Source: Chitinophagaceae bacterium
GTDB taxonomy: Bacteria; Bacteroidota; Bacteroidia; Chitinophagales; Chitinophagaceae
Length of the DNA: 64,000 nt
Reading direction: 5' to 3'
Assembly (NCBI GenBank): GCA_022843585.1
Contig: JALHNJ010000002.1
Location: 62,001 to 126,000, forward strand
Of this stretch, positions 1 through 64,000 are shown piece after piece. The notes beneath the pieces were generated by a model, which saw only the letters and a list, made by a program, of their open reading frames with translations, was not told the DNA's origin and ran no database searches. The position numbers were made by a program, and so were the translations under genes. The number at the start of each line of letters is the position of its first letter. The stretch's first letter is position 1.

Positions 1-1772
1 ATTTTATAACCGCTGATACTCTTTCCTGCCCGGGTGGCATTGTTACTTTTACCAATACTTCAACACCAGCAGGTTTCACAAGTCAGTGGGAATTTGGAGA
101 TGGAGGCACTTCAACTGTTACTTCTCCTACTTACTCATATGCTGCAACGGGACTTTATGATGTAAAACTCAGGATTGAAGATCCTTTTGGTTGTGCAGAC
201 TCTATTACAAAAGCTGCTTACATCCGTGTTGATGAACCAAACGCCAGTTTTACTGTTAATGATTCAGTAAGCTCCTGTGCTCCATTAGAAGTTCAGTTTA
301 CTAACACTTCTACTTTTTACACTTCAGTTGTTTGGGATTTTGGACCTGGAGAGGGCACTTCAACTTTAAATAATCCGGTGCATTTCTATTCAACCCCCGG
401 TACCTATCTGGTTAAACTACTTATTACAAGTCCTGGTGGTTGCCTTGACTCTGCATTTCAAAGAATAGTATTAGATGACACTGCCGGATCAAGAGTTGAA
501 TATCTTCCTATTGGGGGATGTAAGCCACTGGATGTAAGTCTCAATATTGTTACTTCTGCAACCATTAGTTCTTATTACTGGGACTTTGGTGATGGCTATA
601 CAGAAACAACAACAACACCAACGACCAATCACATATATACATCGTTTGGAAATTTTTTACCAAAAGTAATTATGACAGACCCGTCAGGGTGTATAATTCC
701 GTTGCAAGGACTTGATACTGTCTTTGTAATTGGTGCAAGGGCAAATTTTGGAGTAGACGATAGTTTATTCTGCGACTTCGGTACGGCAAATTTTACCGAC
801 TCTACTACTTTTAATGACCCAATTACAGATTTCAACTGGAACTTTGGTGATGGCGGCACTTCCACTCTACAAAACCCTTCTTATACATATGCAGCTCCGG
901 GACTATATACTGTTCAACTGGCTATCCTTACACAAGCTGGTTGTCGTGATACATTAACCAAACCCAATTATATTGCTGTAGTACAACGACCGCTAATTGA
1001 TATTGGAGGTGATACGGTTGTATGCGTAAATTCTTCACTGCTTCATTCCGGTATTTTCCTTCAACCCGACACTTCAGTAGTAACATGGGAATGGACTTTT
1101 CCAAATGGTAATACTTCAACGCTTGAAGACCCTGTTACACAACGATATTTACAAGCAGGCACTTTTACGGTTACCGCTTATGCTACAAACAGTAGTGGAT
1201 GCCGTGATACAACCACACAAAATATTCTGGTGAATCCTTTGCCAACGGTAACAATGCCTCCTACATTAACCATACAAGCTGGATTTCCTGCTATCATACC
1301 AGCAGTATATTCTCCAAATGTTATCACCTGGTCATGGACACCAGTTACCGGTCTTAGCTGTACCAATTGTGCAAACCCCGAAGCAGGCCCAAGTTTTAAT
1401 ACAAACTACCAGGTAATATTTTCTGATGTAAATGGTTGCCGGAATTTTGGCAATATCGTGGTCCAGGTATTATGTCAGCAATCAAACTTGTTCATACCAA
1501 ATACTTTTTCTCCCAATGCCGATGGAAGTAATGATGTATTCTATCCAAGAGGTGTTGGGTTAGCAAGAACAAAGTTTTTGCGCATTTTTAATCGCTGGGG
1601 TGAAGTAGTTTTTGAGAAACAAAATTTTCCGGTTAATGATGCATCACATGGATGGGATGGAACATTTAAAGGCAGAAAAGCACAAGCCGATGTATATGTG
1701 TACCAGGCAGAAGTATTTTGTGAAAATGGTGATATAATCAAACTCAATGGAAATATTGCATTGATCCTATAA
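1..1772 (+). CDS. PKD-repeat surface protein with gliding-motility C-terminal domain (5' end outside window)
   Basis: The reading frame is already open at the first base, so the N-terminus lies outside the window. The visible ~590 residues are tandem PKD domains with repeated WDFGDG/WNFGDG motifs followed by G-x-Y-x-V strands. The last ~90 residues form a CHU_C/gliding-motility-associated domain (a FIPNTFSPNADGSND-like motif, then FNRWGEVVFE and a YVYQAE strand), used in Bacteroidota as a type-B T9SS sorting signal. The protein is therefore probably exported by the type IX system and exposed at the surface. It is followed after 1 nt by a PorP/SprF gene, the usual partner of such proteins. Its ligand cannot be told from sequence. 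Confidence 0.9.
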   Translation, partial: FITADTLSCPGGIVTFTNTSTPAGFTSQWEFGDGGTSTVTSPTYSYAATGLYDVKLRIEDPFGCADSITKAAYIRVDEPNASFTVNDSVSSCAPLEVQFTNTSTFYTSVVWDFGPGEGTSTLNNPVHFYSTPGTYLVKLLITSPGGCLDSAFQRIVLDDTAGSRVEYLPIGGCKPLDVSLNIVTSATISSYYWDFGDGYTETTTTPTTNHIYTSFGNFLPKVIMTDPSGCIIPLQGLDTVFVIGARANFGVDDSLFCDFGTANFTDSTTFNDPITDFNWNFGDGGTSTLQNPSYTYAAPGLYTVQLAILTQAGCRDTLTKPNYIAVVQRPLIDIGGDTVVCVNSSLLHSGIFLQPDTSVVTWEWTFPNGNTSTLEDPVTQRYLQAGTFTVTAYATNSSGCRDTTTQNILVNPLPTVTMPPTLTIQAGFPAIIPAVYSPNVITWSWTPVTGLSCTNCANPEAGPSFNTNYQVIFSDVNGCRNFGNIVVQVLCQQSNLFIPNTFSPNADGSNDVFYPRGVGLARTKFLRIFNRWGEVVFEKQNFPVNDASHGWDGTFKGRKAQADVYVYQAEVFCENGDIIKLNGNIALIL

Positions 1773-1773
1773 T

Positions 1774-2790
1774 ATGAAAACCGTAGCAGTTATAAAAAAT
1801 ATTTTCTCTTTGCTGGCAATAGGTTGTTGTTCGCAGCTTACTGTGTGTGCCCAAGATATTCATTTTTCACAATTCTTTGAAGCACCACTTTGGAGGAATC
1901 CTTCACTCGCCGGAATTTTTACCGGAGATACCAGAGTACAGGCAGTTTACCGGGATCAATGGAATAGTGTAACGAATGCTTACAGAACAGGCTCCTTAAA
2001 TGCAGAATTTAAAATCCCGGTTGGAAAGAGCAATGATTTTATAACAACAGGCATGCAAATGCTATTTGACAGAGCAGGAACTATCGGCTGGACCTCTGCT
2101 CATGTATTGCCCGTATTAAACTATCACAAATCGTTAAGTAGCGAAAACAATCGTTATCTGTCATTGGGTTTTATGGGTGGTTGGGTGCAGCGTCGATTTG
2201 ACCCATCCAAAGTCACTACTAATAGTCAGTATGGTGGTGGTGGTGTCGGCGAAAATTTTGCCAATACTCAATACAATTATCTTGATGGTAGTGTGGGTAT
2301 CAGTTACAATTCAAATTTGAATTATAATCCAGATAACAATTTTTTTATTGGGGCCGCCTATCACCATTTCAACCGGCCTAATAATTCTTTTTACCGCAAC
2401 AACAATATAGAGCTTAATCCCAAACTAGTTTTTTCAGGTGGACTTCGGTTCAGTGTTTCAGAAAATGCATATGTAACAGTGCAGGCTGACCAAACTAAGC
2501 AAGGTGGATTTTCTGAAACGGTAGCTGGTGCTATGGGTGGATTAAAATTGGGAGACGATATGGACAATCCTGCTTACACATTACATGCCGGTGCTTTTTT
2601 AAGATGGAATGATGCCCTGATACCTGTTATAAAAATTGATTACAATCCCTTCTCCGTAGCAATTAGTTACGATGTAAATATTTCAAAATTGAAACCTTCC
2701 AGTTATGGTAGAGGTGGTTTTGAATTATCTGTTTCGTACAGAGCTTTCAGAAAAGACAAAGGTGAATATCTTCTTTGCCCACGATTCTGA
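1774..2790 (+). CDS. PorP/SprF-family type IX secretion outer-membrane protein
   Basis: A 338-aa protein with an N-terminal signal peptide ending near CAQDIHFSQF, the hallmark start of mature PorP/SprF proteins (QDxHFSQF, then a PLWRNPSLAGIF-like segment). The rest is rich in alternating aromatic beta strands, as in a membrane barrel, and it ends near the conserved LCPRF. PorP/SprF proteins attach to T9SS type-B cargo or help secrete it. The start codon is 1 nt after the stop of the PKD/CHU_C gene, so the two form an operon and probably work as a cargo-translocon pair. A second, diverged pair is at 16335-21001. Confidence 0.92.
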   Translation: MKTVAVIKNIFSLLAIGCCSQLTVCAQDIHFSQFFEAPLWRNPSLAGIFTGDTRVQAVYRDQWNSVTNAYRTGSLNAEFKIPVGKSNDFITTGMQMLFDRAGTIGWTSAHVLPVLNYHKSLSSENNRYLSLGFMGGWVQRRFDPSKVTTNSQYGGGGVGENFANTQYNYLDGSVGISYNSNLNYNPDNNFFIGAAYHHFNRPNNSFYRNNNIELNPKLVFSGGLRFSVSENAYVTVQADQTKQGGFSETVAGAMGGLKLGDDMDNPAYTLHAGAFLRWNDALIPVIKIDYNPFSVAISYDVNISKLKPSSYGRGGFELSVSYRAFRKDKGEYLLCPRF

Positions 2791-2872
2791 TTTTATATTC
2801 TGCTCTTGCCTGCAAAAGTTTTTTATAGTAAAGAATGAATAACTTCATGATTAAATAGAAAATATCTATATC

Positions 2873-3808
2873 ATGACGTTTACCCAGCTTGAATATGCAA
2901 TTGCGGTTGACACCTATCGTCATTTTGCTAAAGCTGCTGCTGCCAGCTATGTTACCCAGCCAACATTGAGTATGCAGCTACATAAATTGGAAGAAGAATT
3001 GGGTATCCGCATTTTCGACCGGAGTAAACAACCAGTTATACCTACTGCTGTTGGCACAGAAGTAATAGCATATGCAAGAAAAATTATTGAAGAAAGAAAC
3101 AGCCTGTCTGATTTTTTACAATTAAAAAAAGGTGTGCTGGCAGGCGAACTGAAAGTTGCTATTATTCCTACATTAGCCCCTTACCTTTTACCATTATTTA
3201 TTCCATCCTTCACAAAAAAATATCCGTTGATAAAACTCATCATCAATGAAATGACAACGGATACAATCATCAGCCGGTTAAGAGAAGGAAGAATAGATAC
3301 CGGCATTCTTGTTACACCATTGCATGAAGCAGGAATAAAGGAAACTGTTTTGTTCTATGAAGAAATGGTTGCTTATATATCACCAAAAAATGTGGCGTTC
3401 AAAAAAACGTACGTATTACCAACCGATATTGACCCGAATAAGTTGTGGTTATTAGAAGAAGGGCATTGTTTCCGAACACAAATAGCAAACCTCTGCCAAC
3501 TACGTAAAGCCAGTGCCGAAGGAAGTCATTTTGATTACGAAGCCGGAAGCCTTGAAACATTAAGACGGTTGGTGGATCTAAATGATGGCATAACTATTTT
3601 ACCTGAGCTGGCAATACGGGAGCTTTCTCCAAAACAGAAAAAACTAGTTCGCCAGTTCAAAAAGCCAACCCCCATGCGAGAGGTAAGCATAGTTACTCAC
3701 CGGGATCATCTAAAGAAGAGAATGATTGATGCATTACACAGAGAAATCATTAATGCCATTCCAGATAAAGTGGTAAAAAATAAAAGCCAGAACATAATTC
3801 CAATATAA
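2873..3808 (+). CDS. oxyR: LysR-family peroxide sensor OxyR
   Basis: A 311-aa LysR regulator. The N-terminal winged helix-turn-helix (residues 1-60, with VTQPTLSMQLHKLEEELGI) is followed by a substrate-binding-like domain. Cys199 (in EEGHCFR) and Cys208 are nine residues apart, exactly the position and spacing of the redox disulphide pair in E. coli OxyR, so peroxide sensing is well supported. The gene for a thiol peroxidase follows 75 nt downstream on the same strand, a typical OxyR target. No clear LysR operator was recognised upstream. Confidence 0.92.
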   Translation: MTFTQLEYAIAVDTYRHFAKAAAASYVTQPTLSMQLHKLEEELGIRIFDRSKQPVIPTAVGTEVIAYARKIIEERNSLSDFLQLKKGVLAGELKVAIIPTLAPYLLPLFIPSFTKKYPLIKLIINEMTTDTIISRLREGRIDTGILVTPLHEAGIKETVLFYEEMVAYISPKNVAFKKTYVLPTDIDPNKLWLLEEGHCFRTQIANLCQLRKASAEGSHFDYEAGSLETLRRLVDLNDGITILPELAIRELSPKQKKLVRQFKKPTPMREVSIVTHRDHLKKRMIDALHREIINAIPDKVVKNKSQNIIPI

Positions 3809-3883
3809 AATAGTGAACTCTTTTTGAAACAATTTGTTCTTAAACCCAAATCAGATTACTTTAAATTAATACAATTCAGAAAT

Positions 3884-4354
3884 ATGAAAATTGAAGTTGG
3901 ACAAGCTGCCCCGGATTTTACACTTTTTGACACCGAAAAAAAGCAGGTAACATTATCAGAACTAAAAGGCCACCCTATCTTATTGCTATTCTTCCCGCTT
4001 GCTTTTACCAGCACTTGCACAGAAGAACTGTGTTCTATAAGAGATAATATTGCCTGGTATAAAAATGTTAAGGCTAAAGTGATTGGCATTTCAGTAGATG
4101 CATTACACACATTGGCAAAGTACAAAGAAGACCAGCAATTGAATTTTACGTTACTAAGTGATTTTAATAAAGATGTTTCGAGGTCTTATGACACTATCTA
4201 TGAAATGTTTGGCTATAATATGAAAGGTGTTTCAAAAAGATCGGCCTTTGTAATTGATCAAGAGGGAATCGTTCAGTATGCTGAAGTACTAGAAAATGCT
4301 GGTGATCTCCCCAATTTCTCAAAAATTCAGGATGCTCTTACAGCTCTTCAATAA
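3884..4354 (+). CDS. Peroxiredoxin (AhpC/TSA superfamily, BCP/AhpE-like)
   Basis: A 156-aa peroxiredoxin beginning MKIEVGQAAPDFTL. The active-site region FPLAFTSTCTEELC has the peroxidatic cysteine at residue 45 and a second cysteine at 50. The five-residue C-C spacing is that of atypical 2-Cys bacterioferritin-comigratory proteins, while the FPLAFT context recalls AhpE. It should reduce hydroperoxides in the cytoplasm using thiol reductants. The frame is open further upstream to a TTG at 3824, but homology starts at the ATG at 3884, which is chosen. It is co-directional with and just downstream of oxyR. Confidence 0.9.
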   Translation: MKIEVGQAAPDFTLFDTEKKQVTLSELKGHPILLLFFPLAFTSTCTEELCSIRDNIAWYKNVKAKVIGISVDALHTLAKYKEDQQLNFTLLSDFNKDVSRSYDTIYEMFGYNMKGVSKRSAFVIDQEGIVQYAEVLENAGDLPNFSKIQDALTALQ

Positions 4355-4486
4355 TCTTTCGTTAAAATTTAATATTTAAAGACTATAAGCCTATGATTTA
4401 CAACAATTTTTAATAAAACGTAATTTTACGTTGCGCACTTAAAATTTTAGGCCTATTTTTCAAATAATAAAAGTAAATTTGTTTCG

Positions 4487-4834
4487 TTGAGACGAATTCT
4501 ACACATACTATCCTTTATCCTGTTGATTTCATTGCAATCGCAGGCGCAAACTTCCAGAAACACTCCCGTTTCTGACGGAGGAGATAGAATTATTAAACTA
4601 TACCCCAATCCCGCAACTAGTTATATCACATTTGATTTACAGAAGAATTATAAGAAAGGTCTCACCATTCATATCTACAACGGTGTGCTTGGAAAAAAAG
4701 TTCATGAAGTAAGCAATGTGCCTGAAAAAACTACAGTTAATCTTACAGATTTCAACCGTGGTGTTTATATCTATCAACTGATTGATCCTACCGGCAAAAT
4801 CATTGAGTCCGGCAAGTTTCAGGTTTCCCGTTAA
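4487..4834 (+). CDS. Small secreted protein with T9SS type-A sorting domain
   Basis: A 115-aa protein with a hydrophobic signal peptide (about residues 3-20, ending SQAQ) and almost nothing but a C-terminal T9SS sorting domain: LYPNPATSYITF near residues 38-49 and GVYIYQL near 91-97. There is no ATG in frame. TTG at 4487 is the only usual start giving a signal peptide, and an in-frame stop lies at 4448. A TAAATTTG box ends at 4481, six bases before this TTG, so the transcript may be nearly leaderless. The function of such minimal sorting-domain proteins is unknown. Confidence 0.7.
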   Translation: MRRILHILSFILLISLQSQAQTSRNTPVSDGGDRIIKLYPNPATSYITFDLQKNYKKGLTIHIYNGVLGKKVHEVSNVPEKTTVNLTDFNRGVYIYQLIDPTGKIIESGKFQVSR

Positions 4835-4855
4835 TAATATATTTATCGCTGATTT

Positions 4856-6028
4856 TTATTGCACCTGTACAATCAGGAATTTAAGATAATGTGTATTCTC
4901 CATGCCCAAAATAATGGGATGGTCACTTGACTGTGTTTGAAAAACAACTTGTCTTATTTTTCGCCGGGCATCTTTTGCAGCCATATTAATTATTTGCAAA
5001 AACAAATCCGGTTGAACAAGGTTAGTACAAGATGATGTAACCAGAAAACCACCCGGCTTTACCAACTTCATTCCACGCAAATTAATTTCTTTATAGCCGG
5101 TGATTGCTTTTTGAATTGTTTCCCTGCTCTTTGTAAATGCAGGGGGGTCCAACATTACAACATCATACTGTCTTCCTTCTTTTCCCCATTGCTTCAATAC
5201 ATCAAATGCGTTAGCTGCTTCAAACTTACATATATCATGTACGTTATTCAATTCTGCATTTTTATTTGCCTGCGCAACTGCATTAGCTGAAATATCAAGT
5301 CCCAAAACAGATTTGGCACCGTAATGTGCAGCATGAATTTCAAAAGTTCCAGTATAAGTAAAAGCCCCCAGCACATCTGCACCCTTCACAATATGCTGAA
5401 TGGCCCTTCTATTATCCTGTTGATCTAAAAAGTAACCTGTCTTTTGCCCATTTTCCACATCCACATAAAATTTTAGCCCATTCTCGTTAATAATGATTTG
5501 TGTATCAAAAGGAGCAGATAAAAAACCTTTCTGCTGTGGCAACCCTTCCAGCTCTCTAACCGGCACATCATTACGTTCATAAATTCCTTTCGGGTCAAAA
5601 ATTTCATTGATGGCTTTTACAATTGCTGGTTTCCACACATCTATTCCCAGCGCCAATGTTTGAATTACAAAGTAATCGTTGAACTTATCAATTATAAGTT
5701 GCGGCAGCGAATCTGCTTCACCAAAAACAAGACGACAGTTTTCTGTATACCCTAACTTCTTTCTATACTCCCAGCACTTCCTTAATTGTGTTAAAAAAAA
5801 TGCCTCATTAATTTCTTCTGACTTGCTTCTTGTAAGCAATCGCACCAGTATTTGCGACTTGGGATTGATATAACCCTTGCCAAAAAATTTTTTATCATGA
5901 CTAAAAACTTCAGCTATTTCGCCGCCGACCACTTCTCCCTCTATTTTTTCAACTTCATTGCTGAAAATCCAGGGATGTCCATTTTCTACCCGTGGGGTAA
6001 TTTTTCTTCGTAGGTAAACTTTGTTCAT
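4856..6028 (-). CDS. rlmI: 23S rRNA (cytosine-C5) methyltransferase RlmI-like
   Basis: A 390-aa class I SAM-dependent methyltransferase with an N-terminal PUA domain (about 1-80, GHPWIFSNEV), a central linker domain, and a Rossmann methyltransferase domain from about residue 185. Motif IV is LDPPAFTKSR (294-302), and the catalytic cysteine is in TSSCTN (C334), as in the RlmI/RlmK family of m5C methyltransferases. E. coli RlmI modifies C1962 of 23S rRNA. The same target is inferred here. It is a single gene facing away from grpE. Confidence 0.88.
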   Translation of the reverse strand: MNKVYLRRKITPRVENGHPWIFSNEVEKIEGEVVGGEIAEVFSHDKKFFGKGYINPKSQILVRLLTRSKSEEINEAFFLTQLRKCWEYRKKLGYTENCRLVFGEADSLPQLIIDKFNDYFVIQTLALGIDVWKPAIVKAINEIFDPKGIYERNDVPVRELEGLPQQKGFLSAPFDTQIIINENGLKFYVDVENGQKTGYFLDQQDNRRAIQHIVKGADVLGAFTYTGTFEIHAAHYGAKSVLGLDISANAVAQANKNAELNNVHDICKFEAANAFDVLKQWGKEGRQYDVVMLDPPAFTKSRETIQKAITGYKEINLRGMKLVKPGGFLVTSSCTNLVQPDLFLQIINMAAKDARRKIRQVVFQTQSSDHPIILGMENTHYLKFLIVQVQ

Positions 6029-6131
6029 AAAGGGAGTGCAATGTACTATAAATGTGCTACCTAAGCCACAAAGGCCTGTCAGCTTATAGCAGCATCTGTT
6101 ATATAGCAGCCAATTTGTCCCAAATCCGCCA

Positions 6132-6161
6132 TTGGCAATATTCTTGACAAGCTTACCTTTG
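6132..6161 (+). promoter_or_regulatory. Bacteroidota-type promoter of grpE-dnaJ
   Basis: TTG at 6132-6134, a 19-nt spacer and TACCTTTG at 6154-6161 match the Bacteroidota primary sigma factor consensus (TTG, about 19 nt, TAnnTTTG). The grpE ATG begins 17 nt later. No CIRCE-like inverted repeat was seen. Confidence 0.7.
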
Positions 6162-6178
6162 CAAACAATTTGTAAAAA

Positions 6179-6751
6179 ATGTCAGAAAAAGATATGCAGC
6201 AAGAAGCAATTAACGGAGCAGATTTAAATCCAGAAATGGATATTAATACCGATGAAAATCAAAGCGGTAGTACTCACCTAAATGAACCGGTAGCGGAAGA
6301 AAATGAGATGGAAAAACTAAAGGCTGAAATGGAGTTGGAAAAAGACAAATACGTTAGGAAAGTTGCCGAATTTGAAAATTTCAAACGCCGCAATGCCAAG
6401 GAAAGAATTGAATTGATACAAACAGCGGGTCGTGATGTAATAACTGATTTATTAGATGTATTAGATGATTGCGACCGGGCTCAAAAACAGTTAGAAAGCA
6501 GTGATGACGTAGCTTCTATAAAAGAAGGTGTTTCGCTGGTGTTTAACAAACTGCGCAACAAATTACAATCAAGAGGTGTTAAAGCCATGGAAGCAATTAA
6601 CCAGGAGTTCAATGCAGATTTACATGAAGCCGTAACAGAAATTCCTGCACCAACAGAGGAGTTGAAAGGAAAAAATGTGGATGAAGTAATGAAAGGTTAT
6701 TTTTTAAACGATAAGATTATCCGTCACGCAAAAGTTGTGGTAGGGAAATAA
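6179..6751 (+). CDS. grpE: Nucleotide exchange factor GrpE
   Basis: A 190-aa GrpE. The N-terminus is acidic and low-complexity, followed by a long coiled coil (about 45-105, with KYVRKVAEFENFKRR) and the C-terminal beta domain (HEAVTEIPAPTEELKG and VMKGYFLNDKIIRHAKVVV). GrpE dimers release ADP from DnaK. dnaJ follows 6 nt downstream in the same operon. No dnaK is in the window. The length is normal for the family. Confidence 0.96.
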   Translation: MSEKDMQQEAINGADLNPEMDINTDENQSGSTHLNEPVAEENEMEKLKAEMELEKDKYVRKVAEFENFKRRNAKERIELIQTAGRDVITDLLDVLDDCDRAQKQLESSDDVASIKEGVSLVFNKLRNKLQSRGVKAMEAINQEFNADLHEAVTEIPAPTEELKGKNVDEVMKGYFLNDKIIRHAKVVVGK

Positions 6752-6757
6752 ATTTTT

Positions 6758-7921
6758 ATGGCTAAAAGAGATTTTTACGAAATACTGGGACTTACCAAAA
6801 CCGCTTCTGCTGAAGAAATAAAAAAGGCATATCGTAAAGTTGCCATGCAATTTCATCCTGACAGAAACCCTGGTGATAAAGCGGCTGAGGAAAAATTTAA
6901 AGAAGCCGCTGAAGCATATGAAGTATTGAGCGATACAGATAAGAAAGCTCAATATGATAGGTACGGCCATGCAGGTGTAAGTGGTAGTGCCCGTGGTGGA
7001 CATGGTGGTGGTGGCAGTATGAACATGGATGATATCTTCAGTCAATTTGGTGATATTTTCGGCGATGATGTTTTTGGAAATTTCTTTGGTGGTGGTCAAA
7101 GAAGTCGTGGTGGTCAGAGAAGTCGTGGTGTGAGAGGCAGTAACCTTCGGGTTAAATTAAAATTGACCTATGAGGAAATTGCGAAGGGAGTAACTAAAAA
7201 CATCAAAGTTAAAAAGCATGTTGTATGCACTACCTGCTCTGGTAGCGGGGCAAAAGATAAAGGCAGTGTGCAGAATTGTGGTACTTGTGGTGGAAGCGGT
7301 CAGGTAAGAAGAGTTCAAAACACTTTCCTGGGACAAATGCAAACAGTTACAACCTGCCCTACTTGTAATGGAGAAGGCTCAACGGTAACAGCAAAATGTA
7401 CAAGTTGTAAAGGTGAGGGAAGAGTATACGGGGAAGAAACAGTAAGCATTGATATACCTGCTGGCGTTCAGGAAGGAATGCAATTAAACATAAGTGGAAG
7501 GGGTAATGCAGGTGAAAGAGGTGGCTCTGCCGGCGATTTAATTATTCTGATAGAAGAAGAACCACATAAGGAATTACATAGAGAAGGCTTGAATGTTGCC
7601 TACGAATTACACATCTCATTTACCGATGCTGCTTTTGGCACACAGGTAGAAGTACCAACGATTGACGGAAGAGCAAAAATCAAAATTCCTGCGGGTACAC
7701 AAAGTGGTAAAATATTCCGCCTCAAAGGAAAAGGTTTTCCAGCAGTAAACTCCTACGAAAAGGGTGACCAGTTGATTCAAGTAAACATCTGGACTCCCCA
7801 AACTTTAAGTAGTGATGAAAAAGTAATGTTGGAAAAGCTAAGCAGTTCCCCCAATTTCAAGCCTCACCCTGATAAAAATGAAAGGAATTTTTTTGAGAAG
7901 ATAAAGGATATGTTTTCTTAA
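6758..7921 (+). CDS. dnaJ: Chaperone DnaJ (Hsp40)
   Basis: A 387-aa type I DnaJ. It has the J domain (1-70, HPD motif in [11 protein letters not shown]), a Gly/Phe-rich linker (about 73-125), a zinc-binding region with four CxxCxGxG repeats ([32 protein letters not shown]), and the C-terminal substrate-binding domains. It stimulates DnaK ATPase and delivers substrates. It shares the grpE promoter. All key residues are present. Confidence 0.97.
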
Positions 7922-7923
7922 AT

Positions 7924-9705
7924 TTAATCCTGCGTACCTGCACCTTTTTTCTTTTTTACTTTTGAATAAAGCAGTTTTGCCTGCTGCACAAGAGCAATAA
8001 ATTCTTTCTGCAGTAAGTCATCTGCTGTAGAAGAACTTTCTGCTAGAGTTATAATTTCATTCCATCCAACATTTTTCGTAAATGAAGAAGAACGTAATAG
8101 AGAGCCGAACATAGCAACTGCTGCAGAGAAACGAAAACTTTTATCCAACTCAGTCAGAGGTATAAAGTTTAGTTTACATTCATGGTTAAGATTAAACAGG
8201 TTGGTGTTATTGGGATGCCGGTACTGCAACTTTATATCTGCAAATTTTCCGGTTTTAATTTCATCAGCTATTGCATCATTACAAGCATTAGTTGGTGTTA
8301 TTTCAAACAAAGCAAGCATTGAATGACCAGAACCAATTTCACCACCCTCTATTGCAGACATTGTATCCCGCAATGCTCCTACTTTATTATCAAAGCCAAC
8401 AAGTCTATATTCCTTTACATACTCCGCATTAAACTCCACATTCATATACACATCATCCGCAACCGTGTATAATGTTTGTGTAAATTCTTTTAGCAGCACT
8501 TTTTCTGCCTCTTTAAAATTATCGAGATATGCAAAATTTCCATTTCCCTTTTTAGCCAGTGTTTGAATTTTTGAATCTTTATAATTCCCCATGCCAACAC
8601 CCAGGCAAGTAAGATAAATACCAGATTCCCGATGTTGTGAAATAAGCTCATCTAGTTCAGTCTCTGTTTTCATTCCAACATTAAAATCTCCGTCCGTTGC
8701 TAGTATTACCCTGTTATTTCCTCCCTTTATAAAATGATTTTTTGCTACACTATACGCAAGTTTAACACCTGATTCGCCTGGGGTAGTTCCACCGGGTGTC
8801 AATTCATCAATAGCTTTTAATATTTTTTCCTTTTCGCCTCCGCTAATAGTATTTAACATCACTCCCGTTACTCCGCCATATACGACTAACGCAACAGAAT
8901 CTTTATCCCTAAGATTATTTACTAATAAACGGAACGCAGACTTCAATAATGGTAACCGATTGGGCATATCCATTGAGCCGGACACATCTATCAGGAAAAC
9001 AAGATGGCTTGAGGGGAGTGTATCAAGATCTAATTTCTTTGAAGAAAGATTTATATAATACAGCTGGTTCTGAGGATTCCATGGGCAACCACTTAACGTA
9101 GTTTTAATATTGAACAAAGCAGCGTCCTTCGGTTCATTATAATTGAGGTTGAAATAATTCAGCATCTCCTCTATTCGAACTGCATCAGGAGGAACTAAAG
9201 AATTCAAAGTAATAAAACGCCGGATATTACTATAAGAAGCTCTGTCAACATTTAATGAGAGGCCTGTACTTGGAAATTTTTTTGCATTTACAAAGTGATT
9301 TTCCAATAAGCTGGCATAGGTTTCATCGCCAGAGAACCATCTTTTTTGTTCATCCTTTTCCAGGTCTTTTGTAAGTGAGGATAACTTATCCCGCCGCACA
9401 TTAGATGATGAAGCAGGAGCCAGTTTCATTTTTACGCTAACATAGTTATCTGCATTCACTACCATCTTCTCTGTTCGATAACCTTCGTAAGAAAAACTGA
9501 AAGTGTCTATCTGTTGATGGGAAATGATACCAAAAGTTCCTGCGCTTCCACTTTTAAAAACATAACCGGTTTTATGTTGAAGGATTGTAACATTTTGCAA
9601 AACATTACCTGCTTCATCCTTTACTTCTCCCCGCACATAATACTGCTGGGAAAAAAGGGATAAATTCAGAAGAAGAAAGAATAGTATATGACAAGTGGCC
9701 TTCAA
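7924..9705 (-). CDS. Exported von Willebrand factor A-domain protein with carboxypeptidase-regulatory-like domain
   Basis: A 593-aa protein with a signal peptide (1-19) and a CarboxypepD_reg-like beta-sandwich at about 20-90 (YYVRGEVKDEAGNVLQNVTI). A von Willebrand-type N-terminal region follows (FSTGLSLNVDRASYSNIRRF-like), then a VWA domain whose MIDAS motif is DVSGSM near residue 240. A C-terminal domain of the kind that accompanies such VWA proteins (DUF3520-like) ends the protein. Bacteroidota relatives are often labelled Ca-activated chloride channel homologues, but no channel function is supported here. It is convergent with dnaJ with a 2-nt gap. Confidence 0.85.
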   Translation of the reverse strand: MKATCHILFFLLLNLSLFSQQYYVRGEVKDEAGNVLQNVTILQHKTGYVFKSGSAGTFGIISHQQIDTFSFSYEGYRTEKMVVNADNYVSVKMKLAPASSSNVRRDKLSSLTKDLEKDEQKRWFSGDETYASLLENHFVNAKKFPSTGLSLNVDRASYSNIRRFITLNSLVPPDAVRIEEMLNYFNLNYNEPKDAALFNIKTTLSGCPWNPQNQLYYINLSSKKLDLDTLPSSHLVFLIDVSGSMDMPNRLPLLKSAFRLLVNNLRDKDSVALVVYGGVTGVMLNTISGGEKEKILKAIDELTPGGTTPGESGVKLAYSVAKNHFIKGGNNRVILATDGDFNVGMKTETELDELISQHRESGIYLTCLGVGMGNYKDSKIQTLAKKGNGNFAYLDNFKEAEKVLLKEFTQTLYTVADDVYMNVEFNAEYVKEYRLVGFDNKVGALRDTMSAIEGGEIGSGHSMLALFEITPTNACNDAIADEIKTGKFADIKLQYRHPNNTNLFNLNHECKLNFIPLTELDKSFRFSAAVAMFGSLLRSSSFTKNVGWNEIITLAESSSTADDLLQKEFIALVQQAKLLYSKVKKKKGAGTQD

Positions 9706-9757
9706 CTGGATATTTTGGCAAGATAAAGTACAAAAAAACCTGTAGACTTCCCCAGAT

Positions 9758-10291
9758 TTATATCAACTGATAAATTTCTTTCAGATTACGGCCAAGGCCA
9801 TCATAATCAAGCCCATAGCCAACTACAAATTTATTAGGTATATCAAAACCAACATAGTCAATAGTTAATGGGTATTCTGTTGCTTCTGATTTGTGTAATA
9901 ATGAAGCAATTTTAAGCGACTTCGGCTGCTGGTGCATCAATTTAGGAAGAAAATTGTGAAGGGTTTTCCCTGTATCAACAATATCTTCAACAATTACCAC
10001 ATCTTTTCCGAAAAGATCATCTTCCAGGCCAATTGACGTAACCACATTGCCGGATGATTTCATCCCTTTGTAAGAAGCCAATTTTATAAAACATAGTTCT
10101 GCATCTATATTAACATGCTTGAAAAGGTCAGCAGCAAACATAAAAGAGCCGTTTAGTATGGCGATAAACAATGGTCTTTTACCTGCATAGTCCGTATTTA
10201 TGGCAGTCGCTAACTCTTTAATGCGCTGTTGAATTTGATCTTCCGGAAGATAGGTTTCAAAAGATTTATCATGTACTTTAATAACTGCCAT
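9758..10291 (-). CDS. hpt: Hypoxanthine phosphoribosyltransferase
   Basis: A 177-aa type I phosphoribosyltransferase. The PRPP-binding loop VVIVEDIVDTGKTL lies near residues 96-109, with two acidic residues before the DTGKT motif. The flexible-loop region (LASYKGMKSSGNV) and the C-terminal base-recognition segment (FVVGYGLDYDGLGRNL) are also present. It converts hypoxanthine or guanine plus PRPP to IMP or GMP in purine salvage. It lies 18 nt downstream of the LysM glucosaminidase gene on the same strand. Confidence 0.94.
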   Translation of the reverse strand: MAVIKVHDKSFETYLPEDQIQQRIKELATAINTDYAGKRPLFIAILNGSFMFAADLFKHVNIDAELCFIKLASYKGMKSSGNVVTSIGLEDDLFGKDVVIVEDIVDTGKTLHNFLPKLMHQQPKSLKIASLLHKSEATEYPLTIDYVGFDIPNKFVVGYGLDYDGLGRNLKEIYQLI

Positions 10292-10309
10292 AATAATAAT
10301 TAAGTCGCT

Positions 10310-11383
10310 TTAATTAGAAGTCTCTTTGTTTTTTTCCTGCAACAACGAATAATTTTCTTTAACTACAAGTTTAGGTACTGAAGATGATTTTTTTCTAAGA
10401 CTAAGTTGTACTCCCGGTGCTGGCTTTTCATCAGCCTTTAACCAATTTAATTCCCTAAGGCTTTCTAAACGTATAGCTTGCTTTTGTGCAATAGAGTGGA
10501 GCGTTTCACCAGGCAATACTATATGAAATTCATCGTTACCCGTTTTACGTTTGCGTTGAATATAAATTAACTGGTCTTCACTAAGGGCTTCTGCTCTGGG
10601 TATTTCGTTAAACTCAAATATTTTAGATAAATCTACATCATACTGCTTTGCTATGGCCAGAAATGATGTTCCTTTTTTTGCATATACCACTTTAGTATCG
10701 TTGATTTTAAATTCACCGGCAGGATAATTTTCCTTTGGTGCAGGAATTCTGTTTTCTTCATTTGATAAAGTTTCGTCTATAGACTTAAATCCACCAACAC
10801 CTTTATATACTGTATCAGATTTAGTTTGTAACTCTACCGTTTCTGCCTCCTGAAGCTTCCCTAATGCAGTCATTGTATAACTATGCAAGTTGTAATCTTC
10901 AATTAATTTAATAAGTACCTGGGGATACTTGGGATTAGTGGCATAGCCTGCTTGCTTTAATCCATTGGCCCAGCCTTTATAATCAGTTGGATCCAGCTCA
11001 AAAAGAAAAGCATAACGCTTTCCATTTTTCAAAAAATCCGAATGGTCTTTATATGAATGTTCTGGCAATGAGTATTTCCGAAAGCATTCACTTTTTTCAT
11101 CGTCATCATGCTTTACAGATTCGCCTGTCCAGTTTGATTTACATTTAATTCCAAAATGATTATTTGACGCCAACACCAACTTGCTGTTGCCGGCTCCAGA
11201 TTCATGAATACCCTGAGCTAAAGTAATGGCTGCAGGTACACCCGTACGCTGCATTTCTGTAATCGCCAATTCTTTGTAGGTGTCAATATATTTCAACACC
11301 AGTTCTGCTTTTTGGCCAAAGCATACAGGTGTTGTCAAAATAAAAAAAAGTATAAAAAAAATTCGAATTCTTTGCATTTGCAA
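10310..11383 (-). CDS. Exported glucosaminidase with LysM repeats (peptidoglycan hydrolase)
   Basis: A 357-aa protein with a signal peptide ending near CFGQ (residue 24). It has a GH73-like N-acetylglucosaminidase domain (about 25-165), with the probable catalytic Glu61 in LAQGIHESGAG and the downstream NNHFGIKCK and YATNPKYP motifs. Two LysM-type regions follow at about 230-275 (KKGTSFLAIAKQYDVDLSKI) and 285-330 (HIVLPGETLHSIAQK). It probably cleaves and remodels peptidoglycan in the periplasm. It sits between the O-methyltransferase gene (6 nt upstream) and hpt, apparently in one operon. Confidence 0.9.
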   Translation of the reverse strand: MQMQRIRIFFILFFILTTPVCFGQKAELVLKYIDTYKELAITEMQRTGVPAAITLAQGIHESGAGNSKLVLASNNHFGIKCKSNWTGESVKHDDDEKSECFRKYSLPEHSYKDHSDFLKNGKRYAFLFELDPTDYKGWANGLKQAGYATNPKYPQVLIKLIEDYNLHSYTMTALGKLQEAETVELQTKSDTVYKGVGGFKSIDETLSNEENRIPAPKENYPAGEFKINDTKVVYAKKGTSFLAIAKQYDVDLSKIFEFNEIPRAEALSEDQLIYIQRKRKTGNDEFHIVLPGETLHSIAQKQAIRLESLRELNWLKADEKPAPGVQLSLRKKSSSVPKLVVKENYSLLQEKNKETSN

Positions 11384-11389
11384 ATGGAG

Positions 11390-12028
11390 TTATAATTTTC
11401 TAATTAAAAAAAGACCGTCCCGAATGGTTAGTACTACTTTCTCAATATCTGTACGATTTTTTATAAACTCATTAAAAGCCTGGATACCTTTTGCACTCTT
11501 TCCCTTTATTTCTTTTTCAAGTACCTGTCCGTGAAAGAAAATATTATCTGCTAAAATAAACCCGTTTTTCCGCAACCGTGGCAAAACAAGGTTAAAATAT
11601 TCGATATAGGCTGGTTTGTCAGCATCAATAAATACCAAGTCCCACTTTTCTTCCAGTCGGGCTATAATACCTAACGCATTCCCTGTATGGGAAATTATTT
11701 GTTTAGAAAAAAACGAACGGTCAAAATAGGCTCTGGATAATGCTGAATCTGCCTCTCTTAATTCAATGGTGTGCAATTCCCCGTCCTCTGTTAATCCTTT
11801 CGCAAGGCATAAAGCACTGTAGCCAGTAAAAGTGCCGATTTCAAGAATACGGCGTGGCCGTAACATACAACTCAGCATTTCTAATACTTTTCCTTGCAGA
11901 TGACCACTCAGCATTTGCGGCTCTGCATGATGGTTCATCGTAAAGTCATTGACTTCTTTTATAAGAATATCTTCCGGTGAAGAATACTCCTCTGCATACT
12001 GTTCCGCTGATGGATGTATAAGTTCCAA
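11390..12028 (-). CDS. SAM-dependent O-methyltransferase (CCoAOMT-like)
   Basis: A 212-aa class I methyltransferase of the caffeoyl-CoA/catechol O-methyltransferase family. The SAM-binding motif is ILEIGTFTGYSALCLAKGL (about 61-79), and the metal/substrate segment is WDLVFIDADKPAYIEYF (about 129-145) followed by ADNIFFHG. Enzymes of this type methylate hydroxyl groups of small aromatic or other molecules with a divalent metal. The substrate is unknown. It is the first gene of a tight run with the glucosaminidase and hpt. Confidence 0.88.
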   Translation of the reverse strand: MELIHPSAEQYAEEYSSPEDILIKEVNDFTMNHHAEPQMLSGHLQGKVLEMLSCMLRPRRILEIGTFTGYSALCLAKGLTEDGELHTIELREADSALSRAYFDRSFFSKQIISHTGNALGIIARLEEKWDLVFIDADKPAYIEYFNLVLPRLRKNGFILADNIFFHGQVLEKEIKGKSAKGIQAFNEFIKNRTDIEKVVLTIRDGLFLIRKL

Positions 12029-12054
12029 CTAAAAAAATTTCAGCAAAGATAAAC

Positions 12055-13584
12055 TTATACGGCGTGAAGCTGAGTATTTACAGCCGCAGACTTTTTAGAA
12101 ATAAACCAAAGTCCTAAAAATGTAAAGATTCCATTAATAAGTATCAGTTCATTTCCAATTTTATACCCATTAAAAATAGTATCAGATAAACCTTGCAGAC
12201 CAAGGTTTACATGCAGCTTCGCCTCATACCAGCCCGGGTTGCTGAGCATATCAAGGCCTAAGGCCATCATAGGCGCAATAATACATACTGGCCATATTAA
12301 TTTATCGTTGAGTTTTCGTTTAGTTAGTATTCCAAATGCAAATAAGCCAAGCAAAGGACCATAAGTAATGCCGGCAAATTTCAAAATGAAATCAATAATA
12401 AGCTTATCATCTATCCATTTAAATAAAAGCACCATCAGAAAAAATACAGCTGCGAAAGTAAAGTGCACCTTAAGTCTTGTTCTTTTTTTATCTTTTTCAC
12501 TATCTGCTGACTTCTTTATACCCAATATATCTATACAAAAACAGGATGTAAGTGAAGTAATAGCTCCATCCACACTTGGAAACAGTGCAGAGATCAGAGC
12601 GATAATAAAAATTATACCAATTACACCACTAAATGTGTCACTGAGGGCAATCGTAGCAAACAAATCATCCGGGGGAACATTAATATTGTTTTGAGCTGCA
12701 TACAAATAAAGTATGCCGCCAAGTATAAGAAATAACAGATTCACTACCATTAATACAGCAGTGAATGTCATCATGTTCTTTTGAGAATCTTTCAGATTTT
12801 TTACACTGATGTTTTTTTGCATCATCTCCTGGTCAAGCCCCGTCATTGCAATGGCAATGAACATACCACCCACAATATGCTTTAAAGCAAATGAACCAGA
12901 ATTTATATCCCAGTTAAAAATTTGCGTATAGCCTTTATCCGACATCATCGTCCAGGCACCACCCAAATCGGTTCCCAATGCTTTGGTAATTACAATAATA
13001 CATACTACTAATCCAACTAACATTCCTGTTGTTTGTAATGTATCTGTATAGATAATTGTCTTTACACCTCCTTCAAATGTATATAGCAGAATCAATACTA
13101 AAATAACCAGCGTAGTAGTATAAAACGGGATACCCAGTTTATTAAAGATGAAGATTTGCAATACACTTATCACAAGATACAAACGAGCGGTAGCGCCGAC
13201 TGTTCTTGAAAGAATAAAAAAGAATGCGCCTGCCTTGTGAGCATTTATACCAAATCTCTTTTCAAGATAGGTGTATATACTTGTCAGATTCATTTTATAA
13301 TACAAAGGCAGTAACACAAAAGCAATAACTATGTAACCCAACAAATACCCTAATACAATTTGGTAGTAAAAGAAATTACCGCCCCCTACTCCACCCGGCA
13401 CACTTACAAACGTAACGCCTGATAAAGATGTACCAATCATGCCAAACGCTACCAGCATCCAGTTGCTACTCTTATTACCAATGAAAAAAGAGTCATTATT
13501 TGAGTTTCTGGAAGTGTACCAGGCCACACCCAGTAATACAACAAAATAACCTATAACAAATGTGAAGAGGATTGCAGGACTCAT
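12055..13584 (-). CDS. Sodium:solute symporter (SSS family)
   Basis: A 509-aa polytopic membrane protein with about 13 hydrophobic segments and SSS-family features: GMIGTSLSGVTFVSVPGGVG near residues 48-67, the R-x-(V/I)-G-A-x-A-R-L-Y segment around 127-137, and LISALFPSVDGAITSL near 330-345. It should couple sodium entry to uptake of a solute such as an organic acid, sugar or amino acid. The substrate cannot be assigned. It is transcribed alone, divergently from the LOG gene. Confidence 0.9.
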   Translation of the reverse strand: MSPAILFTFVIGYFVVLLGVAWYTSRNSNNDSFFIGNKSSNWMLVAFGMIGTSLSGVTFVSVPGGVGGGNFFYYQIVLGYLLGYIVIAFVLLPLYYKMNLTSIYTYLEKRFGINAHKAGAFFFILSRTVGATARLYLVISVLQIFIFNKLGIPFYTTTLVILVLILLYTFEGGVKTIIYTDTLQTTGMLVGLVVCIIVITKALGTDLGGAWTMMSDKGYTQIFNWDINSGSFALKHIVGGMFIAIAMTGLDQEMMQKNISVKNLKDSQKNMMTFTAVLMVVNLLFLILGGILYLYAAQNNINVPPDDLFATIALSDTFSGVIGIIFIIALISALFPSVDGAITSLTSCFCIDILGIKKSADSEKDKKRTRLKVHFTFAAVFFLMVLLFKWIDDKLIIDFILKFAGITYGPLLGLFAFGILTKRKLNDKLIWPVCIIAPMMALGLDMLSNPGWYEAKLHVNLGLQGLSDTIFNGYKIGNELILINGIFTFLGLWFISKKSAAVNTQLHAV

Positions 13585-13700
13585 ATTAAATTATTTCTGG
13601 TACAGCAGGCTTTGGCAAGCACAACTTAATATAAATGTGAATTATTGAATTTTGAAGATAACCAAAATTGCTATCCCTTTGCTGCAAATTTATAGGAATC

Positions 13701-14240
13701 ATGGCTATACAATCACTTGCTGTTTTCTGCGGCTCTAAGAATGGAAATAATAAATTATTTATACAACATGCTGAGCAACTTGGAAAGCTGATGGCTGAAA
13801 ATGGAGTAAAACTTATTTATGGCGGCGGCAGTGCAGGGCTGATGGGAAGTATTGCAGATAGTGTTATGAAATACGATGGGAGTGTAACCGGAATTATTCC
13901 CCGCCTGCTAATAGAATGGGAGGTACAGCATCGTGGAATTACAGAGTTAATTATTTGCGATGATATGCATATTCGCAAAAGAACCATCTACAGTCTTTGT
14001 GAAGCGGCGCTGATTTTGCCCGGAGGTTTTGGCACTTTAGACGAGTTGTTTGAAATTTTGACCTGGAACCAACTCACCATTCATGATAAACAAATATTTA
14101 TACTAAACTCTGGTGGCTTTTACAATAATTTGCTACAGCATATACAGTACATGCGGCAGGAAAATTTCCTATATGAAGAGGCAGAAAAAAAGATCATCGT
14201 ATTGGATGATCCTTCAGCATTGAAAAAATATTTTGTTTAG
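13701..14240 (+). CDS. LOG-family protein (TIGR00730; possible nucleoside 5'-monophosphate phosphoribohydrolase)
   Basis: A 179-aa Rossmann-like protein with the family signatures GGGSAGLMGS (nucleotide-binding glycine loop) and LPGGFGTLDELFE (PGGxGTxxE active-site motif). Characterised members release cytokinin-like bases or ribose 5-phosphate from nucleoside monophosphates. The exact substrate here is not known. ATG at 13701 gives the conserved start MAIQSLAVFCGSKNG. An in-frame TTG at 13668 would add a non-conserved tail. Its stop overlaps the convergent membrane-protein gene. Confidence 0.88.
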   Translation: MAIQSLAVFCGSKNGNNKLFIQHAEQLGKLMAENGVKLIYGGGSAGLMGSIADSVMKYDGSVTGIIPRLLIEWEVQHRGITELIICDDMHIRKRTIYSLCEAALILPGGFGTLDELFEILTWNQLTIHDKQIFILNSGGFYNNLLQHIQYMRQENFLYEEAEKKIIVLDDPSALKKYFV

Positions 14241-14833
14241 TTATCATTCTTTTTCCCACGGCCGAGATAAAAAATAAAGCCGGTACGAAAAACTGGCAAT
14301 ACTCTTCCGAGTTGGTCACGGTAAGGCGAATATTCGTCATTCAAAGCGTCAATCATTATACTCGTATAGAACTGCGATTCACCAATCATTCTATTGCCAT
14401 AGCCAGCTCCAACTAAAAGGCTTGATGCTGTATGATTTTCTTTGTACGTAACTGTTCCACCTACTTTCTCTGATAGCTTGATGCTATTAAATTCATATTG
14501 CCCACCAAAAAAAATCATGCGAACCGGCCATATTCTAACAAAAGGCCCTCCGCCAATAGCCATATAACGAAGAGAAGCATCAACGTTCTGATACCGCTGT
14601 GTAACATAATTGAAATTGGTTGAGATACCTGCATCAATGAATTTATTAATGCTATATCCGATTTCTGGATTTAGTCCAATGATAAACCCGTTTGAAAAGC
14701 CCAAGTTGAGGCTTGTCCCTATAAATAAATGGTCTTTTTTCCAACCTCCTTTCTCTTCTTCTTCCTCCTCCTGTGCATATAAATTAGCAACTACAAGCGT
14801 AGTCAACATCAACAACAAAATAAGTTTTTTCAT
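14237..14833 (-). CDS. Outer-membrane beta-barrel protein
   Basis: A 198-aa exported protein. It has a signal peptide of about 20 residues (MKKLILLLMLTTLVVANLYA), a short Glu-rich stretch (EEEEEEKGGWKKDH), then alternating amphipathic beta strands (LFIGTSLNLGFSNGF, AIGGGPFVRIWPVRM and so on) ending in an aromatic-rich strand with FIFYLG. This pattern fits an 8-stranded outer-membrane barrel of the OmpW/porin-like Bacteroidota type. The function is unknown. ATG at 14833 is preferred over an in-frame TTG two codons upstream. Confidence 0.8.
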   Translation of the reverse strand: MKKLILLLMLTTLVVANLYAQEEEEEEKGGWKKDHLFIGTSLNLGFSNGFIIGLNPEIGYSINKFIDAGISTNFNYVTQRYQNVDASLRYMAIGGGPFVRIWPVRMIFFGGQYEFNSIKLSEKVGGTVTYKENHTASSLLVGAGYGNRMIGESQFYTSIMIDALNDEYSPYRDQLGRVLPVFRTGFIFYLGRGKKNDN

Positions 14834-14845
14834 AATCAAGGGTAT

Positions 14846-16264
14846 TTAAGTAGTTAAATCAAAAATCTTTCCTGGATTTAAAATATTATTAGGATCGAAA
14901 GCTTTTTTTATTTCCCGCATCAACCTGAAATTAGCGTCTCTGAAAACAATATCCATATACGGTTTTTGAATAAGTCCAATTCCATGTTCACCACTAATAG
15001 TACCACCTAAGTTCTTCACTATAGTAAATAACTCCCGCAATGCAATTGTCATTGCTTCATTGCCATGGCTGTTGGGTACTCCCTCTTTTCTTATTCGAAT
15101 ATGCAGGTTACCATCGCCGGCATGGCCGTAACAAACCACTTCAAAATCGAATTTCTTTCCCAGGTCTTTTACACCTCTTATTAATGCCGGTAACTCTGCT
15201 CTTGGCACCACGGTATCCTCTTCAATAGTGTAACCAATTAGTTTTACAGCCTCAGCTACTCTTCTTCGGAGTTTCCATAATTCTGCTTTCTGCTGTGCAT
15301 CATCTGCAAAATAAATTTCTCCGATATCATACTGTGTTAAGAGGTTGCTAATTGCTTCCATTTCTCCCATCAGCACATCCATATTATTACCATCTACTTC
15401 AATAATAAGATGTGCCGCTGTATCATCTGTAACTTCTATAGCAGAACCAACAAACTTGCTTACAATTTTTAATGAATCAATTTCCATTAATTCCATTGCA
15501 CTGGGTACAAAGCCAGCTCTGAAAATTGCACTCACTGCTTCACCTGCCTGCTCCAAATTGCGAAATGGAACCAACATTAATACATCATATTCAGGAAGTG
15601 GAATTAATCGTAATACAATTTTTGTAACAATCCCTAATGTTCCCTCGCTACCAACCAGTAACTGCGTAAGATTATATCCGGTTGAATTTTTTAATACATT
15701 AGAACCTGTCCAGATAATTTCTCCGGTGGGCAAAACAACTTCAAGATTGAGTACATAATCTTTTACCACACCATATTTTACTGCCTTGGGGCCGCCACTA
15801 TTTTCTGCAATATTGCCCCCAATAAAACAAGAGCCTCTGCTGCTTGGGTCTGGAGGGTAGAATAATTTTTTCTCCTTCACTGCATTTTGCAATACTTCTG
15901 TTATAACTCCTGGCTCAGTTGTTACCTGCAGGTTACGTTCATCAATTTCAAGAATAGTATTCATTCTTTCTGTTGATAATAATACACCCCCTAAATGTGG
16001 TAAAGCTCCCCCACTTAATCCGGTGCCTGCACCACGAGGGGTAATTGGTATTCTTTCTTTATTACAAATTTTAAGAATAGCACTTATCTCTTCTGCTGTT
16101 CGTGGTTTTAAAACTACTTCGGGCAGGTAATGCAAGTTCTCGGTTTCATCATGCGCATAGTTGTTCAGTGATTCTTCATCAACAAAAACAAATTGCTCTC
16201 CTACAATTTTTTTAAATGCTTCAACATGTTGGGCAGTAAGTGTGGCAATGGTTGCTGTTTCCAT
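14846..16264 (-). CDS. FAD-linked oxidase (GlcD / D-lactate dehydrogenase type)
   Basis: A 472-aa flavoprotein of the VAO/PCMH family. The FAD-binding domain has ITPRGAGTGLSGGALP (near 75-90) and the PPDPSSRGSCFIGGNIAENSGG-type loop (near 135-160). The C-terminal oxidase domain has the catalytic-site motif CYGHAGDGNLHIRI and ISGEHGIGLIQK. Family members oxidise D-2-hydroxy acids such as glycolate or D-lactate. The substrate is not determined. No partner FeS subunit (GlcF) is adjacent. Confidence 0.92.
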   Translation of the reverse strand: METATIATLTAQHVEAFKKIVGEQFVFVDEESLNNYAHDETENLHYLPEVVLKPRTAEEISAILKICNKERIPITPRGAGTGLSGGALPHLGGVLLSTERMNTILEIDERNLQVTTEPGVITEVLQNAVKEKKLFYPPDPSSRGSCFIGGNIAENSGGPKAVKYGVVKDYVLNLEVVLPTGEIIWTGSNVLKNSTGYNLTQLLVGSEGTLGIVTKIVLRLIPLPEYDVLMLVPFRNLEQAGEAVSAIFRAGFVPSAMELMEIDSLKIVSKFVGSAIEVTDDTAAHLIIEVDGNNMDVLMGEMEAISNLLTQYDIGEIYFADDAQQKAELWKLRRRVAEAVKLIGYTIEEDTVVPRAELPALIRGVKDLGKKFDFEVVCYGHAGDGNLHIRIRKEGVPNSHGNEAMTIALRELFTIVKNLGGTISGEHGIGLIQKPYMDIVFRDANFRLMREIKKAFDPNNILNPGKIFDLTT

Positions 16265-16334
16265 GAACTGTTTTTAGACAATCAATTAAGTCAGCAAAAA
16301 TCGGGATAATAAAGAATATCTAAAAAAGAAACAG

Positions 16335-17381
16335 TTAGTAGGCTTTAAAAGACGGACACATGGACTCTCTGCGATTGCCATTATACCTGTCAACAACACC
16401 CTGTTTAATTAGTGAAAACTCAAATGCGCCACGGGTATTATTAAAGTTTTTTAATGTAGATATGGTAGCGTCGTATGTAAATGTAAAGGTCATGTCTTTA
16501 TAACCCAATCCGAGCATAGGAATAGCAGCATCCTTATGCCTGTAATATACTCCGGCTATCAAAATCTTCTCCCCATCCCCAGTCAGGTTATATTGCGCAT
16601 TTAATCCCCCTACTATTTCATACGATTTGGCTTGCATAGAGAAATATACATTAGGATTTACTATCACCCTGTCGTTGAGCATAAAACTGCCATTCACAAA
16701 TGCATTATAGCGAACTGCAATGCGGTTGTCTATGCCTGACTCCTCATTAAAAAAAGATTCCCTTGGACGGTTAATGTGCATTGCGGAAACACCTGCGTTC
16801 AGGTAAACATCGTTAGTAGGGAAATACGCATAGTTCATCCCCACCTGCATGTCCAGATAGTTAATATTATTAGCATCCAGCTTCGGAGCTACGGTGGTTT
16901 GGTGCACATCAAAAAATCTTCCGTTCCACTGGCTTGGGAAAGTAAGATTTGCTGTATTGATATTTTTGTTTGCCCATCCTGTATTGAAACCAAGACTAAC
17001 AAGACTACCGGCATTTATCATTTGGTGATAAGCTACTGAGCCATAAATTTTAGTGGAAGTAAGTGTTCCGGTTCCTGCAACATCTCTTAATATAACCCCT
17101 CCTAATCCTAACCATCCTGTGTTGTCTCTGTTTTGCATTACCTGTACATCACCAAAAGCACTCATAGTTTTGTAAGGAAAGGCTGTAATTGATGCCCACT
17201 GATTGCGATAATTCATTCCAAGTCTGTAATCTCCATCCGGAATAAAACCTGTATTAGCAGGATTGGTCAACAATGGCGAATTCATGAATTGAGAAAAATG
17301 GAGATCCTGTGCCAGGGCGCAAGGAACAAGAAACATGCTACTAGCAAGCAATACAATTGTATGTTTTATTCTCTTCATCAC
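16335..17381 (-). CDS. PorP/SprF-family type IX secretion outer-membrane protein (second copy)
   Basis: A 348-aa protein with a signal peptide ending near CALAQ, the family start QDLHFSQFMNSPLLTNPANTGF, and repeated aromatic beta strands ending with a CPSFKAY tail. It lies 17 nt downstream of the 1200-aa PKD/SBBP protein and is its likely secretion or anchoring partner. It is clearly diverged from the PorP/SprF protein at 1774-2790, so the two pairs are paralogous rather than a recent duplication. Confidence 0.92.
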   Translation of the reverse strand: MMKRIKHTIVLLASSMFLVPCALAQDLHFSQFMNSPLLTNPANTGFIPDGDYRLGMNYRNQWASITAFPYKTMSAFGDVQVMQNRDNTGWLGLGGVILRDVAGTGTLTSTKIYGSVAYHQMINAGSLVSLGFNTGWANKNINTANLTFPSQWNGRFFDVHQTTVAPKLDANNINYLDMQVGMNYAYFPTNDVYLNAGVSAMHINRPRESFFNEESGIDNRIAVRYNAFVNGSFMLNDRVIVNPNVYFSMQAKSYEIVGGLNAQYNLTGDGEKILIAGVYYRHKDAAIPMLGLGYKDMTFTFTYDATISTLKNFNNTRGAFEFSLIKQGVVDRYNGNRRESMCPSFKAY

Positions 17382-17398
17382 TTTTCTCCTTTTAACTC

Positions 17399-20300
17399 TT
17401 ATCTAATTAACGTTATATCTCCCTTCTTGGTTGTCTTAACACCATCAAAAAATTCCACACTTAATGTGTAGGCGTAAACATCCATTGGCTGAAGAACTCC
17501 TTTTACTTTTCCATCCCATCCACGGAAGCGGTCATTGGTTTCAAATACTTTTTGCCCCCACCGGTTCCAGATAATGAATTGCATTCGGGCAATACCAAAA
17601 CCTCTTACCATTACCACACTATTTATATCCCCACTTTGTGGAGTAAAGGCATTTGGCACATCCACCAGCGGCACAATAACTGCGGTTACAGGTTGGCAGA
17701 TTGTGCTTTCACAGCCTGCAAGATTATATGCAGTAAGACAAGCATTAAAAGTTCCTGTTGCATTATACTGATGCGAAACTGGTGCTCTTGATGTTGTTAT
17801 TAAGGAATCTCCGTCTCCAAAAACCCATTTAAACCGAATGGCATCTGCTGAAGAAAGATTGGTAAAAGTTGTTGGTGTATTTTCTTGTGCAGGTACCGGC
17901 GAAAAACTAAAATCTGGTATTGGTGCATCAAGTGTTTGTATCGTAAACCGTGCCGTATCGGAACCATTACAGGTATTAGGATTATAAGCAATCAAAACTA
18001 CATTATACGTACCTACAGCAGTATAAGTATGCGTAGGCTCAAACGATGTTGATGTAGTTCCGTCACCAAAATCCCATAGCCATGTTTCTCCGGCGAGAGA
18101 AGTGTTGTTAAACTCAGCAGTATAAGGAATACACCCTATAGCTGGTGTAGTAAAGCTTGCTCTCACATTCTCTGCAACATCTAATTGTATTTCTATAGAA
18201 TCAGGGTTATTGCAGTAGGTAGTGTCCTTTAAAATCAGTTTAACGGTATAGGTACCGGGGCCTGGGAATGTATGTTGAATAGGCAGCATTCCTCTAACCA
18301 CTCTTGGACTGCCATCGCCAAAGTCCCAAATGAAAGAAGTATCCCGGAAAGGAGCTGTGATATCAGTAGTGGATAAGTTTGTAAACTCGTAATTGAATCC
18401 TGTACAAGGGGGTAATTTTAAATTGCTAAACGCAAGATTAGCTTGCAAATCGCCAACACGGATATTTAAGAACGACGAATCCCTGATATTACATGTTGTT
18501 GGATCGATAGCAACAAGCATGACAGGGAATGTACCAACTGCTGTATATGTGTGTGAGGCTGAGGGAACTGTTGTAATAAGATCAGGCGGATTTCCAGGTA
18601 CATAATTAAAATGCCATTCATAGCTCTGCGCATTGGCAACCGTATCTATGAAATCAACAGTAAGTGGAAGACAACCGGCAGTATCCCTTGGTGCTCCTCC
18701 AATGGCTGACTGAACACCAGCTTCTACACCAGCTAAATCCAATTCAATCTTTAGCATGGTGAGATTACAATTAGGCGTATTATTTACAGTACCCCACGCC
18801 CCGGTTGTAACGGGATAGGGTAATGCAGGGCCGCTCAATTTACAATTACCACAAATGGCCTGGTAAATTCTTCCCTGGCTATCAAACCTGCTGGTACCAC
18901 CATCCACATGGTCAACACCTCCTTGTGCTATAGAATTATTTTCGCCAAAAAAACTGCCAAAAAGTTGCTCTGTCGCATCTCTTTTCAATACAAAAAAGTA
19001 AAAATCTTTTCCATCTGTGGCACTCTTAAAGGCATCTGGAGTAACCGGCAAGCCTGTTGTTCCGGCACTTCGGAATTGAGTATTGTTAGAAAAAAAGCCG
19101 CCCCAACCCGATATATAAACATTCTCACAACGATCCACCAAAAATGCGATGGGCGAAATATTAGGAATTAGTGAATTAGTGCCAAATACGGTTGAGTAAA
19201 CGTATGCTGAAAGATCGGGCTGAAATTTTACAATAAATTGTTTACCGGTAGCACTTCCATAAGTAGGTGTACCGGGGGTTATCTCCCAATTACCTGTGGT
19301 TTGCCCCATTACATAAGGGAACCCTCTATTATCAAACTGAACGCCGAAAATCTGATCTACTCCAGTTGTTCCCACATAGGTTGTCCGGATGATGGAAGTT
19401 CCATTATTATTAATGACTGATATAAAACCATCAATTCCTCCATGATTGTTGGGACCTTTTGTGCCTGCTTTGTTTCCAGGAAAATTGGTACTCTCAGTAC
19501 CACCAGCTACATAAATATTGCCAGCAGGATCCAGAGATAAAACATAGGCTGCATCATTGGCCGAACCTCCCAAATAGCTTGCAAATAATAGAGTGCTTAT
19601 AGTGGAATTGAATTTTAGCACTACTCCATCCTGGTTACCTCCACCAAAAGTTGGTTGAAAAAAACCAGCAGTTCCCGGAAAGTTGCTTGATTGCGTCGAA
19701 GATGCTACATATACATTTCCGGCTCCGTCTAAGATTACTTCGCTTCTTCCATCATCACCATAATTTCGTTGAAGTGATTGTTCACCCCGTGATGTAGATA
19801 TGTTTACCCCATCATCGCCACTGCCTCCTATTTTTTTAGAACCAATGATTGCAGTTCCGGTAGCATTTAATTTTGTAACCACGATATCATAGCCTGTACC
19901 CCCAAGTGTACCGTTAGCAGTTACTGGATAATTACCAGAGTTAGTACGTCCTGCTATTACCAGGTTTCCCTGATTATCTACAATAAGGCTATGAGGCTGC
20001 TCATTTCCTGACCCCCCTAAATATGTTGCATAAATTCGGTTGGTTCCGTTAGGATTAAGTTTTATTATTCCCATGTCGCTTCCCTGATTAGGGCCTCCGC
20101 CCTGAAATACGGTTTGAAAAGCTCCGGGAGAAACTGGCCAGGTGCCGCCAGTAAAAACAATACCTCCCGCAAACATACTTCCATCCGGACCGTAGGTAGC
20201 GGTAAAGCCCCAGTTATCCGCATTACCTCCTGCAAAAGAACAAAAGGTAACGGTGGGGTCTATTACTAATGTTTCAGATGAATTGTAATTATCAACAACG

Positions 20301-21001
20301 AATCTTACAATATTATCTTTTACTACATACTTACAACGAATCTCTTTTTTGCCATAGATATCTGCCTGGTAAGTATAAGGAGCAGACTCTTTCAACTCTC
20401 CCACTGATGTTTCCATTACAAGCTGTTTGTTTTTTACCAGCAACTTATCAGTGCCATCATATTTCATAGCAATTTTTGAAACATCACCACCTGGTCTTAC
20501 AATTATATCATACTTCAAAAAGTTGTTATCAGTGTAATAGCGTACATCAATATTTGGATAAACATCTTTTAAAGTTATAACCTGGTAAAGCCGGCACTCG
20601 CTACCCCACTTTGAAGGGTCATTTCCTATAAAATAATTATTATAGGTAGGCACAGCTTTCTCAGGTATAGTTTTAACGGATGTGCTAGCTCCTATAAAAT
20701 CAACATGATAAGCATGTGAGCGGAGTGTAATTTTATCATTAGTAGTTACCGCACTGCCATCAGGTTTTTGACCATGCAAAAATGTAGCAAGGCTTGCAAA
20801 GTCAACGGGGTTGTGTTGTAAAACAGTAAACCCACTTTCACGAATAAAGAAAGCTCCGTTACTTACATCACCTTTATATTGGACACGGCTATCCCACTGC
20901 CCCTTATTTTCTATAAACTCAATATTGTTATAGCTCTGTGCCAGTGAGGCAAAGGCAGGGGTACAAAATGCGGCTAAAATCAGGAATCGTTTCAGGGTCA
21001 A
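17399..21001 (-). CDS. Large cell-surface protein: SBBP-type repeats, PKD domains, gliding-motility C-terminal domain
   Basis: A 1200-aa exported protein with a signal peptide of about 20 residues. The N-terminal domain (about 22-250, NIEFIENKGQWDSRVQYKGD) is of the DUF7948 type common in Bacteroidota. A beta-propeller-like stretch of SBBP repeats follows (about 250-750, with repeated YLGGSGNDxAxxLxxDxxGNxYVxG patterns). At least four PKD domains come next (WDFGDGS, WDFGDGTTSTS, WVFGDGDS). The C-terminal CHU_C domain is PNAFTPQSGDINS, then IWNRWGQKVFET. It is predicted to be exported by T9SS and displayed on the surface. A PorP/SprF gene follows in the operon. Confidence 0.9.
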   Translation of the reverse strand: MTLKRFLILAAFCTPAFASLAQSYNNIEFIENKGQWDSRVQYKGDVSNGAFFIRESGFTVLQHNPVDFASLATFLHGQKPDGSAVTTNDKITLRSHAYHVDFIGASTSVKTIPEKAVPTYNNYFIGNDPSKWGSECRLYQVITLKDVYPNIDVRYYTDNNFLKYDIIVRPGGDVSKIAMKYDGTDKLLVKNKQLVMETSVGELKESAPYTYQADIYGKKEIRCKYVVKDNIVRFVVDNYNSSETLVIDPTVTFCSFAGGNADNWGFTATYGPDGSMFAGGIVFTGGTWPVSPGAFQTVFQGGGPNQGSDMGIIKLNPNGTNRIYATYLGGSGNEQPHSLIVDNQGNLVIAGRTNSGNYPVTANGTLGGTGYDIVVTKLNATGTAIIGSKKIGGSGDDGVNISTSRGEQSLQRNYGDDGRSEVILDGAGNVYVASSTQSSNFPGTAGFFQPTFGGGNQDGVVLKFNSTISTLLFASYLGGSANDAAYVLSLDPAGNIYVAGGTESTNFPGNKAGTKGPNNHGGIDGFISVINNNGTSIIRTTYVGTTGVDQIFGVQFDNRGFPYVMGQTTGNWEITPGTPTYGSATGKQFIVKFQPDLSAYVYSTVFGTNSLIPNISPIAFLVDRCENVYISGWGGFFSNNTQFRSAGTTGLPVTPDAFKSATDGKDFYFFVLKRDATEQLFGSFFGENNSIAQGGVDHVDGGTSRFDSQGRIYQAICGNCKLSGPALPYPVTTGAWGTVNNTPNCNLTMLKIELDLAGVEAGVQSAIGGAPRDTAGCLPLTVDFIDTVANAQSYEWHFNYVPGNPPDLITTVPSASHTYTAVGTFPVMLVAIDPTTCNIRDSSFLNIRVGDLQANLAFSNLKLPPCTGFNYEFTNLSTTDITAPFRDTSFIWDFGDGSPRVVRGMLPIQHTFPGPGTYTVKLILKDTTYCNNPDSIEIQLDVAENVRASFTTPAIGCIPYTAEFNNTSLAGETWLWDFGDGTTSTSFEPTHTYTAVGTYNVVLIAYNPNTCNGSDTARFTIQTLDAPIPDFSFSPVPAQENTPTTFTNLSSADAIRFKWVFGDGDSLITTSRAPVSHQYNATGTFNACLTAYNLAGCESTICQPVTAVIVPLVDVPNAFTPQSGDINSVVMVRGFGIARMQFIIWNRWGQKVFETNDRFRGWDGKVKGVLQPMDVYAYTLSVEFFDGVKTTKKGDITLIR

Positions 21002-21127
21002 ATTGTTTTATATTAAAGTAACCAAATTTTATGAGAAATAGATTGAAAACTTGTGTTAAGAATGACTGTCTATAGAATATTTTCCCATTTAAGTAAATAC
21101 CATGTTCACAATTGGTTAAGTTTCTGA

Positions 21128-23197
21128 TTACGAAATTTTACTCCATAGAACAGCTCCTTTTTGCTGCTGCAGGAAGTTCTTTAGCAGCAAATTTTCTGCC
21201 GAAAGCAGGTCAGGATCGTCTTCTAATAACTTGGCAGCCATATTACCTGCTAGTTCAAGTAAAGAACGGTCTTGGACTATGCTCGCCAGTTTAAAGTTTA
21301 ATGCACCGCTCTGCCTTGTTCCATCAATTTCACCGGGGCCGCGGAGTTCTAAATCCTTTTCTGCAATTACAAAGCCGTTCGTAGTAGAAGTCATAATTTT
21401 TATTCTTTCACGGGCATCATTTCCTAATTTAGAACTCGTTAGCAATACACAATAACTTTTGTCTGCCCCCCTGCCTACCCTTCCTCTAAGTTGATGCAAC
21501 TGTGATAATCCAAATTTTTCTGCACTTTCTATTACCATCACTGTTGCATTCGGCACATTTACTCCCACTTCAATAACGGTTGTTGATACTAAAATCTGCG
21601 TATCTCTATCAACAAATCTTTTCATATTTAGTTCTTTCTGATCAGCAGGTTGTTTACCATGCACCATGCTTATCCAATATTTAGGTTCGGGGAAATAACC
21701 TTTTACATTTTCATAGCCCCGCATCAGGCTTTCGTAATCTAACTTATCGCTTTCCTCAATCAATGGAAAAACGATATATGTCTGCCTGCCTTTATCGATC
21801 TCTGCTTTTATAAAATCCATTACCCTACTCCGCTGCGTTTCATAGCGATGTACAGTTGTTACCGGTTGTCGGCCGGGAGGCATTTCATCAATCACACTAT
21901 AGTCAAGATCGCCATAAGCTGTCATAGCCAAAGTTCGTGGTATTGGAGTGGCCGTCATTACCAATACATGCGGTGGAATTTCTGCCTTTTGCCATAATCT
22001 AGCCCGCTGCGCCACCCCAAACCTGTGCTGCTCATCGATGATTACGATTCCAAGGTTTTTAAATTGCACCACCTCTTCAATTACGGCATGGGTGCCGATT
22101 AAGATTTGTGCCGAGCCCTCTGTCAATTCTTGCAAAATTTTTCTTCGTTGCGCCGCTTTCACAGAGCCGGTTAACAAGCGAACGCCGACATCCATTTTTT
22201 CTAGTAGAGAATTAATAGTCGCAAAATGCTGCTGTGCTAATATTTCTGTTGGTGCCATCAGGCAGGCCTGGAAGTTATTGTCATTAGCAAGTAGCATGAT
22301 AAGCACTGCTACAATAGTTTTGCCACTACCCACATCGCCTTGCAGCAGCCGGTTCATTTGGCGGCCCCTGGCGGTATCATTTCTTATTTCTTTAACCACT
22401 CTTTTTTGTGCGTTGGTTAATGCAAAGGGAAGATGATTAGTAAAGAAATCGTTGAACAACTCACCTACCTTATCAAATACAACACCTTTAGAAAATCGAT
22501 GCCGTTGTGATAACAACAAATGCATCCGCAAACGGGCAATAAATAATTCTTCAAACTTCAACCGCTTTACTGCCTCTTCATATTCTGCTGGTGATTGTGG
22601 AAAATGAATTTGCCGGTAGGCCGAAAAGCGATTAATAAGTTGTAATGGTTGTAAAACTGATGCCGGAATATTTTCCGGAAGATCTTTTTGCTGTACCTGC
22701 ATTAATAATACCTGTGTAAGCTTTGCCAGTTGTCTTGCACCAAGTCCTTTTGCTTTCAATTTTTCTGTGGTGGGATAAACCGGTTCTAAAAAATCTTTGG
22801 GCTTATTTGTTTCGGGTGATAGTAATTCTAATTCCGGGTGTACAATTTGTGGCTTGCCATTAAAAAAAGTGATACGGCCAAATACCAGGTAAGAACGACC
22901 TGTTTCTAATATTTTTTGCACCCAGCTCAATCCCTGGAACCAGGTCAACTCGAGTTCGCCTGTCTTATCTTTTACATAGCCTACCAGCCTTTTCCCTGAA
23001 CGCTGACCTATAACTTCAAAACTGGTAAGTACAGCCGCCACCTGCACAAATTCTGAATTGCTGTTTATTTCATTAATAAAATTGATTTTAGTTCTATCAA
23101 TATGCCGATGTGGAAAATGATTAAGCAAGTCGCCGAATGTAAAAATGCTTAATTCCTTTTTCAGCAAATCTCCTTTCTGCGGCCCTACGCCTTTCAA
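21128..23197 (-). CDS. recG: ATP-dependent DNA helicase RecG
   Basis: A 689-aa RecG. It has an N-terminal wedge/OB domain, Walker A LLQGDVGSGKTIVAV, DEAD-type motif IIDEQHRFG, motif III MTATPIPRTLAMT, motif VI QLRGRVGRG, and the C-terminal TGRF-like region. It remodels stalled forks and Holliday junctions. The annotated start is TTG at 23197 (Leu of YLKGVGP), but the frame is open upstream to 23281. That upstream part encodes the family-typical SPIEY segment and contains no ATG, GTG or TTG. The true start may therefore be a rare ATT or ATA codon upstream. Confidence 0.93.
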   Translation of the reverse strand: MKGVGPQKGDLLKKELSIFTFGDLLNHFPHRHIDRTKINFINEINSNSEFVQVAAVLTSFEVIGQRSGKRLVGYVKDKTGELELTWFQGLSWVQKILETGRSYLVFGRITFFNGKPQIVHPELELLSPETNKPKDFLEPVYPTTEKLKAKGLGARQLAKLTQVLLMQVQQKDLPENIPASVLQPLQLINRFSAYRQIHFPQSPAEYEEAVKRLKFEELFIARLRMHLLLSQRHRFSKGVVFDKVGELFNDFFTNHLPFALTNAQKRVVKEIRNDTARGRQMNRLLQGDVGSGKTIVAVLIMLLANDNNFQACLMAPTEILAQQHFATINSLLEKMDVGVRLLTGSVKAAQRRKILQELTEGSAQILIGTHAVIEEVVQFKNLGIVIIDEQHRFGVAQRARLWQKAEIPPHVLVMTATPIPRTLAMTAYGDLDYSVIDEMPPGRQPVTTVHRYETQRSRVMDFIKAEIDKGRQTYIVFPLIEESDKLDYESLMRGYENVKGYFPEPKYWISMVHGKQPADQKELNMKRFVDRDTQILVSTTVIEVGVNVPNATVMVIESAEKFGLSQLHQLRGRVGRGADKSYCVLLTSSKLGNDARERIKIMTSTTNGFVIAEKDLELRGPGEIDGTRQSGALNFKLASIVQDRSLLELAGNMAAKLLEDDPDLLSAENLLLKNFLQQQKGAVLWSKIS

Positions 23198-23559
23198 GTA
23201 TTCAATCGGACTTGATAATATATTGTTGTTGTGAGAGATAAAATCAATTTGAACAAAAATACTAATCCAAAATGGTGGTTACTGCAAATAAAACAACCCG
23301 TTTACAAGTAAAATTTACATGCCTGGCTATTCTTACTAAACAACAAATTTGAAAAAACACCACTTAATGTAAGAATATTTCACTTGTGAAAAATACGGTA
23401 CGCTTAAAGTAAATATCCTGGTTGTAGCGTTAAATTCCACAACCAGTTAAGGCTGAATGTATTTTTAGGGTAAACTCTTAAAAAATAACTTGCAGTTTTT
23501 AAAATTCCGTTCTACTTTGTAGTTACAAGAATCCAATACCTGATCCAAAACCGGGTACA
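23198..23559. other. Intergenic region between divergent recG and wecA-like genes
   Basis: This 362-nt AT-rich stretch holds the wecA-like promoter (23490-23519) and, on the minus strand, the open N-terminal extension of recG up to a stop at 23279-23281. No RNA gene or repeat was recognised. Confidence 0.6.
23490..23519 (+). promoter_or_regulatory. Bacteroidota-type promoter of the WecA-like gene
   Basis: TTG at 23490-23492, a 20-nt spacer and TACTTTG at 23513-23519, a close variant of TAnnTTTG. The start codon is 40 nt downstream. Confidence 0.55.
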
Positions 23560-24675
23560 ATGAATAACCACATCCACCTTATACAAGTTGACTTGTATTT
23601 ATATGACTACAAGTTTGCATTACTGTCGTTTATTACGGCATTTGTAGTAACGCTTATTACTATTCCCCCACTTATCAGTTTAATAAAAAAGTACAGGCTG
23701 TTTGATGTGCCTGATGCCCGCAAAGAACATGCGGCACCAATAGCTACAATGGGTGGTATTGCCATTATTGCCGGAATGATGATGGCTCTTATACTTTGGT
23801 TTCCGTTTTCAAACTCAATCGGGCAAATCAGTTTTTTCTTTTCTATTCTTGTCCTTTTCGGACTTGGTATAATGGATGATCTAAAAAATCTTTCTGCCAA
23901 ATACAAATTCGTTGTGCAGATTGCACTTGCTGTTTTGATTGCTTTATCCGGAATTCGTATCGCATCCTTTGAAGGGTTGTTTGGGATATATGATTTGCAT
24001 GTTACAGCTCAATACACAGTTACGGTATTGGCAATTGTGGGTATTACCAACGCATTTAATTTAATTGATGGTATTGATGGGCTTGCAGGCGGGCTTGGTT
24101 TTATGAGTCTCGTTACGCTTGGTATATTTCTAACCATTAACGGAGATGTAAACACAGCCTTAATTTCATTTGCACTGGCCGGCGGAATACTTGCTTTTCT
24201 ATATTTTAATTTTAATCCTGCCCGGATCTTTATGGGAGATACCGGCTCACTGGTATTAGGATTTGTTGTAGCAGTTTTATGTATTCGATTAATGCAGGTT
24301 AATGGAGTGAACTTAAATCCAGCTATACCACATGCACCAGTATTTGTATTAAGCATTGTACTTATTCCTGTATTTGACACCATCAGGGTATTTGTAGTAC
24401 GTATATGGAAAGGCAATTCACCTTTTGTGGCAGACAAAACACATATCCATCACTTACTAACTAATCAGGGCTTTAGCCATGCCTTTGCAGCCAAGCTTAT
24501 TTGCTTTTTACATGGCTTTATTTTGCTCGAAGGTTATTGGCTAAGAGGAATAAAGCCAGCATTTTCTTTTTTATTATTGATTGCATTTATGCTGCTTGTA
24601 ATTGTATTGCTTCGTAATATCGGGTTTCTATACAAAGATAAAAGTGTTCAGCAATTACCCAGTACTAAAGATTGA
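23560..24675 (+). CDS. Polyprenyl-phosphate N-acetylhexosamine-1-phosphate transferase (WecA/MraY family)
   Basis: A 371-aa polytopic membrane enzyme with 10-11 hydrophobic segments. The MraY/WecA motifs are present: PDARKEHAAPIATMGG near 50-65, the metal-binding GIMDDLKN near 103-110, NAFNLIDGIDGLAGG near 164-178, FMGDTGSLVLGF near 224-235, and HIHHLL near 294-299 in the last cytoplasmic loop. It transfers a sugar-1-phosphate to undecaprenyl phosphate to begin O-antigen or other surface polysaccharide synthesis. The HIHH motif favours the WecA branch over MraY. It is the last recognisable core gene before the accessory region. Confidence 0.9.
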   Translation: MNNHIHLIQVDLYLYDYKFALLSFITAFVVTLITIPPLISLIKKYRLFDVPDARKEHAAPIATMGGIAIIAGMMMALILWFPFSNSIGQISFFFSILVLFGLGIMDDLKNLSAKYKFVVQIALAVLIALSGIRIASFEGLFGIYDLHVTAQYTVTVLAIVGITNAFNLIDGIDGLAGGLGFMSLVTLGIFLTINGDVNTALISFALAGGILAFLYFNFNPARIFMGDTGSLVLGFVVAVLCIRLMQVNGVNLNPAIPHAPVFVLSIVLIPVFDTIRVFVVRIWKGNSPFVADKTHIHHLLTNQGFSHAFAAKLICFLHGFILLEGYWLRGIKPAFSFLLLIAFMLLVIVLLRNIGFLYKDKSVQQLPSTKD

Positions 24676-25007
24676 GATAGGAAGGACTTAGCAGGTAAGT
24701 TTTACTTTCCGATACAGAAAATACCGAACCCTGAAGATTAATTAGCAGCGACTTTAGAGATACAATTGAAAAATAGGAGTCGCTTTTTGTGAGAATTATC
24801 TTACTTAACGCAGCTTTACTTTGTCTTATCAATTACAAATTGAAAGTAGCAAAAAGTTATAAATCGAACAACATTTTATTTAGCAATTTATTCAAAATCT
24901 CATTCTTACTCACCTTAATACATTCTTACAAAAATCAATAAATGATAAAGTTATCTTGCTCAACTGCCAAAGTAAACTTGGACAGTTGATAAAATTAAAA
25001 AATGGAT
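24676..25007. other. Intergenic boundary between core genome and accessory region
   Basis: The 332-nt stretch separates the WecA-like gene from the end of the Argonaute operon; the two are convergent. It contains a long-loop inverted repeat at 24747-24784 and is otherwise AT-rich. No tRNA, integrase gene or direct repeat marking an element end was seen. Confidence 0.6.
24747..24789 (+). terminator. Possible terminator of the WecA-like gene
   Basis: The arms AGCGACT (24747-24753) and AGTCGCT (24778-24784) are perfectly complementary and followed by TTTTT. The 24-nt loop is long, so this is a weak prediction. Confidence 0.4.
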
Positions 25008-26228
25008 TTAATAATTTAACTGCATTTCCTTATTGAGATTCTTAGGTATAAAATCAGCATTTCCATGAAGTGGGTAAGGGTTTTCAGCAGTATTATTTGT
25101 AAAAACTTCCAGTATCCCTTTTTCCCACGTTTCATATTCTTCATGTTTATTCTCTTGCACAAGCCACGCCTCTATCATTAATTCAATAAAATTGCTTTTG
25201 CCATGTATATACCCTTCTGTACAGAAAACAAAGTCTGTGTATTTAATTGGATTAGCTTCTTCAAGCATACTATCAAGTGCTTCATTAATTAAATTATCAT
25301 AGCTTCCCGAGTAATATCCGTGATATGTAGGAGCCATATTCATCAATTCAGCCATTTTTTTCCATTCTTTCTCAACCAAATCTGCTTCTTTTACAAGATT
25401 CATTTTTCTTGCTCGATCAACCAGAAATTTAATCCTTATCCAAGAAACGGGATGTGTAGTATTTTCAAGCTCCTTATCACTCAAATAAAAAGCTTCCCTT
25501 CCTGACATTCTTAAATACATGGAAAAGGTTTTCAAAAATGCGGAACCACCGATAGTTAAACCAACCAAGTCACAGAATATTTCTTCAATCCAATCATACC
25601 ATGTTTCAATAATGTTTTTTGCTTTTGCCCGTTCTCTGTGAAATTTAGCGTCGTTTTGCTGAAATGGCTGTAACAGGAGTTCTTCCATTCCATCCTGCAT
25701 GTAAATTATGTAGTCAATCATTTCCTTCCGGTGAAACTCAAAAAGATAATGTCCGTACTCATGAAAAAATAATGGTAAATGAAGAAGACTTTTCTGAGAT
25801 GATGCAGGGAGGTAATATATCACAGGAATATCAGTGGATGGGTAAATAGAAAAATTCCCATCAGATACGGCAAATGGAACATCCTTTGACTGCGGGTGTT
25901 GATCATGCAGCCATTTCAATAACATGATACTTAAATTATCAGATTTCGAGTATCTGCTTAACGGTGAAATATATTTAGCACTAAGAATTCTGATATTAAG
26001 TGTGACTGATTGTGTTCTTTCCATTACTTCGCTTAAAATTGAGTCCACATTCAATGAAAGGTAATGGAGGTTATCTATAACCATTCTTTCCTTTTCTTTC
26101 AGAAAACTCAGCACCCATTCGCAATAGCCATTCAATTCCTGAGGAAACGGAGATCCTTGCAAGCAATCTCGAAGTGACTTAATTTCTCTAAGTATATCCC
26201 TATTATTGGCAACTAAGATCGTTCTCAT
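25008..26228 (-). CDS. Argonaute-operon protein with HExxH metallopeptidase motif
   Basis: A 406-aa protein of no recognised family. It has a zinc-peptidase motif HEYGH at 156-160 in a hydrophobic helix (LPLFFHEYGHYLFEF). About 55 residues later comes WIEEIFCDLVGL (213-223), whose E216-x3-D220 resembles the third-ligand ExxxD helix of gluzincin peptidases such as M48. A proteolytic role is therefore inferred. There is no signal peptide or membrane segment, so it should be cytoplasmic. Its ATG overlaps the stop of the 150-aa gene by 1 nt (TGATG), giving translational coupling as the last gene of the Argonaute operon. It could be a protease effector activated by the upstream proteins. That is inference. 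Confidence 0.75.
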   Translation of the reverse strand: MRTILVANNRDILREIKSLRDCLQGSPFPQELNGYCEWVLSFLKEKERMVIDNLHYLSLNVDSILSEVMERTQSVTLNIRILSAKYISPLSRYSKSDNLSIMLLKWLHDQHPQSKDVPFAVSDGNFSIYPSTDIPVIYYLPASSQKSLLHLPLFFHEYGHYLFEFHRKEMIDYIIYMQDGMEELLLQPFQQNDAKFHRERAKAKNIIETWYDWIEEIFCDLVGLTIGGSAFLKTFSMYLRMSGREAFYLSDKELENTTHPVSWIRIKFLVDRARKMNLVKEADLVEKEWKKMAELMNMAPTYHGYYSGSYDNLINEALDSMLEEANPIKYTDFVFCTEGYIHGKSNFIELMIEAWLVQENKHEEYETWEKGILEVFTNNTAENPYPLHGNADFIPKNLNKEMQLNY

Positions 26229-26680
26229 CAGATTTCATTTATTATACTTTTGGAATCTATAGAAATCTGCTCTTCTAACAAGACCCGTAATTCCGTAAGC
26301 GACTGTATTAGTTCTGCGGCATCTTCTGGACGGCTGTTTTGTATTTTTAATCGTATAGTCGGAATGCTTGATTGAAACAATGATGATTTAAACTTGGTTT
26401 TTCTCCCTTTTGCATCAACAAAGCTTTTAGCAAATGTCCTTAATCTTATATCAGTTCCAACCAGGGGCTCTTCGTCTCTTTTTTCAACCTTAACTACAAG
26501 ATTCTCCAACTGATCTAAAAAAGATAACAGATAATTCTTGGCAGGCTCAATTTTCTCCTCTTCGATTTCTGCTTTAACATTAACTGAAGACAATTTAAAA
26601 TGTATTAAAAGCAAATTGATAGCATCCAACAGTTTTTGATTTCTATGGAAGCTCTTAATATTTAATCCTTTACTTTCCAT
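26228..26680 (-). CDS. Unknown 150-aa protein in the Argonaute operon
   Basis: A 150-aa protein I do not recognise. It is mostly predicted helix, charged, with a Leu-rich N-terminal helix pair (LLDAINLLLIHFKLSS, and NYLLSFLDQLENLVVKVEK) and a second helical region at the C-terminus (ELIQSLTELRVLLEEQI). There is no signal peptide and no catalytic motif. It starts 6 nt after the Argonaute stop and its own stop overlaps the metallopeptidase start, so it is probably made together with both. It could be an adaptor or inhibitor linking them. This is inference from position only. Confidence 0.65.
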   Translation of the reverse strand: MESKGLNIKSFHRNQKLLDAINLLLIHFKLSSVNVKAEIEEEKIEPAKNYLLSFLDQLENLVVKVEKRDEEPLVGTDIRLRTFAKSFVDAKGRKTKFKSSLFQSSIPTIRLKIQNSRPEDAAELIQSLTELRVLLEEQISIDSKSIINEI

Positions 26681-26686
26681 AAAATA

Positions 26687-28978
26687 TTATTTTATACGTT
26701 TAATTTCCTGAGCTCTTTTTTCAATAAGCTCATCATCGGCTCTTTTCATAGGAAGGGAATGTTTCTGAGCTACCCTAGGATTTGAAAAATTAAACTGGGC
26801 TGCATAGAAAATATCAGCAAGCACCTTATAAACATCTGCTTTAGTATATTTATTAACAATGGTAATAGGATCAGCCGTAACCCTGCTACTTAATGTACCA
26901 TCACCTGTCGTACATAATATTGCTGTATTTGACCTGAAAAAATAAAAAGAACCTTCCAGTACATTGACAGCAACATTATCAGGTGTTACATCCCAAATTC
27001 TTACTTCCTTCCTGGTTGTCTTATGATACTCAACAAAATCAAAAGTAGCATCGACAGGAATTATGCCATCCTTTTTTAATTGCTCAAAAGCTTCTTTTAC
27101 TGCATTAAATTCTTCGCCACAGTCCTTTCCATCCCGTGCAAAAAGATATTTTTTAGTTGAATACTTGCCAATCTGTTTTTTCAATGCGGTAAACATTTTT
27201 ATCAACTCATCCTTCAGGATGTGTGGATTAATTGTTTCCTTCTTTTCATCTGTTTTTCGTTCAGTATGGCATGGTAAAATGGGGAAAGGCATTCCTGCCT
27301 TGTATAACAACCCCGAAAGACAAAAATGAGAAAAATCTTCACTGACGTCAATTACAATCTGCATATCATAATTGAATAAGTCAGGCTGAACGGTGAAAGG
27401 TATACAGTTAAGTTTCTGAATGATCCCTAATGTGCTCATTTCGATATAAGAATCCCAGTCCTTCTTTGCTTTTTCATAAGCCGGGTTCTCACGGAATGAT
27501 TGGGAAGCTTTACCTAACGGTCGATATTTTCTTAATAACTCATGTGAAGTAGCTCTTTTCAGGCTCCATCCTTTCAGCTCAAAATCTATCAATGAATAAG
27601 TCGCCGGATTTGCATCATCAAAAACAAAAACCACCATTCCGTTTTCATGATCATTCTTTAAAGAAACGGTGGCTTGCAAATAATTTTGATACGTTGGTAA
27701 AACGACTACCTCAAAATCAATTTCATTTCTTGTTAATTTTTTGATATAGGCCATCGTATCATCTGCATACCGTTGCTGGATCTCGGCAGTAATAGTTGCC
27801 GGAAAAACAAAATATATTTTCGATCCTGATAAAGTGGGTGGGACGTAATAACATCCATACTTGTCAAGATAAATTTTACGATTTCGATAATGTTCTTTGT
27901 AGGCTCTACTGGTTAAATCTGCTGGAGCTGGCACAAGAACATTTTTTCCTACTATAATTCCCGGCAGAGGTATTATCCCGCTTTTTTGATCAGATGGTTC
28001 AAAGAAGTTTTTAGCAATTTTGGAAAACCCATTGCCAAAAGGCATTTCCCCAATTACTTTCCAAAAATTACTTTCAAGGTATTTCCTTTTTTCATCGGGA
28101 CCGATTTTGTCAATGTTTTGCAATTCTCCCTGTAATGCTGAATTGAAAATACGTGGAAAAAGATACTTAGCGGCCACATATACTTGTTTAGCCATTCCTG
28201 GAAATGAAACCATAACTACTTTATCATCGGCCTTTACATCATACTGCGGAAATTTTTTCTGATAATATTCAAAGGAATTTGCATACTCTGTGCCCCCTTC
28301 TGTGAATGAAGGTGTGTCAGATAATTTTTTGTCAAATCCGTATTTTACAAAGTAGCACTTTGTATATCCTCTCGGGCCTTTATATAATAATGTTCCCTGC
28401 TGCTCGTTTTGCCGGTTTGATATCTGGTTAAATAAACCCTGCTCACCGAGATCAAAATACTCCAACACCGATTTTATTGAAAAAAACGAAGTAGTAAGAC
28501 CTACAGAAAAACCGAGACCTTCTTCCAGTATTACCTCAGATACTTCAAAACGTCTCACTACGGCAATGCCATCAATCTTACGAAAGGCTTTCTTTTCGTA
28601 TAAAATCCGAGGGCTATCCAATGTCCAATAAGGTTCCTTACATAATAAAAGCAAAGCTCTCTTGTACAAATCAGCTATCAGTTGTTTTGATGCGTTTGCT
28701 TTATAGTTTAACACAAGAGTTTCTAAAGCATCTGATGGCGTAATCAACCATTCATTCACTGGTATTGTACGTGTAGGGAGGTTACAGAAAAAAGGAATTA
28801 AAATTTCCTGCTTATTATTTTGTGTAAAAGGAACTGCAGGAATCTTATACCGCTTTCCGATCTCCGAGCATACTGACTGAACCTGGCCACTATCCAAGGA
28901 CTCGCCGTTAAGTAAAATCTTCTTTACTTTAAGGGTAAGATTATTTCCACCCTCGACAATTTTAATACTTGTTTCCAT
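26687..28978 (-). CDS. Long prokaryotic Argonaute (pAgo), catalytic tetrad apparently intact
   Basis: A 763-aa protein whose C-terminal third reads as a PIWI domain. D544 lies in QIVIDVSEDF, a Glu-finger candidate is E581 in KKETINP, D616 in LFARDGKD, and D748 in LPMKRADDEL, preceded by the family pattern T-T-G-D ... V-T-A-D-P-I. These could form a DEDD nuclease site. A MID-like region at about 450-540 (RKYRPLGKASQSF, then IIQKLNCIPF) and about 440 residues of N-PAZ-like sequence make it a long pAgo. Long pAgos use small nucleic-acid guides to bind or cut invader nucleic acids. ATG at 28978 is chosen; the frame is open to 29059 inside the upstream nuclease gene, but that extension is not needed. 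The gene overlaps the nuclease gene by 17 nt. Confidence 0.85.
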   Translation of the reverse strand: METSIKIVEGGNNLTLKVKKILLNGESLDSGQVQSVCSEIGKRYKIPAVPFTQNNKQEILIPFFCNLPTRTIPVNEWLITPSDALETLVLNYKANASKQLIADLYKRALLLLCKEPYWTLDSPRILYEKKAFRKIDGIAVVRRFEVSEVILEEGLGFSVGLTTSFFSIKSVLEYFDLGEQGLFNQISNRQNEQQGTLLYKGPRGYTKCYFVKYGFDKKLSDTPSFTEGGTEYANSFEYYQKKFPQYDVKADDKVVMVSFPGMAKQVYVAAKYLFPRIFNSALQGELQNIDKIGPDEKRKYLESNFWKVIGEMPFGNGFSKIAKNFFEPSDQKSGIIPLPGIIVGKNVLVPAPADLTSRAYKEHYRNRKIYLDKYGCYYVPPTLSGSKIYFVFPATITAEIQQRYADDTMAYIKKLTRNEIDFEVVVLPTYQNYLQATVSLKNDHENGMVVFVFDDANPATYSLIDFELKGWSLKRATSHELLRKYRPLGKASQSFRENPAYEKAKKDWDSYIEMSTLGIIQKLNCIPFTVQPDLFNYDMQIVIDVSEDFSHFCLSGLLYKAGMPFPILPCHTERKTDEKKETINPHILKDELIKMFTALKKQIGKYSTKKYLFARDGKDCGEEFNAVKEAFEQLKKDGIIPVDATFDFVEYHKTTRKEVRIWDVTPDNVAVNVLEGSFYFFRSNTAILCTTGDGTLSSRVTADPITIVNKYTKADVYKVLADIFYAAQFNFSNPRVAQKHSLPMKRADDELIEKRAQEIKRIK

Positions 28979-29936
28979 TTGCAATTGTTTTGTGACATAA
29001 TTCTTCAAACGGGCATTGAGGACATATCTTGTTAGGAAAATCAATTTTTGAAAAAGCATTTTCTACACCTTCTATACCATATTTATGTAGTTTTTCGATA
29101 GTCTGAGTATCCTGTATCACACGCATTTTAGCACGAAGTATATGCTCATCGGAAAATTCCAATGGCTCTACCTTATTTTCTTGTAAGTATGCTTTAAAAA
29201 GTTTTACTCGGTTGGAGTCTATAGCTCCCGTTTCAATACCCCAAATTGCATACATAAGTAATTGAAGACTTGTATCTTCATTTTCAACACCTCCAGTTTT
29301 CCAATCCACCACATAATAATCGCCGGTAGAAGTTTCGTAACCCAAATCCATTTTCCCTTTTATTGAAGCATAGCCCATTAGTTTAAATATGAGCCATTTT
29401 TCTAAATCAGAACTTTTTAGCTTCCCACCTCTACGAAATTCTTTGAACTCTTCTGCTTCATAAAAATTAATCAGGTTTGTTTCTATTTTCTCTTTGACCT
29501 CGGCTTTAAATTTTTCAGGGTCAACTATTCGGTAATATAATTCCTTGAAAATTTTATCTCCGTTAACAAATTGAATAGTACTGTTGTTACGAGCCTTCTC
29601 TGTAAGGACATAAACTGCTTCCAGTTTCTCAAATGCCCAGTTCAATATCATTGAAAGATCATAATTAACCCCACTTTTATATCTTTTAAAATAATTGTCA
29701 ATAGCATCATGAATTATGGTTCCTATAATCAAGTGCTTCGTAGCAAGATGCGATAAAAAAACAATCCTGTCTTTTCCAAGTATATTTTTTGCAGACCTTT
29801 TTTTGCTTGCATAATATTGGTAAAAATATTTTCGAGGGCAGGAATTCAATGATCCTATTCTGGAATGAGACCAGGGAAAAGTAATAACCGTTTTTACTTC
29901 TTCAATAGTATTTCCAAATAGGTCTCTTTGCTGCAT
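28962..29936 (-). CDS. Cas4/RecB-type PD-(D/E)XK nuclease with predicted 4Fe-4S cluster, Argonaute partner
   Basis: A 324-aa nuclease. H76 (GTIIHDAID), D197 (KGKMDLGYE), D211-W-K213 (VVDWKTG) and Q225...Y229 (SLQLLMYA) are the RecB/Cas4 family motifs. C33 (LNSCPRKYFYQYY) together with C305, C308 and C314 (ICPQCPFEELC) matches the C-x(n)-CxxCx5C pattern that holds a 4Fe-4S cluster in Cas4 and AddB. It should cut or resect DNA. It is the second gene of the operon: its ATG overlaps the XRE stop (TAATG) and its end overlaps the Argonaute start. Such nucleases beside pAgo genes are proposed guide generators or effectors. Which applies here is unknown. Confidence 0.88.
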   Translation of the reverse strand: MQQRDLFGNTIEEVKTVITFPWSHSRIGSLNSCPRKYFYQYYASKKRSAKNILGKDRIVFLSHLATKHLIIGTIIHDAIDNYFKRYKSGVNYDLSMILNWAFEKLEAVYVLTEKARNNSTIQFVNGDKIFKELYYRIVDPEKFKAEVKEKIETNLINFYEAEEFKEFRRGGKLKSSDLEKWLIFKLMGYASIKGKMDLGYETSTGDYYVVDWKTGGVENEDTSLQLLMYAIWGIETGAIDSNRVKLFKAYLQENKVEPLEFSDEHILRAKMRVIQDTQTIEKLHKYGIEGVENAFSKIDFPNKICPQCPFEELCHKTIANGNKY

Positions 29937-30274
29937 TATCTAAGAGATTTAAGTTGATTATGCAATGCTTTCCATTCTGTATCAGATAAATTCATTTGAT
30001 GAACTTCCTGTAAAAATTTAATTGCTTCAGGGTTAGTAACCATGTCCCTTACTTCAGTACTCACTTTACCAGAATTAGCCATTAGAATTTCAGAAGGCGT
30101 TTCCAAAACAGTACAAATTTTTTGAATTGTATCCGCAGCGGGAGGTGGTAATCTGTCATTTTCAATCTTACTTATATAAGTAAAATCACACCCTACTGAT
30201 TTTGCTAAATCACGCTGACTAATATTTTTTGACCTTCTGATTTCTTTTAAAAGAGTTCCAAATGTTGTTTTCAT
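29936..30274 (-). CDS. XRE-family regulator, first gene of the Argonaute operon
   Basis: A 112-aa protein with a Cro/C1-type helix-turn-helix at about 5-60 (LLKEIRRSKNISQRDLAKSV, then CDFTYISKIENDRLPPP). The helical C-terminus (about 75-112) may dimerise. It is translationally coupled to the nuclease gene by a 1-nt overlap. A perfect 7+7 inverted repeat 22 nt upstream of its ATG is its likely operator, so it probably represses the operon and may release it on infection or transfer. That is inference. Confidence 0.9.
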   Translation of the reverse strand: MKTTFGTLLKEIRRSKNISQRDLAKSVGCDFTYISKIENDRLPPPAADTIQKICTVLETPSEILMANSGKVSTEVRDMVTNPEAIKFLQEVHQMNLSDTEWKALHNQLKSLR

Positions 30275-30295
30275 AATATAAATATAGAAATAAAT

Positions 30296-30313
30296 GTTGA
30301 GTTGATACTCAAC
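30296..30313. promoter_or_regulatory. Inverted-repeat operator upstream of the Argonaute operon
   Basis: The arms GTTGAGT (30296-30302) and ACTCAAC (30307-30313) form a perfect inverted repeat with centre TGAT, 22 nt before the XRE start codon. The size and symmetry fit binding of an XRE dimer. Binding is inferred. Confidence 0.55.
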
Positions 30314-30408
30314 TCCTCATATAATTTTTAAAAATTTTTAATGCATTGAAAATCAATGAAGAAAATCCAAGCTGCCGCCCCTTCCTCCGGGCAGCAGCTT
30401 TCCAGGCA

Positions 30409-30434
30409 TTAAAAAAGGCAGCTTTTGCTGCCTT
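30409..30434 (-). terminator. Intrinsic terminator of the ParB-like gene
   Basis: The perfect 8-bp hairpin AAGGCAGC / GCTGCCTT (30415-30422 and 30427-30434) has a 4-nt loop and is followed on the minus strand by six T residues (30414-30409). It lies 10 nt after the ParB-like stop codon. It separates that transcription unit from the Argonaute operon. Confidence 0.85.
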
Positions 30435-30444
30435 GTAATTCTTA

Positions 30445-32238
30445 CTACTCTTTCGGTTGTAGCTTCCTGATTTTCTTATCCAGTTCTTTGATTCTTCCCC
30501 TCATTCGGTCTTCCCGTTCTTTTGCTTTTTCCTCCTGCTCAACTTCAATTCTTACTGTATTGATTCCGGCAGCCTCCGCTTCCTTATATAAGACATAGCC
30601 AGTTGCATATTGGGAATTTTTGCTTTCGGACTTACTTGCCATAGCGGCTCTTACTAAATAGGTAGCCTGTTCATTGGTTAATGATAGTAAAGCCGTATAA
30701 AATTCCTCGCCAGAACTGGTACTCGTTTCAGCAAATAAAGTTTGGGAAACTCTTTGCCTGGCACTCCAGTCGAGTGATTGAAAAATCAATAGCCTTGTCG
30801 CTACTGTATCGGCTTCTGTTTGGTTACTATTAAATGAAATATCCTGAATAGCTCCTTCAAACTGTTTGTGAACTATCACCTGAACTTTTTGCTTGTCAAT
30901 TTCCTTTGCTCGTTCTTCCCGTTGCAAAATTCCCTGAACTGCTTCCTGCAAAAGTTCCGGCGTTGCTGTTCCTGCTGTGATTGCTTCCTGTACTTTTTTC
31001 ATAGATAAACCTTTCCTGCTATTGCCATTTAAATGGCGGGTCGGCGGTTCAGGGCTGAACAAAACGGGAAAGAATTCATTGCGGCGTTCTAACAATCCTT
31101 TTTGATATTTGCCGCTTTCCAACTTTAACTGATACTCTGCCATTTCATTTTCATAATCCTGCATTGCGCCATTAAACGCTGCTTCATTAAATTCCGGTTC
31201 TTCAACTGAATACTCGTCGGTGTAATCTTCCTTGTCCGGCGTTTCAGGAGATTGCAGAATAGTTATTTCATTTACATTATAACGGGTACATTCTCCGGCT
31301 TCCTCTGATTCAGCAATTATTCTTTCTATTAATTCATCAGGCTCACCATTAAATAGTAAAGCTGTTGGTTGATGTGTATGTAATGCTAACAGGAAGCCCA
31401 ATCTTACATGAGCAGTGCATTTATTCTGGTAACAAGTAGCATTACTACAATGCGCTTGCTTTGCCAATTCAGGAAAAAGACTTTTCATTGTAGATGAATT
31501 AAACTGGCAACCGTTACAAGCCTCCGCCTCTAGTATTAATTTTTTGTCCTTCGTGTTAAACGGTGCGTCAGTTAAATCATACTTATACTTTCTAAGCAAC
31601 CAGTGCAAATCTTCCAGTTCAAAATTCTTCTGTTTCCATTTTGTGCAATGCTCTTTGAAAAATTCGGCTTGCCCTTCAACTGATATACTTGCAATTTCTA
31701 AAGCCTGTTGTAAATTCACTTTATTGTAATAGAATATTTCATGGTAGGCTTCAATCAGGTTGAGCAATTTCAACCGGACGTAAACGAATTTGTTTGACTT
31801 GCCCAAGCGTAAAGCAATTTCATCAATGTTCTTTCCTGTTTCCTGCATCCTTTTTATGGCCTGTGCTTCATCAAGTGGATGCGGGTTTTCTCTTTGCAAG
31901 TTTTCTGCTAATTGTATTTCTGTTACCTGTTCATCAGTCAGTTCTTTTATCACTACCGGAACTTCAACCAACTTTGCAAGACGGGCGGCTCTTAACCTTC
32001 TCTCTCCCGCAACCAGTTCAAACTTTCCATTGGTTACTTTCCGAACTGTCAGCGGTGAAATGATTCCATGCAGTTTAAGTTCTTCGGCGAAGGCTTCCAA
32101 ATCTTCCTGTTTAAAATACTTGCGATAATTCAGCGGACTTAATTCAATTAATTCTGTTTTCAGATTTTGATAAACACCATCTTTGATTTCAGGTTGATGG
32201 CTCTTAGTATTTTTTTTAGTTTTTATTACGGTTGTCAT
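30445..32238 (-). CDS. ParB/RepB/Spo0J-family protein with a cysteine-rich insert
   Basis: A 597-aa protein. The ParB N-terminal domain has the CTPase signature ELVAGERRLRAARLA and ENLQRENPHPLDEAQAI. The ParB helix-turn-helix region follows (LRLGKSNKFVYVRLKLLNL). A Cys-rich segment (CNGCQFNSS, then CSNATCYQNKC) probably binds zinc. The long C-terminal half is charged and helical. ParB-like proteins of Bacteroidota mobile elements commonly carry this insert and may act in partition or regulation. No parA is nearby in the window. ATG at 32238 gives MTTVIKTKKN; the frame is open to 32298, overlapping the DUF932 gene. Confidence 0.85.
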   Translation of the reverse strand: MTTVIKTKKNTKSHQPEIKDGVYQNLKTELIELSPLNYRKYFKQEDLEAFAEELKLHGIISPLTVRKVTNGKFELVAGERRLRAARLAKLVEVPVVIKELTDEQVTEIQLAENLQRENPHPLDEAQAIKRMQETGKNIDEIALRLGKSNKFVYVRLKLLNLIEAYHEIFYYNKVNLQQALEIASISVEGQAEFFKEHCTKWKQKNFELEDLHWLLRKYKYDLTDAPFNTKDKKLILEAEACNGCQFNSSTMKSLFPELAKQAHCSNATCYQNKCTAHVRLGFLLALHTHQPTALLFNGEPDELIERIIAESEEAGECTRYNVNEITILQSPETPDKEDYTDEYSVEEPEFNEAAFNGAMQDYENEMAEYQLKLESGKYQKGLLERRNEFFPVLFSPEPPTRHLNGNSRKGLSMKKVQEAITAGTATPELLQEAVQGILQREERAKEIDKQKVQVIVHKQFEGAIQDISFNSNQTEADTVATRLLIFQSLDWSARQRVSQTLFAETSTSSGEEFYTALLSLTNEQATYLVRAAMASKSESKNSQYATGYVLYKEAEAAGINTVRIEVEQEEKAKEREDRMRGRIKELDKKIRKLQPKE

Positions 32239-32294
32239 ACTGTTGATTTTTGAAGTAAGAAAATAAGCGGGGACTGCTCCCCGCCTTTTAATTA

Positions 32295-33374
32295 TCAATT
32301 AAGGATTAAAGCATTTTCACCTTTGCTTGCAAAATCTTCGCAAAGGGTAAAGGCTTTTTGTGAACGCATCTGACCAGTGCCGCCAAATAATAATGATTTT
32401 AATTTTGCTTCATCGTTTTTGAAGTTGCGGACATTCTGAAAATATCCTGTCACGGCGTTGTATGCACCAAACACAGTTCCCTTTGTTGTTTCTTCCTGTT
32501 GAGTCGGTGAAGTCATTGCATACTCAAAAACATTATTGCAAACATTGTTGAAAGCAGTTGACAGTTCATCAAATTTTGCTTCTTGCACATTTTTCAAAAC
32601 TTCCTTGTTTGGAATCATTGCCAACTGAATCAGGCGTTGCAGGTGCTGGTCAGTAATACGAACCTTTGACCATTGGTTAAAAATCTCTTCTAACTGACCG
32701 GAAAGATTATTTGATATTCCCATTACCCGATGGGCTTCGCTTAACCTGTCTTTTGCATTGGCAGTATGACGAATTTTAATACTGCCTGAACAATTGCGAA
32801 GGGCTGCATTGAGTGTATTATTGCAAACTATTCTGGTCGGCGTAAAGGCAGCGGTAATACTTCCGAATCCATCGTGTGAAGTTGTCAGGAACAAATATTT
32901 TTCTATCAGGTCGTTGCTTCCGACTTTGATATAACCTGGCAATTTTGCAGTTATAAAAATCCGTTCTCCTTTGCCCAATGCTCCTGCGGTTTCATACTGG
33001 ATACCCTCACCCCCTACGATTGAATCAAAGAAACTGAAAGCGTCAATATTCTGTACTACTTCATAATCCTTACCAACTACTCCCAATACAGCATCACTAT
33101 CGGTTCTTACGGTAGCATAATAGTTAGGAACATCAATCTTCCATTCCATCACTACATCATTATCAATTTCGGGGTCAATGTTTGGATTAGCATCATCACC
33201 ATAAGTAAAGAGATTTCTTTTCTCTACTTCATAATCGAGGCCGGCAAATTTGAGTGCCTCTGCACTTGTCGGGTAGTCATTTACAATCTGCCCCAATCCA
33301 TGCCATGCCTTTTCTTTGACTGAAAAGAAACTGGCTTTTCCTGTTTGTTGGTTTACATTTAAGTTATGTGCCAT
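32295..33374 (-). CDS. DUF932 (TIGR03299-like) phage/plasmid-type protein
   Basis: A 359-aa protein with the typical opening GKASFFSVKEKAWHGLGQIV and the internal DVVMEWKIDVPNYYATVRTD and HDGFGSITAAFTPTRIVCNNTL segments of the DUF932 family. The family is found on phages, plasmids and ICEs. Its biochemical role is not established. It lies between the ParB-like and SSB genes, typical of Bacteroidota conjugative-element maintenance modules. Confidence 0.85.
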   Translation of the reverse strand: MAHNLNVNQQTGKASFFSVKEKAWHGLGQIVNDYPTSAEALKFAGLDYEVEKRNLFTYGDDANPNIDPEIDNDVVMEWKIDVPNYYATVRTDSDAVLGVVGKDYEVVQNIDAFSFFDSIVGGEGIQYETAGALGKGERIFITAKLPGYIKVGSNDLIEKYLFLTTSHDGFGSITAAFTPTRIVCNNTLNAALRNCSGSIKIRHTANAKDRLSEAHRVMGISNNLSGQLEEIFNQWSKVRITDQHLQRLIQLAMIPNKEVLKNVQEAKFDELSTAFNNVCNNVFEYAMTSPTQQEETTKGTVFGAYNAVTGYFQNVRNFKNDEAKLKSLLFGGTGQMRSQKAFTLCEDFASKGENALILN

Positions 33375-33442
33375 AATAAATTACCCAGCGTTAATTTATA
33401 TCCCGCAGGCGGTACTGCTGCGGTTTGGTTAAATACTAAAGT

Positions 33443-33823
33443 TTAAAATGGTAAATCATCAACTGGTTCTGTGATTTCATTGGGCTGCGGAACGGTTGCA
33501 ACTGCTCCCTGTTTTGGAAATTGGTGAATTTTGATACTGTTAACATGAAAAGTCAACGACCCTTTGGCCTCTCCTTTCATATCATTGTACACATTCACCC
33601 CAACACGGCCATCGAGTTCCACCAATGCGCCTTTTTTTAATTGCTCCACCCTCTTTGGATTCACCCAATAGGCACAATTAAAATAAGTAGTGACCTCTGT
33701 AGCTTTCTCAGCACCCTTTGCTTTGTAGTAATCATTAACGGCCACTGAAAATTCAACGACCTGTCTTTCGTCTTTGAGTTGTTTAACAACTGCGTCCTTT
33801 GTAATTCTTCCGATGATGTTCAT
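33443..33823 (-). CDS. ssb: Single-stranded DNA-binding protein with acidic tail
   Basis: A 126-aa OB-fold SSB (MNIIGRITKDAVVKQL, TTYFNCAYWV, LVELDGRVGVNVY) ending in the acidic tip VDDLPF, the conserved tail through which SSB recruits replication and repair proteins. It probably coats single strands during conjugal replication of the element. A second, tail-less SSB-like gene is at 34874-35206. Confidence 0.9.
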   Translation of the reverse strand: MNIIGRITKDAVVKQLKDERQVVEFSVAVNDYYKAKGAEKATEVTTYFNCAYWVNPKRVEQLKKGALVELDGRVGVNVYNDMKGEAKGSLTFHVNSIKIHQFPKQGAVATVPQPNEITEPVDDLPF

Positions 33824-34284
33824 TTTGTTTAAGTTTTAAATGATGAATGAAAAAATTTTGTAAAAGAAAAACGGGAAAAAGAAAGCCTTTACACCGTGGT
33901 CGTGCGTGGCCGGGACACCAAATCGCAAGCGGAATAAATGAAGGGGCTGTGCGAAGGAATTGTGTTTATGCCGAACGATTTGGTTCGTGCGTTGCAATCC
34001 CGAACTTGGCTTTCGCCTTGACCCGTTTGTTTACAAAACATTTCCTCTCCATTAAAGTCTCGTTTATTTACTGTTGACGTATTGAGCGGTGTGAGGTACG
34101 AACCCGCTGAATACGCCATATTTATCAAGGCGCAGTTGTCAGGGATTATTTTGCCGCAGGCGAATTAAAAAATAATCCGGGAGTACTGTGCCGGGTCATT
34201 GATAGTGTATGAAAAAAGAACAGGAAGATGAAAGGAGCGTCGCAAGTAAAGTTGCTATGAAATACAAATGTTGGTAACAAAAGC
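33824..34284. other. 461-nt non-coding region with strong inverted repeat
   Basis: Only short open frames occur here, none with a convincing start or domain; the longest, 79 codons at 33889-34128 minus, begins with a non-ATG codon. The base composition is higher in GC than the flanks, and a 10-bp perfect hairpin lies at 34143-34178. A structured RNA, a transfer origin or a decayed gene are all possible. None can be proven from sequence. Confidence 0.5.
34143..34178. repeat. Perfect 10-bp inverted repeat
   Basis: The arms GGATTATTTT (34143-34152) and AAAATAATCC (34169-34178) have a 16-nt G+C-containing loop. It is not followed by a T-run on either strand, so it is not a clear terminator. It could be an RNA hairpin or a DNA processing/binding site. 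Confidence 0.6.
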
Positions 34285-34863
34285 CTACTGGCAATTCTGA
34301 AATTTATTTTTTGTAATAGAAAAATCTTTTCCAAACATGACAAACTGTACGAGTTTCGTATCAGTAAATCCTTTAAATAATGAAGGTGAACTCCTGTCGA
34401 ATCGGTTATTCAAATCCTGCATTCTCAATTTGGCAGCGGATGTTCCAATTAGCTTGCGGCACTCACCCAATTGTTTCTCTTCTTTCTGTGATAAGAATAT
34501 TTCATCATCATAGATCACAATATATTTCCAATCGTATCCTTTCCATTGAATATAATTTTCAGCTACTTCCTTTCGTTGTAACAATTGTGTTTGGTTTTCA
34601 AAAGCCCTTGGCTTTACTTCCACCCAAAATGCTTCGTTCGTAATTTTGTGGCGAATGAGAAAGTCTGGTGTGTAACGCTTAATACCCTCACGGATATATT
34701 CAGTAGGTATTTTAGTACGAGGGTTATAATGAATAGGTATGTGTGAACGCAGAAATTCATAATCCTGCTGAATAGATATAGCGAATTTTAATTCCAAGAG
34801 TGAATCGAATTCGTACCCCCAATAAATTATTTTAATTGCTTTGCGGTATTTGAATGTTTTCAT
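34285..34863 (-). CDS. TnsA-like endonuclease-domain protein
   Basis: A 192-aa protein whose N-terminal half has the TnsA/PD-(D/E)XK pattern: E24 in LLELKFAIS, D67 in RYTPDFLIRHK, and E82-V-K84 in FWVEVKPRA. TnsA cuts the 5' ends in Tn7-type transposition, but stand-alone TnsA-like nucleases occur widely on mobile elements with unknown roles. No tnsB, tnsC or tniQ is visible. It follows the tail-less SSB gene after 10 nt on the same strand. Confidence 0.75.
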   Translation of the reverse strand: MKTFKYRKAIKIIYWGYEFDSLLELKFAISIQQDYEFLRSHIPIHYNPRTKIPTEYIREGIKRYTPDFLIRHKITNEAFWVEVKPRAFENQTQLLQRKEVAENYIQWKGYDWKYIVIYDDEIFLSQKEEKQLGECRKLIGTSAAKLRMQDLNNRFDRSSPSLFKGFTDTKLVQFVMFGKDFSITKNKFQNCQ

Positions 34864-34873
34864 GTTTTAAATT

Positions 34874-35206
34874 TTAACGGTCAAGATCAACGTAGTAATC
34901 AGCAATTATTTCTGTCACATATCTTTTGTGCCCTGCCTTATCATCGTATGTCCTGTATTCAACCCGGCCATCCACCAGTACATGACTGCCTTTGATGAGG
35001 TAGTCTTTCAACCTTTCGACCTGTTTTTGCCGCCAGATCTTCACTGTGTGCCAGGTCGTGAGTTTTTGGGGTGGGCCTTCTTTTTGCGGAATGAAAATGT
35101 CTGTAGCCATGCGCATTACTGCCATAAGGCTGCCATTTTTGGTTGTTATGATTGTCGGGTCTTTGCCCAGCCAGCCTATCAGTTGCACTTTGTTGAGTGA
35201 TTTCAT
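34874..35206 (-). CDS. ssb: Second single-stranded DNA-binding protein (short, no acidic tail)
   Basis: A 110-aa OB-fold SSB: SLNKVQLIGWLGKDPTI at the start, TTWHTVKIWRQKQVERLKDY, and HVLVDGRVEYRTYDDKAG. It lacks the acidic C-terminal tip, so it may not recruit host partners. It is clustered with the TnsA-like gene and probably serves element DNA processing or replication. Confidence 0.85.
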   Translation of the reverse strand: MKSLNKVQLIGWLGKDPTIITTKNGSLMAVMRMATDIFIPQKEGPPQKLTTWHTVKIWRQKQVERLKDYLIKGSHVLVDGRVEYRTYDDKAGHKRYVTEIIADYYVDLDR

Positions 35207-35331
35207 CGTGCTTTAGTTTAGGATACGAAGATTGTGCAGCCGGTAAAAATAAAGCGAACATTGACCAATTCATCACGGCTATAAGCGATTAAAATCGATT
35301 TTAAACCGAAAGGATTTTGTATCTTTTTGCT

Positions 35332-35772
35332 ATGAAAAAGACCCTCAAACAAAAATTACAGGAAACAGTTCGCCGTTGTGGTTACTGTGGTGAGGTGCTG
35401 AAAGGAAACTCGAACAAAAGATTTTGTGATAACAGTTGCCGCAGTGCGGTTAATAATATAAAGTATAAAAAAGATAATAAGATAATTACTCAAATCAACA
35501 GATTACTTAAACGCAACAGGGATATAATACGACAGGCTTTAGGGAAAGTAAGCACCGTTATTGTAGCCAGAGAAAAACTGGTTGCCCAGGGGTTTGATTT
35601 TGATTTTACCACTCACTGGTATGAGAATGCTAAGGGTGAGCAATATGAATATTGTTATGATTATGGCTACCTTGAATTGAAAGCGGGAAAGGTGCTTTTA
35701 GTGAAGGACACTAAACTAAAAAAGAAAAGAAAAAAAATAAACCAGCACTTGGCTGGCTTATTTAATAGGTAG
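35332..35772 (+). CDS. Small zinc-ribbon protein of unknown function
   Basis: A 146-aa basic protein. Four cysteines in CGYCGEVL (C16, C19) and RFCDNSCRS (C32, C36) form a likely zinc knuckle, followed by a lysine-rich helix and a C-terminal region ending in a KKKRKK stretch. It may bind nucleic acid. Similar proteins occur on Bacteroidota mobile elements. ATG at 35332 is preferred over a TTG at 35317. It is the only plus-strand gene in this part of the element. Confidence 0.7.
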   Translation: MKKTLKQKLQETVRRCGYCGEVLKGNSNKRFCDNSCRSAVNNIKYKKDNKIITQINRLLKRNRDIIRQALGKVSTVIVAREKLVAQGFDFDFTTHWYENAKGEQYEYCYDYGYLELKAGKVLLVKDTKLKKKRKKINQHLAGLFNR

Positions 35773-35816
35773 TGAAACTGATTATCTTAATTCATCCAGA
35801 TGAGTTGATTTTTTGT

Positions 35817-36404
35817 TCACTCCAGTAGCCTGTCAAATACAGGGTTCATTGAGCCTGCAATTTTTTTCGAAATAGTCTCGCTGACAACCCCTGCACTTAC
35901 CATTTCGGTTAATTTTCCTGTAAGCAACTGCCTCCAATTTTTCTTATTCAGATAATACATTTCTTTTAACTCACTTAGTTCATTCATCAGATCAGTCCAT
36001 ATTATTTCCTGGCCGGTTTTCAATTCCTGTAAATTTTTAAACAATTCGTCAATTCTTGCATCTGATTTTCGTCTTTCTTCAACCGTAAAATCAGATCTAT
36101 CATCTGGTATTGCCGTATCGGTAATCTCCTTTGTCATTTTAATCTCCTGATTCAAAAAATGAAGAAGCTTTATATGCCATTTGTTGGTTTCACATTCTGT
36201 GGGTACTTCTGCTTTACAAACTTTCAGGTGCTCATCGTATGTGGCCTGAAACTTATTTCTAATATTTTCCAGCAGAACAACTCTTTCATTATTATAAAAA
36301 TTGGCTGCGTGTTCCTTAATTAAATTAAGTGCATTCTGAACACTTAACCCCTCATTAGAAATTTCATCATAAATTTCTCCTGCCTCGAAATTAATAAAAT
36401 CCAT
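35817..36404 (-). CDS. Unknown 195-aa protein, last gene of the GHKL/PRTase operon
   Basis: A 195-aa, mostly helical, charged protein with no recognised domain and no signal peptide. Coiled-coil character is likely at about 95-150 (ERRKSDARIDELFKNLQELK). It starts 5 nt after the preceding gene, so it belongs to the four-gene operon at 35817-40962. Its position suggests an accessory or effector subunit; nothing in the sequence identifies an activity. Confidence 0.6.
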   Translation of the reverse strand: MDFINFEAGEIYDEISNEGLSVQNALNLIKEHAANFYNNERVVLLENIRNKFQATYDEHLKVCKAEVPTECETNKWHIKLLHFLNQEIKMTKEITDTAIPDDRSDFTVEERRKSDARIDELFKNLQELKTGQEIIWTDLMNELSELKEMYYLNKKNWRQLLTGKLTEMVSAGVVSETISKKIAGSMNPVFDRLLE

Positions 36405-36409
36405 ATACT

Positions 36410-37456
36410 TTATTTTCGTCTATAACCATGATCGATTACCTGATCAATATATAATAATTTATCCTCGATTTTTTTCCCTTTCAACGCCGGCAATTGCTTT
36501 TCAAGGGAGCTTGTGATTAATTTTACTTTTTGTCCTCCTATAATTGTTTCTTTAACAGCAGCAACCAAGTCCGCTGCCAGTTTAATTTTCTCAAATGCCT
36601 TCCATTTATAAACTACATCATCTTCAGAAAGGTCAGGTAAATATTTGGCATCCGGACAAACCATACTGTATGCCCAACTTAGAAAGTGAATTGCGTTAAA
36701 CAACCGCAGGTAGTTTTCGAGTGAATAATATATGTCTGTGGAAAACCCGTGCACTATCGAATGACGGTTCAGTTTATCTACTACCAGACCGGTACGTGTA
36801 TCGAGATATAGATTATTGGTGAAAAAGTCCTCAATAATTGAAAACCAAAGCTGCATATACTCACGATGGTAACCTGCCAATGCCTGTACCTGGTTTTCAT
36901 CAAACTTTAATTGATGATCTTTGAAATGATGGTAGTGTTTTCGATAATATTCGAGCTTACGTGCATGATCATCTTTTTTCATTAATTCGAATGCGCCAAT
37001 CAAATCAGCAGAACGCATTATCTTTTGTTGTTCCTTCCCCTGGTAATTAATCAGGTAATGACGCAATGAACCTTCGATAACGCTTATGAGTAAACTAATT
37101 GCCCCTGCATAATCTTGTTGAAGACAAAGAATAACCGACTGATCAATCAAAGGACAGAATGGCTTTAGACTCGGCCTTTCCTTATAGTAACCGTCAATAA
37201 AATAAGCGGTATGGCGAAGGTCAAAAAAATAATCCTTGAAAATCTGAAAGACGGTTTCCTGCGTTCCGCTATCTTCTTTCTGCATCCATTCAAATGTGCT
37301 GATATTATATCCAACTAAATAAGGGTGTACAAAAGCCCAATTGAATTTTTTAAGGTATTGATTAACTCCAACCACCCATCTAGCCTCATCAAGGTGATCT
37401 AACAGAGGTTTTTTCTCTCTTTCAAAAAAGCTTTTAATTATTTCTTTGTCCTGCAT
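36410..37456 (-). CDS. HEPN-like protein (R-x4-H motif) in the GHKL/PRTase operon
   Basis: A 348-aa helical protein. Near residue 231 it has LNRHSIVHGFS, where R231-x4-H236 matches the RNase motif of HEPN domains, followed by the aromatic helix typical of them (YYSLENYLRLFNAIHFL). An earlier helix, AISLLISVIEGSLRHYLI (119-136), resembles the first HEPN helices. HEPN proteins in defence operons often cleave RNA. That activity is inferred. It lies 12 nt downstream of the PRTase-like gene. Confidence 0.6.
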   Translation of the reverse strand: MQDKEIIKSFFEREKKPLLDHLDEARWVVGVNQYLKKFNWAFVHPYLVGYNISTFEWMQKEDSGTQETVFQIFKDYFFDLRHTAYFIDGYYKERPSLKPFCPLIDQSVILCLQQDYAGAISLLISVIEGSLRHYLINYQGKEQQKIMRSADLIGAFELMKKDDHARKLEYYRKHYHHFKDHQLKFDENQVQALAGYHREYMQLWFSIIEDFFTNNLYLDTRTGLVVDKLNRHSIVHGFSTDIYYSLENYLRLFNAIHFLSWAYSMVCPDAKYLPDLSEDDVVYKWKAFEKIKLAADLVAAVKETIIGGQKVKLITSSLEKQLPALKGKKIEDKLLYIDQVIDHGYRRK

Positions 37457-37468
37457 GTATAAAGAAAG

Positions 37469-39760
37469 CTACAACTTTATAGCAATTTCATCTTTAAATG
37501 CCTGTTCAAGAATTTTAATCAATTTTTTATCTATGTCAGGCTTTGGCAGTTTTCTCTCTTTAAGTGCCAAGTAAAGCTCATAAATAAAAAAGCCTATCTC
37601 TTCCTTTTTCATATCCTGACCATTGAAAAAACGTAAGACTCCTTCTTTTTGTTTTTGAAGATTCTCATCTGCTGTTGCATGGAGTTCTTTTTTATACGTA
37701 GTTCTGAAAATGATTGCTTTTATAAGTGCTTCATTAAAAGAAGCCTCCGCACCTAAATAATCCTGGACTTTTATAATCTTAAAATGAGGATAGTCCGCTT
37801 CTAAACGAGCAACATTTTCTGTTCCACTTATATTTCCTCCTTCATTCCTAAGAAACTGAATTCCCGCTGCAACGATGGCTACTAAATCTGCTTCGCTCAC
37901 CTTCATACTTGACGCAAAGATTGAACCTCCCTGAAATGATGGTTTGGGAGTTGCGCTTATACTAAAAAAAACATCGTTTAATAAGCCACGCTCAGTGCTG
38001 CTGTTTAATTTATGATAACGTGTTTTAAGATTTCTTGTTAAAGGATAAGCTTGGTTTTCCTTTTTCGTTGCCACTTTCTCAATCCACAATTTTTCCTTGC
38101 ACCATGGGCAGGTTTTCTCATCCCAATCAGGAATTACCAGCTTTTCAATAAAAACTACTTTATGAAATGCCAATTTCTGACCGATTGTTCCTTTAGATCT
38201 GAAAGTCAAATTCTTAATATTCTTATCCCACTTGTTATTATGATCCGGTCTTGCTACACCTATGAAATAGCATATTTGTCCGGCAAATATATCCCTAAGT
38301 CTTTTTTGATAATTTCGTAATCTAGAACCGGTTGTCGAGACATCATCAACAACCAAAATAAAGTCATCTTCCTTTTTGGCTTTCAATGCTTCAACCAACT
38401 CATTACCATCTTCCATAATGGCAAAGTCCAGGTCTAAAACGGAATAGTCGGGGACTTGCAAGGAAAAACGTTCTTTTAAAAACTCAACAATTTTATCAAC
38501 CAAGTCTTTTCCATGTTCATGAGGAGGATAAATAATAAGTGATGGTGCTTTTTCAAACGCATCAATTTGTTCTTTAATCCGGTTGGTAAATCGATCTGTC
38601 AATAACATTTTAGAAATATCAAGATAAATTCCGTGGTGACGGAATTTATCTTTATTCAAATAATAAGAGTCACGATGTATGTAAATTGTCTCACAACCTT
38701 CATAATTCCTGAAAAATTCCTCGGCACTCGTTGTACAACCTTTGCGTATTTCAATTTCAGACTCTTCTGCTTTTAATGGGAAGAAAATCCGGTCGTCAAT
38801 TTCGAGTACTTTTTCTCCGGCAGGCGGATCTGTATAGCTGTCAAATCGAATGGAATTGTCCACACAAAAGATCTCACCCAGCTCACACAAAAAATCAATA
38901 TCAGTCGTATTAATAAGTTTATATATAGCGAGGCATTTCAGTTCCCGAGAAAGATCCACTGCTAAGAAGGCTTTGCGGATATTGTTTAGACTCTTCTGTG
39001 TTTTAACAGCACTAATCAAGAAAAGAATTTTCTTGGTATTACCATAAGTGAGTGCAATAAGATTATTCTCCGTATCCCGATCCATTTTCTTTTCCCCGTT
39101 ATAATGACTGGTAAGCATGTTAACATGAAACTCTTCCATCTTTACTTTACTATCATAACGGCATAATAACCTTGAAATATTCAACGCTATTGAGGATATA
39201 CTCCATGAGTCGGTCAATATTGATCCTGCATCTTTTAAATACGGTATAGTCCAGAAAAAAACAGAGTCCAGCACATGCCTGCTAGTTTGAATATTTCCCA
39301 CCCTTAAAAATGTATGGGAATATTCCTGACTAGGTGTTCTGAAGACTGTGTTTTCAGGACTACGTAATATTGCTGAAGAATGTAAGACAAAATCTTCCAA
39401 TTCTTTTTGTTGAAGAAACTGAATAATGTTACTCTTCGATTCAGTAGTAAAAATATCAGTGCTGATATTCGTGTTGACATTCGCAGATAGTTCAATAATA
39501 TAATCTACAGAATACAAAAGATATAACGGTATATGCGGAAACCGCTTAATTATCATTAGTATCTCTTCAAGAGGTATTTTATGTATCTGAATATCTACAG
39601 GTGGTCTTAATATGATAGCATCGACCCCTTGGATCCGAATTTTATATTCGTCATATAAAATAGAAGCCACCCGGTCATATCCAAGTTGCCTTTCAAAAGC
39701 AACAAACGCAATCTGAATTGCACCGGCCGAAGACTGGTAATTTAAGGTGGAAAGATGCAT
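37469..39760 (-). CDS. Large phosphoribosyltransferase-like protein of a conflict-type operon
   Basis: A 763-aa protein. Near residues 466-485 it has DFILVVDDVSTTGSRLRNY, a type I phosphoribosyltransferase PRPP-binding loop (acidic pair, then S/T-T-G-S), preceded by the strand-like LIIYPPHEHGKDLVDKI. A possible zinc knuckle CPWCKEKLW lies near 550. The N-terminal 400 residues are unassigned. Large PRTase-containing proteins beside GHKL ATPases have been predicted as parts of bacterial conflict systems. The gene starts 8 nt after the GHKL gene. Substrate and product are unknown. Confidence 0.7.
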   Translation of the reverse strand: MHLSTLNYQSSAGAIQIAFVAFERQLGYDRVASILYDEYKIRIQGVDAIILRPPVDIQIHKIPLEEILMIIKRFPHIPLYLLYSVDYIIELSANVNTNISTDIFTTESKSNIIQFLQQKELEDFVLHSSAILRSPENTVFRTPSQEYSHTFLRVGNIQTSRHVLDSVFFWTIPYLKDAGSILTDSWSISSIALNISRLLCRYDSKVKMEEFHVNMLTSHYNGEKKMDRDTENNLIALTYGNTKKILFLISAVKTQKSLNNIRKAFLAVDLSRELKCLAIYKLINTTDIDFLCELGEIFCVDNSIRFDSYTDPPAGEKVLEIDDRIFFPLKAEESEIEIRKGCTTSAEEFFRNYEGCETIYIHRDSYYLNKDKFRHHGIYLDISKMLLTDRFTNRIKEQIDAFEKAPSLIIYPPHEHGKDLVDKIVEFLKERFSLQVPDYSVLDLDFAIMEDGNELVEALKAKKEDDFILVVDDVSTTGSRLRNYQKRLRDIFAGQICYFIGVARPDHNNKWDKNIKNLTFRSKGTIGQKLAFHKVVFIEKLVIPDWDEKTCPWCKEKLWIEKVATKKENQAYPLTRNLKTRYHKLNSSTERGLLNDVFFSISATPKPSFQGGSIFASSMKVSEADLVAIVAAGIQFLRNEGGNISGTENVARLEADYPHFKIIKVQDYLGAEASFNEALIKAIIFRTTYKKELHATADENLQKQKEGVLRFFNGQDMKKEEIGFFIYELYLALKERKLPKPDIDKKLIKILEQAFKDEIAIKL

Positions 39761-39768
39761 GACGGAGT

Positions 39769-40962
39769 TTAAGAAACAGGGATGAGTATGTTATAAAACG
39801 TCCCTTTAATTGATGAAAGGTTTTCTTTATATCCAACTGATTGCAATGGAAATTCGGAATCTATCTTCCCTGTTGCTCCATCAAAATAAACCCATTGATC
39901 ACCTGTTCTAAGAGAAAGAAACCCTTTTTTATTCTGAAGATTTTTAAGGGCAAGTGTTAAACCAAGACCTGAACCAGGATATAATTTGCTACTTAAATTT
40001 TTAGAAATTATACAGTTTAACTTCTGGGTATCAGACAACTTATCCAATTGCTGCTCTGCATATAAGTCAGGACGAGTGGCTTTTAAACGGTTAATTATAC
40101 CTATACCATTATCAGCAATACTGATTTCATAAAAATGCAAATTCCTCTTTTGCTTTAACTCATTGATATAGGTTTCTAGTTCTGTAAAAGGCTTTGCCTG
40201 GTCTAGTAACTTCGCTGTATCTGAAGAAGAATGCCGCTTGATAGAAAATGATCTTACTCCCCTAATTACATTATTGTTTTCGTCATACTTTCCATGCTGA
40301 TTAGTATTCTCATATAATTCAAAAATCAAGGTAGCGAGATCAATATCTGATTCATGTGTAAATGCAAGTTGATATGAATTGGCACCTGCTGTCTGATAGT
40401 CTACTTTTTCCCTTTTAATGTCAAGAAATTTCCGGATAAATTCTTCTTTAGAAGACGCAGATAATGCAAAAGGTTTTGGGTAATTAAAATTTTCTTCGGG
40501 CGAATCGAAGGAACAAAAAACAAAAGATTTCCCGGATTCATGATCTTCAATCATTCCGTCATAATCAAATACTATTCTGTCGACTATATCTTTAATGTGA
40601 AAATCAAATTTTTGATGACTCACATTATTGATTTCTTGTGCAAGAAATGCAGAAGTGATGCCAATTAAAGAATTACTAAAACGATCACGTAATTCCCCAT
40701 AATCTAATTTATTATTCCAGTCTGTTATAACCAGTTCCCTCCCAAATGATGCTGTAGTAATCAGTGAAGATATCCATGCATCTTTAAAGAAAGTCATTTT
40801 ATGATGCCTCGGTAACTTTACAGTTACCTTGGTCACATCTCTACCTAATTTTGATAGATAATCCTCTACATTATGGATGCTGTTATCCTTCTGTATTGCC
40901 AGATCAAGTGCTTTAGCTAACATGCCAGATGATTTAATGTCGTAGTGGGGATATTCATGCAA
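39769..40962 (-). CDS. GHKL-type ATPase, first gene of a putative defence operon
   Basis: A 397-aa cytoplasmic protein with a Bergerat-fold ATPase: N-box ELYENTNQHGKYD (about 214-226), G1 box ISIADNGIGII (about 280-290), and G2 box YPGSGLGLTLALKNL (about 327-341). It has no sensor, receiver or His-phosphotransfer domain, so it is unlike ordinary two-component kinases. It probably acts as an ATP-driven switch for the downstream PRTase-like, HEPN-like and 195-aa proteins, which follow with gaps of 8, 12 and 5 nt. It could be compared with GHKL proteins of known anti-phage systems. Confidence 0.8.
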   Translation of the reverse strand: MHEYPHYDIKSSGMLAKALDLAIQKDNSIHNVEDYLSKLGRDVTKVTVKLPRHHKMTFFKDAWISSLITTASFGRELVITDWNNKLDYGELRDRFSNSLIGITSAFLAQEINNVSHQKFDFHIKDIVDRIVFDYDGMIEDHESGKSFVFCSFDSPEENFNYPKPFALSASSKEEFIRKFLDIKREKVDYQTAGANSYQLAFTHESDIDLATLIFELYENTNQHGKYDENNNVIRGVRSFSIKRHSSSDTAKLLDQAKPFTELETYINELKQKRNLHFYEISIADNGIGIINRLKATRPDLYAEQQLDKLSDTQKLNCIISKNLSSKLYPGSGLGLTLALKNLQNKKGFLSLRTGDQWVYFDGATGKIDSEFPLQSVGYKENLSSIKGTFYNILIPVS

Positions 40963-41141
40963 GCTGCTAACCTGCCGTTAGCTTTAAAAATAAGCGTAAA
41001 TATCGTACCAGACAAGGAGATTTGCAAGTATTATATTAAAAAGGGTTGATAATCAATGTAAAATTGACCCCACTTTGGGATTGATGGAAACTCTAGCCTA
41101 TAATCCATTCTTAATTGATTACATCCTATGAAATTACGATA

Positions 41142-41167
41142 AAGCCAGTTCCTTACGAAACTGGCTT
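41142..41167 (-). terminator. Intrinsic terminator at the end of the tra operon
   Basis: The 9-bp perfect hairpin AAGCCAGTT / AACTGGCTT has an 8-nt loop. On the minus strand it is followed by TTAT, about 60 nt beyond the stop of the last tra-linked gene. Confidence 0.65.
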
Positions 41168-41228
41168 ATCCTCACCGAATGGCCTTATTGCTGGTGACGG
41201 TCTCCACCGGCACTTCCTCTTCGGGCCA

Positions 41229-42302
41229 CTACATTTTCATCCCGTTGCCTTGCTTACGGGTGCGTTTTTTTTTGAGTTCGATGTCGTCACCGCCGTCGTC
41301 ACCGGGTTTGGCAGACTGCTTTTGCTGCTGCTGTTTGGGGGCGGGAATATCCATCAATTCTTCTTTCTGTTCCTTGCTCACTGGCTTCATGTGGCCGTCA
41401 TATACATTCAGCGTTCTCTCCTTGGGATTGGCTTCGACAAAACCTTTGACTTCTTCGCCATCTTTCAAAAAAGTAACGGACTGTACATTCCCTTTCATCA
41501 ATGAATTGTGCAGGGTATTATCTTGCTCAACATCCATCGGCTTCAGGATAAATTCGTTCAGGGTCTTTGTCAGATCAAAGTTGTAGTTGCTGTGAAAGCG
41601 TTGCAGGTCAAAATTTCCATTGTCTAATTTTTTTTCAAAATTGAGTTGAACCCATGCGTTATACTCCACCCCTTCTTTATTCACCAAATCCTTATTGACG
41701 GCACGGCCTTCGAGTAAATTGAATGCTTCTTTGGTCGTGATCGCATTGCCTTTGTCGAGATAAAAGCGTTGTGATTTTTCGGGATCATCTTTGAGCGTGG
41801 CCTGGTAATTATTGAAAAAATACATTTCATTTTCCTTCCCGGCCCTGAAAGAAAGATCCACCTGCATCGAGCGGCCACCGTACTGCATTTCACCGGCCAA
41901 GGTGAATTCGGGTTTTTGTTCTTCGATATTTTTTTTCATTTCTTCGTTGAATTCTTTGCCGAATCCCAGGTTCAATAACTTCTTTTCCAGGGCGGCTACA
42001 TTTTGTTCATTCATAGTTAATTCGTTTTTATTCGTTAATAATAATATGCGTAATTGTTCTCCATAGGGTACACTGTTCAGCAGTTCCTCCACTGAACGGA
42101 CATGAATCACTTTGAAATTGTCGTACTCACTGATATTGTTATCTGAAAATTCATCGGCTTCATCCTTTGTCTTAAAGAAATACATATCCGGCTTATCGAG
42201 AAAATAATTGATCTCATTGTAAGCGATAAAATGATTGCCCTTTTGCATTTCATTTTTTGCAATGGCCAATAGGTCATCTGCTATCACATGTTCCTTATTC
42301 AA
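41229..42302 (-). CDS. Conjugative-element protein of unknown function downstream of traN
   Basis: A 357-aa soluble protein. The N-terminal part (1-100) is mixed alpha/beta with no clear family. The central part (about 115-270) carries GEMQYGGRSMQVDLSFRAG and YFFNNYQATLK, and the C-terminus is Gln/Lys-rich and disordered (PKQQQQKQSAKPGDDGGDD, then a basic tail). The central region resembles proteins carried by Bacteroidota conjugative transposons, but I cannot name the domain with confidence. It overlaps traN by 4 nt and is followed by a terminator. Confidence 0.65.
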   Translation of the reverse strand: MNKEHVIADDLLAIAKNEMQKGNHFIAYNEINYFLDKPDMYFFKTKDEADEFSDNNISEYDNFKVIHVRSVEELLNSVPYGEQLRILLLTNKNELTMNEQNVAALEKKLLNLGFGKEFNEEMKKNIEEQKPEFTLAGEMQYGGRSMQVDLSFRAGKENEMYFFNNYQATLKDDPEKSQRFYLDKGNAITTKEAFNLLEGRAVNKDLVNKEGVEYNAWVQLNFEKKLDNGNFDLQRFHSNYNFDLTKTLNEFILKPMDVEQDNTLHNSLMKGNVQSVTFLKDGEEVKGFVEANPKERTLNVYDGHMKPVSKEQKEELMDIPAPKQQQQKQSAKPGDDGGDDIELKKKRTRKQGNGMKM

Positions 42303-43054
42303 TGCAAATCAGGTAATAAAGATGCTTTTAAAATATGCCCGTTATAAATTTTCAAATTGAAATGACGGCCACCTTTCTTCTCCATGATGCGGATGCCGAG
42401 CAACTTTGCATCGGGGATTGTGAACTTGTCGAGTGCGACAACGATGACTGAGTAATTATAGGCTTTCACTTGTTTTTTGTTGCCAGCGATATATAAGGGC
42501 GTTAATTCATTTTCCTGGATGGCGGTGCGTTTAGTTTGCTTTTTATCCCTGATGACAAATTGTAATAATTCAATATCATAATCGAGGGGACTGTGATTAC
42601 AGATTTCCAACTGGTAAAAGATCACTCCATCCTTGATATAAATACCCGTCAGCTTTGCAATGACATTGTACTTCTCCACCTTTAAGAGGCGGCGGGGTTT
42701 GTTATCAATAATACTATTCGCATACGTGGCGATACTTGTTTTCTTATTCGGCGGTAAATGAAAACTGAGTTCTGCAGGTGCGGGAGAATAATTCACTGTG
42801 AAGGTGTACACATTCCCATCAGCCGTTACCACACTTAAATTGGTTTCTGCAAATTGCCTGGACGCGGCTTTCACCAATAAAATATTATCATTCTCCTTTA
42901 TGGGTTGTACCAGTATATCCTTTGTTCCTCTATCAACATATTTAATAGGAAAGGGAAAGATGAGCGAAGTGGTTTTGTCGGTGGTGATCGCCAACGGTTG
43001 TTGAGCGTTTGCAAAATTTGAAAATGCGAATAAAAATATTATGATCTGTTTCAT
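42299..43054 (-). CDS. traN: Conjugative transposon protein TraN
   Basis: A 251-aa exported protein with a signal peptide (about 1-18, ending ANAQQ) and the TraN/DUF4138 features LIFPFPIKYVDRGTKDILVQ and ENDNILLVKAASRQFAETNL. TraN is thought to be a VirB9-like outer part of the mating channel. It overlaps traM upstream by 4 nt (ATGA), in the order M-N of Bacteroidota conjugative transposons. Confidence 0.9.
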   Translation of the reverse strand: MKQIIIFLFAFSNFANAQQPLAITTDKTTSLIFPFPIKYVDRGTKDILVQPIKENDNILLVKAASRQFAETNLSVVTADGNVYTFTVNYSPAPAELSFHLPPNKKTSIATYANSIIDNKPRRLLKVEKYNVIAKLTGIYIKDGVIFYQLEICNHSPLDYDIELLQFVIRDKKQTKRTAIQENELTPLYIAGNKKQVKAYNYSVIVVALDKFTIPDAKLLGIRIMEKKGGRHFNLKIYNGHILKASLLPDLH

Positions 43055-44193
43055 GGGTTTTGATTTTTATCTTTTAATAATACTTTGTAACCGGTCTTCA
43101 CCGATACCTTTATGAGCTTTGATCTTTTGGATAGTAAATTCTTTACTGCACCGATACCGGTTGCCGTTGCCTGTGCTTTGAAAGAAGGATCAACGGCAGT
43201 CATATCCATCAGTGATAAACTACCCGCCGCTGCCTCCTTGGCGGCATCCCTCGTGATCGTACCGGGAACATAAATTCCAGGCAAGCCATCTACATCATAC
43301 ACTTCTAATTTTACATTGTATATAAATTTGCCGCTGCGGATGGAATTAATTTCAATTTCCAGCCTTTCATTGTTGAGGGAGGCGATACCATTTATATATG
43401 TACCGGCTCTAATGAGCTGTCCCTTTATATAAATTTCATCCAGCAACCTGAATTTCACGACCGAACCATTGACCAAAACCTGATCACCATAGATGACCGC
43501 TTCGATCGCATTTTGCTCCTCCAATTCCTTTTCTTCGCTGTAGCTGTAGAAACCTTTGACAATCGTATCGCTGCCATTTGTTTTTCTTACAGCATAAACA
43601 GCCTCCCTATTTTTTCCTGTTCTTAACTTTACCCTTTCCGGATGTTGTATATCGAGGATCTTATCCAGCGTTCCCTGCAATTGTTTCATTTCAGGGTCTT
43701 CTGCGACTGTGGCATAATTTATTTCCGGTAAGTCCTGGTACATTTCAGGTTCATATTTTTTTTGTTCGGGTGCCGGTTGATTCAATTCCTGTTCCAGCAA
43801 TTTTAATTTCTTTAGCACCTGGTCTTCGGGATTTGAAAGGGATCTTTCGGACGGTGATAGATTCAACCCCTGGTAATATTTATTGCTGGTGGTTAACTCT
43901 TCGAGTTCAAAGGGCATCGTATCCTTCTTAAAGTAAGGATCATTGCGCATCCATTCCTCCATCTTTAAACTGTCTCTTGCAGCTTTGTCATAAAACCCCA
44001 ACTTGTCCAATAATTTATCCTCTTTCAAATTTGCGTTAGGCAGATCGAGGTTCAATCCCTTTGCTATTGCTTCTTCCTTGTTCTCCTTGCTTCCTCCGCC
44101 CAATGCCCAGAAAGCCATTGTTAAAAATGGGATGACCAGTACTGGTACTACCACCAAAAATTTTCTCCTTTTCACATTTGTACGCATACTCAC
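43051..44193 (-). CDS. traM: Conjugative transposon protein TraM
   Basis: A 380-aa protein with one N-terminal membrane segment (about 10-30, FLVVVPVLVIPFLTMAFWAL), a long low-complexity periplasmic linker, and the conserved C-terminal domain (about 215-345: AVIYGDQVLVNGSVVKFRLL, IYIKGQLIRAGTYINGIASL, GLPGIYVPGTITRDAAKEAA). It is VirB10-like, linking inner and outer membrane parts of the transfer channel. It overlaps the TraL-like gene by 4 nt. Confidence 0.92.
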   Translation of the reverse strand: MSMRTNVKRRKFLVVVPVLVIPFLTMAFWALGGGSKENKEEAIAKGLNLDLPNANLKEDKLLDKLGFYDKAARDSLKMEEWMRNDPYFKKDTMPFELEELTTSNKYYQGLNLSPSERSLSNPEDQVLKKLKLLEQELNQPAPEQKKYEPEMYQDLPEINYATVAEDPEMKQLQGTLDKILDIQHPERVKLRTGKNREAVYAVRKTNGSDTIVKGFYSYSEEKELEEQNAIEAVIYGDQVLVNGSVVKFRLLDEIYIKGQLIRAGTYINGIASLNNERLEIEINSIRSGKFIYNVKLEVYDVDGLPGIYVPGTITRDAAKEAAAGSLSLMDMTAVDPSFKAQATATGIGAVKNLLSKRSKLIKVSVKTGYKVLLKDKNQNP

Positions 44194-44600
44194 TTTGATT
44201 TTTGTTGTTGTAAATAAATTTCTTCTACTATTCGTATCGAGTCCTGCATCCCGGGACGGATGGCTTCACCGATACTATCCATATATCTTTTATATGATTG
44301 AATCTGATTGTATATATCATCCGGCATTTCGCTTTCCATTATTTCATCACCTGAGCGGTCAAAATGCTTTGGCATTTTCACCTGGTCAATTTTGAATGTT
44401 CGTTTTGGTTTTGAAATGATCGCATCCACGAAAAAGTAAATACTGAGAACGGCACTCAGCACACAAAATGAGATAAGGATAGTTTTTAAATTTTGCATCT
44501 TGTTCATACGATCAGCAATCTTTGTTTGCATGGTCATCAACCCGGTTGCAATCTTCCCGGCAATTTTGTCCTGCAAGGGGTTTTCTTTTTTCTTTCTCAT
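44190..44600 (-). CDS. Small membrane protein at the TraL position
   Basis: A 136-aa protein with one membrane segment (about 39-59, KTILISFCVLSAVLSIYFFV) and a helical, charged C-terminus. The sequence alone is not distinctive. It lies between traK and traM with 4-nt overlaps on both sides, where TraL is found in CTnDOT-type operons. TraL identity is inferred from gene order. Confidence 0.7.
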   Translation of the reverse strand: MRKKKENPLQDKIAGKIATGLMTMQTKIADRMNKMQNLKTILISFCVLSAVLSIYFFVDAIISKPKRTFKIDQVKMPKHFDRSGDEIMESEMPDDIYNQIQSYKRYMDSIGEAIRPGMQDSIRIVEEIYLQQQKSK

Positions 44601-45217
44601 TGCCTGTTCTCAATATTTATATCTTCATTCGCAATCGTCTTCCAGCGTTCGATCAAAAAACCGTGTGCGTTATTATCGGAACGGGATACATTTCTCAAAT
44701 AGCCTTCGGTAATTAAAGATCTTGTCACGATCGTGGTTGGCCGGATAATCTTCTGTGTTCCCTGATAGCGGAAATAATATGGATAGTCATTGGTATCAAT
44801 ACTGATACTGTCCGATTGCATCTCCTGGCTGATATTGCCCGAGATCAAATTGGTGTAATAGCCATTCTCTTTTAAATTATCATACTGTTGTTTGGCAGTC
44901 GCATCTGCGAGGTACAAGGCCTTGTTGATATTTGCGTTGATCACTTTATCATCCGGATCAAGCGTAAAGAAAAAGTGATGAAACATTTTTACATGATCAC
45001 GGGCTTCCACGGGAATATTATCCTTGCGGTCTGCGGCATAGGCTTCCAGTGCTTTTCCATTGGCGAGAATGAATATCTTTTGCTGCGACTGTGTAGCGAG
45101 TTGGTAGCTTTTGTATGAAATGAAAACCGTCAGCAATAAACAAACTATTATTACTGCTATTGAAAACAAACGCACCTGCTTAAAAGCAGTATCTATATTT
45201 TTAGTTGCCCTAAACAT
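44597..45217 (-). CDS. traK: Conjugative transposon protein TraK (VirB8-like)
   Basis: A 206-aa protein with an N-terminal membrane helix (about 17-37, LFSIAVIIVCLLLTVFISYK) and the TraK pattern (ILANGKALEAYAADRKDNIPVEARDHVKMFHHFFFTLDPDD region). The periplasmic domain is VirB8-like and is expected to scaffold the mating apparatus. It overlaps traJ by 8 nt and the TraL-like gene by 4 nt. Confidence 0.92.
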   Translation of the reverse strand: MFRATKNIDTAFKQVRLFSIAVIIVCLLLTVFISYKSYQLATQSQQKIFILANGKALEAYAADRKDNIPVEARDHVKMFHHFFFTLDPDDKVINANINKALYLADATAKQQYDNLKENGYYTNLISGNISQEMQSDSISIDTNDYPYYFRYQGTQKIIRPTTIVTRSLITEGYLRNVSRSDNNAHGFLIERWKTIANEDINIENRQ

Positions 45218-46367
45218 CTTTTTTACCTGCTATTTTATCTTTGAAATAACCACCGCTTGCACCACTATCTGCCATGCTGTTGGAAACTTTATTATATGCA
45301 CCACCCAATGCATCCCTTGACATACTTGCTGTACCAGATGCCGTGTTACGGACAGAGGTACTCATGATGCTGGTCACTTTTTGTAAGAGTGCATTGTTAC
45401 CACCCGCATGGATGATATAGTTGGCGACACTGGGCACGGTGAAATAACCGATGATACCGATGATCATGAATATTAAATACGCGGTATCGGTGGTGGAGAA
45501 AAATGTATCCCCGTTTGAAGCAATTTGCTGGAGATCTTCTTTGAGCATGTTCTCCTGTATCTTTCCCATGATGCCTCCGAAAATATTAGCGACGGGTAAC
45601 CATAAGAAAATATTCAGGTAGCGAGCGATCCACACCGTTAGTGTATGCTGGAAACCATCGAAGACGGCAATACCAAAGACCAGGGGACCGAGTATAGCGA
45701 GTACGATCATATAAAAGGTGCGGATGGTATTGATACAAAGGGCTGCGGCCTCGAAGAGAACCTTTAAAACTTCGGCCATCCATTGTTTGATCTGGTTGCG
45801 GAGGTTGTAGCCAAATTTGTCAAAGGCGAACCGAATATTATTGCCGATACTTTTGAGCCAGCCTTCTTTTTTATCGCCGTAATTATATTTATACCATTTC
45901 TCCCGGTCACCCCTACCCGATTCTCCGACATACATCTGCCAGTATGCGGTGGTCTTGATGGCATTCTCTTTCATTTGCAGTAATTGGGCTACGGCTTTAT
46001 CGGAATCCGTCACCATTTGTGCAGTGCCTGTTACGGTGGGCTTCATCAACTGATTGATGAGTTGAATGACGGATGGAAAAATTAAAATCGCAAAGCCTAA
46101 TACAAAGGGACGAAACAAGGGATAGAAGTCGATGGCTTCCGCTCTCGCAATATGGCCCCATACTTTCGCTGCGATATACCAGGTAGCAGCAAAACCTGCT
46201 ATCCCTCTTCCTACACCGATCAACCGGTTGCATAATGGCATCATGTCATCATAGAGTTGTTCAAGCACTTCGTGCATAGAACGTATGCGGGTTGTTAGTT
46301 GCGCATCTGCCACAATGGGAATCAATAAAAGAATCAAACTCACCCCTATCACTCTTCTCATAATCAC
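45210..46367 (-). CDS. traJ: Conjugative transposon protein TraJ (VirB6-like)
   Basis: A 385-aa polytopic membrane protein with a signal-like N-terminus and about six hydrophobic segments (for example YIAAKVWGHIARAEAIDFYP, VLFEAAALCINTIRTFYMIV, AVFDGFQHTLTVWIARYLNI). This is the TraJ family, an inner-membrane channel component. The C-terminus is Gly/Ser-rich and hydrophilic. It starts 1 nt after the TraI-like gene at 46369-46986. Confidence 0.92.
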   Translation of the reverse strand: MIMRRVIGVSLILLLIPIVADAQLTTRIRSMHEVLEQLYDDMMPLCNRLIGVGRGIAGFAATWYIAAKVWGHIARAEAIDFYPLFRPFVLGFAILIFPSVIQLINQLMKPTVTGTAQMVTDSDKAVAQLLQMKENAIKTTAYWQMYVGESGRGDREKWYKYNYGDKKEGWLKSIGNNIRFAFDKFGYNLRNQIKQWMAEVLKVLFEAAALCINTIRTFYMIVLAILGPLVFGIAVFDGFQHTLTVWIARYLNIFLWLPVANIFGGIMGKIQENMLKEDLQQIASNGDTFFSTTDTAYLIFMIIGIIGYFTVPSVANYIIHAGGNNALLQKVTSIMSTSVRNTASGTASMSRDALGGAYNKVSNSMADSGASGGYFKDKIAGKKDV

Positions 46368-46368
46368 T

Positions 46369-46986
46369 TTATTTTATACCGTGAATCTTCCGCATTAAAT
46401 CAATATCCATCTTCTCTTTCTCCCGCTGGAAGGAAAGGATCGCTGTACTATTATTAAATTCATTTAGAAAACTGTATTGTTCCAATACATTCTCATACAA
46501 CGCATCAATCGCTTTGAGTCTTTCATCGTCACTCATCCTTAACTTGCCTGCGGTCAGCACCATGGCTAAGTCCTCCACGAGTTTCAGGCTTTCGGTCAAT
46601 AAATTTGCATATACTTTACCGAGGTAGTCAATCTCTGTTATTGAAAATTGTTTGTTTGCTTTGAATTCTTTCAATGCCTCTTTGGATTCTTTGACTACCC
46701 TGACCTGGATACTAATGATATCAGCAATCTTTTTATATTTCTTTACAGCAGGGCTGACCTGTAACAATCCATCGAGAAATGTTTTGTGTAAGTTGAAATT
46801 TCCTTCAGAAATATCTTTGATGGAGTTATACCCTTTCTGTAAAACCTGGTAGCCGGTCTTCATGTGCGATAGCATCAATTTTAACTGTGCGAGTTTCTCG
46901 ACATTCAGTAATAATTGTTTTGCTTCCTGGGATTGGCCGCATGCAAGGAGTGGTGCGAATAAAATTGCGATCAAAAATTTTTTCAT
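46369..46986 (-). CDS. TraI-like exported protein (paralogue of its upstream neighbour)
   Basis: A 205-aa exported helical protein with an N-terminal signal segment (possibly lipoprotein-type, LLACGQ). It shares an alignable pattern with the next gene upstream: KE.K.A...F...K.FS or FSIT, a Y-x3-L-x-ES-K-x2-(D) segment, then M-(T/S)-D-(A/D)-x-R-(M/L). Relatives are often labelled TerB/tellurite resistance, but nothing here supports tellurite function. It probably acts in the periplasm with the transfer channel. It overlaps the upstream gene by 4 nt. Confidence 0.7.
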   Translation of the reverse strand: MKKFLIAILFAPLLACGQSQEAKQLLLNVEKLAQLKLMLSHMKTGYQVLQKGYNSIKDISEGNFNLHKTFLDGLLQVSPAVKKYKKIADIISIQVRVVKESKEALKEFKANKQFSITEIDYLGKVYANLLTESLKLVEDLAMVLTAGKLRMSDDERLKAIDALYENVLEQYSFLNEFNNSTAILSFQREKEKMDIDLMRKIHGIK

Positions 46987-47642
46987 AGCCCATATAATTT
47001 TTTAATGTATTCCAAATCGCCTCTTGCAGCGGAACGTTGCAGGGAAATATATTTATTCTGGTTGTTGAAGTCCCTGAGATCAGCGAGCTGTTGTTCCATA
47101 CTACCGGCGGCGGTATTTATCAGTTCCATCCGCTTTGCATCTGTCATCTGTGTGTTGAAAGCATTTGTCACAAGAAAGAGCTGGTCAATCGCTTTCATAC
47201 TTTCATTCATCATACCGGTATAGATCTCTGCCATACCGTTGAGCTCATCCGCTGAAAAATTTTTATCCTGCCTGAATGTGGCCCATGCTAATTTATATTC
47301 CTTCACCAATGCCAATTGATCTTCGATGACCGATCTGATCCGATGGTAGTAGGTCAGTGCTTCTTTTAATTTTCGTAATTCCTGGAAATACTCCTCGTAT
47401 TGTTTTCTTTGCTTTTCTACCCAGCCCGTGATCTCCGTCAACTTTGTTTTTGCCATTTGATTCTCTACGGTCTTCTGTGCATTTTGCAAGACAATTGTTT
47501 TATTCTGGAGCTTCTGGATCTTCAGGTCCACGGCCACGATCACTTTTTTGATGGCGGCTTTGATGATTTCGGCGATGGGGAATTGCGAATGCAGGTTCAG
47601 ACTGATGCATGTCACCAGTACCATCACAAATATCTTTTTCAT
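46983..47642 (-). CDS. Conjugal transfer protein, TraI-like
   Basis: A 219-aa exported protein (signal peptide MKKIFVMVLVTCISLNLHSQ), almost all helical and coiled-coil, with the pattern seen in CTnDOT-type TraI (DUF4141-like) proteins: FPIAEIIKAAIKKVIVAVDL, IQKLQNKTIVLQNAQKTVEN, and a long coil to about 120. It is possibly VirB5-like. ATG at 47642 gives a good signal peptide; the frame extends to 47714 without ATG support. It heads this tra segment, whose next upstream gene (traG) is 4 kb away because of a cargo block. Confidence 0.75.
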   Translation of the reverse strand: MKKIFVMVLVTCISLNLHSQFPIAEIIKAAIKKVIVAVDLKIQKLQNKTIVLQNAQKTVENQMAKTKLTEITGWVEKQRKQYEEYFQELRKLKEALTYYHRIRSVIEDQLALVKEYKLAWATFRQDKNFSADELNGMAEIYTGMMNESMKAIDQLFLVTNAFNTQMTDAKRMELINTAAGSMEQQLADLRDFNNQNKYISLQRSAARGDLEYIKKLYGL

Positions 47643-47796
47643 TTTACAAATGAAGAACAGACCTGGTTTATTCTGTTGTGAAAGCGCTATGATTTTTTGT
47701 GTAATGGAATACACTTAGTTGATCAGGCTTTTTTGGGGTATTAATAAAAATATTTATATTAGGATACGCTTATCATCCACCAAACCTTATCTGTTT

Positions 47797-49278
47797 ATGA
47801 AACAAGTTATAGCTATCACCTGCTATATGCTATTTGCGATAGCATTCAATTCCTGCGGAATTTTTTCAAATAAAAATCTTGCCAAGCGACACCGAAATAC
47901 TAAGAATGTAGAAATGTTTGGCAACGCTACCGACCCTCAAAGTTTTGTTCAGGTTGATCTGAATTCTTCCATTATCCGCGAGTCCACTTCAGCACCGATA
48001 ACTTTCAATGTACTCAGCCTGACTGATAAAGGGCAGGAAGCATTCATTCATTCAGCCAATGAAAAATCTTCAGATAGTAAGGAATTGATGGAGTTGCTGA
48101 CCACTAATTTTATTTTTTCAAAAGAGGCCAAAGCAAGTATTAAAATTATTCCCAAGACCATTAAGAAATCATTGGTATTCACCATTGAACGACTGAAAGT
48201 TGATCCCGGCGGTTCAGGTACGACCTTTAATTTAATGGGTGACCGTGTGGCATTCTTAGAATTGAAAGTGCAAATACCTGCCGGCAACAATGCAGTGTTT
48301 GATTCCTGGGACCGTTATGTTACCGACCACTACACATTAAATTTGGGTAAAGTAACAGCGGCCCAACAATGGAACGCCTCTCTTAATTTAAGTGCAAAAG
48401 GTTCGGGAGAAATGTCTATCACCGGTGCCAATTCCAGTGAAGATTTTGAAAGTGATAAGACAGCGGGCACCACAACACTTGTTAATACAGGGCAACCCGG
48501 ATCGATGACAAATGCAAATAATTTCGAACTGCTCAACACCGGGAAGGGAACTAAAAATTCCTCTGCTACTTCCAAAGCTGCCGCCGAACTTGGCGGGAGT
48601 GGCACGATCGGATTTACCGACAAATACGAAACTTCCCTAGATCTTACTTCCAGGATATTAAAATTATCCGGAAGCCTTTCGACAAAAAAAATCCTATTAC
48701 GACAAGAAAGCGGACAAGGTCTGGACCTCAGCGGAAACGTGGTAGTTTCTCTTGAATATGCAATCACTTCAGATTGGGCGCCACCTATACAATTCACCAA
48801 GATAAAAGAACTGTATAATGCAGGTGTCCCAGTAGCGTCAAATTCTTTAAAAGTATCTTACCTCACTGTAGTGTTTCCCGATATCACAGCAGACATTATG
48901 GGACAGGTAGATTATAGTTTTCTTTATCGACAGGTCAATAAGGGTAACCAGCATCTTCCTGAAGCCCGGCAAAAAGTAAAGTTTTGGTATGGAAAGGTGC
49001 CTTATAATCAAAACACCATGTTGAATAGGGCAGTAACAACCCTGATAAGGAAAGAAGAAATCCGGCCAAAAGAATATCAAATCAAATTCGGTGCACACAT
49101 TTTAAAACTTGGCACTAATGAGCTTGCCTTTGAAAGTGTCACCGAAGCAGCTAGTTTTCTCCGTTATATTGGCGATGCCATAAACGCAAGCGTAAATATT
49201 GGCACTATTACTATAAACGGCGGGGCAGTCAATTCCGGGAATTATGGCAACTTAAAAATTGTAACACATCAACATTAA
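47797..49278 (+). CDS. Unknown lipoprotein in the tra-operon cargo
   Basis: A 493-aa lipoprotein (lipobox AFNSC near residue 20 after a hydrophobic signal). The body is Ser/Thr/Asn-rich beta-type sequence with no recognised domain (for example GSGEMSITGANSSEDFESDK, GNVVVSLEYAITSDW). It is probably on the cell surface or periplasmic face. ATG at 47797 is chosen because the extension to 47719 would hide the signal peptide. It points away from the tra genes, divergent from the TraI-like gene, and is followed by a 77-aa gene. Confidence 0.7.
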   Translation: MKQVIAITCYMLFAIAFNSCGIFSNKNLAKRHRNTKNVEMFGNATDPQSFVQVDLNSSIIRESTSAPITFNVLSLTDKGQEAFIHSANEKSSDSKELMELLTTNFIFSKEAKASIKIIPKTIKKSLVFTIERLKVDPGGSGTTFNLMGDRVAFLELKVQIPAGNNAVFDSWDRYVTDHYTLNLGKVTAAQQWNASLNLSAKGSGEMSITGANSSEDFESDKTAGTTTLVNTGQPGSMTNANNFELLNTGKGTKNSSATSKAAAELGGSGTIGFTDKYETSLDLTSRILKLSGSLSTKKILLRQESGQGLDLSGNVVVSLEYAITSDWAPPIQFTKIKELYNAGVPVASNSLKVSYLTVVFPDITADIMGQVDYSFLYRQVNKGNQHLPEARQKVKFWYGKVPYNQNTMLNRAVTTLIRKEEIRPKEYQIKFGAHILKLGTNELAFESVTEAASFLRYIGDAINASVNIGTITINGGAVNSGNYGNLKIVTHQH

Positions 49279-49288
49279 AAATAAATTT

Positions 49289-49522
49289 ATGGAAAAAGAA
49301 AAAGTATTAGCAGAAATCGAACAGCTATTGAATGAGTTCAAGGAGCGTATCAATAATCGTCTTGCAAATGCAAATGCAGAAGCAACATTTAATAATGCAG
49401 AATTTACTGTCAAGATCAAGGAGAAATTGGGGGACAATAATACTCATGAAGTTCTCTATAATTCCAGAACCTTATCGGCTAAATGTACTACCAATGCACA
49501 AGGACAGATCGTATGTACCTGA
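49289..49522 (+). CDS. Unknown 77-aa protein
   Basis: A 77-aa hydrophilic protein: a helical N-terminus (EKVLAEIEQLLNEFKERINN), then two likely beta strands (EFTVKIKEKLG, HEVLYNSRTLSAK). It has no recognised family. It lies 10 nt after the lipoprotein gene, so the two are probably one transcript that ends at the terminator at 49534-49571. Confidence 0.55.
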   Translation: MEKEKVLAEIEQLLNEFKERINNRLANANAEATFNNAEFTVKIKEKLGDNNTHEVLYNSRTLSAKCTTNAQGQIVCT

Positions 49523-49533
49523 CTACTGAATTA

Positions 49534-49571
49534 GAGGTTGCCGTAAATCAAATTTATTTACGGCAAGCCTC
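49534..49571. terminator. Bidirectional terminator between convergent genes
   Basis: The 11-bp perfect hairpin TTGCCGTAAAT / ATTTACGGCAA (49538-49548 and 49556-49566) has a 7-nt loop, extended by GAGG/CCTC with a one-base bulge. It sits between the plus-strand 77-aa gene and the minus-strand lipoprotein gene. Confidence 0.75.
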
Positions 49572-49589
49572 CTTTGTCATAACCAACCT

Positions 49590-50324
49590 TTATTTTATAG
49601 TTAACTCACAACCATTACAATTGCCTTCACAGTAAAAGATCTTGGTATCAGTCATAACGCCTTTTGCGATCTGAATTGCTACCACCTTTAATTTGCAGGC
49701 TGCTGTTCCTTCACAATCGCAAGTGGCTTTGGACAGAAAAGCTTTTTCATCTTTTACCAAATAAAAGGAAACACCATACAAACTTTGTTTACTAAATGTT
49801 TTACCCGGAGTCATGGTAGCAATGGTTTCCTGTATAGCAGCCAGTTTAAAAAAGTCATCTTTACCTGATTGGTAGGCTATATTATCAACACTATATCCTT
49901 TGTAAGTAAACTTACCTGTACAAGCTCCTACACAACTACTTTGCAGGCAACCGAAACCAAGACCATCGGCATAAAATACATTACAGGCAGTACCGACCCC
50001 ACTACAATAACAACCATAAGTAGCAAAGGGAAGCCCTACAGCCTCAGTTGTAACACCATTGAAAGAAGTAAACCCGAATCCATCCGGTAATTCTACATTT
50101 ACCTCCAGCTTATCTTTTGTCAAACACAACTTTGTTCCTGCAGGAAGCATAATTCCTGTCTCTCCTACCTTTACCGGGGCATTTGCAATAAATGAAGAAT
50201 CGCAAAGTTTTGGCCCTTCTTTAATAACTTGCGTAATCGTTTTTTGAACTGCCTGTGGTTCTTTTTTGTTACAGGAATAAAAAGCAAATAAAAGTAAAAC
50301 AGCACACATACATCTTGACTTCAT
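49590..50324 (-). CDS. Cysteine-rich lipoprotein of unknown function
   Basis: A 244-aa lipoprotein (lipobox FAFYSC near residue 18, then NKKEP). Many cysteines are clustered: CYCSGVGTACN, LQSSCVGACTGKF, CDCEGTAACKL, and the C-terminal CEGNCNGCELTI. These suggest disulphides or metal binding outside the cytoplasm. No family was recognised. It is convergent with the 77-aa gene and transcribed alone. Confidence 0.65.
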   Translation of the reverse strand: MKSRCMCAVLLLFAFYSCNKKEPQAVQKTITQVIKEGPKLCDSSFIANAPVKVGETGIMLPAGTKLCLTKDKLEVNVELPDGFGFTSFNGVTTEAVGLPFATYGCYCSGVGTACNVFYADGLGFGCLQSSCVGACTGKFTYKGYSVDNIAYQSGKDDFFKLAAIQETIATMTPGKTFSKQSLYGVSFYLVKDEKAFLSKATCDCEGTAACKLKVVAIQIAKGVMTDTKIFYCEGNCNGCELTIK

Positions 50325-50647
50325 ATTTGTAAATTTTAATGATTAAAGAGATACAAATATGAAGTGTAGGGTTACCCTCTCTGTTGTGAAACGGGAATAA
50401 GTTGATTTGAAAAAGAAAATAGTTGATATGCCCAATGTGGGATATCGGACCTATTTAGATATCTAATCGATAAGTCTTTGTTTTACAAGTGTAAAACTAC
50501 CCGACTTTGTGTTTTAAATATTTTTTAGGTCATAATTTCAATATTTCTTGAAATTGTTTTATACATTTGATGCAATAAGACTCGCCACGCTTCTCGTCAG
50601 ATCAGCGCACCCGGGCGGGTTTTCGATTTTTTAGACCTATTCTAACC
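50325..50647. other. Intergenic region upstream of the Abi_2 gene
   Basis: 323 nt between divergent genes. It holds a TACATTTG box (50562-50569) and, just before the Abi gene, a G/C-rich hairpin (ACCCG-GG-CGGGT, near 50609-50620) followed by T-runs, which could act as an attenuator. Nothing else was recognised. Confidence 0.5.
50562..50569 (+). promoter_or_regulatory. Bacteroidota -7 box upstream of the Abi_2 gene
   Basis: TACATTTG matches TAnnTTTG exactly. No TTG was found at the preferred upstream spacing, so only the -7 element is supported. The start codon of the Abi_2 gene is 78 nt downstream. Confidence 0.45.
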
Positions 50648-51544
50648 ATGCAGTTTGCCAAGCCACCTTTAAGCATCGCCGACCAAATCAACACGCTAAA
50701 ACAGCGGGGCCTTTCCTTTAAAGATGAGACAAAAGCTGCCCATTATTTGTCAAATATCAGTTACTACCGGCTCAGAGCTTACACCTATCCATTCCAAGAC
50801 AATACAAAGATCAACCATCCTTTCACAAAGAAAATTTCATTCGAAGAAATTATTGAACTCTATGTATTTGACAGAAAGCTTCGCTTGCTAACATTTGATG
50901 CGTTAGAAAAAATTGAGATCTCCCTGCGAACGAAAGTTATATACGAATATTCGATCGCTTATGGAAGCCATTGGTATGAAGACCAAACACTTTATCGAAA
51001 CCCCACCAGATTTAATAAGGATATAAATAAGCTTTACGAAGAAATTGACAGAAGCACAGAGACTTTTATTACCCATTATAAAGGAAAATATACCAACCCC
51101 ACGAATCCCGCTTGCTGGATGAGTTTAGAGGTTGTCTCTATTGGCCTCCTGAGTAAATTATTTGAGAACCTAAAAAAATCGAATGAAAAAAAGGCCGTTG
51201 CGCTTTCATTTGGTTTAAATAATCCAATACTTTTAGAAAGTTGGATGCACTCATTCGCACATTTAAGAAATATATGTGCTCACCATGGTAGATTATGGAA
51301 CCGAAGGATTACTACGATGCCTCAATTACCCACAAATCCAGTGTACCCCTTTTTGAATAATATCAACTTTCATCAAAATAAACTTTACGGTGTTTTAAGT
51401 TGTATTAGTTATATACTTCAAATAATTAATCCTGGCCATACTTTTAATAAACGCTTAAAAGAGTTACTCAAAAGTTGCTCGTATGTAAATTTAAAAGATA
51501 TGGGATTCCCGAAAAATTGGGAAAATGAGCCACTCTGGCAATAA
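50648..51544 (+). CDS. Abi_2/AbiD-AbiF-type abortive infection protein
   Basis: A 298-aa protein of the Abi_2 family: KPPLSIADQINTLKQRGL at the start, YLSNISYYRLRAYTYPF at 33-49, and the HEPN-type motif HLRNICAHHGRLWNR with R207-x4-H212. AbiD/AbiF-type proteins limit phage growth by killing or arresting the infected cell, probably by RNA cleavage. It is on the strand opposite to the tra genes, inserted between traG and the traI-like genes, and is probably cargo. Confidence 0.88.
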   Translation: MQFAKPPLSIADQINTLKQRGLSFKDETKAAHYLSNISYYRLRAYTYPFQDNTKINHPFTKKISFEEIIELYVFDRKLRLLTFDALEKIEISLRTKVIYEYSIAYGSHWYEDQTLYRNPTRFNKDINKLYEEIDRSTETFITHYKGKYTNPTNPACWMSLEVVSIGLLSKLFENLKKSNEKKAVALSFGLNNPILLESWMHSFAHLRNICAHHGRLWNRRITTMPQLPTNPVYPFLNNINFHQNKLYGVLSCISYILQIINPGHTFNKRLKELLKSCSYVNLKDMGFPKNWENEPLWQ

Positions 51545-51549
51545 TCTTC

Positions 51550-53982
51550 TCAGCTTTCACTCAACATTGCGCTTATCGCTTTTTCCAGATCACCGCCGAA
51601 TTTTTCGGCATACCCCATCAATTTCACTTTTTCAGTTTCTTCGGTCGTATAGGCTATGTACTCCTCCGGTGACACTTCTGTCCTGTACACTTTTGAGATC
51701 GTGCCACCCAGCGAAATAAAAACTTCTTTATACTTTTTATTTGGATCGTTTGCTTTATTGATAGATAATGCCAGTGCGACTTCTTTATTATTTAATCCGA
51801 GTAGATTTTGAATCTCTATGAACTTATTCTGGAATTTAGATTGATCCATGAGAATCTTACAATCGCTGCTATTAATAATTGCTTCCTTTACTATGGGAGA
51901 GTGAATAATATCATCCACTTCCTGTGTTACTACAATTGCCTCCCCGAAAAATTTGCGAACTGTTTTAAAAAGGTATTTCATGTACTCGGCCATGCCTTCC
52001 TTTGCGATTGCTTTCCATGCTTCCTCGATCAATATCATTTTACGGATTCCCGGAAGCTTCCGCATCTTAGACACAAAAATTTCCATGATTATTATTGTTA
52101 CAACAGGAAGTAAAATCGGATGATCCTTGATCTTATCCAGTTCAAAAACAATAAACCTCTCCTGCAGCATCTCCAGGTCTTTGGTCGCATTTAATAAATA
52201 ATCAAATTCACCTCCTTTATAAAAAGGACGAAGTACATAAAGGAAATTTGACATATCGAAATCCTTTTCCTTGACCTGGTCTTTTTTTAAAGCCTCTACA
52301 TATTCAGTTTGGAGGAAATCATAAAAAGAATCAAAACACCGGAAGCCCCGCTCCTTTGCATAATAGAGTTGCAAAGCATTGGACAGGGCGACATACTCTG
52401 AACGATTAAAAGTTTCGTTGTCCTTTTTCCAAAGGGCCAGCAACAATGTTTTGATGCTTTCTTTCTTTTCTGTATCGAGTGTGTCACCTTCCCCAATGTA
52501 AAATGGATTAAAACAGATGGGACTTTTTTCATCATAGGTGAAATAATATCCCTTTACCATCTGGCAAAGTCCTTTATAACTATGACCAACATCCACGAGT
52601 ACGATATGCGTTCCCTGTTCGTAATAGGAACGTACCATGTGGTTGGTGAAAAAACTTTTTCCGCTACCTGAAGGACCTAAAATAAATTTGTTACGATTGG
52701 TGATAATGCCTTTCTGCATGGGTTCATCACTGATGTCTACATACACGGGTTTCCCGGTCAGGCGGTCACCTAATCTTATTCCGCAAGGGGAAATGCTGGA
52801 GCGATAATTGGTTTCAAGATTTAAGAAACAACATGCCTGCTCCGCAAAGGTGTCGAAGGTATCATTCATTGGGAAGTCTGCTGCGTTCCCCGGTATGCCT
52901 GCCCAGAATATCTGCGGTGCGCCCGACAGCTCCTGCTTCGGTACCGCATCCATCTGGGACAGGGCTGATGATACCAGGTTACGAACTTCCTTCAACTCTT
53001 CTTTATCACTCGTCCACACTAAAACATTGAAATGGCTTTTCACAGGTAAACGTTGCTGTGCGATCGCTTCATTGAGAAAATCATTGGTGGCATCTCTTGC
53101 CATCGTATTCTCCCGTGAATAGGCACTGAGGCTATGCAAGCGTAAGCGTTTACTTTCTAATTTCTGTATGGTCTTCTGCGGGTCTTCAATAAAGATATAT
53201 TGATTGTATATATGATTACAGGATAGTAACTGTCCTAACGGCGATGCAAAGCCGATACTGAACCTGGTCTTATCGGTGGAATATTTATCGTAATTAATTC
53301 TTGAACCACAGTAAGATGGTAAATCAGCTGCATCCGACAGCGTGAATAACTGACAATGATTGATCCCCACTTTTATTCCATCTTCAAAGGAAATATCATT
53401 TACTACGAAGCTTCGTTCATTGGGTTGCAGATTCAAGTAGCGTTCGATCAACCCGCAATATTTTTTATTTCCGCTTAATTCAGAATCTGTCAATCGTTTC
53501 AATTCTACAAAGCCGCTGTCATTTAATATCCTTTCAAACTGACCTGCTGCATCCAAAAAGTCCTGTAAGAGTTGTGGCTTTAGTGTTTGCTCGGGAACAA
53601 TCGAACGACGCAATAAGTTTGAAAACAACGATGATCCCAATTTTCTGCCCGCCGGTTTTTTCGTGAGCATGATATAGCACTGGTGATGGAGGTAAGGCCG
53701 TTCATTGAAAAAACGTTCACTGGCTCTAGATAAAAAGCTAACACCTATTGCGCTGAAGTCAGCAGCATGTTTACTTTCGGTGAACCAGTCCTGTTTATGA
53801 AATACCGTGTTAGCGGGAAGAATTTTTATTGCTCTTAGTAATGTTTGATGCAGTGCCTCGTATTCCTGGTCGGATAAGGTAAAAAGTTCGGGCAACTGCA
53901 CTTCGTATACGATGGTGATATCACCTTGCTTTGAGAGTATGCAATCATTCTCGACACCGAAGATGGGTAATATGTCGCTCAA
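51550..53982 (-). CDS. traG: Conjugation ATPase TraG (VirB4-like)
   Basis: An 810-aa ATPase. An N-terminal VirB4-type domain is followed by Walker A ILGPSGSGKSFFTNH (near 435-450) and Walker B KMILIEEAWKAIA (near 645-657), then VTQEVDDI and the C-terminal helicase-like lobe. This is the TraG protein of Bacteroidota conjugative transposons, which energises pilus assembly and transfer. In related elements it directly follows traF, but here 4.5 kb of cargo intervenes. It is convergent with the Abi_2 gene with a 5-nt gap. Confidence 0.93.
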   Translation of the reverse strand: MSDILPIFGVENDCILSKQGDITIVYEVQLPELFTLSDQEYEALHQTLLRAIKILPANTVFHKQDWFTESKHAADFSAIGVSFLSRASERFFNERPYLHHQCYIMLTKKPAGRKLGSSLFSNLLRRSIVPEQTLKPQLLQDFLDAAGQFERILNDSGFVELKRLTDSELSGNKKYCGLIERYLNLQPNERSFVVNDISFEDGIKVGINHCQLFTLSDAADLPSYCGSRINYDKYSTDKTRFSIGFASPLGQLLSCNHIYNQYIFIEDPQKTIQKLESKRLRLHSLSAYSRENTMARDATNDFLNEAIAQQRLPVKSHFNVLVWTSDKEELKEVRNLVSSALSQMDAVPKQELSGAPQIFWAGIPGNAADFPMNDTFDTFAEQACCFLNLETNYRSSISPCGIRLGDRLTGKPVYVDISDEPMQKGIITNRNKFILGPSGSGKSFFTNHMVRSYYEQGTHIVLVDVGHSYKGLCQMVKGYYFTYDEKSPICFNPFYIGEGDTLDTEKKESIKTLLLALWKKDNETFNRSEYVALSNALQLYYAKERGFRCFDSFYDFLQTEYVEALKKDQVKEKDFDMSNFLYVLRPFYKGGEFDYLLNATKDLEMLQERFIVFELDKIKDHPILLPVVTIIIMEIFVSKMRKLPGIRKMILIEEAWKAIAKEGMAEYMKYLFKTVRKFFGEAIVVTQEVDDIIHSPIVKEAIINSSDCKILMDQSKFQNKFIEIQNLLGLNNKEVALALSINKANDPNKKYKEVFISLGGTISKVYRTEVSPEEYIAYTTEETEKVKLMGYAEKFGGDLEKAISAMLSES

Positions 53983-54064
53983 ATTCTTGATGCAGCAAAG
54001 ATTGCTGCGAAGAAGGGCGGGGTGGTTATGAAAAGGGAATTATGAATTGTGAAAGGAAATACTC

Positions 54065-55012
54065 TCATAAGATGTAAGAAAACCGGAAACGATCATCCCT
54101 CGTTACACTGGCACAATCAGTACAAGGAAATAAAGTGAAAGATTTAAAATTCTTTTTATCACGCATTGCTTTGAACATGACGGCAGCCTCCAACGAAAGA
54201 TAATTGTTATCAAGTACGCCCTTTGAAAGTGCAAGATTCAAACCCGTATTATCAGTCATAGAACTTGAATACAATATTCCTAATTCTTCCCCATAATATT
54301 CCTGTAGCGCATGAAAAAAGGCTGTTGTTAAAAGATAACTATTCCCCGCTACCTGTTTTTTTGCAGCTGCGTTTGAAAAGAAGGAATAGAATTGCCTGCA
54401 TTTCTCCCTATCTTCTTCATTGCACATACCGGAAATAAACTTTACATAATGCGGGTTAAGGTTACCAACGTGCCAACTCTTTTCTTCAGCGTTCTCAAAA
54501 AAAGTTAATACAACTGTAGTTATTGGCTTTACTATATTCCATTTGCCAATGGTAAAGTATTTGCAATCACAAACAGAGTTTGTATCAAATAACTCTTTAC
54601 ATGATTCACAGATCGTTGTTAATTGCCCGCTTGCATTGTGTGTAGTAATGGGCACAGCTCCATAAAAAACTGGTTCTCCTGAAAGATTAAATCTTCCTAA
54701 TCCTATTTTATCTTGTTTTGGATTGTACGATAAATCTGATATCCGGCTAAAAACTTCTCCATTGATGTTTTCCCGGCCACGGAGAATAAAGGTGTCCTGC
54801 AAGAGTTGAACCGGAAGTGGTAAGCGACATACCAGTTCAAAACAAAGGGATTTCAATTTCAAAAAGTCAGGATTGTCCAATAGCATTTCTTCCTGAAGCG
54901 AATGAATAAAATACATGACATCCTCTAAAGAAGAATTAATGGTCATTCCAGTAATCTTGTCCTGTTCATTTTCAGGACTAAACTCTATTATTTTATATTC
55001 TCTCATTCGCAC
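54065..55012 (-). CDS. RES-domain-like protein (possible NAD-consuming toxin family)
   Basis: A 315-aa protein. GLGRFNLSGEPVFYGA (104-119, with R107) resembles the GR(W/F)N..G.PvlY core of RES domains. Later GILYSSSMTDNTGLNLALS (245-263) resembles their (Y/I)-x-Y-x-S ... N-L-A-L segment, with E136 a possible third catalytic residue. Cysteine pairs (CESCKEL, CDCKYF, CTDC) suggest added zinc binding. RES toxins degrade NAD+; this activity is inferred. It is longer than typical RES toxins and no standard Xre-MbcA-type antitoxin is adjacent. It is divergent from the wHTH gene at 55128. Confidence 0.55.
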   Translation of the reverse strand: MRMREYKIIEFSPENEQDKITGMTINSSLEDVMYFIHSLQEEMLLDNPDFLKLKSLCFELVCRLPLPVQLLQDTFILRGRENINGEVFSRISDLSYNPKQDKIGLGRFNLSGEPVFYGAVPITTHNASGQLTTICESCKELFDTNSVCDCKYFTIGKWNIVKPITTVVLTFFENAEEKSWHVGNLNPHYVKFISGMCNEEDREKCRQFYSFFSNAAAKKQVAGNSYLLTTAFFHALQEYYGEELGILYSSSMTDNTGLNLALSKGVLDNNYLSLEAAVMFKAMRDKKNFKSFTLFPCTDCASVTRDDRFRFSYIL

Positions 55013-55088
55013 GTTAATGAGTACCCTCTAAGCTACGAAATTACTAATTAATTTAGTTGTTTCAGGCTAAAAATTATTTATTAATTCT

Positions 55089-55116
55089 TAATTCGCAATT
55101 TGCAAATTGCGAATTA
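55089..55116. promoter_or_regulatory. Perfect 28-bp palindrome, probable operator of the toxin-antitoxin pair
   Basis: A perfect palindrome with 14-nt half-site TAATTCGCAATTTG and no spacer, 11 bp before the ATG of the wHTH gene. It lies between two divergent genes, so it could control both. Autoregulation by the wHTH protein is the natural inference. Confidence 0.75.
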
Positions 55117-55127
55117 TATTTGCAATT

Positions 55128-55646
55128 ATGCGAAAACACAGTGGTATGCGGCCGCAGGATATTGTTATCCTGCTTAAAATAATTGCAAAAAAGGATCAGC
55201 CCTGGCAATTCAAGGATCTGGCCCAGGAACTACATATCAGCCCTTCTGAGATTTCGGAATCACTGCACCGTAGTTCTATAGGCGGTTTGATCGAGGCGGA
55301 TACCCGAAAAAAAGTATACCGGCAATCATTAATAGAATTCCTTGAACACGGTCTTCATTATGTTTTCCCTGCATTGCCCGGCAGTATGGTCAACGGAATA
55401 TACACCGCCCATTCACATCCTATCATGCAAAAAGAATTTGCATCGGACAGTTTGCCGTATGTCTGGCCGGAACCAAGGGGTGCGGTAAGAGGGTTGGCGA
55501 TTGAGCCATTATATAAAGAACAGGTTGAGGCAGTACGGAAAGATCCAATCTTATATGAAATGCTTGCACTGCTGGATGTGATCCGTGTAGGAAGAGTGCG
55601 TGAAGTTAAGTTTGCCATTGAAGAATTAAAACGATTGATATTATGA
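55128..55646 (+). CDS. Winged-helix regulator/antitoxin of an AbiE-like system
   Basis: A 172-aa protein whose N-terminal winged helix (about 8-60: DIVILLKIIAKKDQPWQFKDLA, then ISPSEISESLHRSSIGGLI) is followed by a C-terminal helical domain. It overlaps the nucleotidyltransferase gene by 4 nt, the arrangement of AbiE-type (type IV) antitoxin-toxin pairs. ATG at 55128 (MRKHSGMRPQD) is chosen. It probably binds the 28-bp palindrome at 55089-55116. Confidence 0.8.
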   Translation: MRKHSGMRPQDIVILLKIIAKKDQPWQFKDLAQELHISPSEISESLHRSSIGGLIEADTRKKVYRQSLIEFLEHGLHYVFPALPGSMVNGIYTAHSHPIMQKEFASDSLPYVWPEPRGAVRGLAIEPLYKEQVEAVRKDPILYEMLALLDVIRVGRVREVKFAIEELKRLIL

Positions 55647-56332
55647 ATAAAAATCACCGTGAAAATATTACCCGCATCCGGGCTGTCTATAATGCATTGG
55701 GAAACCTAAAAGATAAAGTTGTCTTTGTTGGTGGTGCTACTGTATCACTCTATGCGCAACGGGAAACCAGTGATATACGGGAAACAAGAGATATAGATAT
55801 ACTAGTTGAAATAGCTTCCCATCCTGAGTACGCTGCACTTGAACAACAATTACGGGACATGGGTTTCAGCAATGATCCTACGGCAAAATTTGTCGGCAGG
55901 TATTTACAACATGGCCTTATCGTTGATGTGATGCCAACGGATGAAAGCATATTAGGATTTTCTAACCGCTGGTACAAAGAGGGTTTTAGCACTGCTATTA
56001 ATTACAAAATTGACCCACAACACCCCGTGAAGATATTTGATACTCCCTATTTCATTGCCTCCAAATTAGAAGCTTTTAAAAATCGTGGAAAAGGTGATGG
56101 TCGCCAAAGCAGCGACTTTGAAGATATTGTTTTCATATTGGAAAACAGGGAAAGCGTTTGGAGAGAAATGCAAGCGACAACCCCAGCCCTCAAAGAATAC
56201 CTGTTAACAGAATTTAAAGGTCTTTCACAAAATCCTTATATCGAAGAATGGGTCGGCAGTCATTCAAGTTTTTTTTCCCCTCCGAGTGCTTACCTCATCC
56301 TACAGGATATGCGGGCATTCCTGAAAGATTAG
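55643..56332 (+). CDS. AbiEii-like nucleotidyltransferase (probable toxin)
   Basis: A 229-aa protein with the minimal nucleotidyltransferase fold. VFVGGATVSLYAQRE carries G30-G31, and TRDIDILVEI carries D50-x-D52; a later LIVDVMPTD may supply the third acidic residue. A KLEAFKNRGKGDGRQSSDFEDI segment matches the AbiEii/AbiGii family. Known members add nucleotides to tRNA ends or otherwise arrest the cell. It is translationally coupled (ATGA) to the regulator gene. Confidence 0.85.
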   Translation: MNKNHRENITRIRAVYNALGNLKDKVVFVGGATVSLYAQRETSDIRETRDIDILVEIASHPEYAALEQQLRDMGFSNDPTAKFVGRYLQHGLIVDVMPTDESILGFSNRWYKEGFSTAINYKIDPQHPVKIFDTPYFIASKLEAFKNRGKGDGRQSSDFEDIVFILENRESVWREMQATTPALKEYLLTEFKGLSQNPYIEEWVGSHSSFFSPPSAYLILQDMRAFLKD

Positions 56333-56883
56333 CCATTGTATAACTGATAGCGATCAGTGTATTTAGAAAAATCAATTACCCGCTTACTGTTGTCACTGAA
56401 ACCGGCGTGTTGTACTGCTGTCATTGGATCGCATACAACAAACCTCCCTTTGCCTGCGAGCTGCCTGTCAAAATCAGTTCCGGGTACCAGGTCTAAAAAT
56501 GCATTATAAAACTTTTCGCTAATCGTATATAGAGTTGTTCCGGAAAAATCATGTACTGTTTGGTCCGGCATAATATTACCCCATATAATACCTCCGAGAT
56601 ACAAATCAAAATCATCCGGCATCTTTTGCAAATAATATCTCCAAGCTCCTTTCGCAGTAAATTTTAAATCGTCCTCAGCAATGGTGATTTGCTTCAATCC
56701 TTCCTGACTGGCAAATCTTACGATCTGTTGATGTGCCTTTAAAATTCCTCTGGCAGGACATTCGGGATCTGCTATTCCCTCCCATATTCTCCTGAAAGGT
56801 ATTTGCTGAATCCGCAACTCATCCATGAATAAGGCAAACCGATCTTTACGATGTGACAGATGCAGGATATTAAGAGTTATCAT
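56329..56883 (-). CDS. GT25-like glycosyltransferase-family protein
   Basis: A 184-aa protein: MITLNILHLSHRKDRFALF, then IPFRRIWEGIADPECPARGI, AHQQIVRFASQEGLKQITI and AEDDLKF. The R-K-D-R start and the E-D-D motif match family 25 (LPS biosynthesis) glycosyltransferases, where the acidic pair binds metal-nucleotide sugar. It is shorter than many members. ATG at 56883 is chosen from several candidates and overlaps the upstream gene by 14 nt. It is convergent with the AbiEii-like gene, overlapping its last 4 nt. Confidence 0.7.
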   Translation of the reverse strand: MITLNILHLSHRKDRFALFMDELRIQQIPFRRIWEGIADPECPARGILKAHQQIVRFASQEGLKQITIAEDDLKFTAKGAWRYYLQKMPDDFDLYLGGIIWGNIMPDQTVHDFSGTTLYTISEKFYNAFLDLVPGTDFDRQLAGKGRFVVCDPMTAVQHAGFSDNSKRVIDFSKYTDRYQLYNG

Positions 56884-58318
56884 TGCCATCATCATGAATC
56901 TTAAATAAGTTATCAAAAATAAATTGAGGCTTTATATAGGACATAGTTGCCGTTCCTGTTTCCAATAAAATCCGTTCTGCTTCCAGTACAGAAGAAAGAA
57001 CAGACTTCTCTGATTGAAGGAAATTAACAATGTAAGTAATGAACAAATCAAAATGCTGTACCCCTTTTTTAAAACCGGCCTTATTTTTCCTTGTTTCAGC
57101 GGACAAATATTTAGAATCGACATAATAACCTTGTACCTGCAAATCTTCAATCAAATGCACGGGATTAAATAAGCTGAACACAATAAAATGGGAGAAATAC
57201 AAATCTTTTAAAAGTGATCCATCAAGCGGGTACCAAAAAAGTGGTATCGTTCCCGACGTATTCTTATCCCCGAAATCAGGATTATATAATAGTTGCCCCA
57301 TTATAAGACCATTATTCTTTGAGTTCTGTTTTACTAGTTTTTTAGCGGGTTCAATGATATTTTGTGGCAGATTATTTATAAGCCTTTCGTATTTTCTATT
57401 AAAAGTCCGGGTAAATAGTGAAGCGGATGGAAACCGCATACCTGCAAATAATAATCCATCGCCTGCGTGGACAAATATAGGTTTCACAAATCCTGATTGA
57501 CTATAAAGATCCTGGATTTCCTTAAAATAAAAGGAACCTTCAAGGTTTGTTGAATAGTTATTTTTATTTTTTTGTGACTTCACTATTTTAGCAATTGCTT
57601 CAACCTGTTTTTTCAATTTATCAGCTATTCGTTGGTCCATGCCGGCATGCGGCTTAATCGTGGACAGCACCTGTTCTTTTGGTTTTTTTTGAATTTTAGT
57701 ACCAATGAGTGTAAGCGAAAGCTCCAATTTGTTATCCTCTAATTTCTTAGTTTTCAGCTCCGCTATTTCTGTAATTTCATGTTCCAATAAATCATAAAAA
57801 CTAAAATCCCCATAGCGTAATATGCTAGTTGTCCCATGGTAAATAGTGAGTTTGCCATCCAGGTGCTTATAATTCTGAAGAAAAGCCAGCTCACCCTCCC
57901 CTCCGATTCCCGAAACAAAACCTTGAATCCGTTTATGCAAATATTGACTCTCCAATAAATCAAGATTTGCCCTGTAGAAGAAAAATGCAAATGCATCCCC
58001 AATCGCTTTACCTATATTGATGACTTGATTGCTCCCTGTTGAATAACTTGTTAAGTTTTTCATTCGACCTGCAAACCATTCTTTTTTATACTTTTTTTTA
58101 TGCTCAACCAGATAGCGCATCCTTTGAGCTATCCGGTTACGCAGGTTTTGCAGTTTAAATAAAGCGAAGGCCAACCTTTCCTGAAACAAAATTAAATCGT
58201 TAGCCAGATCCTTTGTAGACTCTCCTCTTTTCAAAGCTCCCAATACTTTCCAGCAATGGTCGTAAGATTCTTCACAGAATTTAAAAACTTCTTTTATCTC
58301 TTTAACCGTTACTTGCAT
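56870..58318 (-). CDS. Unknown 482-aa protein with PD-(D/E)XK-like pattern
   Basis: A 482-aa protein of no known family. The stretch from E143 (GGEGELAFLQNYKH), through D171 or D176 (RYGDFSFYDLLEHE), to E187-L-K189 (EIAELKTKK) has the E...D...ExK order of PD-(D/E)XK nucleases, so a nuclease core is possible. The N-terminal 130 residues are helical; the rest is unassigned. It has no signal peptide. The gene overlaps the GT25-like gene downstream. It is preceded by a terminator and the permuted tRNA, so it should have its own promoter in the short gap 58319-58334, or be read through the hairpin. Confidence 0.6.
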   Translation of the reverse strand: MQVTVKEIKEVFKFCEESYDHCWKVLGALKRGESTKDLANDLILFQERLAFALFKLQNLRNRIAQRMRYLVEHKKKYKKEWFAGRMKNLTSYSTGSNQVINIGKAIGDAFAFFFYRANLDLLESQYLHKRIQGFVSGIGGEGELAFLQNYKHLDGKLTIYHGTTSILRYGDFSFYDLLEHEITEIAELKTKKLEDNKLELSLTLIGTKIQKKPKEQVLSTIKPHAGMDQRIADKLKKQVEAIAKIVKSQKNKNNYSTNLEGSFYFKEIQDLYSQSGFVKPIFVHAGDGLLFAGMRFPSASLFTRTFNRKYERLINNLPQNIIEPAKKLVKQNSKNNGLIMGQLLYNPDFGDKNTSGTIPLFWYPLDGSLLKDLYFSHFIVFSLFNPVHLIEDLQVQGYYVDSKYLSAETRKNKAGFKKGVQHFDLFITYIVNFLQSEKSVLSSVLEAERILLETGTATMSYIKPQFIFDNLFKIHDDGNDNS

Positions 58319-58334
58319 GTTGGAATTAAATTAA

Positions 58335-58366
58335 TATAAAAGGCTGCAACACTGCAGCCTTTTATA
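58335..58366 (-). terminator. Strong hairpin immediately after the permuted tRNA
   Basis: A perfect 14-bp stem (58335-58348 with 58353-58366, G/C-rich core GGCTGCA/TGCAGCC) with a 4-nt loop. On the minus strand the 3' arm ends TTTTATA. Its first base follows directly after the last anticodon-loop base of the tRNA 5' half at 58367. It probably ends transcription of the permuted tRNA and could also work in the other direction. Confidence 0.75.
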
Positions 58367-58473
58367 AATACAATCAGGTGCGTTTAACCACTTCGCTACA
58401 CTCCCCAAAAGTGTTGCTTTTATCATTTGTGGGAGCGGAGGGATTCGAACCCCCGAAGACCGAAGTCACCTGA
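58367..58473 (-). tRNA. Circularly permuted tRNA-Tyr (anticodon GUA), 3' half upstream of 5' half
   Basis: On the minus strand the 3' half comes first (58473 to 58430): anticodon-stem strand TCAGG, long variable arm with GAC-TTCG-GTC hairpin, T-stem GGGGG/CCCTC with loop TTCGAAT, acceptor strand CGCTCCC and discriminator A. A 24-nt spacer (58429-58406) follows. Then comes the 5' half (58405 to 58367): acceptor GGGAGTG, T8, A9, D-arm GCG/CGC with A14 and G18-G19, anticodon-stem strand CCTGA, loop TTGTATT with GTA at 58371-58369. Both stems split by the permutation pair fully (acceptor 7/7 with one G-T, anticodon stem 5/5), and G15-C48 is kept. A73, G1-C72 and the long variable arm fit bacterial tRNA-Tyr. 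No CCA is encoded. It could be functional or a recombination product. Confidence 0.8.
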
Positions 58474-58497
58474 GAGAAGTTTGAGCAACGCTTGTAT

Positions 58498-58505
58498 CAA
58501 ATTTA
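58498..58505 (-). promoter_or_regulatory. Possible -7 promoter box for the permuted tRNA
   Basis: Minus-strand TAAATTTG matches TAnnTTTG and ends 25 nt before the tRNA 3' half. No good TTG was found at the usual distance upstream, so promoter function is uncertain. Confidence 0.35.
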
Positions 58506-58525
58506 CGAAATGCCGAATAAATAAT

Positions 58526-58861
58526 TCAGATATCAATCCCTCTTTTAGCTAAATCCGTAAAGTTCTTTCTTGAATAGGATTTGATGACCGGGGGTATTGA
58601 TCGTTTCGCAAGAGTTTTCATCATGCCGTGCTGACCGTGTTTGCGGCTCATTTTGTAGACCTGCATGAATAAGGCAGTAGCGGCGGTGATTATTATTAAT
58701 AGACAGAGGAAAGTGTTGACGCCCGCAATATATAAAGTTGCAAATAAAATTAGGAGGGCTAAAAGCCCTCCTCCGAGATACCATATATATTGCGCCTTTA
58801 ACCCTTTGAATTCGATGGGACGATTGATGCCTTTATTGACCTGGTAAACACTTGTATTCAT
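58526..58861 (-). CDS. traF: Conjugative transposon protein TraF (DUF4133)
   Basis: A 111-aa protein with the family start YQVNKGINRPIEFKGLKAQY, then two membrane segments (about 26-48 and 50-68). It is VirB3-like in the mating channel. Normally traG follows directly; here the permuted tRNA and a 4.5-kb cargo block separate them. Its start overlaps the 149-aa gene by 4 nt. Confidence 0.92.
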   Translation of the reverse strand: MNTSVYQVNKGINRPIEFKGLKAQYIWYLGGGLLALLILFATLYIAGVNTFLCLLIIITAATALFMQVYKMSRKHGQHGMMKTLAKRSIPPVIKSYSRKNFTDLAKRGIDI

Positions 58862-59307
58862 ATTCGTCTTCCCTTTGTTCTTTTTGTGGATCTTGCTTTT
58901 TTATTTTTTTCCATTATTTCCTCAAAGCCCGTCTCTGACAAAGGAATGATCGTTGCTTTCAATTCCTTCTCTATCGGATGTCTCTTGACAAATTCGACAG
59001 GGTCGAGGCCTGCCTCCCTCGCGAAGCTGTAAGGATCCATTTTCAATTCATCGGGTATCTCCACCACCACTACTTTCTCCGGCCACTCTGTAATCTTCTG
59101 ATCAATACTAACGAGTTGTTTTGTTTCCGTATTAAATGCAAAGCGATACGAATCACCATTGGGACCGACTTCTAATTTATCCAAATCAATCCTGGACATT
59201 AACTGGTAATCTGCTCTCAATTCATGCGCCCTTATATCCACATAAAACATGGTACCTGCAATATCAATTACGGGCAATTTCCCACTCATCCGCTGTTGCA
59301 AATCCAT
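58858..59307 (-). CDS. Unknown tra-operon protein, 149 aa
   Basis: A 149-aa soluble protein with no signal peptide: MSGKLPVIDIAGTMFYVDIR at the start, KVVVVEIPDELKMDPYSFAR in the middle, and a basic tail (KKARSTKRTKGRRI). No domain is recognised with confidence. It sits between traF (4-nt overlap) and the T9SS-sorted protein (1-nt overlap), so it is co-translated with the tra genes. Confidence 0.65.
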   Translation of the reverse strand: MDLQQRMSGKLPVIDIAGTMFYVDIRAHELRADYQLMSRIDLDKLEVGPNGDSYRFAFNTETKQLVSIDQKITEWPEKVVVVEIPDELKMDPYSFAREAGLDPVEFVKRHPIEKELKATIIPLSETGFEEIMEKNKKARSTKRTKGRRI

Positions 59308-60515
59308 TACCGGGTAATTATAATTTGCTTAGTAAATCGCTGGGTGGCTGATTGTAAGATTGCAGTATACAACCCGGGTGGTAAATTTAGATCGATACGG
59401 CGGATCAATGTTCCTCCTTCATAAATGATCATTTTCTGTTTGAGGCGTTGGTTACTACTACTGACTACTGAAAAAATATAACGACCTGCTTCGGCATTCT
59501 CTAAACGAATATTCAGTTCATTACTAGTAACGGGGTTGGGATATATAGAAAATAGCTGCAAGCCTTGAGCCGTGAGCTGTGAGATGGTTATGATGACACT
59601 ATAATATATGGTGCCATCCATTTCAACTGCTTTGATGCGGTAATAATTTTTATTATCAAGCTGGGTAGTGGAAAAATCATAGGTTGCGCTTCCACCTGCA
59701 TTTGAAGATGCCAAAGTTGTTCCGATCTTTTGGAAATTGATCCCATCTGTTGAACGCTCTATTTCATATACCGCAACGTTTGATTCGGTTAAATTGGTCC
59801 AGGATATAGTGGCCCTGTTTGCAGCGTCTATATTTCCGTTGACATTGGCAAAACGTACCGGCAAGGTGATGATCTCGCTATCGGAAGTATCGGCCTGCAA
59901 TACACCCCGCCTAACATATTGCAGTGTACCGCAAGTAAAGTTGTACAAATTGTAAGGTGCTGTCGGGGGAACCGGTGCCCAAAAATTTATATTGCCGGGT
60001 GCATCAAAGTATGGATGTGGCCAGGCAAAGTAAGGCAAACTTATATTTGGTGCGGTAAAACGTTCTATTGCTTCGCCGGTGCCCCCATCGATATCCCAGT
60101 AGGATACGCCGATCCAGCCGCAATCTAATGTATGCCCATTGACGACATATAACGTGGACAATCCAGCGATACAATCAATATAACTTTCGCCCATTGAGTT
60201 ATAATAGGAAACTGCTTTGGGGGCGGTAAAGCTATAGTGATCATAATTGTTTCCTGCGGAATCAAGCACAGCACCTATGAGACTTCCATATTGCAGCCCT
60301 TCCTTATATACATAGAGCTGATAGTTGGTGACGGCAACAGGTGTGTACGCTCCTGCCCCATTTACTTCGTAGAATGAAAGCATCAACCGATTTTCTCTTT
60401 TTGGTGGATTGGGAAAATCATCGACCAATCTTGTTGCGGTATACCTTGCTTTGATGGCGATGTACTGGGCGTTCACGAAGGTGGGGAACAAAAATAAAAG
60501 TAAAATAATTTTCAT
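59307..60515 (-). CDS. Secreted protein with T9SS type-A sorting domain inside the tra operon
   Basis: A 402-aa exported protein with a signal peptide (MKIILLLFLFPTFVNAQ), a beta-rich N-terminal half, a fibronectin-like segment at about 235-320 (INFQKIGTTLASSNAGGSAT, DNKNYYRIKAVEMDG), and a C-terminal T9SS sorting domain (LFSIYPNPVTSNELNIRL, LPPGLYTAIL, and the end KQIIITR). It is expected on the cell surface via T9SS. ATG at 60515 gives the signal peptide. It lies between traE and traF and may aid surface contact in mating; that is inference. Confidence 0.8.
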   Translation of the reverse strand: MKIILLLFLFPTFVNAQYIAIKARYTATRLVDDFPNPPKRENRLMLSFYEVNGAGAYTPVAVTNYQLYVYKEGLQYGSLIGAVLDSAGNNYDHYSFTAPKAVSYYNSMGESYIDCIAGLSTLYVVNGHTLDCGWIGVSYWDIDGGTGEAIERFTAPNISLPYFAWPHPYFDAPGNINFWAPVPPTAPYNLYNFTCGTLQYVRRGVLQADTSDSEIITLPVRFANVNGNIDAANRATISWTNLTESNVAVYEIERSTDGINFQKIGTTLASSNAGGSATYDFSTTQLDNKNYYRIKAVEMDGTIYYSVIITISQLTAQGLQLFSIYPNPVTSNELNIRLENAEAGRYIFSVVSSSNQRLKQKMIIYEGGTLIRRIDLNLPPGLYTAILQSATQRFTKQIIITR

Positions 60516-60540
60516 AAGACTTGATTTATAGGTTAAGAAT

Positions 60541-60834
60541 TTAGACTCCGAAGAATGACCGTATAACCGTTGCAACTACAACAAGGAACACACAACTGCC
60601 AAACCATGCAGCAGCAACTTTTCCTGTATCGGGATCACCGCTGTTCCATTTACTGTAGACTTTTACTGCGCCGATCAATCCGAGTACGGCACCGACGGCA
60701 TACATTAAATTGGTTCCGGAGGCGAAATAGGATCTTACTTTTTGGTTGGCTTCGTTGATACCGGCATTACCATCCTGGGATAAAGAAACAAGGCACAAGA
60801 AGCAAGACACAAGAATTACACAAATTTTTTTCAT
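60541..60834 (-). CDS. traE: Conjugative transposon protein TraE (DUF4134)
   Basis: A 97-aa protein with a signal peptide (about 1-20), GINEANQKVRSYFASGTNLMYAVGAVLGLIGAVKVYSKW, and two membrane segments. The family signature W-x-S-G-D-P-D-T-G-K is present (KWNSGDPDTGKVAAAWFGS). It is VirB2-like, a probable pilin or channel subunit. It starts the E-F part of the tra operon. Confidence 0.92.
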   Translation of the reverse strand: MKKICVILVSCFLCLVSLSQDGNAGINEANQKVRSYFASGTNLMYAVGAVLGLIGAVKVYSKWNSGDPDTGKVAAAWFGSCVFLVVVATVIRSFFGV

Positions 60835-60879
60835 TGATTGTTTTATATAGGGTACATAAATTTGGGCGCTCCACCCGAT

Positions 60880-61272
60880 CTATATCCATAGCACACGCTG
60901 ATCTTCCTCACTGAGATGGATGGAGCATATTGATTCGCTCTTCATTGCGATAAATGCATTGATGGTTTCCCGGAAGGCGGGTTCGTCCCACTGTTTATAG
61001 CGTTTTAATTTTAGTTGTAACGCAAGTGTGAGTTCATTTTTATTGAGGCGCCGGTGGAAGACCGCATGTAATTCTTCCATTATATCCTGCATAGTGGGTT
61101 GCCATTCTTCTGTCTCTTCCTGCTGCTGGAATGAAAATGTGTTTCTACTATTGAAATCAAAAATGGCTGGCAGCTTTGCTTTGTAGAAAACGATCCAGAT
61201 GAAACTGTAATACAGGAGATTGGCAATTATAAGAAAGACTATAAAGTTATACCAGGAGAATGCACTCAACAT
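60880..61272 (-). CDS. Small membrane protein upstream of traE
   Basis: A 130-aa protein with one N-terminal membrane segment (about 8-30, FIVFLIIANLLYYSFIWIVF) and a soluble helical domain (about 60-125: MQDIMEELHAVFHRRLNKNE, LALQLKLKRYKQWDEPAFRE). No family was recognised. It lies 45 nt before traE and is probably part of the same transcript. Confidence 0.6.
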   Translation of the reverse strand: MLSAFSWYNFIVFLIIANLLYYSFIWIVFYKAKLPAIFDFNSRNTFSFQQQEETEEWQPTMQDIMEELHAVFHRRLNKNELTLALQLKLKRYKQWDEPAFRETINAFIAMKSESICSIHLSEEDQRVLWI

Positions 61273-61450
61273 ATACTATCGATTTTGATAGTACAAATAT
61301 GTCAATGTATTCAGCCTGGTAAGTTATGATTGTGCCATGCAGATTTGTGAATAGGAAATATGAAATCAATTCCAACTACCTCCCCTGTCAGAAAAATGAT
61401 CTTAAAAAGGTGCATAAAATATTCTTCATGCACCATTCTTTCGCCCGGTG

Positions 61451-64000
61451 TTAATCAATCTTACTTTTCTTAAGAACTTTAATAGTAACACTGGGATTGT
61501 TCACCCGGTATAATTTTATTTTTTTGGCAAATCTTCTCCGGATTGCAATATCCCTTGCTGCTACTGCATTCGCCCGTGAAGCGCAATCAGTAATAATGAG
61601 ACGCCAGCGTTTGAAGATACCGCCACGTTTGACCAACTTCGTTTTAATATCGGGGTACTTTGCATTAACAGAGCTGTTAAGCAGTTCTGCCTTTTTCAAA
61701 CTACCGAATGCTGCAATGCTTGTATAATATTGTTCCGCCTCTCTTCCGGGGCATGTAAAAAATTGAGCAGAATATTCCTCTACAGTTGAAAATGTAATTG
61801 CACGAACATCCAATCCCGGATCACTAACTACTTCACAGGTCAGATCCTGGTGCAACATATTTCCATTCGCATCCTGGGTGGCGGGAAAAGGATTCTGCGG
61901 ACATTCCACGTGGGTATATCGGGATGCATTTAATTCTGGAATTTCACCCAATGCTCCCAATGCTGATAGAGGAAATAATTTATAAAAAACACGCTCCCGA
62001 ATATAGGGATCGACCCAGAGTCTAAATCCTTTCTCCCTGGTACCATCGGCAAAATAATTATAGCCATAATTTTGTTTCCTGGCTCCAGGGCCGATTCCTC
62101 CTTTCCTGGGATAGGGTAAGGCAAAAGCCTGCCATTGGTGATTGCCATCAATACTTTTTACAGCATCCAGCAGAATTGTAAAGTTTGGTTCATTGGAACG
62201 AAAGTAAGTGGACCCATAATAGGGAGAGTTGTATTCTCCGACATAATTTTTTATTAATTGGTTCAACGCCGCCGGATCAAGTAGTGCTAATTTAGCAAGC
62301 GTAACAGAGTTTCGTAAAGGACCAAATTTCTCCGTATTTAAAAATCCATTCTCCACTTTCAAATCTTTTAATACAACCGAAGAAACGTCTGTAAAGGTTA
62401 AAAGTCGTTTGGTAGTTCCATCCTCCCTGAACACTTCATTCAATTTACCCAGCGTAGCATTCTCGGGATTTACTAAAACATTTAAGAATTCAGCCGTTGC
62501 TTCATCTGTGACAAATGCAGTAAGACTAAAAAAAGCTTTTTCCATTTCGGGTTTTGCTTCGGCCGTAATCAGCTCACTGATTTTTTTTGTTGGAGCAACC
62601 ACCCATTGCAGCCATTCGGGTAAGCGCTCAATTAGTTTATCGTACTTTTCTTTTAGTTTAGCCAACTCTTCAATAAGGAAGCATCCGCCTTCCATGAATT
62701 GAATAGGAACACCCGTAAATACTAATCCATAACAACTGAGCCATTTAGTATATTCATCGAGGGGGTTGCCTGTTCCACTCACCATTTTTACTCCAGCTCT
62801 TTCGCTTGCCAGAATATATTCCTCGGTTGCTTTATCAATTCCCTTCACCCAATTCCCCATCAACAAGGTCAGGCTGTTATACTTATCGTAAAGCTTTTTA
62901 ATCTCGTCAACAATGGGATCGATCTTATCTACTTCTTCCTGTGCTTTCGCCACTACTTCAATCGCTTTTTCTACTCCCTCCCTTGCTTTATTCACAGCAG
63001 TTTGCTGTAGTTGCAAATTCGCAGAGGCTGCATCTATTGCCAATTCAAAGGTTCGATCAGCAAGTCCATTAACAGCTGCGTTATAATCTTTTTGTAAGCG
63101 CTTCAGCTTTTCATTTATCTCCTTTTTTAAATTCTCCGCCGTTTCAGCTGCTTGTTTTGCAGCATTGATACTTGCATTTAATACTCTGATATCTGCCTCT
63201 AATCCCCCGATATCTCCAAGCAGTCCACGAACAACCTTATTACAAGGTCCTCTCAGCGGACGAGGCAAGCGGCCGCAACCCTTATCACTTATTTTTTTCC
63301 GGAGTTTTCCAATCTTACTATACAAACTTCCTATCCGATCAAGTGCATTGGCAGATATCCGAACACTGGCGCTGGCCAGCTCCGTGGCAATTCTTGTTTG
63401 TGTTATAAGGGCATTTTGCTGAACGTCAATTAATGCCGGATACTTAGCCCTGATCTCTTTTGCATTTTCCCATACCTTTTTTGCCTCGTCCAATACTTTT
63501 TGTTTTACTTCCAATAAGTCAGCTGCAATCCGCAATCCTTCCCTTGCAGTAACCAAATTTAATTGAGCAGTACCCAAGGACCCGTAATAATCATTTTGTA
63601 ATTTATAATAAGTTGCCGCCCATTTTGAATACTCTTCCACCAACGCCTGTGATCCCTTTTGTATTCCTGCAACTGACTTCTGCGCCACATACATCGCACC
63701 GAGATGAAATCCGGTTTTTGCTTTTAGATTTTCTTTAAATACATCATCATTTAAGATGAGTGTTTTTTTTATAAAATCTGCCGGCGCTGATAAGCGACTG
63801 GTCCAGCTAACCGGGTTACCCGCATTATCAAGCGGAACGGGTGTCAGCCCTTCTATATATTTTTCCAATACAAAATGCCGCAATTCTACTTCTCTTTCGG
63901 GATCCGTCAATTCAAAGATGTCTCCTGCATATGCATTCACGTATGTATGGGCAAAGATGTCGGAACTGGCATGGACGGAAAATCCGTAGCTGAAGGCAAT
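61451..64000 (-). CDS. Large exported coiled-coil protein (5' end outside window)
   Basis: The frame remains open to the right edge, so the start lies outside; about 849 residues are visible. A GTG at 63940 is not the true start, since upstream residues (IAFSYGFSVHASSDIFAHTY) look like a signal peptide remainder or mature N-terminus. Residues after about 90 hold long coiled coils with heptads and a few cysteines (KGCGRLPRPLRGPCNK). The C-terminal third is mixed alpha/beta. The family was not recognised. It is probably a periplasmic or surface protein of the conjugative element. Confidence 0.65.
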   Translation of the reverse strand: MAFSYGFSVHASSDIFAHTYVNAYAGDIFELTDPEREVELRHFVLEKYIEGLTPVPLDNAGNPVSWTSRLSAPADFIKKTLILNDDVFKENLKAKTGFHLGAMYVAQKSVAGIQKGSQALVEEYSKWAATYYKLQNDYYGSLGTAQLNLVTAREGLRIAADLLEVKQKVLDEAKKVWENAKEIRAKYPALIDVQQNALITQTRIATELASASVRISANALDRIGSLYSKIGKLRKKISDKGCGRLPRPLRGPCNKVVRGLLGDIGGLEADIRVLNASINAAKQAAETAENLKKEINEKLKRLQKDYNAAVNGLADRTFELAIDAASANLQLQQTAVNKAREGVEKAIEVVAKAQEEVDKIDPIVDEIKKLYDKYNSLTLLMGNWVKGIDKATEEYILASERAGVKMVSGTGNPLDEYTKWLSCYGLVFTGVPIQFMEGGCFLIEELAKLKEKYDKLIERLPEWLQWVVAPTKKISELITAEAKPEMEKAFFSLTAFVTDEATAEFLNVLVNPENATLGKLNEVFREDGTTKRLLTFTDVSSVVLKDLKVENGFLNTEKFGPLRNSVTLAKLALLDPAALNQLIKNYVGEYNSPYYGSTYFRSNEPNFTILLDAVKSIDGNHQWQAFALPYPRKGGIGPGARKQNYGYNYFADGTREKGFRLWVDPYIRERVFYKLFPLSALGALGEIPELNASRYTHVECPQNPFPATQDANGNMLHQDLTCEVVSDPGLDVRAITFSTVEEYSAQFFTCPGREAEQYYTSIAAFGSLKKAELLNSSVNAKYPDIKTKLVKRGGIFKRWRLIITDCASRANAVAARDIAIRRRFAKKIKLYRVNNPSVTIKVLKKSKID

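Follow-up and report, generated by a model that had tools for sequence, protein, structure and literature searches.

To our knowledge, little is known about how the conjugative elements of Bacteroidota find and hold their recipients. Among the described systems, PrgB, known as the pCF10 aggregation substance, belongs with the LPxTG adhesins of Gram-positive conjugative plasmids, which are anchored by sortase and promote mating pairs, according to the available part of PMC12857230. TraN of F-like plasmids is a protein of the donor surface that binds an outer-membrane protein of the recipient and stabilises mating pairs, as described in the accessible sections of PMC9246713. The IncHI plasmids encode in their transfer region a secreted protein with an Ig-like domain, RSP, which is needed for conjugation in liquid (PMC6764697, available part). 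The type IX secretion system (T9SS) and conjugative transposons are treated apart in passages of PMC5714932. Furthermore, no report of a T9SS-tailed gene in a conjugative element was found in a full-text literature search, outside which most subscription papers fall.

The gene described here is a lineage-specific accessory gene in the transfer operon of CTnDOT-like elements of Chitinophagaceae. It lies in a stretch of 64,000 nucleotides from a Chitinophagaceae genome, which is referred to in full as the window. A first-pass annotation of this stretch had placed a T9SS-sorted gene at 59307-60515 among mating-channel genes, which is borne out by an exact open reading frame (ORF) on the minus strand and by family matches of traE, traF and traG. 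The features concerned are as follows.

60880..61272 (-), gene of 130 aa preceding traE, unmatched in Pfam and NCBIfam
60541..60834 (-), traE (DUF4134), PF13572 E 1.3e-37
59307..60515 (-), T9SS-tailed protein of 402 aa, an ORF with TIGR04183 above cut-off, traE-adjacent in 15/15 distinct copies
60468..60515 (-), signal peptide of that protein, residues 1-16, read by eye from the sequence
59862..60467 (-), orphan N-terminal domain, residues 17-218, without Pfam or NCBIfam match
59571..59861 (-), Fn3-like beta-sandwich, residues 219-315, model pLDDT ~60-90
59316..59546 (-), T9SS type A sorting domain, residues 324-400, TIGR04183
58858..59307 (-), 149-aa gene that separates the T9SS gene from traF, with homologues at other traE-traF junctions
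58526..58861 (-), traF (DUF4133), PF13571 E 1.9e-38
51550..53982 (-), traG (VirB4-type ATPase), TIGR03783 1101.7 bits
45210..46367 (-), traJ, PF07863 E 3e-20
44597..45217 (-), traK, TIGR03781 243.4 bits, cut-off 152.45
43051..44193 (-), traM, PF12508 E 3.1e-49
42299..43054 (-), traN-type gene (DUF4138), PF13595 E 3e-62

The T9SS gene runs from an ATG at 60515 to a stop ending at 59307 in the ORF listing of the window. Its reported place between traE and traF stands, with the refinement that the 149-aa gene separates it from traF. Near-zero spacing had been claimed for one side and is actually tight on both: the gap from traE is 25 nt, and the stop overlaps the start of the 149-aa gene by 1 nt (TAATG). 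The 149-aa gene itself has no match in Pfam and NCBIfam. The CTnDOT-type gene set of the window comprises traE, traF, traG, traJ, traK, traM and the traN-type gene, of which the last, at 42299..43054, is taken by us to be TraN by name. Additionally, traF has a sub-threshold match to VirB3 (E 0.073). Of the 14 other loci bearing the T9SS gene, 12 have a homologue of the 130-aa gene ahead of traE, and none was picked up at L055 and G021. Neither a relaxase nor a coupling protein was found among the window proteins scanned, which cover part of its ORFs, and the element ends were not found.

Several further observations concern the surroundings of the operon. In the window, about 4.5 kb (53983-58525) part traG from traF, two genes that overlap in L058, L059 and L061. 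This insert carries a plus-strand gene pair (55107-56332) that presumably resembles an AbiE-type toxin-antitoxin, and an Abi_2 family gene (PF07751, E 1.3e-57) lies directly behind traG at 50648-51544 on the plus strand. Next to traF, positions 58397-58466 (minus strand) resemble the 3' portion of a tRNA or tmRNA; Rfam scores are far under the gathering score, ARAGORN finds none, and the genome contains this sequence a single time. Immediately beyond the transfer operon, at 61451-64000 and further (L131:2452-5397), a 981-aa protein is encoded that has a domain like zinc-dependent phospholipase C (PF00882, E 1.9e-8) and a coiled coil whose match to a surface exclusion model is sub-threshold (20.7 bits, cut-off 70). 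Redoxin- and SusD-family genes are located upstream of the transfer operon at L131:16194-18976, and L058-L061 show by eye proteins of similar size and order upstream of theirs.

Residues 1-16 of the window protein form, as judged by eye, a Sec-type leader that ends in VNA before Q and has no lipobox. Likewise by eye, all 15 copies open with a short hydrophobic leader and then Q-Y-I. At the other end of the protein, the sorting tail scores 26.5 bits against TIGR04183, for which the cut-off is 23; the sorting domain of the first-pass annotation is retained, as is, by eye, its signal peptide. The same stretch scores 22.5 bits against PF18962 of Pfam, under the cut-off of 27, and the window tail alone is therefore a modest match. 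The family profile also matches the tail of Endonuclease I, 8glk_D (E 0.0025). Most Foldseek matches of the full model are tandem domains of Fn3/Ig-like type; they are due to the C-terminal module and have low TM-scores. Similarity to a Hoc-like phage family (E 0.0051) is confined to the Fn3-like part. From about residue 214 on, the protein resembles many other proteins of the same genome, its C-terminal module having 33 matches there.

The N-terminal domain is of a different kind. Pfam and NCBIfam searches gave zero matches over residues 17-218, and a PDB sequence search gave a single chance-level match (E 0.14). AlphaFold2 did not resolve the domain in two runs (pLDDT mostly <50), which therefore leaves it without a fold-based function. 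No similarity of this domain to known adhesin families was seen in Pfam, NCBIfam or PDB sequences, the same resources in which the whole protein lacks an adhesin domain of known family; nor does the protein resemble known exclusion proteins in Pfam or NCBIfam. At the level of sequence, no relative of the orphan domain was found outside the family of this gene.

In all, 12 genomes were found to carry the gene, at 15 distinct loci. Searches with the orphan domain gave nine copies in 6 of 195 family genomes, and hits in 2 of 395 genomes of a phylum sample, both within the family Chitinophagaceae. A pattern scan of genome_contigs gave nine loci with the orphan domain, labelled Chitinophagaceae, Chitinophagales or, once, Sphingobacteriales; three of the nine were taken as the same as G084, G086 and G091 and counted once. 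Viral contigs, plasmids and phages yielded zero matches to the orphan domain. Other elements had been suggested as a place to look for sorting-domain genes at the same site, and such genes are indeed present there, in one lineage: traE lies directly upstream of all 15 distinct copies with a gap of 24-126 nt (in L060, N letters mask all of traE but its end). On the downstream side, nine of the 15 genes share 1 or 11 nt with the gene that follows and four are followed by gaps of 3-121 nt; of the remaining two, L060 reads as one ORF into traF, and L062 is ambiguous through the choice of start codon.

The source genome harbours four full-length copies and four DUF4134 genes, each copy following one of them, and the co-resident copies are 54-58% identical to the window copy. 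Chance adjacency to traE was rejected because each of these four copies adjoins a DUF4134 gene and all 15 copies lie behind traE. A host gene caught beside the element was likewise rejected, since every copy in the genomes searched is next to traE. G084 has six or more full-length DUF4134 genes, of which a single one is accompanied by the T9SS gene. The 15 bases before the gene, AAATCAAnnCTTATG (window 60513-60527, minus strand), are exact in 8 of the 15 loci. They were dropped as a regulatory candidate, as the leader of the lipo244 control is nearly as conserved (0.52 vs 0.58 over 15 bases), and may be only an A-rich start region.

The sorting tail recurs throughout this set. TIGR04183 is matched at E 0.01 or better by 14 of the 15 distinct copies (18 rows, two sets of 9), and the score is above the cut-off in six, namely the window copy, L055, L056, L058, L059 and L062. 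The tail of L060 is incomplete (12.7 bits against TIGR04183, profile positions 2-52 only). At L060:7941-9491, the frameshifted T9SS gene and traF make up a single 516-aa ORF, which is either a pseudogene-like change or an assembly error of the MAG. SprA (SprA_N), the translocon protein of the T9SS, was found in 7/7 genomes searched, the source genome included, and also in G118, where the T9SS gene is missing. As to the marks of a T9SS type A cargo, the window protein has the TIGR04183 tail and the host encodes SprA. Operon membership, sorting tail and SprA in the genome are consistent with the earlier suggestion that the element would use the T9SS of its host.

A survey of DUF4134 located 113 places in 195 family genomes, and the best 94 of the 113 were examined. 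The T9SS protein is present at 9 of these 94 traE loci and missing at 85. Elsewhere, traF or traG follows within 150 nt of traE at 48 of the 94, at 150-2000 nt at 17 and at more than 2000 nt at 16; four stretches end before traF or traG, and 17 family loci are shorter than 4 kb. Outside the family, 46 regions covering 54 DUF4134 places contain zero T9SS proteins, with traF or traG at less than 150 nt in 40, at 150-2000 nt in three and at more than 2000 nt in three, and none of the 46 ending before them. A tail profile built from 19 sorting tails detected no other T9SS-tailed gene at the 85 other family loci or in any of the 46 outside regions. The junction holds varied genes elsewhere, including a 146-aa gene with or without a ~1830-aa helicase-methylase-like protein (labelled by eye), genes of the 149-aa type and a 447-aa protein in L098, and therefore admits other genes too. 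The L098 protein stands at the site of the T9SS gene and has no NCBIfam match. The arrangement with the 146-aa and ~1830-aa genes is seen in many elements, e.g. L010:10359-16300, L132 and L133.

The gene follows the lineage of its element. The 79-row TraG tree has the 12 rows with the T9SS gene together on one side of a branch with support 91. In a quick TraG tree of 53 rows, restricted to fuller loci with distant rows dropped beforehand (16 T9SS rows from 15 loci), the trait needs 2 changes, where shuffling gives 14.0 on average. One element without the gene, L132 (G118), has L057 as its sister (support 96) and is nested in the gene-bearing lineage; its junction is filled by a 71-aa ORF, the 146-aa gene and a large helicase-methylase-like gene. 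L106, also without the gene, sits at an unresolved fork with L055 and the rest (support 89). The distribution is read here as one gain and at least one loss, two gains being a possible alternative. The first-pass annotation had named the absence of the gene from related elements with normal transfer as speaking against it; absence as such is found, both at 85 of the 94 family traE loci (best 94 of 113) and in L132. For this reason, the gene is accessory rather than core, and transfer is not obviously dependent on it.

Selection acts unevenly along the protein. The mean pairwise identity over the 15 loci is 71% for the orphan domain, 50% for the Fn3 part and 40% for the tail, and 86% for TraG, 81% for TraE, 76% for TraF and 40% for the 130-aa gene. 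The orphan domain is under purifying selection, with a dN/dS of 0.03-0.13 in six close pairs (dS is saturated in a seventh), compared with 0.02-0.06 for TraG. The tail has a dN/dS of 0.18-0.21 in four pairs and 0.63 in one, the latter based on three changes; a value of 0.79 for L058/L060 was set aside because L060 is frameshifted there. From these ratios and the identities per region, it follows that the element-specific orphan domain is the part kept by selection. Moreover, the four co-resident orphan domains differ beyond the expectation from TraG, 15 of 1365 four-locus sets being as extreme (15/495 and 17/330 after removal of near-copies). No such excess was found among the four co-resident copies in the Fn3 part, tail, TraF or TraE. 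As one genome and five regions were compared, this excess is a lead only.

Our best guess, by analogy, is a role in mating contact. With slightly less than even confidence, we propose that the gene may be a mating-contact accessory of one CTnDOT-like lineage, displayed via the host T9SS. The protein would be made together with the mating channel, be carried through the inner membrane by Sec and through the outer one by the T9SS of the host, and end up displayed on, or shed from, the donor; a type A tail alone does not tell display from release. The orphan domain would bind a surface feature of Chitinophagaceae cells and raise mating-pair contact, a part that could be likened to that of PrgB with the host sortase, TraN with recipient porins and RSP in IncHI. 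A more far-reaching version, possible but held with somewhat lower confidence, is that the elements have wired the host T9SS into their transfer operon for partner recognition, through a dedicated surface protein produced alongside the pilin-like TraE, with T9SS-dependent mating and partners set by the orphan domain. If true, the divergence of the co-resident orphan domains would reflect selection for different specificities. The same divergence, beyond TraG distances and among four such elements in one genome, is also what favours exclusion or self-recognition, in which the protein blocks re-mating of element-holding cells or marks kin. However, it comes from a single genome with five regions compared and is weak once near-copies are removed, the orphan domain is otherwise well conserved over the 15 loci, and Pfam and NCBIfam offer no similarity to a known exclusion protein. 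We consider exclusion unlikely.

Another account treats the junction as an insertion slot and the protein as cargo that serves the host in binding, degradation or protection, not in transfer. The unrelated genes carried by the junction elsewhere are what a cargo slot would hold, the gene has been lost from or never gained by L132, and the host has many T9SS proteins that share this C-terminal module (the 33 matches). Nevertheless, cargo genes are usually exchanged more freely, whereas this gene is always the first behind traE, is tightly spaced, tracks the TraG lineage and has no copy elsewhere in the genomes searched, and a pure cargo function appears doubtful to us. The protein might instead be a channel part that caps or modifies the TraE filament, with a tail that merely brings it there. 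TraE is presumably the pilin of the conjugative filament; its gene is the neighbour of the T9SS gene, many copies of which are also coupled to the tra gene that follows. But traE stands without the T9SS gene at 85 of the 94 family loci and the orphan domain has no model. A channel part is held to be very improbable. The reading preferred here is that of mating contact. An activity of the protein in mating would connect gene transfer with the T9SS, a system peculiar to this phylum. Even as cargo alone, it would mark the traE-traF junction as a slot of the transfer operon for accessory genes in the elements of the family.

Compared with the known systems, the protein combines familiar traits in an unfamiliar setting. 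Like PrgB, as far as the available part of its source describes it, it would be an element-encoded surface protein relying on a host machine, the T9SS here instead of sortase; it differs in its export route and in the lack of an LPxTG or polymer adhesin domain in Pfam and NCBIfam. With TraN, going by the accessible sections on that protein, it would share a place on the donor surface, but family searches give no sequence match between the two. TraN belongs to a transfer system of its own, for which a T9SS route is not known. RSP, in the available account, is large and exported by the type IV system that the plasmid itself encodes, whereas the present protein has 402 aa and a T9SS tail. TraT, a surface exclusion protein, is likewise an outer-surface protein of a conjugative element, but no similarity to it was found in Pfam and NCBIfam. 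In its signal peptide, Fn3-like domain and TIGR04183 tail, the protein is like the T9SS type A cargo of Bacteroidota; it differs from such cargo in being encoded inside a conjugative transfer operon and in carrying an N-terminal domain found only there.
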